Of a stretch of DNA of 64,000 nt, positions 1 through 64,000 are shown in pieces. The stretch spans positions 4,216,001-4,280,000 of the forward strand of contig OX387193.1 of the NCBI GenBank assembly GCA_947561395.2, read 5' to 3'. Positions within the stretch are counted from its first letter, which is position 1, and each line of letters opens with the position of its first letter. Source of the stretch: Buxus sempervirens (Eukaryota; Streptophyta; Magnoliopsida; Buxales; Buxaceae). The translations under genes and the position numbers were made by a program. The notes under the pieces are model-generated. The model did not search any database. It worked only from the letters and a program-made list of their open reading frames with translations, and was not told the origin of the DNA.

Positions 1-3000
1 CTATTCTTTGATTTCGTATCAGGAATGTGGAAAGTTATTTTGTGAGTACATGATGGCTGATTTTCCTTTTATCAACGCTTTATAAAATAAAGAAAGATGA
101 GCCGGATGGCTTTTGAAATAATTAAAAACCGGCAATACTTTTAAAAAATAATTTAAACGAATGCGTGGTTTAGTATGCAATTGTTCTGCGGGTTGAATCG
201 CACATTCATCGTAAGGCACACACGGAATCATCGTAGGTCCTGTAGCAAATCGCCACAGGACCTGCGCTACATCGTCGTAGGCCACGCACGACACTAGTAT
301 AGGAAGCACCATACGTTACCATAGGGCACACAGCACATCTTCAAGGGCCCCACATCTACCTAGGACCAGACTTAATAGGATTGTTTCAGTCCACGTAAAA
401 GTTGTAAAATTGAATCAGCATTTGTTTTCACTATTTCGTAAAAGTATGCCGAGATTTTAATTATTTTCTCAGCCATCAATAAATCTTAGATGATTCTGCG
501 TTGTATGATTAAAACCTAATTTTTCCACGTTTATGGCTATTTTTCAATTACTGTTCCCAATTTTCACCTTCCCTATTAACGTACTAGTTGATTTGACCTT
601 CAGAATTTCCTATATATGTTATTGTTTACCATACTTTTTTCTTCTAAGAGTCTTAATAATCTTGAAATATCATTTTGATGTTCGTTTTCGTCTATTTTAA
701 TATCTTCTCTCATTTCTATCGTTGTTTGTAGTTTTTTTCTGCAGGATTTTTTACTAACAAAGGGTTCGAGGGAGGGGTGTCGTAGGTTTGGAGTTGCATT
801 ATTGCCGCTTTTCTCTTTTTTCACTATACGGTACCGATTCCCCCAAACACATCTGAGCTCATTTCCGGTGCTAAATTTTTCTGGGCTGTTCTATGGTCTT
901 AGCTTTCAGGACACTCTTTGGTTGCCTGCTCTGCTGGACGCTGGATTTTGAAAGAGAGGACACTGCCGCGAAAGGTTTATCTCATCTCCTCCCTCCTTTT
1001 GGCTTCGGCGGGTAAGGTTTCTTGAAGGTATTTTAATTTTTACTGACTCTCTTTTTCTCTTTCAACTTAGGTTTGAAGCTCATTACAGAGTCATCGGAAG
1101 CGTGACCAATCGGAGCATATCCTGAGAAAACCAAAAGGTTAGCAATAATTCCGGCGGGTATGATCTTTCTAACGACATTTCCTACGATATAGTCCTAATT
1201 TCGGCTTCGATACTTCTTCCAATCTTTTTGACCGAGATATGCCTTGAGAAAATGGTCGAGCGTGGAGCTGAGGAGTTTCATTTCGAGGAGCTGGTGGGAG
1301 GTGAGTCAAAATTTCGTAATTGATTAGGTTGAAGTAGGTAGGTGTTTTCTTTTTATTCTTACGCTTTTTTTGCGGTTTTGGTACACGGAATGCTGCGAGG
1401 GCGACGGTTGTGATGTAGGGCAGAAGGTCCTCCTCGGTTGAGGATCGCAACAATTTATTTGCAGAAGATCAATAAGGTATCGGATTTTATTTATTTCGCG
1501 TATCGGTCGGATGTTCTTCACGGATTTTAACAACTGACCCCATGATCTATTAACCTGATGGGTTTTTTTCTCTAATGCTTTTTATTTATAAACCCCGTAA
1601 TGGGATTATGTTAATGGGCATTATTTCAGGACGGGGTATGATCAGTCGACATAGAATTCATTTTTGGGTGTTACGATTCTGTGATAAATCTTAACCTTTA
1701 AGATAAGCTCCTTGCGTGGTTTACGCAGGTACTATGAGCTACTGGATCAGAGCAATTGAATTTGGTACTATGTCGGCACTTACAGGTACATGTATGAATA
1801 TTAGTATATGTGTATGAACCCCCACAAGGATAGTTAGTGAATGTGGACTAATCCCTTGTGCAATGGTTTATCAGTGTTACAACATATATCACACGAAGAA
1901 CCCGGTCGCCCGTCTTGTAGGCTTGTTGGTAAGTGTATTTAGTTACCGGGATGTGTTGATTTCTTTTAATATTGTTCTTCTTTTTCCACGCTATCTTCCT
2001 GATTTTGCTTGGGATTGCCTGGGAGTTTTCAGGTTCGCAAAAGGTTCTTCATTATGCTCGAGCGAGTGAGGTTTGGTATTACGATTTGGGGTAATCTTAA
2101 ATATCTGTGAGTTTCTCGTGTCCCTATTCTTTGATTTCGTATCAGGAATGTGGAAAGTTATTTTGTGAGTACATGATGGCTGATTTTCCTTTTATCAACG
2201 CTTTATAAAATAAAGAAAGATGAGCCGGATGGCTTTTGAAATAATTAAAAACCGGCAATACTTTTAAAAAATAATTTAAACGAATGCGTGGTTTAGTATG
2301 CAATTGTTCTGCGGGTTGAATCGCACATTCATCGTAAGGCACACACGGAATCATCGTAGGTCCTGTAGCAAATCGCCACAGGACCTGCGCTACATCGTCG
2401 TAGGCCACGCACGACACTAGTATAGGAAGCACCATACGTTACCATAGGGCACACAGCACATCTTCAAGGGCCCCACATCTACCTAGGACCAGACTTAATA
2501 GGATTGTTTCAGTCCACGTAAAAGTTGTAAAATTGAATCAGCATTTGTTTTCACTATTTCGTAAAAGTATGCCGAGATTTTAATTATTTTCTCAGCCATC
2601 AATAAATCTTAGATGATTCTGCGTTGTATGATTAAAACCTAATTTTTCCACGTTTATGGCTATTTTTCAATTACTGTTCCCAATTTTCACCTTCCCTATT
2701 AACGTACTAGTTGATTTGACCTTCAGAATTTCCTATATATGTTATTGTTTACCATACTTTTTTCTTCTAAGAGTCTTAATAATCTTGAAATATCATTTTG
2801 ATGTTCGTTTTCGTCTATTTTAATATCTTCTCTCATTTCTATCGTTGTTTGTAGTTTTTTTCTGCAGGATTTTTTACTAACAAAGGGTTCGAGGGAGGGG
2901 TGTCGTAGGTTTGGAGTTGCATTATTGCCGCTTTTCTCTTTTTTCACTATACGGTACCGATTCCCCCAAACACATCTGAGCTCATTTCCGGTGCTAAATT

Positions 3001-6000
3001 TTTCTGGCCTGTTCTATGGTCTTAGCTTTCAGGACACTCTTTGGTTGCCTGCTCTGCTGGACGCTGGATTTTGAAAGAGAGGACACTGCCGCGAAAGGTT
3101 TATCTCATCTCCTCCCTCCTTTTGGCTTCGGCGGGTAAGGTTTCTTGAAGGTATTTTAATTTTTACTGACTCTCTTTTTCTCTTTCAACTTAGGTTTGAA
3201 GCTCATTACAGAGTCATCGGAAGCGTGACCAATCGGAGCATATCCTGAGAAAACCAAAAGGTTAGCAATAATTCCGGCGGGTATGATCTTTCTAACGACA
3301 TTTCCTACGATATAGTCCTAATTTCGGCTTCGATACTTCTTCCAATCTTTTTGACCGAGATATGCCTTGAGAAAATGGTCGAGCGTGGAGCTGAGGAGTT
3401 TCATTTCGAGGAGCTGGTGGGAGGTGAGTCAAAATTTCGTAATTGATTAGGTTGAAGTAGGTAGGTGTTTTCTTTTTATTCTTACGCTTTTTTTGCGGTT
3501 TTGGTACACGGAATGCTGCGAGGGCGACGGTTGTGATGTAGGGCAGAAGGTCCTCCTCGGTTGAGGATCGCAACAATTTATTTGCAGAAGATCAATAAGG
3601 TATCGGATTTTATTTATTTCGCGTATCGGTCGGATGTTCTTCACGGATTTTAACAACTGACCCCATGATCTATTAACCTGATGGGTTTTTTTCTCTAATG
3701 CTTTTTATTTATAAACCCCGTAATGGGATTATGTTAATGGGCATTATTTCAGGACGGGGTATGATCAGTCGACATAGAATTCATTTTTGGGTGTTACGAT
3801 TCTGTGATAAATCTTAACCTTTAAGATAAGCTCCTTGCGTGGTTTACGCAGGTACTATGAGCTACTGGATCAGAGCAATTGAATTTGGTACTATGTCGGC
3901 ACTTACAGGTACATGTATGAATATTAGTATATGTGTATGAACCCCCACAAGGATAGTTAGTGAATGTGGACTAATCCCTTGTGCAATGGTTTATCAGTGT
4001 TACAACATATATCACACGAAGAACCCGGTCGCCCGTCTTGTAGGCTTGTTGGTAAGTGTATTTAGTTACCGGGATGTGTTGATTTCTTTTAATATTGTTC
4101 TTCTTTTTCCACGCTATCTTCCTGATTTTGCTTGGGATTGCCTGGGAGTTTTCAGGTTCGCAAAAGGTTCTTCATTATGCTCGAGCGAGTGAGGTTTGGT
4201 ATTACGATTTGGGGTAATCTTAAATATCTGTGAGTTTCTCGTGTCCCTATTCTTTGATTTCGTATCAGGAATGTGGAAAGTTATTTTGTGAGTACATGAT
4301 GGCTGATTTTCCTTTTATCAACGCTTTATAAAATAAAGAAAGATGAGCCGGATGGCTTTTGAAATAATTAAAAACCGGCAATACTTTTAAAAAATAATTT
4401 AAACGAATGCGTGGTTTAGTATGCAATTGTTCTGCGGGTTGAATCGCACATTCATCGTAAGGCACACACGGAATCATCGTAGGTCCTGTAGTAAATCGCC
4501 ACAGGACCTGCGCTACATCGTCGTAGGCCACGCACGACACTAGTATAGGAAGCACCATACGTTACCATAGGGCACACAGCACATCTTCAAGGGCCCCACA
4601 TCTACCTAGGACCAGACTTAATAGGATTGTTTCAGTCCACGTAAAAGTTGTAAAATTGAATCAGCATTTGTTTTCACTATTTCGTAAAAGTATGCCGAGA
4701 TTTTAATTATTTTCTCAGCCATCAATAAATCTTAGATGATTCTGCGTTGTATGATTAAAACCTAATTTTTCCACGTTTATGGCTATTTTTCAATTACTGT
4801 TCCCAATTTTCACCTTCCCTATTAACGTACTAGTTGATTTGACCTTCAGAATTTCCTATATATGTTATTGTTTACCATACTTTTTTCTTCTAAGAGTCTT
4901 AATAATCTTGAAATATCATTTTGATGTTCGTTTTCGTCTATTTTAATATCTTCTCTCATTTCTATCGTTGTTTGTAGTTTTTTTCTGCAGGATTTTTTAC
5001 TAACAAAGGGTTCGAGGGAGGGGTGTCGTAGGTTTGGAGTTGCATTATTGCCGCTTTTCTCTTTTTTCACTATACGGTACCGATTCCCCCAAACACATCT
5101 GAGCTCATTTCCGGTGCTAAATTTTTCTGGCCTGTTCTATGGTCTTAGCTTTCAGGACACTCTTTGGTTGCCTGCTCTGCTGGACGCTGGATTTTGAAAG
5201 AGAGGACACTGCCGCGAAAGGTTTATCTCATCTCCTCCCTCCTTTTGGCTTCGGCGGGTAAGGTTTCTTGAAGGTATTTTAATTTTTACTGACTCTCTTT
5301 TTCTCTTTCAACTTAGGTTTGAAGCTCATTACAGAGTCATCGGAAGCGTGACCAATCGGAGCATATCCTGAGAAAACCAAAAGGTTAGCAATAATTCCGG
5401 CGGGTATGATCTTTCTAACGACATTTCCTACGATATAGTCCTAATTTCGGCTTCGATACTTCTTCCAATCTTTTTGACCGAGATATGCCTTGAGAAAATG
5501 GTCGAGCGTGGAGCTGAGGAGTTTCATTTCGAGGAGCTGGTGGGAGGTGAGTCAAAATTTCGTAATTGATTAGGTTGAAGTAGGTAGGTGTTTTCTTTTT
5601 ATTCTTACGCTTTTTTTGCGGTTTTGGTACACGGAATGCTGCGAGGGCGACGGTTGTGATGTAGGGCAGAAGGTCCTCCTCGGTTGAGGATCGCAACAAT
5701 TTATTTGCAGAAGATCAATAAGGTATCGGATTTTATTTATTTCGCGTATCGGTCGGATGTTCTTCACGGATTTTAACAACTGACCCCATGATCTATTAAC
5801 CTGATGGGTTTTTTTCTCTAATGCTTTTTATTTATAAACCCCGTAATGGGATTATGTTAATGGGCATTATTTCAGGACGGGGTATGATCAGTCGACATAG
5901 AATTCATTTTTGGGTGTTACGATTCTGTGATAAATCTTAACCTTTAAGATAAGCTCCTTGCGTGGTTTACGCAGGTACTATGAGCTACTGGATCAGAGCA

Positions 6001-7885
6001 ATTGAATTTGGTACTATGTCGGCACTTACAGGTACATGTATGAATATTAGTATATGTGTATGAACCCCCACAAGGATAGTTAGTGAATGTGGACTAATCC
6101 CTTGTGCAATGGTTTATCAGTGTTACAACATATATCACACGAAGAACCCGGTCGCCCGTCTTGTAGGCTTGTTGGTAAGTGTATTTAGTTACCGGGATGT
6201 GTTGATTTCTTTTAATATTGTTCTTCTTTTTCCACGCTATCTTCCTGATTTTGCTTGGGATTGCCTGGGAGTTTTCAGGTTCGCAAAAGGCTCTTCTTTG
6301 GCTTCTTCATTATGCTCGAGCGAGTGAGGTTTGGTATTACGATTTGGGGTAATCTTAAATATCTGTGAGTTTCTCGTGTCCCTATTCTTTGATTTCGTAT
6401 CAGGAATGTGGAAAGTTATTTTGTGAGTACATGATGGCTGATTTTCCTTTTATCAATGCTTTATAAAATTAAGAAAGATGAGCCGGATGGCTTTTGAAAT
6501 AATTAAAAACCGGCAATACTTTTAAAAAATAATTTAAACGAATGCGTGGTTTAGTATGCAATTGTTCTGCGGGTTGAATCGCACATTCATCGTAAGGCAC
6601 ACACGGAATCATCGTAGGTCCTGTAGCAAATCGCCACAGGACCTGCGCTACATCGTCGTAGGCCACGCACGACACTAGTATAGGAAGCACCATACGTTAC
6701 CATAGGGCACACAGCACATCTTCAAGGGCCCCACATCTACCTAGGACCAGACTTAATAGGATTGTTTCAGTCCACGTAAAAGTTGTAAAATTGAATCAGC
6801 ATTTGTTTTCACTATTTCGTAAAAGTATGCCGAGATTTTGATTATTTTCTCAGCCATCAATAAATCTTAGATGATTCTGCGTTGTATGATTAAAACCTTA
6901 TTTTTCCACGTTTATGGGTATTTTTCAATTACTGTTCCCAATTTTCACCTTCCCTATTAACGTACTAGTTGATTTGACCTTCAGAATTTCCTATATATGT
7001 TATTGTTTACCATACTTTTTTCTTCTAAGAGTCTTAATAATCTTGAAATATCATTTTGATGTTCGTTTTCGTCTATTTTAATATCTTCTCTCATTTCTAT
7101 CGTTGTTTGTAGTTTTTTTCTGCAGGATTTTTTACTAACAAAAGGTTCGAGGGAGGGGTGTCGTAGGTTTGGAGTTGCATTATTGCCGCTTTTCTCTTTT
7201 TTCACTATACGGTACCGATTCCCCCAAACACATCTGAGCTCATTTCCGGTGCTAAATTTTTCTGGCCTGTTCTATGGTCTTAGCTTTCAGGACACTCTTT
7301 GGTTGCCTGCTCTGCTGGACGCTGGATTTTGAAAGAGAGGACACTGCCGCGAAAGGTTTATCTCATCTCCTCCCTCCTTTTGGCTTCGGCGGGTAAGGTT
7401 TCTTGAAGGTATTTTAATTTTTACTGACTCTCTTTTTCTCTTTCAACTTAGGTTTGAAGCTCATTACAGAGTCATCGGAAGCGTGACCAATCGGAGCATA
7501 TCCTGAGAAAACCAAAAGGTTAGCAATAATTCCGGCGGGTATGATCTTTCTAACGACATTTCCTACGATATAGTCCTAATTTCGGCTTCGATACTTCTTC
7601 CAATCTTTTTGACCGAGATATGCCTTGAGAAAATGGTCGTGCGTGAAGCGTGGAGCTGAGGAGTTTCATTTCGAAGAGCTGGTGGGAGGTGAGTCAAAAT
7701 TTCGTAACTGATTAGGTTGAAGTAGGTAGGTGTTTTCTTTTTATTCTTACGCTTTTTTTGCGGTTTTGGTACAAGGAATGCTGCGAGGGCGACGGTTGTG
7801 ATGTAGGGCAGAAAGTCCTCCTCGGTTGAGGATCGCAACAATTTATTTGCAGAAGATCAATAAGGTATTGGATTTTATTTATTTG
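1..7885 (+). repeat. Head-to-tail array of a 2,123-bp repeat (four copies, last one partial)
   Basis: Copies start at 1, 2124, 4247 and 6382. Copies 1-3 differ by only a few substitutions, for example near 884 and 4492. The end of copy 3 carries a 12-bp insertion near 6292. Copy 4 has more changes and keeps a 9-bp segment near 7640 that copies 1-3 lack but the inverted array at 42-47 kb partly shares. Homology stops near 7885. The array probably continues left of the window. The unit contains a cluster of six 21-22-bp subrepeats. No reverse transcriptase, transposase, Rep or rRNA signature was found. Short open frames recur in every copy simply because the DNA is repeated. Family unknown. Confidence 0.95.
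198..332 (-). repeat. Cluster of about six 21-22-bp subrepeats inside each 2.1-kb unit
   Basis: Read on the minus strand, the block splits into six segments of 21-22 bases, each built around a core like CCTACGATGAT or CCTATGGTAAC and often preceded by GTGTG or GCGTG. The same block recurs at about 2,321-2,455, 4,444-4,578 and 6,572-6,706, and in plus orientation at about 42,290-42,425, 44,437-44,570 and 46,577-46,712. The spacing is close to two turns of B-DNA. The function is unknown; a binding array for a DNA-binding protein, as in subterminal regions of some DNA transposons, is one possibility. Confidence 0.6.
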
Positions 7886-8280
7886 ACATATTGGTTTCTC
7901 TGTTGTTAGTTGCACCATATACACAATTGGTTTCTTTATCCTAATATTTTTTCCTACTTTGAATTTGGTCTTCCTAGTGGAGAAAAATTGTATCACTTTT
8001 TTGGCTTGTAATTTCATGTGGCAAAGGGCTATATGAAATATGAAGATGAGATAGTGGACAAAGTATTATCGAAGAAACCTTATGGTACTTGTGGATAAAA
8101 TACAGCAGAAATTTCCATATCCATTAGAGCATTGTGACAATTAATTTTAGTTTGAAATCTTTGTTTTGAGTTTGCTTACTTAAATGATTTGTCTCTATCT
8201 ATATCAGTTTCTATTTTTCTTTTTGTTTTTTAATTGGAAATAGAAGTTTTTATTAAAAACAAAGAGGTAAAGTACAGACC
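7886..8280. other. Unassigned DNA between repeat array and GC-rich segment
   Basis: AT-rich, intron-like sequence follows the abrupt end of the last repeat copy. No open frame with recognisable similarity, no terminal repeats and no RNA gene could be seen. Confidence 0.5.
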
Positions 8281-8480
8281 TGATTAGAAAACTTGGTATA
8301 CTGGACCGGCCGGTATCGGTCCGTACCGGGATCGGCTGGTCCCAGTCCGGTATTCCAATTCGGGACTAGCCAGTTTAAATGGGCATCCCAAACTAGGGCG
8401 GTCCCAAGTTGGATCGCCCGAGTTAGTGAGAGATCGGTTGATTTAGCTCTAACTCGGGCAGTCCAACACGGGACCACCTG
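8281..8480. repeat. GC-rich GGACCGG-type segment (probable transposon end)
   Basis: The segment is much richer in G and C than its surroundings and is full of GGACCGG, CCGGTA and GGTCC motifs. A similar block lies at 10,040-10,255, so the two bracket about 1.6 kb that includes the hAT-like element. The open frames on both strands look like compositional artefacts. It could be a subterminal region of an hAT- or Mutator-like element. I could not define terminal inverted repeats. Confidence 0.4.
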
Positions 8481-8532
8481 AGTTTTGGACGATCCAACTC
8501 CTTACTTATCCGATTTTCAATTTATTTGCTAT

Positions 8533-9026
8533 CATAGTTATTAAAGGCGGTCGTCTAGGCGCATAGGCGTTTTCTCAAGGCCCAGGCGTGGTGTCGCCTA
8601 TGCGAGCTGTGCCTAGGTGACCAGGCGACCGATATTTCGCCTGGGCGAGCAAACCAGAAGGAGAAACGAAGAAACAAAAATAGAGACATGCTTCTCCTCA
8701 ATCGTTTTCGTCGAGCTCCATCGTCTTCGTCTAGCTGCAAGGTATGTTTTCTTATTCTTCTCCTCTTTTTCTTCGTCGAGCTTCGTCACTGTCTTTTTTT
8801 TTTCCCCTCTTCTTCTTCTCCAACGAACAGAGCGACTGGACTGTCGCTCTTGCTCTCTCTTTCTCTGTGCTCTCTCTGTCTCGCCCTCTGTTTCTCTGGC
8901 GCTTTCTTTATCTCTCGCCTCTCTTTCTCTGTTGCTCTCTCTCTCGCCTCTCTTTCTCTATCGCTCTCTCTCTCTCTCTCTCTCGCCTCTCTTTCTCTGT
9001 CGCTCTCTCTCTTTCTTGCTTCTCTG

Positions 9027-9063
<37 letters not shown>

Positions 9064-9721
9064 GTCGCTCTTCTCTCTCGCCTCTCCTTCAACGCAAAAG
9101 ACACTGCCGTCATGTTTTGATTGAAGAAATAGAGGAACGAAGGGGAAATAAAGGTTGAAAAATCTTCCCGTGACCTCTATCCTTACCTGTAAGTTTTGGT
9201 TCTTTCCCGCCCACTTCATTTGTTAGATTTACCCACTCTCCATTAGACATTAAATATCTGGTTAACCCCTTCAACTTATAAATTTGATTCATCTTCAAAT
9301 TAATTGGGTCCTTGTCATCATTAATTTCTTACTGTGTTTTAGTTGCTAATTTCTAGCTAGTCATAGGACTTCCATTGCAGTTACTAAATCTCCCTTAACA
9401 GAGAATACTCAAATATTGATAATGATCATTGTTCTTGTTGGCATTGCAAAATGCGACTCCTTCAGATATTGTTTTTTATTGTTTTTCTTCTCTAAAATCT
9501 GCACTTTTTTTTTATTACTTAATAAAAGTGTTTGGTGTTTGTTTATTTGAAGAAATAGCATCTAAACCTTTTGATACTTTAGGTCTTTTTGATACTTCCA
9601 TCTACAATGGATGATGAACATATTTTAATTATTTTGAAATGAAAAAATTGTCGCTCAGGCGGTCGCCTAGGCTACAGGCAGGTCTATCGCCTGGCATCAC
9701 CTAGGCGTTTTCACAACTATG
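8533..9721. mobile_element. Non-autonomous hAT-like element with 8-bp target-site duplication
   Basis: The left end starts CATAGTTATTAAAGGCGG. The right end, read inward, starts CATAGTTGTGAAAACGCC. Both ends carry palindromic CCTAGGCG-type motifs just inside. The element is flanked by a perfect direct repeat TTTGCTAT at 8525-8532 and 9722-9729. Eight-base duplications and short imperfect terminal repeats are the hallmark of the hAT superfamily. The 1,189-bp interior has no transposase. It holds a long pyrimidine microsatellite (about 8,840-9,090), which creates misleading Ser/Leu-rich and Arg/Glu-rich open frames on both strands. An exact target-site duplication suggests a fairly recent insertion. 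Confidence 0.8.
8840..9090. repeat. CT-rich microsatellite tract
   Basis: Repeated CTCTCT runs interrupted by GCC and TGT blocks sit inside the hAT-like element. The open frames here (Ser/Leu-rich on plus, Arg/Glu-rich on minus) reflect base composition and are not called as genes. Confidence 0.9.
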
Positions 9722-9769
9722 TTTGCTATCTTTTAATTAATGGCATTGCAGGCTTTGCATTTATTCAAA

Positions 9770-9819
9770 GCATGTGTGATTGTGACTACACGTCACAGTG
9801 TAGTCACAGTCACACATGC
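9770..9819. repeat. 50-bp near-perfect palindrome
   Basis: Two 22-base arms (9770-9791 and 9798-9819) match at 21 positions around a 6-base loop GTCACA. One arm begins GCATGTGTGATTGTGACTAC. A further copy of TGTGTGATTGTGACTACA occurs at about 9,931-9,948, beyond an AT-rich spacer. This may be a MITE terminus arranged head to head. No target-site duplication could be fixed. Confidence 0.6.
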
Positions 9820-10039
9820 CTCATAAGTATTAAAGAAAATTAAAAAAACAAAAGAAAATATTTGAAATTCAAATTAAATCATATAAAAATATTATTTTGC
9901 TTTTCGTATAAAGGAAAACACTAATAGCCTGTGTGATTGTGACTACATGTCACCATCACCTGCAAGGCATTTAATTGATTAAATTGAAAGGATTTCATTT
10001 GAATAAAAAGTTCATTGAATGCAAAGCTTTTATTTGACA

Positions 10040-10255
10040 ACTGAATAAGGTACGGATTGGCCTGTCCGTATTTGGACTGTCCGGTATCATTATGGACCGG
10101 ATGGTCCAAATCGGAACCGGGCCGGCCCGTGACAAAATAACCCTTTTTAATCATTTTTCTAGTCTTGTTTGGGACCGGCCGGTCTGTCCGGTCCAATCCA
10201 GTTTGAACCAGGATCGGTCTGGAATGGTCCGGTACCCGTCTCGGTAAAGAAAACC
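10040..10255. repeat. Second GC-rich GGACCGG-type segment
   Basis: This has the same composition and motifs (GGACCGG, GGTCCGGTA, CCGGTC) as 8,281-8,480. It may be the other end of a larger element into which the hAT-like element inserted, or an independent relative. About 600 bp to the right (10,256-10,890) holds only a short open frame (to about 10,465) with no recognised family. Confidence 0.4.
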
Positions 10256-10889
10256 TTGTTAGACAGGGAAGAGAAAAAATGCACGTTAAATTGTAGAGTA
10301 AAAGATTATACTGGTAAAGGTGATTTAGAAGAAACTTTTTTGGCCATCCCATCAGCCTATGAATTGGTCTATCAGGAATCCAGGAGAATGAGGTATTCAC
10401 CTAGTGTGAAAGTTGACCAGTCTCTGTCAGTCAATGGAATACTTCTTAGGGCCTTAAATTTTTAGGTTTATTGCTAGAATTAGTCATTATCCTGTCATAA
10501 TAAAGACACCAAGATTATTGGTCCTTCTAAATCTTCTTTTCTTGAGAAAAGATGATTTATTTTTCCAAGTTGAAACCTATGTTTGGACTGTACAAAATTT
10601 ACTTCTGTGATGTATGATTAATTCTTCTTTCCTAATTTGTGAGGAGCTTGATCACAACTTCATAGATTGTGGCTACTTTGATCTCTATGTCAAGAAAAAC
10701 TTCATGTTTCTTCCGTGGAGCAGAATTAGGAGCTGAGTTTCCGGCCCTTTTTTTTATTCCGTACCAGAGAAGAATTGGAATTCTTGATAGCTCTGACCAT
10801 TGTCAATCATATAAACATAAAATCAATTGATAACTGACTTTCTCAATTCTTCATAAGTAATTGATAATCATCTTTTCTCCAGAAAGATT

Positions 10890-11172
10890 GGATTAGGAGA
10901 TTCCATAAGGGCAGAATTGTTGTCCATTTGCATAAGAGATAAGGAAATGTTATCCAAGGGCTTCATAGACATGGAGGTGGAAGGAGATTCTAGTACCATT
11001 GTCATTTGGATGAGAATCAAGTCCCAGGTTTCTTGGTGGCTTAGTCATCAATGTGGCCTTCTGTAGCTTAAGAATGATTGGACGAGTCTCTCATTCTCAC
11101 ACATTCCTAGAACTGTTAATGGGCTAGCAAATTTTCTTGCTAAAAGAGGAGCTCAACAGGAATCCTTTCAGA
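10890..11172 (+). mobile_element. LINE RNase H-domain remnant
   Basis: The plus strand encodes peptide pieces typical of the RNase H-like domain at the end of plant L1-type elements: IRAELLSI, then FIDMEVEGDSSTIVIW, then IPRTVNGLANFLAKRGAQQ. The frame is interrupted between the pieces and no upstream reverse transcriptase was found, so this is a 5'-truncated, decayed copy. The DNA between it and the first importin exon (11,175-11,674) shows nothing else I can name. Confidence 0.6.
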
Positions 11173-11674
11173 TAGGATTGTGCAGCAAGGAATGTGAGAA
11201 ATTACTAGTGTACTTTATTTGGTTAGATCGGGGCGTCAATTGTACTCTTTGCAGCAATTTTGTATGCTCTTCTTCATCTATTCTTTCTTGCATCCTTAGA
11301 AGTATCAATTGCACTCCCTGTATTGGAATATAATTGTTGATATAAAATTCTCACTAAAAGTTTATGTTCAGTACATCTTGAACTTGCAATAATAGTTGCA
11401 GTGTTGTTATGGCCCTAAGCATGGTTTAGGTTAACCAATTAATCTTACAGAAAAAAAAGGACCTTCTGTCTCAAATATGTGCAATTTTCATGACCATGTA
11501 GCCTGTGCTTCCTACGTGTAAACAACGGAAGTTAGTAGCATGAAATGTAACTGAAGGCATGATAATCATTCAATTGTTGGTCTATTTTTGCAAATCATTA
11601 GTTGTTCCGTATACTTGATATCTATCTTTTAATATATTAAGCACCGGTGATCATATTTTTCATATCTTTTATAG

Positions 11675-14600
11675 GTGAGGTCGCATATGCCATCCCCTTT
11701 AACCCCTCTCCTGCCTTCATTTTGTTGTGATATATTTGAGATTCTGGGTTCCTTGAATTTTGATGGTATGACGACTTTTGAAGATGGACTCTTGCTGAGG
11801 CTAAAGACTGGCAAAAGGGGTCTGCTCTTTTTCTGTTCTTTGGTCACCCGGCACCGGAAGCACTCTGACAAGTAATGATGCTGATCTCTACTGATTTTTC
11901 TGATTTAATAATTAGAGCTTTTAACTCTAAGAAGTAACACAGATCACTCAACTGACCTATTTGATTTGATTAAAGTTTTGGTACCTAAACCTCATAAATT
12001 TATGTTATGCTCACAGGTTAATGTCAGGAATCTTTAATAGTGTTTCCAATATTGTCAATCATAGCAGTAATGTTGGTGTAAGTTCTATGTAACTCTTTTC
12101 CATTGCTGAATTTTTGAGAAGGGATTGAAGTTTGCATCTATCCCTTTTTCTTTATTTGTTGGATATGGTGCATTTCATTGTCATAGGGTTCTTATGTTTA
12201 ATATATATATATTGATCTGCTTATGTGCATTATGATAATAATTATACTCACATATTTCAAACCCAAGAACCTATTACGTGGCAAACCCAAACATCTATTA
12301 TCAAAAAAAATATTAGGATTGATAATTTAGAATAAGTAGTATTACCATTAGAAATGTGACAAAATTTTAAGGTAAGGACTCCATTTGAGCCTAAAATAGA
12401 AAAAATTTGAATTAGATATCAATCATTAGTAATTCCTGTGTTTTTAATTATGACACTTATCAGTAGTATTGCTGGTCATATATAGTATTTCTTTCTTGCT
12501 AAAATTTTTAGTTTCAATTATTTATATAGTAAACTCTTATAGGTTTAGTAATGAAATAAATATTGTTCGCCTCAACAAATTCTATGTGATTTTTTGCCTA
12601 GATCCTCTTCCCCCTTGGTATTATGTTGTCATTCCCATCAAAATATTTACTGTGGCAAACCTGTATCTTTGTTACTTGTTTAAGTCTTAGTTGCTCCCTA
12701 TCCATCATACTCACATGCTGAAGTACTTGTTTTTTAGCAGAAGCTGGATTTCCTATCGGACCGGATTGTTTCATTAGCCTTTGATGTTATTTCACATATT
12801 CTGGAGACAGGCCCTGTAAGTTTTACTAATTTTACTTATATTACTTTTGTTTAATTAATATTAGTTTCAGAGTCAAGAAAAGTGGCATAGATTTCTTATT
12901 TGCCACATCATCTATTTCTCGTGGTTTACAAAAACTTGCCTTTTTAGGTTTCTGGATATAGTTTTAGAGAATGTAAGTACTTGCTTGAGTAATTGGCAAG
13001 CATGTGCATGTGCATGTGTGGTTCAAGTTAAAAATTTTAGTGAAACTATTCATTTTTTGTTTGCTTAATACAAATATGAAAATAAAAGTCCTGTAGTTTC
13101 TAGTCCCTTTTAGTATGGCTGGATCAATTTTCTGGTGAGGATCTTAACCACCAAGAATATTTGCACAATTTTTTTTTTCTCTCCAACGGTTATAATTTCA
13201 TCTGGAACAGGGATGGAGATTAGTCTCACCCCATTTTCAATCATTGCTGAGGTCTGCAATCTTCCCAGTATTAGTGATGAATGAGAAGGTGAGATTCATA
13301 TGTTTCACTGTTAAAATGTGGTATACCTATCATGCTAGCATTTATAATTTCACCTGGAACATGGAAAAAGATCTGGAATTCCATTTCTGTACTGATGTAA
13401 AGTGACCTCGTCACAATTCTCATACTACATGGTTGCTTTAGTTGGGATTTACGTTCTGTTATATTCTATATTGAACTTTTTTATATGCAATTTTATAAGA
13501 AATATATGTTTTTCTGCACTTTTCGGCACTCTTAGTTGGTTAGATCTGTCATTATATTAGGAAGAAATCAATGTTCTGTTTACACTTTCTTCGCCATTCA
13601 TCTGACCGTCAATTAATTAAATTTCTAATTTAAGTGTGCCTGTAATATTTGTAATCAGGATATTTCGGAGTGGAAAGAAGACCCTGATGAGTTCATAAGA
13701 AAGAATCTTCCCTCTGATCTTGTATGAAAGTAAATCATGTCTTCCTTTTTTCCTGTCCCTCGATTTGTCTGGAACCTTACTGTTTCCAACTTTTTTTTAT
13801 TTTTGCTTTAGGAAGCTATCTCTGGATGGAAGGAGGGCCTGTTCACAGCCAGAAAAAGTGTAGTAAATTTGCTTGGTGTTATCTCTAGATTGAAGGTTGA
13901 TGTTCGTTAATGAAGTATTGGCTTAAGGGGTCTGTAGTTTACTCAATTCTTAGAATATATTTTACTTTTAATGTCTGCAGGGACCTCCAATGGTGATTTC
14001 TAATAATAGTTCTGCCATCTCATCAAAAAGGAAAAAGGGTGAAAAAAATAAGAGGAAATATAAACACTCCTTTGTTGGGGAGTTGTTAGTTCTTCCTTTT
14101 TTGTCAAAATTCCCCATTCCTTCTGATACAACTCCAGCCTGGGACAAGCTTTTAAACGAGTGAGTAAATCCGAACCTTTGATAAGTTGTCCTGGAAGTCA
14201 AATATGCAACTTCCAAATAATTTATGAAGCCGTCTTGGTTTTTTTTTGAATATATTGTACTTGGAAGAATATTTAAGCTTTTGTCTTGACTAGAATTTCC
14301 TCTATCTCATTTCTCAGTACTCCTTTTTTCCCCAATCAAAACCTGACAAAACATGCAGAAAAATGCCTTACTCCAACAATTGCCTTATCAAAACCTGATA
14401 ACTTGTGATCTCTATAGGTTGCTGACTCGTTATTTCCTCAAAAGGAATGATTATGATTCAGAGCTTCGAAAGTTAGTAATTTAGTAATGAAATCATAGGT
14501 CTGTCCCAAATCAAGAGTTGTTTCTCATCTCATTCCTATGTTCAATATCTTGTCTTCCACGTATTCTATCATAGCCTTCATTCTTTTATGAGACAACCAT

Positions 14601-17600
14601 TTAAATCCTGCCTGTGAATATTCTTTCTTCTTTAAGAATTTTGTTGAATTAATCCATCTATTTTGCTCCAAAGTTATTTTTATAACGCTCTTTTAATAAT
14701 CTTACTTTGGATCTTAGGTACTATAGTAGCAACAGTAATACCTACTACTAAAAAAAACCACAACAGAAAAATGCCCGTCTTAATTCATTAAGAATTGTAT
14801 TTTGCAATCCCAATCTATCAAAACCTATATGAAGGTTGTCAATTTTGTTATCATCTATGCACTAATGGTCTTTATTCAGAAAAAAAACATGGGTTATGAC
14901 TAATGAGGTTAGTGGCTGCAAGTTATTTCATCCCCTTAAGAAGGAATTCCATGATACTTCGAATTGTTTATAATTTATTTTAGGAAGTTAGGAATTTTGA
15001 AATATTCTGCTAGTGCTAGCCCATTGAAAACAATAGCTATCATTATTTACAGTCTTTTTTTATTTTATTGCATTTATGACATTGTTGACGCCAACTAATA
15101 AGGATAAAGCATTTTGCTCTTGCTATTCTGCTGAAAGTTGTCTCTCAGGAACCTTTCTTCTTGTGTGGCTTAAATGTGTATTGATATGGATAGTTATTCT
15201 TGTTAAACACTTTTGGAATGGCCTATACCCCAATCGTCATATTGGTTCTCTCGACTGTCCATTCAAGATTAGAATGAGGAGACTTTTGATGGCTAAGGTG
15301 TTGCTTTATCATCCGAAAGTGAAAGGAACAATATGTTAGATATTTTGACCCCACGGTTTCTGTTTGACTTACACCATTAATAAGAAAAAATAAGATTAGA
15401 TGTTAATCTTTTTTTTTTTAATTATCTTCTTTTTTTAAGATAATTTAAATTCTATATCATAAAAGGTCCTTCCAGGTTTTTATTTGATTTGTACTTCAAT
15501 TATGGCAGTTATTATGGTGTTCTAACGGCATATGGCAGCCTGCAAGATGTGAGAATATCCTACCGCTGTAGTTCAATGAGGTCTTTCTAAAGTGAGGTTT
15601 GAGATGAAATATATGATTCTGTTTTGCTTATGCAGTTTATGAAGGAGCAAAATCATGGATACACAGAAATTCTGGTTCACACTCGTGTGCTACCATTGTA
15701 TTCATTGACTCCAGGACCACCATATTTGATTGCCGCCGCAAACTGGGTACTTGGAGAGCTTGCTTCTTGCCTCCCCCACGTGAGATTATTTCCTATGCTC
15801 TTATCACTTGATAAATTTTTTCCTTACATTTTCCTTGTTGCTTATCTTACCATGCCAGCTGCTATACATCTGATCTGTCACATATTGCTCACATTATATG
15901 GCCATTTTTTAGTATGATTTATGTACGTTGGTATGTATGTTTAAATTTCCACAGAATGCAAATGCTGACAGTTTTTTTGCACTACTGTTAACCAATTCAG
16001 TGTTTCTGTTTCAGGAGATGAGTGCTGATGTATTTTCTTCACTGCTAAAGGCATTGGTGTTGCCTGATGCGGATTTATTTTCTTGTTATCCTGTACGGGC
16101 TTCTGCTGCTGGAGCTATTCATGCACTCCTTGAAGTATGGCGCTTATGGCGCTTAAATCAACCTTGTACCTTATGTGTAATTGTGGCATTTGGAGTGTTT
16201 GATTACTTACCTGGCCCTTATTCATGTGTTTTGCAGAATGATTACCTGCCACCTGAATGGTTACCCCTCTTGCAAGTGGTAGTTAGTAGGATAGACAATG
16301 AAGAAGACGATGAAGCATCCATTTTATTTCAGCTTCTAAGTATCATGATGGAGGCAGACAGTAAAAATGTTGCACATTACATCCCTTTCATTGTATCATC
16401 TTTAGTTGGTGCTGTTTTAAGGCGCATCCCTCCTAGTCTAGAACCCTGGCCTCAGGTATGGGGAGCTCTCCTTGTCACTTTTCTTGGTTGGGCTAGATTT
16501 CTTGGTGTATTTTAGATTGTAACTGCCACTTGCTTGATTTTCTCAAGGGAGTTTAAAAAGAAAAGAATAAAAAATAAATTGATCAGATGTCAACAGTTCA
16601 ATGGGTTAATGAATGTCAAAGGTGGTACTGGGAGCTGAAATAACTAAAATTTCAATTATTCCTTCTTCTTTTTTTTCTTTTTTCTAATGGCTTACAGATA
16701 CTGTATGTCTGAAATACGTTTGTTCTATCATGAATTCAGGTTTTAGTGATGAATTTAGTGTTCTCATATTAGGTCGTTGAAAGGGGTTTCATGGCATTAG
16801 CAGCAATGGCCCAAGTTTGGGAAGATTCTCTGCCAGAAGAAATTGAACAGAATGAATTGCGTAAAAAGTGGAGATCTGATCAGAAGATTCATATGGCTAG
16901 AATATTTTCATCTCTCTTGCAGCAGGCTTGGCTCATACCCATACAAGAAATGGTATGTTCACATATCCTGTGTCTTAAACCTCACTTCTTTTAGTTTTGG
17001 TAAAATTCTCAAGTGATTTCTTTTGGAAAGCTGAGAATGACATTCAGATTCTATAATCTGTGTAAGACCTTATAACTGGTGTCCTTCCTCTATTCTTTTG
17101 CAAGTCTTGTTCTTGAAATTAATGAAAACTGTTAAAATGTGTTTTAGTTTTTTCTGTCTTTAAGCCTGATAATAGGACATGTCAATTGAAGGGGGATGCA
17201 ACCTAAATTTATGGACTCCATCTTGGATGCATTTTATGTAAGAAGTTGATGCAGTTGGAGAACTGATGGTCCCATATAAAGCTACTTAAAAATAAAAAAA
17301 TAAAAACCAATCATTGATTCTAATATTAACCTAGAAGATCTATATTCATTTGGTGAAATCCTTTTGATGTTGCATCTGGATCTTGTGCATGTCTGGCAGT
17401 TGTACAACCTTTTTTTTTGGGGGTAATATTGCCTTTAAGACTTAAAGAAAAAGGCAACTTTGTTGGGAGGGGATATTCTCCCTTTTTCATCATTTACAAA
17501 GTCTTGGAATTTATTTTAGATTATTATTCTTATTTTTTTCCTGTTACATTACAAGGGTCAGGAAAGAGAGCTTCCTCATCCATTACCCCCTTCATCGTGC

Positions 17601-18011
17601 ATAAATGATGCATCAATATTGCTCCGGTCCATAATGGAATCTGTTACAGAAACCAATGAAATTATAGAGCTGAAAATATCAGAGTTATTAGTAGTTTGGG
17701 CAGATTTGGTTGCGGACTGGCATGCTTGGGAAGAGCTGGAAGATTTATCAATCTTTGACACCATTAAGGAAGTTGGCAATTTAGATAGAACATACAGGCT
17801 CATGAACTTCATTATAGGAAGGATGCATTCTCTGCCAGCTCCACCTGTGCCACAGTGTTCTATTATTGAGGGCATTGGTGCTTTTGTCAGCGAGGCCATT
17901 CTGCAATACCCATCTGCAACATGGAGGGCTTGCTCGTGTGTCCATTTACTACTGCATGTTCCAAGTTTTTCACTTGAAGTAGAAGGTGTCAGGGCACTTT
18001 TGTCATTTTGA
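11675..18011 (+). pseudogene. Importin-beta-like ARM-repeat gene, internal fragment of 13 exons (copy 1)
   Basis: Exons with good splice sites: 11675-11871, 12017-12077, 12741-12815, 13211-13288, 13659-13721, 13812-13895, 13981-14159, 15509-15548, 15636-15779, 16015-16134, 16237-16455, 16773-16952 and 17556-18011. They join in frame to about 631 codons. The protein matches the plant importin-like ARM family of Arabidopsis At3g17340, judged from remembered family motifs such as ANWVLGELASCLP, CYPVRASAAGAI, NDYLPPEWLPLLQVV and SIIEGIGAFVSEAILQYPSA. That family is assigned to nuclear transport. The N-terminal part (roughly 200 residues) has no exons upstream, where transposons lie instead. The C-terminal part stops being homologous after EGV, where 18,000 onward reads into unrelated DNA and a stop. 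All retained frames are open, so the loss of both ends may be recent. A truncated transcript is possible. Confidence 0.8.
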
Positions 18012-19558
18012 AAGACGGGTGCCAAAAAAGGGTATGTTTTGTTATTTTAAAAGATAATTTTAAAACAAGGCATTTTGGTTATTTAAAAACACAGGTAGGA
18101 AATAGAAACTGTCAAGGTGAGTTTGGCCTTTGGAGTGTGCAAAATTGGGTGTTGAAATGTATATGGCACAATAGTACAATGGGTTGACTCAAGCTGACCC
18201 CCGGATGAACTTGTTTGAACTTTGAACTAGCCTGCTCCCCTTGCTGGATTGGCACCCTAGCTGGGTCTTAAAACATTTTAGATTCCTTTTTTGGTTGTCA
18301 TCACCATGACTTCTTTTTTGGTTGTCAATATGTTTTTCTTATATTATAATTTATCAAACATGCTTTATTCATGAAAGTAGAAAGTTACTCATACAAATTG
18401 ACTATTGAAAGTTGCCATTTTTTTTTCTAGAGCAACTTTTGAAAAGCTTGTCCAAACATTTTCAAAGTTATCTCACTAATGAAGCAAAATGTAATCCACT
18501 TGCATTACAAATAAGATCATGAAAAGAATGATCTTTATTGATAAATAAATTGTAACAGAAAGAACAATATACTTGCAAAACAAAAAGACCTCCCCTCCAC
18601 CATGACACCACCAAGCCCCCTGCACACCCACCCCCAACCCCATGAAAGAGAAAAAAAAAAAAAAGAAAAGAAAAGAAAAAGAAAACACATGTACCCACAC
18701 CCACACACACCCATCTAAAAAAAGGGAGGAAATTTCTGAGTTTTCGTGGCTAATCTCTGCAAACTGACAAATAAATGAATTCTATTTAGATGGTTTCTAA
18801 CATGTTCTAGTGAGCAATTAGCAATAATATTGGCTAAAGAAAGTTTCTGACAGGAAGCTACAATGGTTTCTGGGACAGCACAAGAATAGTAAAGATCATA
18901 CTAGAATGGTTCTGAAAACTACATGAACAAGATAAAGATAGTGATTTTACACTAATGTGCATAGGCCTTATCAGGCTATATGCTCAAAAGTTAAAACTAT
19001 AAACTAATCTGTAATGGATCTTTAAAATAATTGTGGTGAATTTGGATGAATGAAATTAGGGACTCAATGTGAAAATTGTCCTAGAGATTTTGTTGCAAGA
19101 ATTGTTAGAGAATGCTCTATATCCAGCCAAGAAGCCATCTTTTCAACCACACATTAAAAAATATAGCCAAAAATGGAAAATTGGAGGTTTGTTCATGATG
19201 ATAGAGGGTAAGACAATGGTTCTACCAGTTTAGATACCATACCCACTTGTTCTGGAGTGATCATTTCCCTGCAAATATAAACATCTTCTATTCCATTTCC
19301 TAAGATCTTGTGCTCTTTTTCTCAAAGATTTTTATATTTTTAGATAATCCTAGGTACATATCTCCACCCCCCATCAAACAACAAATCAAAATAAACAGAC
19401 AAGTTCTGTCAAGATTAATTCAAGGATCAAGGGGTTACTTTTGTAGTACTTCCACTGGCAAAAACTGTTCCTTTAAATCCATAACATGTTAGCACAATTT
19501 ATTAGACGATTTAAGTGAATAATATGGGATGTATCTTGATATTTGTTAATCATCTCAG
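18012..19558. other. Junction DNA between importin fragment and myosin tail
   Basis: No exon of either gene is visible. The stretch holds a run of GA/A-rich simple sequence and CA-rich sequence at about 18,600-18,710. The importin-to-myosin fusion point must lie here. It is shared with the second copy, so the fusion predates the duplication. Confidence 0.6.
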
Positions 19559-22500
19559 GACGTGATTGCTGTATCTAATCCACGGGAACCTAATACTGAG
19601 GAAAAGCCTCAAAAATCTCTTAATGAAAAGCAGCAGGTAAGTGGCCATTAAAATACATGAAGAAGAATTGGATTCTTAACAGTGCTTTGTACATATTTGA
19701 TGATTCATTTGCGGTTTTGATGCCTAAACTTTTATAGCACATCTCCTAACTGTTAATTTAGTTCTTACTATCTGTTATTGTGGTACAGGAGAACCAGGAC
19801 TTACTGATAAAATGTATTTCACAAGACCTAGGATTCTCCGGGGGCAAACCTATTGCTACTTGTGTCATTTACAAATGCCCACTTCACTGGAGGTCATTTG
19901 AAGTTGAAAGAACCAGTGTTTTTGATCGTATCATCCAAACAATAGGCACAGCCATAGAGGTATGTCAAATTTTGTGTTTAGTATGTACAATATGTAAATT
20001 AGAGTTAGCCATCAAACACATGATGCTTGACATTCTAAGAATATAGAATAGACTTGTTAATGTTTACCCAGGTTTCTTTCTACTGAGCTGATGGAAAGAG
20101 ATGCCGAGAGTACTTCCTGTTTGAACTTTATTTGAATTCTATAATACTAATTCACTAATATTTGCAATTTCCACTGTTCTGCACGCCCAGGATAATAATG
20201 ATGTATTATCCTATTGGCTATCCAATGCATCAACATTATTATTGCTCCTCCAACGCACATTGAAAGCAAGTGGGGCAGCTAGCTTGACTCCACAAAGGAG
20301 TAGATCAACATCAGCTTCTCTATTTGGAAGGATGTCTCAAGTAGAAATCTCTCTCTCTCTCTCTCTCTCTCTCAATCTATATTGATTGGTTTCTCCAAGC
20401 TTTATGGAATCAATTTACATTTTGTTCCTTTGGCTTAAAATTTTGTAGGGCCTTAGAGCATCTCCTCAAAGTGAAGGGATCTCGTTTCTTAATGGAAGGA
20501 TGCTTGGACTAGATGACTTACGGCAATTTGAAGCAAAATATCCAGCTTTACTCTTTAAACAGCAACTGACAGCCTTCCTTGAGAAGATATATGGAATGAT
20601 AGAGACAATCTTAAGAAAGAGATATCCCCATTGCTAGGCTTGTGTATTCAGGTAGCCACCTTTTGCATCATGATGTCCCTCTTTTTTTCTCCCCCTGTGA
20701 TCTTATTCTAACCTTGATGTCCATAAGTTCCAATATTTGACATAATTATGTCATGCATGAAGAAGGATATGGAACCCGAGCGGGAACTTGAACGGTAATC
20801 CCAATTAATTCTGAGACATTAACAAACAAGCTGGCTGACACTTCATATCATGCTTGATTTCCTGAGATAAATTAACCTTGTTTCGAATAAATGAATTTGT
20901 TAAAAAAAAACCAAAATTCTATTAACTCTGTGTATGATACTGTTGAATTTAATTATGGCTGGAGTTCAATAGAACTAATCTGAAGGTGCATAAGCTATGT
21001 AGGGCTCTTGTTTATGATGGGTTGGAATGATATAAAAGACATACGTTGCCAGCCTCTTCTAGTTAGGATAAGGTAAAGTGTTGTGTTGGTGGAAGTAGCT
21101 TACTTTTCTAGTATTCTGCCTTGATCCTTTTATTAGTCTCGGGGATTGCTAACGAGCCACCTAAGAATTGATATGTATGACCATCATCTCTTTTTCATGT
21201 AGATGCATGCTATTATATGTATGATATGAGAACTCCTTTTTTGGAAAAGAAAAAATCGATCAGGATAAAAATGTTTCCATAATTCACATTAAAAATCCAT
21301 TCTTGCCGTTCTTGTTTTCTCAAAATTATAACTTTGCCTTAACTGATGAAAGGGATAACAAGAAAAATGATTAAGATATTCCAATGCATAAGAAGCAAAC
21401 ATATGAAGGACCATATGAATGTTATATACTCAGCCGCCCAAAGGAATGCCTGATTTATCTTCATAAATAATTCTGTTATATGATGCAAGTGGTTCTACAC
21501 ATGCTTCATGACCTGATAACTGAATTGAATATTCAGGTTTCTGTATTATGCAATCTGGTGTTGTATTTGCTCACTAAACTTTAACTTTTATGTGTATGCA
21601 GGCACCAAGGACCTCTCGCGCTAGTTTAGTGAAGGGGCGTTCTCAAGCAAATGCTGTTGCTCAACAAGCTTTAATTGCTCACTGGCAAAGCATCGTTAAA
21701 AGTCTAAACAGTTATTTTAAAACGATGAGAGCCAACTATGTAAGTTTTGAAGTCCCAAATACAATTGCAACAATTGTGATCCCTTCTTGTTCACAACATT
21801 CATGCATGCTTTGATTTTTCAGGTTCCCCCATTTTTGGTTCGCAAGGTTTTCACTCAGATATTCTCATTTATTAATGTTCAGCTGTTCAACAGGTAAATG
21901 TTTGATCCATGGGTACATAATGTTTAGACTAGCTAAATTTTTATTATTACTGCTGTTGCCTTTATATGACATGTTTCTTCTTTTGCGGCGGGAGTGCTGC
22001 TCATTTAGCAATGGGGAGTATGTAAAAGCAGGGTTGGCTGAGTTAGAACAGTGGTGTGTGGATTCAAATGAGGAGGTGAGGATCATCATTATTTAGCTTT
22101 TTTCCCTTTTGTTCTTCGATTGGTTTTATCTATAATCATGTTACTTTCAGTACGCAGGCTCGGCCTGGGAAGAACTGAAGCATATCAGATAGGCAGTTGG
22201 ATTCCTTGTTTGTTTCACTTACTTGGTTTTTCACACTCATTATTATTTTTGTCGACATATATAGTGGCTAACCATTTTATGTTCTGTACGCTGATGACTT
22301 AGGTCATACACCAAAAGCCTAAAAAGACCTTGAACGAAATAACAAATGATCTTTGCCCAGTGAGTTACTCTTCCCTTTTGAACATTTGAGATCCTACCAA
22401 AAATGTTTATTGTGTGATATCCTTCCATGATTGAAAATTCTCATCTTTCTTCTATTCTTGTTTCTTTCAGGTGCTCAACATACAGCAGTTGTACAGGATC

Positions 22501-22979
22501 AGTACGATGTACAGGGATGACAAATATGGCACGCATAGTGTATCTTCAGATGTGAGTTCTTCCCTAATTGATTTTAACTTTTATCTATGTGCACCACCTA
22601 CATGCCATTTTTGGTGTTTGTTACCTCACCCTGTTCCCATGTTACATTTTGCCTAATAATCACCTAAATTACCTCAATATTGACAGGTTATATCCAATAT
22701 GAGAGTTCTCATGACAGAGGACTCAAATAATGGTGTCAGCAGTTCTTTCTTATTAGACGATGACTCAAGGTAATGACCAAAGAATTATTTTGACAAAATA
22801 TTTGCTCACTTGCTCCAGTTATACCAATCCATTCATTTTTCTATGATCTATGCAATATACCATTTACTGTGGATGACATCTCGAAATCAATGCAACAAAT
22901 AGACATATCTGATATCGATACTCCACCATTGATTCGTCAAAACTCAGGATTTATGTTCTTAGCCCAAAGATCTGAGTAA
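19559..22979 (+). pseudogene. Myosin XI globular tail (DIL domain), decayed copy 1
   Basis: Twelve exons: 19559-19636, 19789-19959, 20191-20340, 20449-20651, 21602-21739, 21823-21893, 21976-22075, 22151-22207, 22303-22359, 22471-22551, 22687-22769 and 22855-22979. They encode the cargo-binding tail of plant myosin XI; motifs include LIKCISQDLGFSGGKPIA, FEVERTSVFDRIIQTIG, LNIQQLYRISTMYRDDKYGT and a C-terminus ending AQRSE. Motor, IQ and coiled-coil exons are absent upstream. Lesions: one base is missing near 20,601 (the frame should read GMIRDN), the acceptor before 21976 ends TT instead of AG, the acceptor before 22855 ends AA, and TAG at 22190-22192 replaces a Gln codon. The first three are shared with copy 2; the TAG is private. 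In functional plants this domain binds vesicle cargo for actin-based transport. Confidence 0.85.
20346..20374. repeat. CT microsatellite in myosin intron
   Basis: A short (CT)n run lies just after the donor of the third tail exon. It is also present at about 52,362-52,388 in the duplicate with a slightly different length. Confidence 0.8.
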
Positions 22980-23684
22980 TGTTCATTATCTGACTATTCC
23001 ATCAACAATCTTGCCCCTCAGGCTTGATGTGCTGCAGCCTTCAAACATGTGCATATAATCTCATTTCTCTGTCTCTTGTGTATTATATACAATTTTATTT
23101 TTTTATTTTTATTTTTTTGCTTATTTCTGGACGTATTTGTTCCCTGTCCAGATCGATTCATTTTTTTTCCTCCATGTTTGGAAATACATGGAGTATTTGT
23201 TTAAAGGCCATATAATGTCCTTATTATGATGTATAAAAAGATGCACGAGTGTCCAACATCTGGTCACACGTGCAAGCTCTTCGGGTATGTTGGTTTTTTT
23301 TTTTTTTTTCGTCTTTCAAGTTTAACATTACAGTAGTGTTATGGATGTAATATGACAAAAGCTGCATTTTTAAGGCATGATTTGTTGTTTTGAAAGTAGG
23401 AATGTATAACGCATGATGCAATATTCTCTTATTCGTTGGGAGTAGACTGTGCTTTAAGGACGATGTTTTTGGTGTAATTCCACATATGCTCTGCGCATTT
23501 GAAGGATAGGACCGGATGTGTGGATTTATGACATTTTTGTCACATCTGTTTGAATAAGCAAAAATGGTATTTGTGGCTTTGAATGTTGAGGATCCTACGA
23601 TAATCTATAATTTATATAACGCAAGGCATCCCTTTGGGAATAGCAGCAAGTAAAATGTGAGACTTTCCGAAACAACCCTTATAC
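22980..23684. other. 3' flank of myosin tail
   Basis: AT-rich DNA is shared with the duplicate (54,994-55,680), where small insertions and deletions are denser than in the exons. No gene was seen. Confidence 0.6.
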
Positions 23685-23699
23685 CGCCTACAATCTATT

Positions 23700-24265
23700 C
23701 AGCAAATGGCTACCAATGCAAACATTCCTCCTCCTAATTTACCACTCCAGAATAACTCTCAACCAGTATCCCACAAGCTGGATGGCCCCAATTATTTACC
23801 ATGGAGGATCTAGTTCTTGGTGTTTCTGAGAAGCCATGGTCTTGTTGGAATCGTGGATGGAGGAGATCCTGTTCCTACCAAAACTCTCTCAGATAACACA
23901 CCCAACCCAACATATGCAATATGGTATTGGAAAGGGAAAGATAACTGCGTATTAAGCTGGCTTCTAGCTTCCATTTCTGAGAAGCTCATTTCTACTTTCT
24001 ATGGTTTGCAAACTTCCCAACAGGTTTGGGATGCTCTACAGACCAAGTTCTCATCAACCTCTTGCTCTCGAATTGCACTCGTCAAGAGACAGCTCCAAAC
24101 TATAACTCAAGGCAACCGCTCATGTTCTATTTACATTGAAGAAGCAAAGTTAATGTCTGATCAATTGGCTGCCGCAGAAAACCTATAGATGATCAAGACA
24201 TCATTAGTCATCTTGTAAGTGGTTTAAACCTTAGTATAACTCGACAATTATATTCAAAGCCCGTT
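23700..24265 (+). mobile_element. Ty1/copia gag fossil
   Basis: The plus strand encodes a capsid-like gag segment of the copia superfamily, beginning with a start region and a KLDGPNYLPW-type motif and running through a UBN2-type gag domain. It is a broken fragment with a few interruptions. No LTR separates it from the end of the 7.1-kb duplication about 15 bp upstream, and no pol follows. Its age cannot be estimated without LTRs; the decay suggests it is not young. Confidence 0.75.
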
Positions 24266-24588
24266 TTCTTCTTCTAATAATAAAAATAATAAATTAAATC
24301 CTTCTCAAGAGTTCCCTTTGAAACAAAGAAAATTTCAGTATAATTACAAGAGTAAAAAAAAGAACAATATAAAAAGACTTTCAGCCTACCTATAAATAAT
24401 TGAAAAAATAATTTCAGCGCTTTTTTTTCAATATTACACAAGCTGTTAATTGAATTTCTAAAATATAGGGAAAGCCACGAAGCCACAAACCTGTGGAAAA
24501 CAAAATAATTATCAAAGCGAACTTGATCGAACCCTGCTCCACTTTACAGCCGCGTAGGTCTAATATGTGCTCATGGTCCACGAGAAAC

Positions 24589-27500
24589 CTAGGAAAGGGA
24601 TGTGACTCGGACCGAGTGATCAGCTGATCCAGTCAGGAAAACAGGCAAGGTTGGGTGCCAATCAACTGTTGTTATGGCTGCACTATGCGGCAATGTTCTC
24701 AAGCCGCTCATATGACCTTGAACCTGAAACAAAATTTAGTTAGATGACAACTTTGTATGGAGCCCAAGTAGCGTGTGAGACCTCAACCTATGAGGATGCT
24801 CAGGATCATTGAATTTGCAGGTGTAACTCAACTGTAAGCTTCAGGCCAGCCTTGACATTGTTATAAAAACTTAAAATAGATAACTGTAAATGAAGTTCAC
24901 CTGATATATTGGTGCTCTAACTGAACTGGAAGTTACCAATAGTCTCCTCCCATTAGCATCCAATGCCATTTCGCTTCTATGGCTTGTTGCATTCTCATGA
25001 TTGCAGAACCTACATATTAGATCAAAAAGTGGCCAAAGGTTCTTTATCTCTAATTTGGATGAAAGTTAACATTATCAATATCAATTTAACTAACTCTAAT
25101 TATTTTTGTGGTGTAATTGATAAGAAAAATGAAATTTTGCTATGTGGTATGATGGGTCAAAACATGAAATGTCGATATGTACAACACGTGAGGTTTCAGG
25201 CAGTATTAGTTCAGACATAATGACGGCCACAGAAATCAAGCTACATCATTACCAGGTCCATTGTACAGGTTCATATATGGCCCAACTTATGGTTTAGGGA
25301 CACCATCGTATTTCCCCTATCAATAAACTATTCATAAACCTGATACTTAGTTGTCGCTCCTTGTAATTACATCTTTTAAGAACCTGTATCAGCACCTTTT
25401 GTTGAGAAAGGTGTATAGAGTGAAGTCTATGGATCTGTAGCCCATTGGAAGAATTGATATAAAATAAAACATCACTGATTTACTTCCTCTCGTAACAGAC
25501 TTGACATGAATTACTTGGTGAAAAGAAGTAAAGGAGTGCACGTACTGGCTGGAATCTCTGGACCAAAGAACTTGGCCTTGATTCTGTAAGCTCCATTCAA
25601 ATATCTGAAACCACATGATCAAAGTTAATTTCATATCCGGTACAATGGAAACAGTGACTACCTACAAACAAGAACTATCATCAAAAGTGAGACACGACCA
25701 GAATATTAAATGACATAATGAACCTGAATTCAAACAAAATCAGATTACTAATGTCAGAGATACTTACCTTCCCATCAGAACCTAAGCTGAATATGCTTGT
25801 TTCATCAGGTCCAAACAGAACAGAGCTTACAGCAGAATCATGAGCAGGCCATCCTGTAATTTGTAGGCTAGCAGACATGTCTTGGCAAAGTCAAGGAATG
25901 TACCCAGACACAAATTTTCACATAATAACACAGTTGTCAGTAATAGCTGAATTCCAAATGAGGTTCCTGTTATTATTAATAGGAATGATACCAAATTTAT
26001 AAATAAATGGTTGTAAAAGCCATGTACAAAGGAGCAGAAGCTATTTTAAGTATGGATACCAAACATGTGGATCATTCCATCAGTTGCAGAGGCTGCTAAA
26101 ATCTTCCCATTGTGGTTGAAGCAGACAGAAGTAATTGCTGGTGGATCTTTACCAAGAGGAAGAACTGTCTTCAGAAAGGGGAAATCAGCTAAGTGTTACG
26201 CCGGTTTCAACATAAAATCACCACCCCAGCATCAAAATGCAAAATCCCATGGAAACAAACACTTACCATTGCCTTCCATGTCTTCATATTCCAAACAGTT
26301 AATGAAGCAAATCCTATATCATCATTGTAATTTGATCCATGCCTACAAGGAAAATGAAATCTTGAGAACATCCATTTTCCTCTTTCTTTTCCCCCTTCCT
26401 GCAACCCACTCCTTCTGATAGGTCTAGTATGCATTGTAAATATAGTCAAGGATAAAATGGGGCAAATCCCCTGTCCGCAAGAGATACAAATCAGGCTGCT
26501 CAAGGACAAGAAATGCTAGCCTCCAATCATAGAATATTCCCAACTGCTACTCATTGTTAAATGCAGAAAAAATGTACATCTGCAGACACCTTAGATACAA
26601 TATACCAACAGATTAATAATCTCATAAATGTCCATGACCAAAGTATAGGGCTACATATTGTGTTTCAGGTCATATTGGCCGAATTAAACCCGTTTGGCTA
26701 ATCCATACGATGGGTGCAAATTGGGGATGTTCAACCAGAGAACTAGCCAACTGATACTATTATCTTAAACTATGGATAAAGGAGTAGACAAATAGGAAAA
26801 TACCCTCTTGAAGATGCTGCAGAGACAAAAACTGGTTCCACAGGGCTGCACTTTAGATCCAAGACACTGTGGTACAAAAGATATGTTGAGAGAAGGCCCA
26901 AAGGAAGTGTGTAGATTAAAAAGACAAAACTTCTCATGATGACCTTGGAAATGCTTCAGTTGTGTTGAGATCACAGACAACTCTCTTTGCATCCACATTC
27001 CATGCTTTAATGCCACCATCAGCTGTGCCTATAAGAAGCTATTTTCAAGAACCATGAAACTTGGATAACATCAATTCCATGTCGAGAAAATCTAATCATT
27101 CTAGAAAGGCCAAATATCATTCAAACAAAAAATCTTTTACATACCAAGCGATCAGATTTGCAATCCCAATCAAGTGACATAATTTCAGCCCCACAATAGA
27201 TGGTTGCATTTCTAGAGGTCGAGATTGATGAGTCATATGTCCATATTCTTTAAAACATGTAAATTGCAAAAGGAAGTTTGTGAATTGGAATGCAATAAAT
27301 AAAAATCATCATAGACCAATACAAAAGAAAGAAAAAAAAAGCACAAATGATGATCCCTCTGACAGTATAAGCTCAATCTTATGAAGAAACAGCTATATAC
27401 TGGACATATTCAGTGCTTGACTACCAAAAACAAACAACATTTTTCAATTGGATCCTGCCATGTACTGGAGCAGCCAAACTATAGTCTGATCAGACCACCC

Positions 27501-30500
27501 TCTCGTAGATGGTCAGCTAAATGACGACAAGTACATTAAGCTATGATTAGAATTGTCAGATCACAATGATTGCTGGGCAAGGTGTGATACCTAAAAATCT
27601 AATGAGTTGGGTTGTCTAGGTCAATGAACACGGGCACAATTACAATGAAGAACCAGTTGCTAACAAGCTAAACAACCCCAGACAGATAGTTTTTAAAAGC
27701 CTAAGCAATTAAATACTCCGGTGAGTAACAGATAGAGTCAAATGATCTTACTACCAAAAATTTTGTTAGCGTGATTTTACTACCAATAATTTTGTAAGCA
27801 ATATCCAATATTATAACTTTTCTGATCACTTTTTTTAGTAGGTGAGTATTTTCTGGGCAAATAAATAAAATTATATTATGGATTGATTGGCTGGCTTCCC
27901 AGGCTGACGCATAAGCTATTACCACCCATGCCCTTAAAAAAGAACCTAGCAACAACCTCTAACAATATTTGCTCACTTTATAGTTTGTCCAATATTTATT
28001 TTTGCACTGTTATATCTTTTGGGCATTTCCCATCCCAAGTCCAGGTAGAGGAGGTTTGCATCAGGTTCATAGCTGGAGTAGAACTTTTGTCAAATGTTTT
28101 ACATCACCCCTTTTCTGTAAGAAAACTATTTTAACAGTATATACCTGACTGTGCCATCCATGGAAGCACTTGCAATATTGTTTCCAGAAGCAGAAAAGCG
28201 GCACCGACTAATTGGACTGGTGTGACCCAAGAATGTTTCCTAAAAATCATGACCTTCAGATTCTTTGATTGGATGTAAATCATGTAATAAAGAATAAGCT
28301 AGCAAATGAAGTAAAGGCACATGAATGTTGTGGAAGCAACAGCTACATGGTTTAGAACAAGACGAGTGGCACAAATGGAAATATGCCATAAAGTGGGATA
28401 TGGAAATTAATGTCCTGTCTGGAACAAAGTTTACCTGGAAGTCTACCTTTACTTCGGGGAATTCTTCTTCTCCCTGTATTACCCCACCATTTTCTGTTAC
28501 AACAAATTGGATTGCCACAGAATCAGCCTCATGTTTGGTAATCATGTCACAAAGAAATCCACTCATTTATTCATGAACCATTTTGCTATGACATAATGGC
28601 CAGTTGATTCTTGTGAAAATTGGCATACTCATGCATTTCAATAATGAATTTAGGAGTTGTAAAGAAAATGGTGCCATTCGGGCTCAAATAATTTATAATA
28701 GGATATTTATTTCTTAGTCTTTCATTTTTTCTGCTCTAACCTCGAAGGTTTGCTATCTATTGTGCATGAAATGAAAAGAATTTCACAAATCAAAAACTGA
28801 ATTGCAACCTTGCAAAATTTGGAGGGCACCTTCATTTTCGTCATCTCTGCCCAGAAGCTTTCTTGAATAACTTGAGCTTTGTTCCGGCTCAGATACAGTC
28901 AATCCCACTGAAGACTTAGCAATGCCAGCAACATCCCAGTCTGGAACCCTGACTTGTCTTTGTGACCCGCTTGACAAAAGGTTATTTTCTTCATGAACAC
29001 CCCTACCTGGTGTCTCAGATATTATATTTGTAGAGTTTTTCTTTTGGAGCATGCTTGTATCCGGAGCTGGTGAAGCAGAACTAAGTAGAATTGTAGCATC
29101 AACATTTAATTAAAGCAACAGAGTAATATAATTACAGCAATCAGGAGAGGGATGCCAAAATAAAATATTTCTTACATTCTAGTCTGTCGCAACTGGGCCT
29201 CCTTTTCCTCTAATAAAGCCTGGAGCTGTGACAACTTAAGGTTAAGTTGCTTGATGTCTTTCTTGAGTCGCTTGATAGCATTCTTCTCAGAACCGATTTT
29301 TAATAGTGCAGGGATGCGTAAGTTGGCAGTTAAGGAAAGTTCTAGGTGTAATCGTAAAGGATGGCCAGATGGTGTTGTAGTATAACAATTGAGAGAGTTT
29401 TATTATTAAGATAAACAACTTTATCTGATGTAAACATAGTGAAGTACTTCCAAGAATGTTAACCTATTAATCACAAAATCACTACAAAATTGAAGTCCTG
29501 GACCAAAAAATAAATAAGTGAATAACTAAATATTTTGTAAGAGATAGTTTCATTATCTTAATTTTATTGAACAAAATGCCACCACCTCACCATGGAGATG
29601 TCATGGGTTGATCGCTGAAGGCATCAAATGGCAGAATAGATTCATGCTACCAATCATATGTATCTGCAATTCAATTTAGATAGATATGACAAATATATGT
29701 GCCTCTCTTCCTCTCATTTTTTCAGCATCATTTGGAATACTCGAACAGCGGATTCTTCTTCTTCCATTTTTTTTCATCATTGGACTGACTTTTATGAATG
29801 AAACCAAAAGGATGTCTCATTATGATCTGGACTGCATCCTCATCCTTAATCTTTGTTCTTATCCTTTCCTTAGGTTAGGGTCGATCTGCTGTTACTATAT
29901 GAAAATTAAATATCTAAAATATATATATAAAAAAACTATTTCATCTAAGTTCTATATTGTTATACTATTATATGTTATATAATATTCAATAGAACTTAGA
30001 ATCATTCTTTTCTTTTCTTTCTAAATTCATATTAATTTTTCAATTTAATTATGATAAATAGTTAATAGCTCATATTCTAGTGGTTTACTGAGTTCCTATG
30101 CGCAAGCACAATTTCTGTTATGTGAGCTTACTTAGCTTTGAGGTTATAGCATCACATTTGAAATGTGATGGTAACTGGTGTGATTCTGATAGCTGGCTTT
30201 GCTCCATTTGTTCAATTTTTTACATTATTGAAGTATCTCCTTGAAATCAAGGAATATTGAAAAGACTTCCATCCTGGGTCACCAATCAATCATATCACAA
30301 GAACTCCCAACTACGAACAAAGACACAAATTGGAGAAGTTAGATCCTTACAGAAGAAATCAAGAAAAGTATCTTTTAATTATATACAAACAAATCTGATA
30401 TTGATACAATTCATCTCATCCTTCTTTGTTGTACAGTATTTCAATAGATTTCAATTTGTTTATCTATCATTTAGTTCAGTTTGAAATTGAATTTAGTTTT

Positions 30501-31881
30501 ATTCTGTAAAATGAAATTTAAATAATCAAAGGACTCTTTATGTCTTGTTACCAAGGGCCTCATTAAAAATAAAAAATAAAAAACCCATCTGGGGGCTTTA
30601 TTGGGACTAACTAGTAAAATGCCTAAGGTGGAAGTGATCTTAGAAACCAATCGCATTACGAGAAAGATCTAAATATTGTATTCATCTAGGAGAAAAACAA
30701 AAATATTTAAAACTATAGGACATACCCAATAATGATCCAGCAGGGTTGCACCCAAGCCAATTCTTTTGCTGATTTTACAATTTTTTTTAAAAAAAAAAGT
30801 TAACATGCCTTATAAAAATGTATTATAATATTTTTTTAGTCCTTTTATAATAATAATACCATCAATAAATTCCTGTGAAGATTACATACAGGCCTACCAA
30901 AAGGTATATTGCTAATATTTTTCCACGACAAGATTCATTATCAAGCTGGATATTGAAACTTCTAACACTGCACGATATAACACAGCTCAAGACTCAAACA
31001 AAAGAGACAAGTTTTTTAGTAGAGATGATTTATACTTAGTCTAAAATAATCCATTTAATAGAACAAAATTCACCTCAATTAGTAAACAATTACAAATAAC
31101 TCAGTAATATTGGAAATTCTCTATATGTTGTTATAACAGGAACACTAGTAAAAGCAACACTCGGGATTTGACAAACTATATATCAAGTGCAATTTAGAAC
31201 CTTCAATAGAAATACCAGGGGAAGAATCATATAAAAGGATATGAGTACTGTTGAAGACCTCACTTAAGAAATTTCTAAGTGAAAGATGCAAGGCATCAAA
31301 CCACTCCCTTGAAAAGTAAACACGAAACTGAGGATCTGAACTTGGATTCTTCAAATATGGAATGGCTGCATGAAATCTTCATTAATATAAGTTGAAAAGG
31401 AAAAGAATTCAAGGGAAAACAACAACACAAAATGAAAAGAAAGAAGGGGGGGAGAGAGAGAGAGAGAGAGAAAACAAAAGCGAAACCTACCAAACCATGG
31501 AGTCCAATCTTGTCCTCTTTGCAACAAATCATTGCCATTCATTTCAAAGAACTCTACTACTTTGTCTATTCTTCCTGACCTTATAGCATGGACAATATAG
31601 TAACGTAGAACTGAGACCTCTAATTTGGACAAGGTAGCAGTAAGTACTGTATCAGTGGACAATGAGAAGCACTGCTTGAAAAAATTAAGCAAACCGACTA
31701 ATTTTTCTGCCTGAAATTTTGGCACATATACCAAGAATATTAAGTTCAAGATCTTATCCACTTGAAATCCTTTACCAACATCTGAGGATAATTCTGTCTC
31801 AAAAGCTTGTAGAGTATTTGTAAACCCCCTAAATACAAGAAACTCCCTCACAAGCTCCTCTGCATACTGCATGTTTTCCAT
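24589..31881 (-). CDS. WDR91 homologue (LisH/WD40 protein), complete
   Basis: Coding exons (minus strand): 31881-31491, 31365-31243, 29317-29176, 29080-28830, 28469-28435, 28239-28145, 27247-27145, 27038-26944, 26866-26804, 26342-26267, 26168-26060, 25880-25768, 25604-25546, 25009-24901 and 24723-24589. They sum to 1,899 nt: 632 codons plus TAG, with every junction in phase. The start MENMQYAEELVREFLVFRGF is a LisH-like opening. A coiled coil follows (KRLKKDIKQLNLKLSQLQ), then WD40 repeats (GHTSPISRCRFSASGNNIAS, WNMKTWKAM, GWPAHDSAVSSVLFGPDETS, HPTLPVFLTGSADHSVRV). Animal WDR91 is a Rab7-linked regulator of endosomal PI3P and maturation; a similar endosomal role in plants is inferred. Intron 2 is U12-type. 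The intron 4 acceptor is read as GGGAG because this keeps the frame. No lesion was seen. Confidence 0.9.
29318..31242 (-). other. U12-type AT-AC intron of the WDR91 homologue
   Basis: On the minus strand the intron begins ATATCCTTTT (31242 downward), matching the U12 AT-AC donor consensus. It ends in AC (29319-29318). TTTCCTTAACT at 29338-29328 matches the U12 branch site, with the branch A 12 nt from the 3' splice site. Joining 31243 to 29317 restores Arg in STRIPALLK, the sequence expected for the family. No GT-AG pair at these points does so. The intron is 1,925 bp and holds AT-rich sequence only. Confidence 0.92.
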
Positions 31882-32904
31882 CTCCTCCTGCAAGCAACGC
31901 AAACAATAAGACCTTTAGTCATGGGTAATTGACTACTTTAAGATTCCACTTTGAAGATTGTCTTCAAATTGTGCCATTAGACATTTGACATGGCTAAAAA
32001 ATGAGACCAAAATCATATTGTAATGAAAGTGCTATAAAATTACAAGATGTTATTTTAAGAAAAAGAAAAAAATCCATGCAAATTGATTAAATATAAATTA
32101 CAACATCCAGAAACTATAAATATCATTTATCAGATGCAATTGGAAACTTTATTGATTATTGTTACAATGTAAGAATTTCTAATCCACAAATAAAATGTAT
32201 GTAAGATGTCTGTTTGAAAGCTTCACTTGGCTTCTATCAATTACTTCAGATCTGGGTGAATGACTGCTTAGCAATGCTTTCTATTCAATCATCATCAAAT
32301 TATAGATAAAAGAGTTCCATTCATTCAACAAGTCAATTCCATATGCTTTTGAACTCGAACAAATCAAGGTTTGCATGGTTTTTAATTTCGGTGCAACTTT
32401 GAAACCAGTTGATTTCCAAAGCTGATGTAAACCCAAATAAGACTTAAAAATTCTCCTTCTTTCTCTGCGTGTAAATTATCAACTTCTCCTCACAAATCTC
32501 CAGGGTCAGATCACTCTTCAAATAGTCATGACTCAGATGACCTAAACATCGGCTTGGTGCCTTCATAAACTGATTCCATTATCCTTATCTGAAGCTAGAC
32601 GTGCCCACAGTTTTAGAAACATAGCCACAGCAAACAGAATTGGGGCTTGTCCAAAAACTCAACCATGCACTTTATAAACAAAACTGAATTCTGCAGAACA
32701 ATGAATCGGATATATATTTCAAGCCCATTGAAGTACAGTAGCAAAATTCGATAAGGAGAGCCGATTACCGTCAACAGAACCAAATTCGAAATGCTCTACA
32801 ACCGTCAATTGGATAACGTTTCTGAACAGATCTACGGTTCACCGTAACTGAAATTTCAAAAAAGCAGAAAAGTGGGAAAGAAAAGATGGTTATAAACCTA
32901 ATAC

Positions 32905-33040
32905 CTGACAGGCGTTACAGAAGAAGAATCAAATACGAGCGTGAAGTTTTTTCATTTTTCACTTCTCTCCCTTGTGCTTCTCATGACACGAAGAACGAGT
33001 TCTTGAATAACAATGGCGCTTGCCCTTTCGCTCTGAAAAT
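32905..33040 (-). promoter_or_regulatory. Probable 5' UTR exon and promoter region of the WDR91 homologue
   Basis: A donor CTGTCAG|GTATTAG ends at 32905 on the minus strand. The coding exon has an acceptor at 31888, six bases before the ATG at 31881. A leader intron of about 1.0 kb is therefore likely. The transcription start cannot be fixed; the DNA above 33,040 becomes GC-richer (33,080-33,190). Confidence 0.45.
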
Positions 33041-33224
33041 TTCCCAGACACGCCCACTAATGATGTCAGAGGAGATTCCAAAGCGGACCGGACCGAGTCG
33101 GTAAATCTGCCGCCCGGGCTCGTTGTTTCATGTCATCTTACCAAAATACCCCTTGATCCGAGGAGGGCAAACCAAACGAGCGGCCCGGCCCAAATACTGT
33201 AGCCGTGCTCTTGTAAGGATGACA

Positions 33225-33482
33225 AGACAACCGGGCGGGTTTTGGTAAATCCGAACCCGCCTTATAAGGGTTTTGCAAATGCTTTTTTAAATATAACATA
33301 CTAATTAATAATATATTTATTCATGAAAAATGTATTTTTTATATATGATATATATTAAATCAATATTTTAAACATATAAAATAATACTTTAATTAACAAA
33401 TGTCAGATTCATGGCGAGGTTGGGGTGGGTTGGGCTAAACCTTAACCCGCCCCAAACCCAATTAAGGCAATACCAATCCCGC
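33225..33482. repeat. AT-rich segment with GC-rich ends (possible short non-autonomous transposon)
   Basis: An AT-rich core is bounded by GGGCGGGTTT on the left and AACCCGCCCCAAACCC on the right, a layout seen in some plant non-autonomous hAT elements. No target-site duplication was found. The rest of 33,483-34,258 shows no gene apart from the probable 3' UTR of the ABIL1-like gene. Confidence 0.3.
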
Positions 33483-34258
33483 ATTATTTTATATCTAAAG
33501 TAATAATAATTTTAAATTTTTAAATCATTAAACCACCCATAATTTTTAAATTGATTATTGCTATTTACAAACCTTAAAAAATCATCTTTTGTCATAAAAA
33601 ATTCTCAAAATCTTAAACTTCTTGTATTAAGAAAGGATAAATTCACAGAAACACGTTCAAATTTTAACATCAGTACATAATAATAGAAGGGAAGTTATTG
33701 TTATTTCACAAACCTCGGGATAGGTATTTCCTGTTATCAGAAACCAAAATGGAGGTTAGTATAATTTTCTGAATGAATTAACTTGACAGGATAGATAATC
33801 AACTCGTTCGGCAAAGAAATTCTTAAAAAGTGACAAGGAAAAGCCAGATCTGAAAAAATCCATTTATCTGCCAATCATCTTCCATTTATGCTATACAATT
33901 TAAGTTTAACAGAACAATGCCAAGTGGCAAAAAGCTCCTTTTTTTGCCTTGCCAAAGCAGAGTTTTGCTTTGCAGCCGATAAGAGGATATAATGACATGA
34001 AAGATCCTCCGTAGTTGGCTGGGAAGCAAAATTATGCGTGGGCAGTAAATTATTTTTCGAACAAGAGGAAAAAAAAACCACAAATAAGGCCTAATAACAA
34101 GAGAAGACTGTAAGATTGGCTCGTTGAGATGGCCACAGATGATCTAGATCAGCCACACCATTTGGTTACTGAAATTTTTACCCATGGACCATTGAAGACC
34201 GGTCTACAGCTGCAGACTGTGCTCAAGGAGAGTATACCGACTCCGTCTTTGATTTGCT

Positions 34259-37200
34259 TCAATGTTTAGTTTTTGGCTTAGGTGGTTTCTGCTTGACAAA
34301 GAAAGAAAACAGGCTTTTACTGCGAACAGGGGCACGCACAATCTGTCGATGCTTTTGGTTGTCGAAGGACCTGAATGGCGTCACTGGTTTGGAACCCTGA
34401 GAAGAGCCCTGGAAAAATGAAGTTCATGAGTTCCAGTTCCTCAAGTTCAATTAAAGACAGTGACACAAGCGAAAGAGCAGTATCGGAATATGTGATTACA
34501 CCTCTGTTAGAGGCAAACATATATATTGGGTCACTGAGCAGTTGGATCGCTAATCATGGAAAAATCCACATATACTTTAGTAATAACTGTAAAAACATGC
34601 ATGGAGAAATGGCTCAACAAGCTTAATTAAAAGTTTTATCACCATAGGGATATTTCACATGACAAATGCAGTCACTCTAACATCAGATAAGCAGTCTAGC
34701 AGTAAACAAATAGAGCAGATTGCATTTAGTAGGGAAAAAAAAAATGTTACGGTTAGTCTCTTGAGACATGACACGTTCATGTTGGACAAGGACATGTTTC
34801 TGATTTCTATTTGAAGGGAAAACTAAATTTAAAGTGGCCATAAGACCCCACTGTCCTGTGTCATGTTTTTCCATCGCCAACAGAATTGATATGATCTTCA
34901 AACTAAACATCAAAGAGGATATTTAAAGACAAATATTGAATCTTAGCATATTTTTGTTCAGATACATATAGATGGCCAGAGTTTTCCAGTGCTTCTGGTG
35001 ATTGCAGTCTTGATCCAGGTTTTAACTGGAGATGCTGCCAAAAGTTATCCTTATACATAACATATACAATCTGCAACCAGATAAAAACCATAAAATACAC
35101 GAATATGCAAAAAATAAAAAAACCAGTGGAACAAAAACAAGTCAAGATCTGCTGAAAATGACCAGTGGAACAAAAACAAGTCAAGATCTGCTGAAAACAA
35201 GTCAAGATCTGCTGGAACAAAAACCAGTGGAACAAAAACCAGTGGAACAAAAAAACCAGTGGAATTGTTTGTTGTCAGTTTTTGACATTACCTTTTGTGT
35301 GACACCAAAGGTTTTCAGAACTGCCCCAGAAGCGGGACATCCACTAGCCAACTGAAAATGATCTGCTGCAGACTTTGACAGGACAGCCTCTTTGGCATCT
35401 GAAAAATATATAACATGAGATACTAATTTTATTCATACTATACTAGCAATTGTGAATGTCCTTCTTATATACTAATTTTATTCATACTATACTAGCACTT
35501 GAGAATGTCCCTTGCAAATAGAAATTTTCACTGGACCTAACTCTTTCTTAATCTTTTTAGCAATCTTTTTTAAAGTGCTAAATGTTTAGATTTAGCAAGT
35601 GTTTTACACCAGCTGCTAACCTAACGCAGCCCTCCTCCTTTCTTCAGGCTTGGGACCAGCAGCGCATAAAAGATACAACAATAAAAACAAACACTGGCAG
35701 AGTTTAAAGTGCTAAATAAAAAGGTTAATTATTTTAAAAAGAAATAAGTAATTAACAAACCAAAATATATATTATTTTCTGATTTATTTTTGGAATATCT
35801 TAAAATATTAGGTTATTTTGGAATATATGAAAGTTTTATTTATCACGAAGTACTCGAATTAGAATAATTTATTAAATCTGTCTAGAAATTTTAGAGGATC
35901 TATACTCTATAGCCCTTATTTTGAACATTTTGAGCATTTCTCTGCATATTAAACAATTAAAATATGTAAGAGTTTAATATTTAAGAAAACTCATATATAG
36001 TTTCGAACAGATTTGTAATTGTTGGGCTAGAAGGTATTTTGGGTGTTTCCTACTACTTTTAGATCTTTCTATGTCTGAATATACGCCAAGGTCCTTTATA
36101 TGTCCCTAGAATTTAGAAACAAGCATTAGGAATGTTATTTATGGCTGTAATTAAAAGTGATGAATTTTATATATTTATACCTTTCTTCTCATTATTAGAT
36201 TAAAAAAAAATAGCTATACAACAATAGAGCTCTCTTTTCTTTAATGTTTGTTTTATTGATTTAGGAGTCTAAATAGGACTAGAAACATGGTCTATGAGAA
36301 TCCTAAACAAAACAAAAGATTCAAAATCCCTCTCTAAAATATTGTTGTTTGGGCTATAGAAATTTCAAAAAGCACTTATGATAGCTCATGCAATCATTAA
36401 CAGTACAGGAATAGGTATACATAATTACATATAGATATATATAGACATAGACAAAGGCAAATACAACCGAGCGAATATACCCATAACATGGAAGATCCCA
36501 TCAGTTGTTCCCAAATATTTTATGTCTCCACTGCTGCACAAAAAAATTTTTTTTTTAATCCTATAGAACATAAAAATACAGTTGGACATAATTATCATTT
36601 CATGGAAAAAGAAAAACTAAAATAAGAATCTACAAACTCACCTCACAGACACATTTGGAGTCCCATTAAAGCTAGGTTTGGTTTCTGAGGCCAAATGCCA
36701 AGAAAGAGTGTTTGATGCTGGAGTACCAAAAAAAATATAGACTTAATTGCATCCTCATTCCTTTTCTTTCTTTCCCATTATTTTATCTTTTTTCCACATA
36801 ATATGCAAAACATAATATCAAAGACAATTAAATGTGTCCAAGTAATAAGTAAACAAGGTACCTGAAGGATGAATGCGTGATCCAGATTGGATATGAATTT
36901 GTCTGCCATCAGTCTGTATCTGAGGACTAAAATGCACCCTCTTGTTGACAGTATCTAGATTGAAATTTTAGAAAAAGAAGGATTACAATGTGTCTTTGAA
37001 GGCACTTGCAAATGAAACTAATGACATGTCATACTTGGTAAAATGTAATGTTTGTGATGTCTTGGCATAAATGTCAACATTTTCTGCTGCCTCAATCCTT
37101 CTTTGTCCACGTATGTTTTGCAGGCAAGCAATTTCTAATATTAACAAGACATTAGAACAGCTTCCATCCATGTTCCCACACACCCACACACATGCATATA

Positions 37201-37396
37201 TATTCTTAAGAAGATCTGCTTACAGGCAATTTATCAAGAAATTACCTGGTTGAGAGATGAAACTTTTAATTCCATGGTAGAGATATCCGATGTTTGTTGG
37301 TCAAAGAGATCTGTTAGTTTGTATGCAACAGTGCCTAGGTGATCAACAGCATTGACAAGGGCACGTACTGCATAATCTTTCAAGTTCTCCAGTACC
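34259..37396 (-). CDS. ABIL1: ABI-like protein 1 (WAVE/SCAR complex subunit), 5'-truncated
   Basis: Minus-strand exons: 37396-37246, 37134-37035, 36954-36862, 36717-36642, 36533-36481, 35398-35292 and 34408-34259. They give an open frame of 242 codons to TGA. Matches to plant ABIL1 include NLKDYAVRALVNAVDHLGTV, YKLTDLFDQQTSD, PRHHKHYILP, VNKRVHFSPQIQTD, LSWHLASETK, a GSKPVTPFRSFDN tail and a basic end SFFVKQKPPKPKTKH. ABIL1 is an Abl-interactor-like subunit of the WAVE/SCAR complex that activates ARP2/3 actin nucleation. The first exon(s), encoding the start to about EQKQM, are not found between 37,397 and 42,083, where copia, LINE and NUP107 pieces lie, so the gene is probably truncated. The acceptor at 36718 appears shifted by 9 nt from its ancestral place. 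Confidence 0.8.
35121..35264. repeat. Compound minisatellite in the last ABIL1 intron
   Basis: Two modules alternate: AACCAGTGGAACAAAA and ACAAGTCAAGATCTGCTGAA. The order is A-B-A-B-B-A-A-A, with the final copies being the short module only. The repeat lies wholly inside intron 34,409-35,291. The minus-strand Phe/Gln/Cys-rich open frame and the plus-strand frame across it are artefacts. Confidence 0.85.
35399..36480. other. Long AT-rich intron of the ABIL1-like gene
   Basis: About 1.1 kb between the fifth and sixth retained exons. It holds a short direct repeat, ATACTAATTTTATTCATACT, at about 35,420 and 35,468, and nothing else recognised. Confidence 0.5.
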
Positions 37397-38089
37397 CTGA
37401 TATAGAATTGCATTTTAGATTTGCACACAGAAATAAAGGCAGAGATTGAACAAGATAATTAACATAATCATATATTTTATGTTTTTTCATTCCATTAGAA
37501 GCTGGTGCATCCCAATCCAAACTCCTCTTTTTGACAAGAATTAACTAATTTGTTGCAATTCTGAGCTAGGATTTTGGCACAAAAACATCAAGGTTCAAAT
37601 CTAGTCACTAGCTAATCTGACCCAATAACTATTTTAGGATGACATGAAATATCATTTTCTAACAAATGAAAGCCTGATAAAGTAGAGGTTTTCTTCAAAT
37701 TATATTGTCCAGAACCTTCCCTTGGTATCATCCAACACTCTCAGAACACCTCTACACTTGAACCATCCATCCCTAATTCTTTGTGCAAAGTAATCCTCAA
37801 GTTCTTACCCATGGTTAATTTACCATATATAATAGACATGATCAATTTTCAGAACCTCCACAGCATCAAGTATTGCCAATGCTTCAGCCATGATCCATTT
37901 GAAAAAAAGTTACATCCTACATGGATGGACATAACCAGACTTATTATGAAAATTTTTGGTTCTAATATATTCATGCCAATTCAATCCTTCCTCCTTCCCT
38001 GCTCTAGTTTGGTCCCTCCATACATCATTAAGAAAGAAAATATGCCGACATACCTCATTAACATTCCATTATTTCATCCATAATATATT
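37397..38089. other. DNA between ABIL1 exon and copia fossil
   Basis: No ABIL1 5' exon is visible. A minus-strand stretch near 37,860-37,900 reads AEALAILDAVEVL, which recalls LINE RNase H domains, but it is too short to assign. The ABIL1 breakpoint lies here. Confidence 0.4.
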
Positions 38090-40245
38090 TCACGACCCAT
38101 AGCAGCACGCCAATCTTGGTTAAGAACTGCTTGTGTGAAGCATGATGGCTCAGATTCATGAAAAACACTAGACAAAACTTGAAGAGGATGACGTGTGGAA
38201 TAGAAGGTTTTATAGTCGGGAAATTGTTTAGGCTTGGAATGTCCAGTTTTGGAACGTGTTATGATGCCTTGGTGAGAAATATTATTTTGAGAAGGCTCAG
38301 TTTGAGGCTGTACCAAAGAAGGAGATCGGTGAGACATATTAGGAGACTCTTGTGCAGGCAAATCCAGAGTATTTTCTGGATTGAGAGGTGCTTGTGTGGG
38401 GTTAGATGAATCAGGAGACATTGTGGGAATGGTCCCTGTAGGTGAATGGTTAGACAGTAAAAACTGTTATGAAAATGGAGTGAAAGTTATAGAAGGAATC
38501 TTACCAGGCGGCATGTCACTCTTTGAGACTTGTGAGTTTGAACTTCTATTTGATGTTGGAAAGAAATCTTCATTAAAGATCACATGTCTTGACACATACA
38601 CACGGCTTGTGTTTAAGTCTAAACACCTATAACCTTTCTGTTGACTGGCATACCCTAAGAAAACACATTGCTTGCTATGGAAGGACAGCTTGTGTGGTTC
38701 ATAGGGTTTTAATAGATGGAAACAAGAGCATCAAAAAACTCTTAAATCAGAGTAATGAGGTAGTCTCTTATATAACAGATAATATGGTGTGAGGTTTTTC
38801 AAAACTGTTGTGGGTAATCTATTAATCAAATATATTGATGTGAAAAAGGCATCAACCCAGTATGTATTTGGTAGGTGAGCTGTGGCTAAGTGAGTTAAGC
38901 CCATTTCTTTTATATGCCTATGTTTTCTCTCAACAATTCCATTTTGCTGAGAGGTATATGGACATGTCAACCTGTGAAAGATCCCATGTTTTGATAAAAA
39001 TTCTTTGAATTCATGAGACAAATATTCTCTTCCATTATCAATTTGTATTTGCTGAATTTTGCAAGAAAATAGATTTTCCCTTGTATTTCATAAAAATAGC
39101 AAATACTTCAAATTTGTATCTCAAAGGATACATCCATGAGAATCTAGAATAATCATCGACAAATAAGACATAGAATAGCCACCAACTGAAGGTACTGGAG
39201 ATACCCAAACATCTGAATGTATAAGAGCTAGAGGTCGAGTACTTTTCCTACTAGAATCCGAAAAAAGGTAACTGCTTAGCTTTGCCAAGAGGGCAAGCCG
39301 AGCAGAATTTTGTTTTATTGGAGGAGTCACTTATTTTGAGATAATGAGAACGACACAAATGATCTAAAACTGACTTGGATGGATGACCTAGTCTACAATG
39401 CCAGGTTTCCAACGTAGTCTTGGTTCCTATTTCTGCAGTCAGACAGTGAAGTTTATTTGAAGAATCCTTTTGGCCTGCAAGTGGATAGAGTCCATTCTCA
39501 ACCAGTCCGTGGAATAGCAGCCTCCCTGTCTTGTTCTCCTTCACACAAAAATCATCTCCAGTTAGCACAAAATAGCAATCATTGTCTACACAGAATTTAT
39601 TTATTGAAAGAAGATTGGTAGATGCATCTGGACAATGTAGGATATGGTTAAGTGAAAAGGAGGAATTGGCTAAATGAAGGGAGTTAGAACCAATGTTTTG
39701 CATCATCAAACCTGAGCCCTTGCCTACTGTGACAGTATCTTGACCTTCATAGGGCTCTGGGGTCGCAAGATTTGCTACATTGGCATTGATATGAGTGTTG
39801 GCTCCACTATCTGCATACCAGACTTGTTGTTCATAGGAGGAATTAGCTTCAGCTGCCATGGCTGCAAGATCAGCGGGAGGTAGGCGGCCTTGGTAAGAAA
39901 AATTGAACCTCGAATAGCAGTCAAGTGCTATGTGGCTTGTTCTGCCACAGATTTGACAAACTGGTCTGCTACTATTGTTCAATTGCACTTGATGTGGAGC
40001 AGGATTGGAGTTTGCAGTGTTGGTCCTCTGTTGCACACGATCAGATTGAGGTCTTGGAGTACTGCCTTGTGGTTTTGGCTTCTTCATAAAAGTAGACGTT
40101 TTGCCTTTTGTAGCGACAAAGGCAAAGTGGTGATCAGATGTGGGAGTATGGTGATTTTCCAGAAGTGATTCAAAGCTCAAGAGCTCCGCTTGAAAGTCTT
40201 CAAGAGTGAAGTCTTTGTCTCTGGAGTGATATAGTCACCCTTCAT
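38090..40245 (-). mobile_element. Ty1/copia gag-pol fossil
   Basis: Reading on the minus strand, the parts in order are the C-terminal part of gag with its zinc knuckle, the protease, the pre-integrase and integrase region, the linker, and the very beginning of reverse transcriptase. The rest of pol and both LTRs are missing. The element is a broken fragment with several interruptions. It lies opposite in orientation to the copia gag piece at 23,700. Without LTRs its age cannot be dated; the decay suggests an old insertion. Confidence 0.85.
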
Positions 40246-40719
40246 TTTGTAACCAAGCTCATGTGTCTTATTACATCTCATATATATATAGAACACACTT
40301 TTGATATGCACAGCATAAATTGTCTTAACACTTGCACTCGTTAGGAAAAAATTTTAAAATCCTCCGCATTTTATCAAGTAATTGGCCCACTTGCCACAGT
40401 CTGGGACGGGTCGGGCCTTGGAGGGGCAAACTTGGTTCCGGGTCGTTACAGTTTCGCCAACTGGATTCCCATAAGTAAGGCTGATGCTTCGGCATATAAG
40501 GCATCTCTCTCCCCCATCAGCCCTGAAAAGCATTAGATAATCCTCCCTTCATGATCCTAAAACACTCCAATTCCTGCAGGCCCTGTATTCCCAAAAGAGA
40601 TTGTCTCAATGTTTAGTTTAATAAACCCTTCTTCTAGAGGTTTCCACACCATGTTGATACTATCCTTTCAACTTGGAATTTGACACAATGCTGACCAGGC
40701 CCTTGCAAAATCTAATAAG
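40246..40719. other. Unassigned DNA between copia and LINE remnants
   Basis: A GC-richer patch lies at 40,395-40,450, with no terminal repeats or coding similarity that I can identify. Confidence 0.4.
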
Positions 40720-41030
40720 TGGGTCTAAAACCAAAGAGTTCGCTACACCAAAATGCTACAAGCCCTATGATATTATCCAGAATGGCTGAAAAGCTGGATT
40801 TTATGTTTCCAGAAATCTGTTTATTCCTTTCCAGCCAAATACTCCACCATATGGCAAAAAGAAGGAACTGATACATAGTATCACCCTTACGCCCCAAACC
40901 ATGGAATATCCACTGCTCTTGAAGCTGATTGAAAGATAATAGCATCACCCATGAAACACCAAACCTGACAAGGAATAAACTCCACATTTTGGGAGCTAAA
41001 AAGCAATGTACAAGAAGATGGTCACTTGAC
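40720..41030 (-). mobile_element. LINE 3' remnant (zf-RVT region)
   Basis: The minus strand encodes SSDHLLVHCFLAPKMWSLF, then VRFGVSWVM, then LGRKGDTMYQ and WWSIWLERNKQISG. This is the zinc-binding reverse-transcriptase-associated module at the C-terminus of plant L1-type elements. Upstream reverse transcriptase is absent, so the copy is 5'-truncated, as LINEs usually are. Confidence 0.7.
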
Positions 41031-41329
41031 TGTCTTGCCTCTCAGCACATCGTGCATATGTGGGGGGATAGAGCTTTGTATTTACGCCTACATAGAATAT
41101 GGTGAATGCATGCAAAGATTCAAAACAGATAGTCGTTATTTAATTATTTTGCATTATTTCAGGAAAATACTTGAGTATACCAGACTTCTCATTGGACTTG
41201 AATACAATTTTCTAGCAGAAAGATATGCTTTCCAATAAAGAACTAAAATCTTAAACCACACCAATAATGTCATTATTAAGCACAAGTTATAAATAAAAGA
41301 AAAAATCCTCACCCAGACTGCAAAATCAA

Positions 41330-41470
41330 AGTCCCTGGAGGGGTGAACAGGCAACAGAGCTGCATTTTTTGTGCAAAGCAGCTGCGGTCAGACTCAAACC
41401 CACAAGTTTCACTCTGACAGCCTAAGGCTTTTATCATTAAACCCAATGATAGTCGCCGCACATTAAATTT
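41330..41470 (-). mobile_element. Possible tRNA-derived SINE
   Basis: On the minus strand, TTTAATGATAAAAGCCTTAG followed about 20 bases later by GTGGGTTTGAGTCTG resembles the spacing of A and B boxes of a Pol III promoter, and the 3' side ends in a T-rich tail. No target-site duplication was fixed, and the A-box match is loose. Confidence 0.35.
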
Positions 41471-41673
41471 AAACCATAATGACATCACGAAGTACTAAAT
41501 ACCCCCACATAGAAAACTCTTAGATTCACTGAGAAATACCAAAAGAAAATAAAGCTTGGGATTAAGAAAAAGGAAAATCATTCATGGATTTAACACATGA
41601 TGAACTAAAAAAAAATTCCAATAATAATTGTTATTGACTATTGTTTGGAAAAAAAAAAATCCAAGACGCACAC

Positions 41674-41743
41674 CTGACTGACTCTGAAACATTTCGGCAT
41701 GCATTCTCAAACTGTATAATCAGATCAGGGATAGGCATCAACC
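41674..41743 (-). pseudogene. Single NUP107 exon
   Basis: A 70-bp minus-strand exon, flanked by an AG acceptor (41745-41744) and a GT donor (41673-41672), encodes GLMPIPDLIIQFENACRNVS and then ESVR. This matches the region of plant NUP107 just after its N-terminal segment. NUP107 is a scaffold nucleoporin of the Y complex. Neither the preceding nor the following exon (the YGSN..HRVVED type) is visible nearby, where LINE, possible SINE and repeat-array DNA lie. It is therefore an orphan exon. The identification rests on a short but distinctive peptide. Confidence 0.65.
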
Positions 41744-42083
41744 CTGCAATTAATAAACTGCAGATTGCAAGAAATATGATTAAGATAGTTTTTTTTATCA
41801 GTAAGTATATGATGTAATATATTTATAAACAAAATAGAATGCAGAAGTTACAGGTACACACACTGTGTACACACACTAGGTATTTACTTTATTACCCTGC
41901 ACAAACACTCATATGGTTTATCTGTTATAGGGTTAAATTGGGCACTAATAGGAAACCAACGTGGATTGGGTTGCTGATGTGGCTAACGGTTTGGGAGGCT
42001 GTTGGAGCTCAACCAGTGGACCTGAATTCATTGGGAATGGACAAATGAGAGAGGAGCGTTTTGAGGAGGAATATTCGGAGGAG
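41744..42083. other. DNA between NUP107 exon and inverted repeat array
   Basis: The stretch holds a short GTACACACACTGTGTACACACAC-like palindromic run near 41,856 and no gene. Confidence 0.4.
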
Positions 42084-45000
42084 ATTGAAAAATAGCCTTA
42101 AACGTGGAAAAATTAAGTTTCAATCATACAATGCAAAATATTCTAAGATATATTGATGGCCGCAAAAATAATTAAAATTTTGACATACTTTTAGGAAATA
42201 GCTAAAACAAATTATGATTTAATTTTACAACTTTTACGTAAACTCAAACAATCCTATTAAGTTTATATCCTAAATAGAAGTGGGGCCCTTAAAGATGTGC
42301 TTTTGTGCCCTATGATAACGTGTGGTGTTTCCTATACAAGTGTTGTGCGTAGCCTATAACGATGTAGTGTGTGTCCTATGGTGATTTTCTATAAGACCTA
42401 TGATGATTCCATGTGTGCCCTACGATGAATATGCAATTCAACCCACAGAAAAATTGCATAATAAACCATGCATTCATTTAAATTATTTTTTAAAAGTATT
42501 GCCAGTTTTTAATTATTTCAAAAGCCATCAATTCATCTTTATTTATTTTATAAAGTGTTGATAAACAAAAAATTTGCAATTATATACTCACACAATAAGT
42601 TTCCACATTCCTAATACGAAATTAAAGAATAAGAACACGAGAAACTCACAAATATTTAAAATTACCCCAAATCATAATATCAAACCTCACTCACTCGAGC
42701 ATAATGAAGAAACCAAATAAGAGCCTTTTGCGTTTTAACAAACCTAAAAACTCCAAGCTCCCAAGCAAAATCAGGATGATAGCATGGAAAAAGAAGAACA
42801 ATATTCAAATAAATCAAACATCCTGGTAACTAATTAAAAAACTAAATCCACTTATCAAGACGAGCGACTGGGTTCTTCGTGTGATATATGTTGTAACACT
42901 GATAAACCATTGCACAAGATATTAGTCCACATTCACTAACTATCATTGTGGAGGTTCATACACATATACTAATATTCATATATGTACCTGTAAGTGCTGA
43001 TATAGTACCAAATTCAATTGCTGTGATTCAATAGCTAATAGTATCTGCGTAAACCACGTAAGGAGCTTATCATAAATGTTAAAATTTATCATAGAACCGG
43101 AATACCCAAAAATAAATTCTATGTTGATTGATCATACCTCGTCCTGAAATAATGCCCATTAATATAATCCGATTACGGGGTTTATAAATAAAAAGCATTA
43201 GAGAAAAAACACATCAAATTACTAGATCATGAGTCAGTTGTTAAAATCCATAAAAAACATCCGACCAATACGTGAAATAAAAAAAATTCGATACCTTATT
43301 TATCTTCTGCAAAGAAATTGCAGTGATCCTCAACCGAAGAAGGCTTTCTGCCCTTCATCACAACCGTTGCTCTCGCAGCATTTCTTGTAACAAAAATGCA
43401 AAAAAAAAAACCTCAGAATAAAAATAAAACACCTACCTACTTCAACGTAATCAATTACAAAATTTTGACTTGCCTCTTACCAGCTCTTTGAAATGAAACT
43501 CCTCAGCTCTACCCTTTATGTTCGAAGATTTTCACAAGACATATCTCGGTCAAAAAGATTGGAAGAAGCATCAAAGCCTAAATTAGGATTATAGCTTAGG
43601 AAATATTAATAGAAAGATCATATCCGCTAGATTAATTGCTAACCTTTTGGTTTTCTAAGGATATGCTTTGATTGGTCACGCTTCCGATGACTGTGTAATG
43701 AGCTTCAAACCTAAGTTGAAAGAGAAAAAGAGAATCAATAAAAATGAAAATACCTTACAGAAACCTTACCAACCAAAAGCAAAAGGAGGGAGGAGATGAG
43801 ATAAACCTTTCGAGGCAATGTTCTCTTTTTCAAAATCCAACGTATAGCATAAAAGACAACCAAAGAGTATCCTGAAAGCTAAGACCATAGAACAAGCTAG
43901 AAAAATTTAGCACTGGAAATGAATTCAGATGTGTTTTGGGGAATCGGTTCGTATAAAGAAAAAAGAGAAAAGCGGCAATAATGCAACTCCAAACCTACGA
44001 GACTATTCCCTCGACCCTTTGTTAGTTAAAATTCTACAAAAAAACTATAAACAACAATAGAAATGAGAAAAGATATTAATATAGACGAAAACAAACATCA
44101 AAAAAATATTTCAAGATTATTAAGATTCTTAGAAGAAATAAGTACAGTAAAAAATAAAAAATAAAAAATAAATTCTAAAGGTCAAATCAATTAGTACGCT
44201 AATAGGGAGGATGAAAATTGGAAACATTAATTGAAAAATAGCTTTAAACATGGAAAAATTAGGTTTCAATCATACAATGCAAAATCATCTAAGTTTTATT
44301 GATAGCTGCAAAAATAATTAAAATGTTGACATACTTTTAGAAAATAGTTAAAACAAATAATGATTTAATTTTACAACTTATACGTGGACTCAAACAATCC
44401 TATTAAGTCTATGTCCTAAGTAGATATGGGGCCATTGAAGATGTGCTGTGTGTCCTATGATAACATATGGTGTTTCTAATACTAGGGTCGTGCATAGCCT
44501 ATAACGATGTTATGCATGTCCTATGGCGATTTGCTACAAGACCTATTATGATTCCGTGTGTGCCCTACGATGAATGTGCAATTCAACCCACATAAAATTT
44601 GCATAATAAACCACACATTCATTTAAATTATTTTTTAAAAGTATTACCAGTTTTTAATTATTTCGAAAGCCATCAACTCATCTTTATTTATTTATAAAGT
44701 GTTGATAAACGAAAATTTTGTCATTATATACTCATACAATAAGTTTCCACATTCCTAATACGAAATTAAAGAATAGGAACACGAGAAACTTACAAATATT
44801 TAAAATCACCCCAAATCATAATATCAAACCTCACTCACTCGAGCATAAAGAAGAAACCAAATAAAAGCCTTTTGCGTTTTAACAAACCTAAAAACTCCAA
44901 GGCAATCCCAAACAAAATCAGGATGATAGTATGGAAAAAGAAGAACAATATTCAAATAAATCAAACATCCCGGTAACTAATTAAAAAACTAAATCCACTT

Positions 45001-47261
45001 ACCAAGACGGGCGACCGGGTTCTTCGTGTGATATATGTTGGAAAATTGATAAACCATTGCACAAGACATTAGTCCACATTCACAAACCATCCTTGTGGAG
45101 GTTCATACACATATACTAATATTCATATATGTACCTGTAAGTGCCGATATAATACCAAATTCAATTGCTGTGATTTAATAGCTAATAGTACATGTGTAAA
45201 CCACGTAAGGAGTTTATCATAAATGTTAAAATTTATCATAGAATCGAAATACCAAAAAATTAAATCTATGTTGATTGATCATACATCGTCCTGAAATAAT
45301 GCTCATTAATATAATTCGATTACGGGGTATATAAATAAAAAGCATTAGTGAAAAAACACATCAAATTAATAGATCATGAGTTAGTTGTGAAAATCTATGA
45401 AAAACATCCAACCAATACGTGAAATAAAAAAAATTCAATACCTTATTGATCTTCTGCAAATAAATTGTTGTGATCCTCAACCGAAGAGGACTTTCTGCCC
45501 TTCATCACAACCGTCGCTCTGGTAGCATTTCTTGTAACAAAAATGCAAAAAAGCGTCAGAATAAAAAAAAAACACATACCTACTTCAACGTAATTAATTA
45601 CGAAATTTTGACTTAGCTCTCACTAGCTCTTCGAAATGAAACTCCTCAGCTCTACGCTTCATGTTCCACCATTTTCTCAAGACATATCTCGGTCAAAAAG
45701 ATTGGAAGAAGTATCGAAGCCTAAATTAGGATTATAGCTTAGGAAATATTATTAAAAAGATCATATCTACCGGATTAATTGCTAACCTTTTGGTTTTCTA
45801 AGGATATATTCTGATTGGTTATGCTTCCGATGACTTTGTAATGAGCTTCAAACCTAAGTTGAAAGAGAAAAAGAGAATCAGTAAAAATGAAAATACCTTA
45901 CAGAAACCTTACCAACCGAAGGCAAAAGGAGGGAGGAGATGAGATAAACCTTTCAAGACAGTGTTCTCTCTTTCAAAATCCAGCGTATAGCAGAAAAGAC
46001 AACCAAAGAGTATCCTAAAAGCTAAGACCATAGAACAAGCCAGAAAAATTTAGCACCGGAAATGAGTTCAGATGTGTTTGGAGGAATCAGTACCATATAA
46101 AGAAAAAAGAGAAAAGCGACAATAATGCAACTCCAAACCTACGAGACTGTTCCCTCAAACCCTTTGTTAGTTAAAATTCTACAAAAAACTATAAACAACA
46201 ATAGAAATGAGAAAAGATATTAAAATAGATGAAAACAAACATCAAAAAAATATTTCAAGGTTATTAAGATTCTCAGAATAAAAAAGTACAGTAAAAAATA
46301 AAAAAATCAGAAATTCTAAAAGTCAAATCAATTAGTACTTTAATTGGGAAGATGAAAATTGGAAACACTAGTTGAAAAATAGCTTTAAACGTGAAAAAAT
46401 TAGGTTTCAATCATACAATGCAAAATCATATAAGATTTATTGATGGCTGCAAAAATAATTTAAATTTTGACATACTTTTAGAAAATAGTTAAAGCAAATG
46501 ATCATTTAATTTTACAACTTTTACGTGGACTCAGAAAATCCTATTAAGTCTATGCCCTAAATAGATGTGGGGCTCTTGAAGATATGCTGTGTGCTCTATG
46601 ATAACGTATGGTGTTTCCTATACAAGTGTCGTGCGTGGCCTATAGTGATGTAGTGAATGTTCTATGGCGATTTTCTATAAGACATACGATGATTCTACGT
46701 ATGCCCTACGATGAATGTGCAATTCAACGCACAGAAAAATTGCATAATAAACCACGCATTCATTTAAATTATTTTTTAAAAGTATTGCCAGTTTTAATTA
46801 TTTCAAAAGCCATCAACTCATCTTTATTTATTTTATAAAGCGTTGATAAACGAAAAATTTGTCATTATATACTCACACAATAAGTTTCCACATTCCTAAT
46901 ACGAAATTAAAAAATAGGAACACGAGAAACTCACAAATATTTAAAATTACCCCAAATCATAATATCAAACCTCACACACTCGAGCATATTGAAGAAACCA
47001 AATAGGAGAATTTTGGGTTTTAGCAAACCAAAAAACTCAAAGGGAATCCCAAGCAAAATCAGGATGATAGCATGGAAAAAGAAGAACAATATTCAAATAA
47101 ATCAAACATCCCAGTAACTAATTAAAAAACTAAATCCACTTACCAAGACAGGCGACCAGGTTCTTCGTGTGATATATCAACGAACACTGATAAACCGTTG
47201 CACAAGGTATTAGTCCACATTCACTAACTATCCTTGTGGAGGTTCATACACATATACTAAC
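42084..47261 (-). repeat. Diverged inverted array of the 2.1-kb repeat (about 2.4 copies)
   Basis: This is the reverse-complement counterpart of the left array. Copies span about 42,084-44,228, 44,229-46,370 and 46,371-47,261 (partial). Units are about 2.14 kb and roughly 80-85% similar to the left array by eye; they differ from each other far more than the left copies do. Each retains the 22-bp subrepeat block. It forms the other arm of an inverted layout enclosing 7.9-42.1 kb. Confidence 0.9.
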
Positions 47262-47825
47262 TAGTTTTCTTTAGTTAAAATTGAATAATATAGGCTTCAA
47301 TTTATAACACAAGATTACAACATCAGGCCAAGTGTTACGAGCTAAATGTTCATGAAATAGATGGACAAAAAATTTACAGATGAAACCTATGGTCGAACTA
47401 CAGAACTCCATCGCCCAAGGCCTAACCCATGCATTGGCCTGAATAATGGATATATATGATATCAAAAAAGATAAACAAAAGTTCGGGTGCAATTAATTCT
47501 ATTGAATAATAAATTTTATCCACACAAGGTAGGGAGCTAAATTAAGTAAAATGATGGACATTTTGATAGAAATGAAAAGAGTGGGCCACATGGCCGGAGC
47601 TAAATTATAAAGCTTGGGCCAGTTTTGGTATGTATCAACTTTAAGTCCCAAAAACAGTGTGCACAAGGACAAAAGACATGTCTTCATTCCTAGATATTTC
47701 TTGAAAAAACTTCAAATAAAAGGATAAAAAAGAATCGACGGTGCTTGTTACACATGATAAAATCCTAATAAGGACTTCTTTCAGGTGAATAATGTTGTCC
47801 ATATACAGGCTAACTTTTTTGTTTT
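47262..47825. other. Unassigned DNA right of the inverted array
   Basis: AT-rich DNA follows the abrupt end of the array at about 47,261. The open frames on the minus strand show no family I recognise. Confidence 0.4.
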
Positions 47826-47850
47826 TTCTTTTGCGGCGGGAGTGCTGCTC
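47826..47850 (+). pseudogene. 25-bp fragment of a myosin tail exon
   Basis: Positions 47826-47850 are identical to 21978-22002 in the myosin exon that encodes LLLRRECC (core TTGCGGCGGGAGTGCTGCTC). Flanking bases differ on both sides. A match this long and GC-rich is unlikely by chance in AT-rich DNA. It may be filler or a breakpoint scar left near the edge of the duplicated block. Confidence 0.5.
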
Positions 47851-47999
47851 GTTATTTCAAAAGAGAGTGTTATGCCAAAAACGCCCCAGGGAGGCTCTTG
47901 TAACCTGCTGTAGATTTTAAAAAATCCTAATAACGGTCACAAGAATGACTTTCTAAAAATTTTCGAGGAAGAAGAGTTTTCAAATGTTCCTCGTTAGTT

Positions 48000-48420
48000 T
48001 CTAGGGTTTATGGATTTGCAAAGTACGAACGCGTCTGCTCCAACGATAATTCTCTTGTTTCTTCGTCATTTTGAATAGGATATGATTCTAGATCGCTTCC
48101 CTTCAATCGGGAGGGTTGGGGTTCGCCGGAAAATCCTCATCATCTCCTCTCCAACCGTTCCTAATATGTTCATTCGCTCCGCTCGCCGTTGGTAAACCTT
48201 CACTGCGTCCTAAGTTTGGCCTCATACGGCGTCTGCAGCAACAATGCCAACTCCCTCAGCGCCGTGACGAAGAGGTTGAAGCCCGGAAACGCAAGCCGAG
48301 GAGTGTGATAGCCGTGATGGGATCTATAATCTCAACCACTCCTGCGCCGATATGCCCCGACGAGAGGTCACCGCCTTCAGATCATCCGTCAATATTGAGC
48401 CGGATGGACCATGCTTGATC
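48000..48420 (+). other. GC-rich exon-like segment, possibly a broken 5' exon
   Basis: The base composition shifts to coding-like. One frame (about 48,116-48,418) is Ser/Arg-rich (GFAGKSSSSPLQPF, GKPSLRPKFGLIRR) and resembles a plastid transit peptide in composition. It lacks an ATG in that frame. It ends before copy 2 of the duplication. A link with the plastid-protein exons at 58,463 is possible but not shown. Confidence 0.3.
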
Positions 48421-48787
48421 ATTACCCCTTCTCCACTTTCTTGAAACATTCTCTCTCTGTTCAAGAACCTGAGGTTCTGCCCGTCTGCGCCTGAAGTGGT
48501 CTCGGTTACTATGATCGGTCTTACGATCGCATGAACCCCAAAAAAAAAGTTTAATAGGTTTCGTGATCATAATTTCTGGATCGGTCTCTGGAATTGATCA
48601 GATGTCAACAGTTCAATGGGTTAATGAATGTCAAAGGTGGTACTGGGAGCTGAAATAGCTAAAATTTCAATTATTCCTTCTTCTTTTTTTTCTTTTTTCT
48701 AATGGCTTACAGATACTGTATGTCTGAAATACGTTTCTTCTATCATGAATTCAGGTTTTAGTGATGAATTTAGTGTTCTCATATTAG

Positions 48788-50025
48788 GTCGTTGAAAGGG
48801 GTTTCATGGCATTAGCAGCAATGGCCCAAGTTTGGGAAGATTCTCTGCCAGAAGAAATTGAACAGAATGAATTGCGTAAAAAGTGGAGATCTGATCAGAA
48901 GATTCATATGGCTAGAATATTTTCATCTCTCTTGCAGCAGGCTTGGCTCATACCCATACAAGAAATGGTATGTTCACATATCCTGTGTCTTAAACCTCAC
49001 TTCTTTTAGTTTTGGTAAAATTCTCCAGTGATTTCTTTTGGAAAGCTGAGAATGACATTCAGATTCTATAATCTGTGTAAGACCTTATAACTGGTGTCCT
49101 TCCTCTATTCTTTTGCAAGTCTTGTTCTTGAAATTAATGAAAACTGTTAAAATGTGTTTTAGTTTTTTCTGTCTTTAAGCCTGATAATAGGACATGTCAA
49201 TTGAAGGGGGATGCAACCTAAATTTATCGACTCCATCTTGGATGCATTTTATGTAAGAAGTTGATGCAGTTGGAGAACTGATGGTCCCATATAAAGCTAC
49301 TTAAAAATAAAAAAATAAAATCAATCATCGATTCTAATATTAACCTAGAAGATCTATATTCATTTGGTGAAATCCTTTTGATGTTGCATCTGGATCTTGT
49401 GCATGTCTGGCAGTTGTACAACCTTTTTTTGGGGGGGTAATATTGCCTTTAAGACTTAAAGAAAAAGGCAACTTTGTTGGGAGGGGATATTCTCCCTTTT
49501 TCATCATTTACAAAGTCTTGGAATTTATTTTAGATTATTATTCTTATTTTTTTCCTGTTACATTACAAGGGTCAGGAAAGAGAGCTTCCTCATCCATTAC
49601 CCCCTTCATCGTGCATAAATGATGCATCAATATTGCTCCGGTCCATAATGGAATCTGTTACAGAAACCAATGAAATTATAGAGCTGAAAATATTAGAGTT
49701 ATTAGTAGTTTGGGCAGATTTGGTTGCGGACTGGCATGCTTGGGAAGAGCTGGAAGATTTATCAATCTTTGACACCATTAAGGAAGTTGTCAATTTAGAT
49801 AGAACATACAGGCTCATGAACTTCATTATAGGAAGGATGCATTCTCTGCCAGCTCCACCTGTGCCACAGTGTTCTATTATTGAGGGCATTGGTGCTTTTG
49901 TCAGCGAGGCCATTCTGCAATACCCATCTGCAACATGGAGGGCTTGCTCGTGTGTCCATTTACTACTGCATGTTCCAAGTTTTTCACTTGAAGCAGAAGG
50001 TGTCAGGGCACTTTTGTCATTTTGA
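48788..50025 (+). pseudogene. Importin-like ARM gene, last two exons (copy 2)
   Basis: Exons 48788-48967 and 49570-50025 repeat the two terminal exons of the fragment at 11,675-18,011, including the same non-homologous ending after EGV and the same stop. Upstream exons are absent because the duplication starts in the intron before 48788. Differences from copy 1 are few (for example VVNL against VGNL, and LEAEGV against LEVEGV). It cannot make an importin and is best read as a passenger. Confidence 0.8.
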
Positions 50026-51572
50026 AAGATGGGTGCCAAAAAAGGGTATGTTTTGTTATTTTAAAAGATAATTTTAAAACAAGGCATTTTGGTTATTTAA
50101 AAACACAGGTAGGAAATAGAAACTGTCAAGGTGTGTTTGGCCTTTGGAGTGTGCAAAATTGGGTGTTGAAATGTATATGGCACAATAGTACAATGGGTTG
50201 ACTCAAGCTGACCCCCGGATGAACTTGTTTGAATTTTGAACTAGCCTGCTCCCCTTGCTGGATTGGCACCCTAGCTGGGCCTTAAAACATTTTAGATTCC
50301 TTTTTTGGTTGTCATCACCATGAATTCTTTTTTGGTTGTCAATATGTATTTTTTATATTATAATTTATCAAACATGCTTTATTCATGAAAGTAGAAAGTT
50401 ACTCATACAAATTGACTATTGAAAGTTGCCATTTTTTTTTCTAGAGCAACTTTTGAAAAGCTTGTCCAAACATTTTCAAAGTTATCTCACTAATGAAGCA
50501 AAATGTAATCCACTTGCGTTACCAATAAGATCATGAAAAGAATGATCTTTATTGATAAATAAATTGTAACAGAAAGAACAATATACTTGCAAAACAAAAA
50601 GACCTCCCCTCCACCATGACACCACCAAGCCCCTGCACACCCACCCCCAACCCCATGAAAGAGAAAAAAAAGAAAAAAGAAAAGAAAAGAAAAAGAAAAC
50701 ACATGTACCCACACCCACACACACCCATCTAAAAAAAGGGAGGAAATTTCTGAATTTTCGTGGCTAATCTCTGCAAACTGACAAATAAATGAATTCTATT
50801 TAGATGGTTTCTAACATGTTCTAGTGAGCAATTAGCAATAATATTGGCTAAAGAAAGTTTCTGACAGGAAGCTACAATGGTTTCTGGGACAGCACAAGAA
50901 TAGTAAAGATCATACTAGAATGGTTCTGAAAACTACATGAACAAGATAAAGATAGTGATTTTACACTAATGTGCATAGGCCTTATCAGGCTATATGCTCA
51001 AAAGTTAAAACTATAAACTATTCTGTAATGGATCTCTAAAATAATTGTGGTGAATTTGGATGAATGAAATTAGGGACTCAATGTGAAAATTGTCCTAGAG
51101 ATTTTGTTGCAAGAATTGTTAGAGAATGCTCTATATCCAGCCAAGAAGCCATCTTTTCAACCACACATTAAAAAATATAGCCAAAAATGGAAAATTGGAG
51201 GTTTGTTCATGATGATAGAGGGTAAGACAATGGTTCTACCAGTTTAGATACCAAACCCACTTGTTCTGGAGTGATCATTTCCCTGCAAATGTAAACATCT
51301 TCTATTCCATTTCCTAAGATCTTGTGCTCTTTTTCTCAGAGATTTTTATATTTTTAGATAATCCTAGGTACATATCTCCACCCCCCATCAAACAACAAAT
51401 CAAAATAAACAGACAAGTTCTGTCAAGATTAATTCAAGGATCAAGGGGTTACTTATGTCGTACTTCCACTGGCAAAAACTGTTCCTTTAAATCCATAACA
51501 TGTTAGCACAATTTATTAGACGATTTAAGTGAATAATATGGGATGTATCTTGATATTTGTTAATCATCTCAG

Positions 51573-54500
51573 GACGTGATTGCTGTATCTAATCCACGGG
51601 AACCTAATACTGAGGAAAAGCCTCAAAAATCTCTTAATGAAATGCAGCAGGTAAGTGGCCATTAAAATACATGAAGAAGAATTGGATTCTTAACAGTGCT
51701 TTGTACATATTTGATGATTCATTTGCGGTTTTGATGTCTAAACTTTTATAGCACATCTCCTAACTGTTAATTTAGTTCTTACTATCTGTTATTGTGGTAC
51801 AGGAGAACCAGGACTTACTGATAAAATGTATTTCACAAGACCTAGGATTCTCCGGGGGCAAACCTATTGCTACTTGTGTCATTTACAAATGCCCACTTCA
51901 CTGGAGGTCATTTGAAGTTGAAAGAACCAGTGTTTTTGATCGTATCATCCAAACAATAGGCACAGCCATAGAGGTATGTCAAATTTTGTGTTTAGTATGT
52001 ACAATATGTAAATTAGAGTTAGCCATCAAACACATGATGCTTGACATTCTAAGAATATAGAATAGACTTGTTAATGTTTACCCAGGTTTCTTTCTACTGA
52101 GCTGATGGAAAGAGATGCCGAGAGTACTTCCTGTTTGAACTTTATTTGAATTCTATAATACTAATTCACTAATATTTGCAATTTCCACTGTTCTGCACGC
52201 CCAGGATAATAATGATGTATTATCCTATTGGCTATCCAATGCATCAACATTATTATTGCTCCTCCAACGCACATTGAAAGCAAGTGGGGCAGCTAGCTTG
52301 ACTCCACAAAGGAGTAGATCAACATCAGCTTCTCTATTTGGAAGGATGTCTCAAGTAGAAATCTCTCTCTCTCTCTCTCTCTCTCTCAATCTATATTGAT
52401 TGGTTTCTCCAAGCTTTATGGAATCAATTTACATTTTGTTCCTTTGGCTTAAAATTTTGTAGGGCCTTAGAGCATCTCCTCAAAGTGCAGGGATCTCGTT
52501 TCTTAATGGAAGGATGCTTGGACTAGATGACTTACGGCAAGTTGAAGCAAAATATCCAGCTTTACTCTTTAAACAGCAACTGACAGCCTTCCTTGAGAAG
52601 ATATATGGAATGATAGAGACAATCTTAAGAAAGAGATATCCCCATTGCTAGGCTTGTGTATTCAGGTAGCCACCTTTTGCATCATGATGTCCCTCTTTTT
52701 TTCTCCCCCTGTGATCTTATTCTAACCTTGATGTCCATAAGTTCCAATATTTGACATAATTATGTCATGCATGAAGAAGGATATGGAACCCGAGCGGGAA
52801 CTTGAACGGTAATCCCAATTAATTCTGAGACATTAACAAACAAGCTGGCTGACACTTCATATCATGCTTGATTTCCTGAGATAAATTAACCTTGTTTCGA
52901 ATAAATGAATTTGTTAAAAAAAAACCAAAATTCTATTAACTCTGTGTATGATACTGTTGAATTTAATTATGGCTGGAGTTCAATAGAACTAATCTGAAGG
53001 TGCATAAGCTATGTAGGGCTCTTGTTTATGATGGGTTGGAATGATATAAAAGACATACGTTGCCAGCCTCTTCTAGTTAGGATAAGGTAAAGTGTTGTGT
53101 TGGTGGAAGTAGCTTACTTTTCTAGTATTCTGCCTTGATCCTTTTATTAGTCTCGGGGATTGCTAACGAGCCACCTAAGAATTGATATGTATGACCATCA
53201 TCTCTTTTTCATGTAGATGCATGCTATTATATGTATGATATGAGAACTCCTTTTTTGGAAAAGAAAAAATCGATCAGGATAAAAATGTTTCCATAATTCA
53301 CATTAAAAATCCATTCTTGCCGTTCTTGTTTTCTCATAATTATAACTTTGCCTTAACTGATGAAAGGGATAACAAGAAAAATGATTAAGATATTCCAATG
53401 CATAAGAAGCAAACATATGAAGGACCATATGAATGTTATATACTCAGCCGCCCAAAGGAATGCCTGATTTATCTTCATAAATAATTCTGTTATATGATGC
53501 AAGTGGTTCTACACATGCTTCATGACCTGATAACTGAATTGAATATTCAGGTTTCTGTATTATGCAATCTGGTGTTGTATTTGCTCACTAGACTTTAACT
53601 TTTATGTGTATGCAGGCACCAAGGACCTCTCGCGCTAGTTTAGTGAAGGGGCGTTCTCAAGCAAATGCTGTTGCTCAACAAGCTTTAATTGCTCACTGGC
53701 AAAGCATCGTTAAAAGTCTAAACAGTTATTTTAAAACGATGAGAGCCAACTATGTAAGTTTTGAAGTCCCAAATACAATTGCAACAATTGTGATCCCTTC
53801 TTGTTCACAACATTCATGCATGCTTTGATTTTTCAGGTTCCCCCATTTTTGGTTCGCAAGGTTTTCACTCAGATATTCTCATTTATTAATGTTCAGCTGT
53901 TCAACAGGTAAATGTTTGATCCATGGGTACATAATGTTTAAACTAGCTAAATTTTTATTATTACTGCTGTTGCCTTTATATGACATGTTTCTTCTTTTGC
54001 GGCGGGAGTGCTGCTCATTTAGCAATGGGGAGTATGTAAAAGCAGGGTTGGCTGAGTTATAACAATGGTGTGTGGATTCAAATGAGGAGGTGAGGATCAT
54101 CATTATTTAGCTTTTTTCCCTTTTGTTCTTCGGTTGGTTTTATCTATAATCATGTTACTTTCAGTACGCAGGCTCGGCCTGGGAAGAACTGAAGCATATC
54201 AGACAGGCAGTTGGATTCCTTGTTTGCTTCACTTACTTGGTTTTTCACACTCATTATTATTTTTGTCGACATATATAGTGGCTAACCATTTTATGTTCTG
54301 TACGCTGATGACTTAGGTCATACACCAAAAGCCTAAAAAGACCTTGAACGAAATAACAAATGATCTTTGCCCAGTGAGTTACTCTTCCCTTTTGAACATT
54401 TGAGATCCTACCAAAAATGTTTATTGTGTGATATCCTTCCATGATTGAAAATTCTCATCTTTCTTCTATTCTTGTTTCTTTCAGGTGCTCAACATACAGC

Positions 54501-54993
54501 AGTTGTACAGGATCAGTACGATGTACAGGGATGACAAATATGGCACGCATAGTGTATCTTCAGATGTGAGTTCTTCCCTAATTGATTTTAACTTTTATCT
54601 ATGTGCACCACCTACATGCCATTTTTGGTGTTTGTTACCTCACCCTGTTCCCATGTTACATTTTGCCTAATAATCACCTAAATTACCTCAATATTGACAG
54701 GTTATATCCAATATGAGAGTTCTCATGACAGAGGACTCAAATAATGGTGTCAGCAGTTCTTTCTTATTAGACGATGACTCAAGGTAATGACCAAAGAATT
54801 ATTTTGACAAAATATTTGCTCACTTGCTCCAGTTATACCAATCCATTCATTTTTCTATGATCTATGCAATATACCATTTACTGTGGATGACATCTCGAAA
54901 TCAATGCAACAAATAGACATATCTGATATCGATACTCGACCATTGATTCGTCAAAACTTAGGATTTATGTTCTTAGCCCAAAGATTTGAGTAA
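51573..54993 (+). pseudogene. Myosin XI globular tail (DIL domain), decayed copy 2
   Basis: The exons correspond to those at 19,559-22,979, shifted by 32,014. It shares with copy 1 the one-base loss (near 52,615) and the two ruined acceptors. It keeps Gln (CAG, near 54,204) where copy 1 has a stop. It has its own stop, TAA at 54060-54062, where copy 1 reads Glu in AELEQWC. The motor and coiled-coil regions are again absent. Confidence 0.85.
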
Positions 54994-55680
54994 TGTTCAT
55001 TATCTGACTATTCCATCAACAATCTTGCCCTCGGGCTTGATGTGCTGCAGCCTTCAAACATGTGCATATAATCTCATTTCTCTGTCTTTTGTGTATTATA
55101 TATACAATTTTATTTTTTTGCTTGTTTCCGGACATATTTGTTCCCTGTTCGGATCGATTCATTTTGTTTCCTCCATGTTTGGAAATACATGGAGTATATC
55201 TTTAAAGGATATATAATGTCCTTATTATGATGTATAGAAAGATGCACCAGTGTCCAACATCTGGTCACACGTGCAAGCTCTTCGGGTATGTTGGTTTTTT
55301 TTTTTGTCTTTCAAGTTTAACATTACAGTAGTGTTATGGATGTAATATGACAAAAGCCGCATTTTTAAGGCATGATTTGTTATTTTGAAAGTAGGAATGT
55401 ATAACGCATGATGCAATATTCTCTTATTCGTTGGGAGTAGACTGTGCTTTAAGGACGATGTTTTTGGTGTGATTCCACATATGCTCTGTGCATTTGAAGG
55501 ATAGGACCGAACGTGTGGATTTATGACATTTTGTCACATCTGTTTGAATAAGCAAAAATGGTATTTGTGGTTTTGAATGTTCAGAGGATCCTACGATAAT
55601 CTATAATTTATATAACGCAAGGCATCCCTTTGGGAATAGCAGCAAGTAAAATGTGAGACTTTCCGAAACAACCCTTATAC

Positions 55681-56699
55681 ATCATTGTGGAGATTTATTA
55701 ATAAAATGGTATAATAATAGTCAAAACTGTCTTAATTTTTTAAATGCTTAATAATCAGTTGCAAAGCCGTTCTCTCATTTACCTCTTTGCACCCGGCTAG
55801 TCATGAAAAAAAGAAAAGGACGAAAAGTTTTCCAAAAAGAGCCTCTTGTAGTCTTTATTTTAGGAGTCGATCGGATCGAACTAAACGAGTGTCTTTGAAC
55901 CTTTCTTTTTTTTTCTTGGTTTGGCCAGTAAGTCAACCTATGAAGTAAGGGCCAATATTTTTTAAGTTTCAAAAATTGAGATAGAGAGAGATTGCGCCAA
56001 ATTGCATCCCCTAGCTTCCATGGTTGGGACTTGGGAGGCCAGTTGCACTAATAAAATTCCCTTATATTAGAATTATGTCAAGAATATTATAATTTTAAAA
56101 ATTAATAATTATTTTTAATAAATAGATAATCACTTTTTTTGGAAATCTTAATCTTTATATAATAATATTTTTAAAAGAAAATATTATTAATTCTATAATT
56201 TTTTAAAATATTAGGATATGAGTTTCATGGGAACTAAATATTGAAAATTTGGGTTACATAAATCCCAAAGAGAAAGAGAGAGAGAGAGAGGGCTTTTGAG
56301 CAGAAGTTTTGGAAGGGCGAAGAACTAAGAGGATTTTTTTTCCATGTATTATCTTATGTTTATAGGAACTGGAAAACTTTGATATTTATTGATGTACCAA
56401 TAGCTTATTATGGCTATATGGTTCTAAGTTTTGAGTGATTGAAGGACGCAGTTTTTAAGAAAATTATTCAAAGAGAACTCGATTCTAGCACTCACGTTCT
56501 TAGTAGGACATGAATCATGTTATTGGGATTTTATAGATAGTTTTCCTTCAACAACTTCCAACTCTTAGAATCAAAATTTTGCTCTCGAATTCAACCCCAG
56601 TTTATCAAACAGACCATTAAATGAAGATACAGCATCTCGAAAACAAAATAACAACACTAACTATAATATTGAATAAGATGAAAAAAAATAATACTCACA
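55681..56699. other. AT-rich DNA right of the duplication
   Basis: No gene was recognised. A short GA microsatellite lies at about 56,272-56,290. The Lys/Arg-rich minus-strand frame at 55,775-55,972 looks non-coding. Confidence 0.4.
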
Positions 56700-57430
56700 T
56701 TTGTTGTTTCTCAAAGAAGTAAACAAATACTTTCTTGCAATCAGTTGAGAAGCCCCAGTCCTCGGGCTCACTTACCTGCCATTGAAAATCAATTCGACGC
56801 TTGTAAAATAAATTAATTATAGTTCTCATTTTTTTTCACCTCTGTTCCTACACCTATTTTTTTTTTCATGGGACAGTAGTTTTTCATTGTCACTTTGATT
56901 TCTTGGATTTCAATCATGGAAGGGCTTAAACTTTTAGCAAAAAAAAAAAAATTCAAAATTAGAATTGAAATTAAAAAAATTCCTTGTACAACAGGAAGCT
57001 AAGAAATCAATGGCTGAAAACATTAATTCGGAAAAACAATATGCACAAAACACACAAACAAAACCCTAAATTGCGATCGTTTGAGAAAATTTAACCGAGT
57101 CAAAATGAAAATCCTAACGAAATCGAACTCTGAGGACTGGGCAACCAATAAGAAGCTTAAAATACTTGTAAATCACGCAACAATTAGAGAAAATTTCATA
57201 ATTTTTTATAATATTGTTCCCAATCACAATTATCTTCTAACATGTATAACTACAAAGATCAAACCAAATGAAATCCCCACTGAAATAACCATCATGTTGC
57301 AGCAATTTGGGTCCATATAGAGATAGATAGAAAGCAATTTGGGTCCAGACAGAAACATAGAGAGAGGGGGAATAAAGAGTGAGGAGGTTACTTGTTGGCT
57401 GCCCGTGCTCTACTGCGGCCGAAAGTTGGA
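56700..57430 (-). pseudogene. PWWP-domain (HUA2-like) gene relic
   Basis: A minus-strand exon of about 77 nt (about 56,777-56,701), with an AG acceptor and GT donor, encodes VSEPEDWGFSTDCKKVFVYF and then FEKQQM. It resembles the part of plant HUA2-like PWWP domains that normally reads like SEPEKWGYS..KKVLVYFFGTQQIAF. Further upstream on the same strand, about 57,430-57,388, a possible first exon reads GRSRARAANK followed by a GT donor. The exon expected between them (LGDLVLAKVKGFPAWPA type) is not visible, and no downstream exon follows. HUA2-like proteins act in chromatin reading and RNA processing. The assignment rests on short peptides. Confidence 0.4.
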
Positions 57431-57739
57431 AGTAAATGACGAATGAGACTCCAAATCCACGTTTCTCACAGACCAAATGGAGGAGAATGGCTTCAAAAAT
57501 CTCACAACATTTTATGAAGGGCTTTTGCATCAATCGATCAGATCCACTCTGTTAGGTTGGATTTGAGCGAGAGAGAACTAGGTACAGTGAGAAAAATCGA
57601 ATGAGATGGGAATTGAGTGAGAGATAGAAGAAAATAGTTTCAAAAAACCTAATAACTATTTTGAACCAACTCCACTACTCACAAAACGCCTAAAAGAAGA
57701 TAAAGAAAATATCCAATATCCATCCTAATTTGGATCCAA

Positions 57740-57946
57740 TCAGCTCGGCAATCGCCCCCTCAACGCAGGGTCCAAATGGCACCATCCGTGCCATTCACCC
57801 AATATCTCTGACAAGGCAAGCCCGTGGAACTCAGGAAAGACTAATGCCCATGATGCAACCATGAACATAATCATATCGAAAACCCGATCCACCAATCTCC
57901 TCACATCCTGAAAAATCCTAGAGTCCGCTCTAGCCAGACATGTCAT
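57740..57946 (-). mobile_element. Possible LINE C-terminal remnant
   Basis: A 68-codon minus-strand frame contains MFMVASWALVFPEFHGLALS followed by EILGEWHG. This pattern recalls the last residues of plant L1-type ORF2 proteins (a W..... F.G..L..IL..W arrangement). No reverse transcriptase lies beside it. From 57,947 to 58,462 nothing else was recognised. Confidence 0.35.
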
Positions 57947-58462
57947 ATTACTGCATAAAATAAGAGGCTATAAATGATGATTCCATCCCTGCTCAGTCCC
58001 ATAATCCTCCACTTCTTAGACCTCAATTACCCATCTGGTCTGTATGGTCCCTCTTTTATACCAAGTTTCAACCCGAACACTTTTGCTAGGTGGTAAGAGG
58101 CATATCCTTGATGTAACCTCTTTTATTTGGAAAGCTGTAAAACTATTATGAAATTCGGCAGCTACTTCTGTCGAATACAACGTCTTATAAACAGGTAGTA
58201 ATGGAGCTTAATTCCATTAAAGATATTAGCAACCTATATGGTCAGAATCTAAGTATGACATAGCAACTTTACATTTTCAAAAGACTCCATGCAACATGGC
58301 TTTTCTCCTATTCTTGTTTTCAGTGATAATCATAAAATGAGTGTTTGGAGAATATCCCAATGATAAAGAAGAAAAAATAATAATTTATTTGGCCACAAAA
58401 AAAAGGGTTGTCGCTTGCTATGTAAGGAAATAATTAATTATTCCTTTCCATTATCATTGCAG

Positions 58463-60882
58463 ATTGGACAATACATAGCTACAAACGGGCTTGTTGTCAC
58501 AGCAGAAGAGCTTGCTCCATTTCTTGATGTATTGCCAGCAGAGGATTCTGTGGTATTTTCGTGCTTCAATAGAAAAACTCGTCTTTTTCCTTTTGAATTC
58601 AATTGCTTGTTTTTTTGAAACTTTAGTATTTTGTTCAGTGAGGCTAGTGTAAGACTAAATTGGAACAGTTTTTTGGCTTTTTATAAGATTTTTAGTGGAT
58701 GGGCATTCTTTACCGAAATATAATTTACCTCATTGACTGTGATAATCAATTGAGTTGATTCATCTCCACCCCTCAGGTCTCTACATTAACATTGTTTTTT
58801 CTTGATTCTGAAACATGAATCCTAACTGACAGTTTTGGAGCTCCTCCCACTTGTCTCTTTAGTTTATTTTTGCATTGTTATTTCTTGATTTCTTAAGACT
58901 CTTAACCAGGAATCTTAAGTCTACATTTTTGGAGCCTGATAATTTATTATACAATATTTACTTCCATGCTTTTCCTCATCATTCAAGATTTATCCCATGA
59001 ATCTTCTCATATGTAATGCAATTTATGTTGATTTCTATGTGTGGCAGTTTCAAAGCATCAAATCCTGAAACTTTTCTTCTATGATTTTCTTCAATTTGGT
59101 TAAAATGTATTTTCCACATATTGTATAACCCTGATAATCCTTAACACCAAAATCTAAGAGACTAAGTGAGACTTTTTGTTCAATTTAATGTGAATTACAT
59201 TTAATTTTCTTTTAGAATCTCATTAAACTTTAATCTTGTATACTTTTATTGGCGGTTCCAGGATGATGAATCATACATTGTACCAGTTCTTCTATGGTTT
59301 AATGGTCATCCAGAAGTAGATGAAGAGGTGCGTTCAGATGCACTTTTAGTTTCACTATTTTGGTTGAAAATACCTGTATGGTTTGGTCACTCAAAGTTGA
59401 TTGTCACCCATGGATCATTTTCATATGTTCTACATGTTTTGCATGCGTCTGAACAGCTCATCTAATATAACAAAATCCAGGAAATTTTTTTGGATCGTCA
59501 CACTTATTTTCACTGGCATAACGGGTGATCATGCAGGGAATATTATGTATCGATTTCCATCACTGCAGCGAACTGCCTCTTCCCAGAGGAGTGGAAGGAA
59601 GGAATATGTTGGGAGAAGATGGGCAGATTGGGTTAGAGGTGTTGAAAGTTTTTCAAGGAGAAGAAATGGCAATTCAGGTTTTCAATCTCTTTGAAATTTC
59701 TTTCCTTTTTGCTTTTTCATCGAGATTCTTACCCAAGTGGTATAAATTTTTTTAACTAAAATACTGGTGTTTCACAGTAAAACAAGCAACTCAGGGCAAT
59801 GGTTATAGGTTTGGGTGGGCTAAATCTTTCTGGGGTTATCGTTCTTGGTACAATGTTAAGGTATGCTTTATTTCCCTTACTTTCACTTCACAATCCACCT
59901 TATCTTTTACCTATCTAATACTCGTGTGCTGATTTTTTGTTGTTCTTTAAAGGAATACCGCAGTTACAACAAGTGGATTTATAACTTTTGTTTCCGACAT
60001 TTTTCCTCTTCTTCAGGTGTGATCCTATGTTTCACTTCAAAATAACAATAATAAATCGATGTCTTTCAGGATAAATATGCCAATCAAGGTCCGTTTATGC
60101 TTCGTATTCACTGGTTTCAAGTATTCAACTTCTCTGTTTTCATGGAAAGAACGAAAATCACATTGTTGATTGCTAGATGCATGTTAACTTGAATATTATT
60201 TTTTCCCACTTTTTTCATTCTTGAAAATTATGATCCAAATGTTCTGTTGGGATCTCAATCTGTTGTATAATGTTGATTTGCCACCTATGCACTTACTGTG
60301 GCAGGTTGACTATTGAGGTGGATGAGTGTGCACAAGGGTTGAAAGCCTAATTAGCACAAAAATATGTTATTAAAAGAATACAACTCCATCATCAGAAATA
60401 AAATCTATTATTTTGCTATTTTGCTTTAATAAAATCTTTTAATGGACTGTTTTGTTTGGGAACTGATTTGCAAATACCCCAAGTTGACTTAAATCTGCGG
60501 ACAACTAACTAATTCCTATTTTTCCATGCATTGATTTATGCATTATTAAGATGATAAAAATTTCTAATTCTATCTGTTGCAGACCCCAAGTTGACTTTAA
60601 ATCTGCGGGCAACTAACTAATTCCTATTTTCCCAAGCATTGATTTATGCATTATTAAGATTATTAAAATGTCTAATTCTATTAATGGTTCTATCTCTTGT
60701 ACTGTATTTTCACTTATTCAGTGATAAAATGATTGCAGATTTATTCTGGCTCTTTTTTTGCAATTCCACTGTTTCGGTGGTTCCTCCTTAGCAAGGAAAA
60801 TGCTGAAATTGCAAAGAGGAACCAAGTAAGAGAACAGCATGCTCATGTACTTGAGTTGCCAACTCCTCATTTGAGACAGAAG
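58463..60882 (+). pseudogene. Plastid At5g03900-like gene, six-exon decayed fragment
   Basis: Exons: 58463-58552, 59262-59327, 59537-59677, 59778-59860, 59953-60016 and 60739-60882. They encode in order IGQYIATNGLVVTAEELAPF, DDESYIVPVLLWF, GNIMYRFPSLQRTASSQRSG, a VIGLGGLNL-VIVLGTML membrane-type segment, TSGFITFVSDIFPLLQ and IYSGSFFAIPLFRWFLLSKE. These match the C-terminal half of the plastid protein annotated in Arabidopsis as an iron-sulfur cluster biosynthesis family member, whose biochemical role is not established. Lesions: one A is missing near 59,646 (the frame should read VEKFFKEKKWQFS), and about four bases are missing near 59,793. The transit peptide, the first half and the final exon (LSARDMA type) are not found nearby. 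Confidence 0.75.
60476..60705. repeat. Tandem duplication of a 117-bp unit in an intron
   Basis: ACCCCAAGTTGACTT begins the unit at 60476 and again at 60593. The two copies differ by a few bases and small gaps. It sits just before the acceptor of the last retained exon of the At5g03900-like fragment. Confidence 0.85.
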
Positions 60883-62971
60883 GTAATGTTACGTGAGTGT
60901 AGAAATGATTCTTTCACTCATGGCCATCATTGAGACTCATACTTTTTGCAATTTTAGATCTCTTTTTCATTTTGCAATTTGATGGCCTAGCAATCCCATA
61001 GTTTTTTCTTTCCCTGTGCTCTGTTATCAAGATTTTTCCACTAGAAATGGTTTAAATATCAACCATCTTGCCAAGAATTCTATTTATTAGAAATTTAATG
61101 ACATAGAAAATTGCATGCTTCTCATGCTTTGTTCTTAAGAACTAGGTGATTTTGTTAACATATATGTTCTTCCTACAAAAGTATTAAGATTTTTTTTTTC
61201 CAATGTAGCATTTTTTTTTATTTCATCTGATACTTCTGCAGACTGTTCTTCCCGTTTTGACCAAAACATCAACAAAGAAATACCTCGTTCAATCTAGTTT
61301 CGGTTAGCAACATAGATCCTGTTCCAACATTCCATTATATAAAAAATTAAACCTTTAGTCTGGAAATTATTTCTGATCAAGTGCCATCCATGTCCTTTTC
61401 ATATATCCTTCAATAGTCCTATCCTAATTAGAATGGTGTTGTTAATGGCTGATGATAACAATGAAGTACCCAATGTAAAGCTCCAGCCTAGTCCTTGGAA
61501 AGTATTCAGAGCACCCTGTTATTCCTAGAGCAGTGTACTTAATTCCTCATATTCCTGCTGCTATTGGTAAGTACCATAATGATCACCTATCTTTATTGAT
61601 CTCTAGCTTTTCGAATATCCGGATGTTTGCTTTAAGCTCTATAAATGATTGATCATGGAAGGATCAAAATAAGCAAACTCCCATCTCCATGATGGTATCT
61701 AATAAAACCAGTTTCAGTTTTCTCTAAATAGCATAAAATGTTGAAGACGTGCAATATGGGCTGATCACTTTGCCAGTGCAAAACAATTAAGGGATTTTTT
61801 TAATGGCAATAAGGCGATATAAACAACAGATAGTGAGGAGTGCACTTGGTTTGCACATATATATCACCATGTCTGTGCAACGAACGTTCTTACCTCTTTC
61901 AGCGAGGATACTAAGTATTTGATATCATGTTAGGAAGAGATGCTACTAGGACATGATCAAATTGGCATTACAGATTGATTTTTTTGTATCTTTATTTCTG
62001 TTCTTATGAATTCGAGATAACTATAACTACAAAATGGAATGGCCATGAAGCTTTACATGTTTTATGCTCATAATGATACTTGATTAACAATTTTTACAGC
62101 ATAATACAGATGATAAGTCACTAGTTGGAGGAAAATGCACAAATATATTCTCAACAAAAGGAATGTTAAGTTAAAGCATTGACACCCTCTTGCAGCGGGA
62201 GATAATAAATTCTTGGACCTTCCAAAGTTGCTGGGTGAAAGTGCCATGTATCTCTTCTTTGGAACCAAGAAGGATTTGTGGAATTTGTTCTTAGATAGTG
62301 AATGAAACCCAATCTTTGACCCTTTTTTTATATGAAATTCTTGTTATAAAGTAATTCACATCGTCATGGTTTATTTAGTATGGGAAATAACAATAAAATA
62401 AAAAAGGCAATAGTCAAATTAAGATTATAGGTACACAATTGCTCCCAAACATCAGCCCTATAGATCATAGCAAATGGGATTGTACTCTAGACCCCAATGG
62501 AATACCCTCAAATAGAGCAACATGACACATCCCCAAAAACCTCTTAACCATAGAAAATCGTAACTTCCACTAAGGGTCTCCTCGAAAATCACTAGTTTAG
62601 GACCCTTTTTATAAAATCTTCATAATTATATTCCTGTGATGAAGCCCAAAAGAACCGCTGATCCAATTAAGATTTATAATAAGAAGTCCAAGTTATAGAC
62701 ACCAAATAATTCTAGAAAAAATTCCAATGCAACTTGTTATCATCTTTGTCAAGGTTGAAAGTACACAACAATACTTAACAAAAGCTGGATTCATTGGGAT
62801 TTTATGATGTGATGGGATAGCTGTCATTTTGGACCTATGTTCATCTTCTTAGATGTTACCCCTCAGAAGTCTTCTTTTTTATTGCCTTTTTCTTCCTTTT
62901 TTTTCATAACGTATGTTTTGATTAACTGTGCCTTTTTACCTAATAATTGTGATGCATACTCGTATTTTCAG
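60883..62971. other. Unassigned DNA before the myosin head
   Basis: About 2.1 kb without a recognised exon. The missing last exon of the At5g03900-like gene was looked for and not seen. The myosin first exon, which in this family usually holds only the ATG and a few codons, must lie within the right part, but it is too short to locate. Confidence 0.4.
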
Positions 62972-63751
62972 GTGGCACTAGTTAATATTGTTGTCGGTTC
63001 TCATGCATGGGTCGAAGATCCAGTTTTGGAATGGATTGATGGGGAAGTTTTTCGTATTAATGGTCAGGAGGTTCATGTCAATCTTACAAATGGAAAAACG
63101 GTAAGTGCTTCCATTTTATGTTGCAGTACATTTGAATGGACATTTTATGCGAATGCAAAAACAAATAATGCAACTAGCTAGAATTTGGCATCACAATCCC
63201 TTTAGATAATGTGCAGTTAGTGTTCAGCTCCATCTTCCTGTCATCCTTGCTAAAGAAGAACGTAGATATTTCTGCGCACACAAAGTGAATGCATACATAT
63301 ATGTTATAAAACCATTATCTTGACACGGTTTGGTATTAGTATTCTGATTGGCTGGCTGGATAAATACAGGTTACCACAGATATATCAAAAGTGTTCCCCA
63401 AGGATACTGAAGCCTCTCCTGGAGGTGTAGATGACATGAATAAACTTTCGTATTTGTATGAACTTGGAGTTCTGCAGAATTTGGCGACTAGATATGAGCT
63501 TAATGAAATCTATGTGAGAAATTTGCCTTATTTAATTTTCTTTTCCATTCTTATTTAGGATGATTATTTTCTTATGATGCTAAGACTTCATTTTTACTTT
63601 CACAGACATACACTGGCAATATTCTTATTGCAATAAACCCGTTTCAAAGATTACCCCATATGTATGATATCCACATGATGGACCAATACAAAGGAGCAGC
63701 ATTTGGGGAACTCAGCCCCCATGTTTTTGCAGTTGCAGATGTTGCATATAG
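62972..63751 (+). CDS. Myosin XI heavy chain, N-terminal motor exons (runs off the window)
   Basis: Exons 62972-63100, 63370-63513 and 63606-63751 read in frame: [13 protein letters not shown] (SH3-like N-terminal subdomain), [50 protein letters not shown] and [20 protein letters not shown]. This is the start of the motor domain of a plant class XI myosin, an actin-based organelle motor. The ATG lies in an unlocated short upstream exon. The next exon, with the P-loop GESGAGKT, would lie right of 64,000. The normally conserved YLHEPGVL reads YLYELGVL, with two changes in an otherwise invariant motif, so loss of function is possible. Whether this belongs with the displaced tails is unknown. Confidence 0.75.
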
Positions 63752-64000
63752 GTGATTACAGTTTCTTTATTTCAGAGATACTGTGGTGTATTTGGCTTTA
63801 ACACCTAAACTTGATTGTTCGTATTTTGCAAGTTAAAAATTATTTTGACCGAAACATGGTGTTTGGTTTTGTGGCCTGTGACAATTTTAGGAGAAATGGG
63901 AACAGAAGATCCACCAATTTTTCATGAAATTTTCTCAATGTATGGCGAAAAAATTGAGAATATCACAAAATAAGCTGCAGTATACTTGTAATAGAAGATA
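63752..64000 (+). other. Start of the next myosin intron
   Basis: Begins GTGATT after the AYR codons. No AMINEGKS-type exon was found before the window ends, so this intron is longer than 249 bp. Confidence 0.6.

Follow-up and report, generated by a model that had tools for sequence, protein, structure and literature searches.

Gene content and copies of the locus

The window, by which we mean the whole 64-kb stretch of Buxus sempervirens DNA that was analysed (C19:4216001-4280000 in an assembly of 676.5 Mb and 247 contigs), contains on its minus strand a WDR91-like gene, the coding part of which (24589..31881) was modelled by hand as 15 exons with one open frame of 640 aa; the model covers the coding exons only, without the 5′ UTR. 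An earlier note on this DNA had called the gene a WDR91 homologue, and this designation is well supported by sequence comparison. The closest solved structure is human WDR91, which shares the WD40 propeller and matches residues 315-639 of the plant protein (E = 4.5e-47); three distinct WDR91 sequences rank first, with E-values from 4.5e-47 to 5.7e-46, and WDR5 follows a long way behind at about 1e-19. The C-terminal propeller is also recognized in Pfam as WD40 repeats (PF00400), while the N-terminus yields PF23138, CTLH_Armc9 (2.5e-20, residues 55-169). An N-terminal LisH/CTLH-like region is a feature of WDR91, and a CTLH-like N-terminus is thus detected in the plant protein as well. Residues 1-219 were in addition compared with viral sequences and with a set of genome contigs from which other plants were absent, yielding 14 and 68 pattern stretches, respectively, none of which was confirmed. 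RBV, an Arabidopsis WD40 protein, was considered and set aside, the main text of its paper containing 0 occurrences of “WDR”. In animals, WDR91 is reported to work with WDR81 in endosome maturation (PMC5025723), and by analogy the plant homologue may act likewise.

Elsewhere in the window, a direct duplication of 7.1 kb with 98.7% identity (16577-23684 and 48592-55680) holds part of a gene, and the one exon-like frame tested in it gave no Pfam match. Positions 1-7884 and 42084-47260 hold a tandem array of repeats spaced about 2.1 kb apart (98.7-99.4% identical), together with an inverted relative at about 86%. A retrotransposon fragment at 40234-38077 (minus strand), which we take to be Copia-like, consists of broken frames, the first of them with gag_pre-integrs and Pol_BBD domains, and 62813-63178 (plus strand) carries an N-terminal exon (Myosin_N) of what is probably a myosin heavy chain gene.

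The WDR91-like gene is present in four near-identical full copies on C19, spread over about 240 kb (C19:4140047-4377711) and comprising the window copy (B) and three others (L017, L018 and L019). Copy A, at 4140047, lies on the plus strand, and copies C and D on the minus strand, one copy thus being inverted. In copies A, B and D the frame is open, and 14/14 introns have GT-AG or AT-AC termini. In copy C (L018) a few bases are missing where intron 6 meets exon 7, and projection of the exons there gives a stop and GT-AT termini. The four copies represent either real duplication or, in part, an assembly artefact. Two shorter relics were found as well. One, on C14, corresponds to a portion of exon 1 (90% identity), and the other, on C11, to exon 2 with its flanks (92%).

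An AT-AC intron with U12-type signals

The earlier note had claimed a perfect U12-type AT-AC intron at 29318-31242, and all of the signals that it named are indeed present. Intron 2 (29318..31242, minus strand; 1925 nt, phase 1) separates coding exon 2 (31243..31365), which the three other C19 copies share at 100% identity, from coding exon 3 (29176..29317). It begins with the 5′ splice site ATATCCTTTT (31233..31242), carries the branch site TTCCTTAAC (29329..29337) within the motif TTTCCTTAACT, which places the branch A (29330) 12 nt from the intron end, and finishes as TTTCCTTAACTGCCAACTTAC, the terminal AC occupying 29318..29319. The published U12 consensus has the donor ATATCCTT and the branch TCCTTAAC located 10-15 nt from the 3′ end (PMC2426677). 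Among the 14 coding introns only intron 2 shows 10/10 identity at the donor and 9/9 at the branch, and a comparable donor and branch together occur in none of the other 13, with intron 11 as a partial exception. Joining of exons 2 and 3 gives FLSEVFNSTRIPALLKIGSEKN in phase 1 and keeps the frame, so that STRIPALLK, which the note had described as a family sequence restored by the splice, appears at residues 170-178 across the join. This peptide lies beyond the reach of outside matches, since the Pfam domain ends at residue 169 and the solved WDR91 structures cover only residues 315-639.

The strict combination of a perfect donor, a perfect branch and AC at U12 spacing is found once on both strands of the window, and in none of 60 first-order Markov simulations. 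Under a looser motif definition there is one pair in the window versus 0.2 expected, which is unconvincing if taken alone. Dispersed repeats account for part of the intron length, at least 12 further places in the genome matching it at 71-86% identity. All four copies carry letter-identical donor, branch and acceptor sequences in introns 2 and 11 and keep the same frame across the exon 2/3 join, one copy being damaged elsewhere, while intron 2 measures 1925 (B), 1923 (A) and 1753 nt (both C and D), and intron 11 measures 179 (B and A) and 229 nt (C and D). Sequence identity of intron 2 between copies is 98.8-99.9%, which suggests recent duplication and makes the copies weak as independent evidence.

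We computed duplex energies between the introns and segments of one match each of the genome's own U11, U12 and U6atac. The U11-donor duplex of intron 2 (-8.3 kcal/mol, 9 pairs) is the lowest of the 14 introns, followed by intron 4 at -7.3. Its U12-branch duplex reaches -9.4 with one bulged base, intron 1 being lower at -11.1. With U6atac the donor yields -6.1, and 4/13 other introns lie below this value, so that this pairing is not distinctive for intron 2. Phase 1, the commonest phase among minor introns as reported in PMC10639083, is shared by introns 2 and 11, but likewise by introns 1 and 4 (2/12 of the others), and therefore contributes little.

Parts of the minor spliceosome can be recognized in the genome. 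Matches above the Rfam cut-offs number three for U11, one for U12 and 11 for U6atac, some of which may be pseudogenes, and a homologue of CCDC84/CENATAC is present; CENATAC has been described as helping A-type minor introns in human cells (PMC8280824). Neither U4atac nor PDCD7 gave any match in the genome, in searches that were equally silent in every control genome, so that this silence is no sign of absence. A genome-wide scan for the U12-donor pattern returned 2894 forward and 2806 reverse occurrences, whereas the reversed pattern occurred 1928 and 1949 times, and is unreadable as a count of U12 introns.

A probable second U12-type intron

Intron 11 (25881..26059, minus strand; 179 nt, phase 1), a GT-AG intron, is probably also of the U12 type, judging by its donor GTATCCATAC and its branch TTCCTTGAC (25898-25890), the branch A of which lies 10 nt from the AG end. 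Compared with the consensus GTATCCTTT, the donor is identical from +1 to +6 (GTATCC) and off at +7, amounting to 7/10 overall, for which reason we stop short of the assurance given to intron 2, while the branch fits TTCCTTRAC. These features were absent from the earlier note.

The other reading, that of an ordinary U2 intron which acquired a U12-like branch by chance, draws on the donor, which leaves the U12 consensus beyond position 6, and on a weak U11 duplex (-3.6). We consider it unlikely, however, given the rarity of the two signals in a background of 123.8 kb (247.6 kb on both strands), in which a GTATCC start was found at 33/12087 GT dinucleotides and TTCCTTRAC at 8-18 nt from the end at 2/14207 AG dinucleotides. 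The joint chance over 13 GT-AG introns is about 5e-6; we arrived at this estimate only once the pattern had been noticed, and its background includes the window's own sites, that of intron 11 among them. In addition, the base at +5 is C. U2 donors favour G at this position.

Splicing of intron 2 and its alternatives

The order of snRNA steps in the minor spliceosome is well established, and at intron 2 it would run as follows. U11 would pair with the 5′ splice site and U12 with TTTCCTTA/CT, bulging out the branch adenosine at 29330; U6atac would then displace U11 from the donor, after which the minor spliceosome would connect 31243 with 29317. As the donor starts with A, help from a CENATAC-type factor is conceivable. 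The same machinery would most likely excise intron 11, in that case as a U12 intron of the GT-AG subtype. From the signals, the frame and the snRNA genes we infer that intron 2 is spliced in this manner, as a U12-dependent AT-AC intron removed by the minor spliceosome, with a probability of about 0.95, and that expression of the gene would accordingly hinge on minor splicing.

If the major spliceosome instead used a nearby GT-AG pair, the AT-AC signals would be relics. The search covered donors between 75 nt before and 120 nt after the AT-AC borders, and acceptors between 200 nt before and 100 nt after them, and this range does contain 19 GT-AG pairs that are in frame and free of stops. However, the best of the alternative donors agree with the U2 consensus at no more than 6/9 positions, and all 19 pairs add or remove residues around NSTRIPALLK, none giving a flush join. 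The U12 signals are perfect and unchanged in 4/4 copies, and we regard such major splicing as very improbable. The crowding of four full copies into the region, one with a stop in its projected exons and an altered exon border, could also suggest a decaying duplicate in which intron 2 is no longer used. The window copy, however, is open throughout, and 3/4 copies combine open frames with regular intron termini, making this quite unlikely for the gene studied here.

Under the preferred reading, in which the minor spliceosome removes intron 2, production of a WDR91-type endosomal protein would need this machinery, probably at two introns. With intron 2 left in the mRNA, the reading frame runs into a stop after 203 residues (...SNPECCFY); with intron 11 left in, it does so after 506 (...MFGIHT). 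The gene should therefore respond strongly to defects in minor splicing. It would then serve as a useful extra marker, without introducing a new principle.

Place among known U12 introns

Comparison with known U12 introns shows intron 2 to be a textbook example of the AT-AC class, sound but ordinary, as plants are known to have minor-type introns. The rarity of the AT-AC form among them, asserted in the earlier note, agrees with published surveys: four plants have it at 13-26% of their U12 introns (PMC7367187), and PMC5932401 cites another survey, of Arabidopsis, that puts it at 4.8%. Intron 4 of CBP20 is an AT-AC U12 intron reported throughout the land plants studied, with lengths of 76-2733 nt (PMC5932401), and we used it as a positive control. 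An Arabidopsis CBP20 query (86% match) located it in the B. sempervirens genome, where it measures 635 nt, ends in AC and has the donor ATATCCTTTT and the branch TTCCTTGAC, the branch A lying 10 nt from the intron end and the join ...RTDYDPGRGGYGKLVQ... being in frame. It thus shares with the WDR91-like intron 2 the AT-AC termini and the U12 donor and branch, albeit in a different gene, and its splicing has been tested in protoplasts, whereas the WDR91-like intron is known here from sequence alone. Given this documented conserved plant AT-AC intron, the present case is less exceptional than the note suggests. Among CBP20 minigenes in protoplasts, the longer plant U12 introns were spliced more efficiently (PMC5932401), so that the length of intron 2 by itself is no argument against its use.

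Two U12 introns in one gene are not unusual either. They are described, for example, in most mammalian SCN and CACN1 channel genes (PMC2831892), which resemble the WDR91-like gene in having two minor introns per gene, although here one is AT-AC and the other probably GT-AG, and the host is a plant endosomal WD40 gene. Minor introns were found to cluster non-randomly in genes in 21/21 U12-bearing genomes tested (PMC7367187), and genes containing them usually carry one or two (PMC6865273); for plants, ample documentation exists of both U12 subtypes and of genes that contain two such introns. Titles and the beginnings of abstracts, which is as far as our literature search extended, yielded no mention of the WDR91 intron, and it may already have been catalogued for other plants in U12 databases or supplements.

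The relic on C11 (L021, C11:22201327-22201693), which contains an in-frame stop, differs from the genes at the donor of intron 2. Its donor GTATCCTTTT reads CTC|GTATCCTTTTTT, while all four genes read CTC|ATATCCTTTT (ATATCC), and both versions are good U12 donors. The difference could have arisen by mutation of the dead copy or by a GT-to-AT substitution in the line of the gene, perhaps through loss of a CG; the relic, which stops short of the acceptor, is compatible with either direction. A trace of U12 subtype switching, running either way, is possible. A broader reading would combine an endosomal gene doubly dependent on minor splicing, through one AT-AC and one GT-AG U12 intron, with a genome that holds both donor states, AT in the four copies and GT in the older relic. 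We put it forward tentatively and, taken as a whole, find it rather doubtful; if true, it would amount to a within-genome record of subtype switching, for which CpG decay (CTCG to CTCA) is a possible route. Subtype switches have been described before, 36 U12DB clusters being reported to contain both subtypes (PMC2831892).
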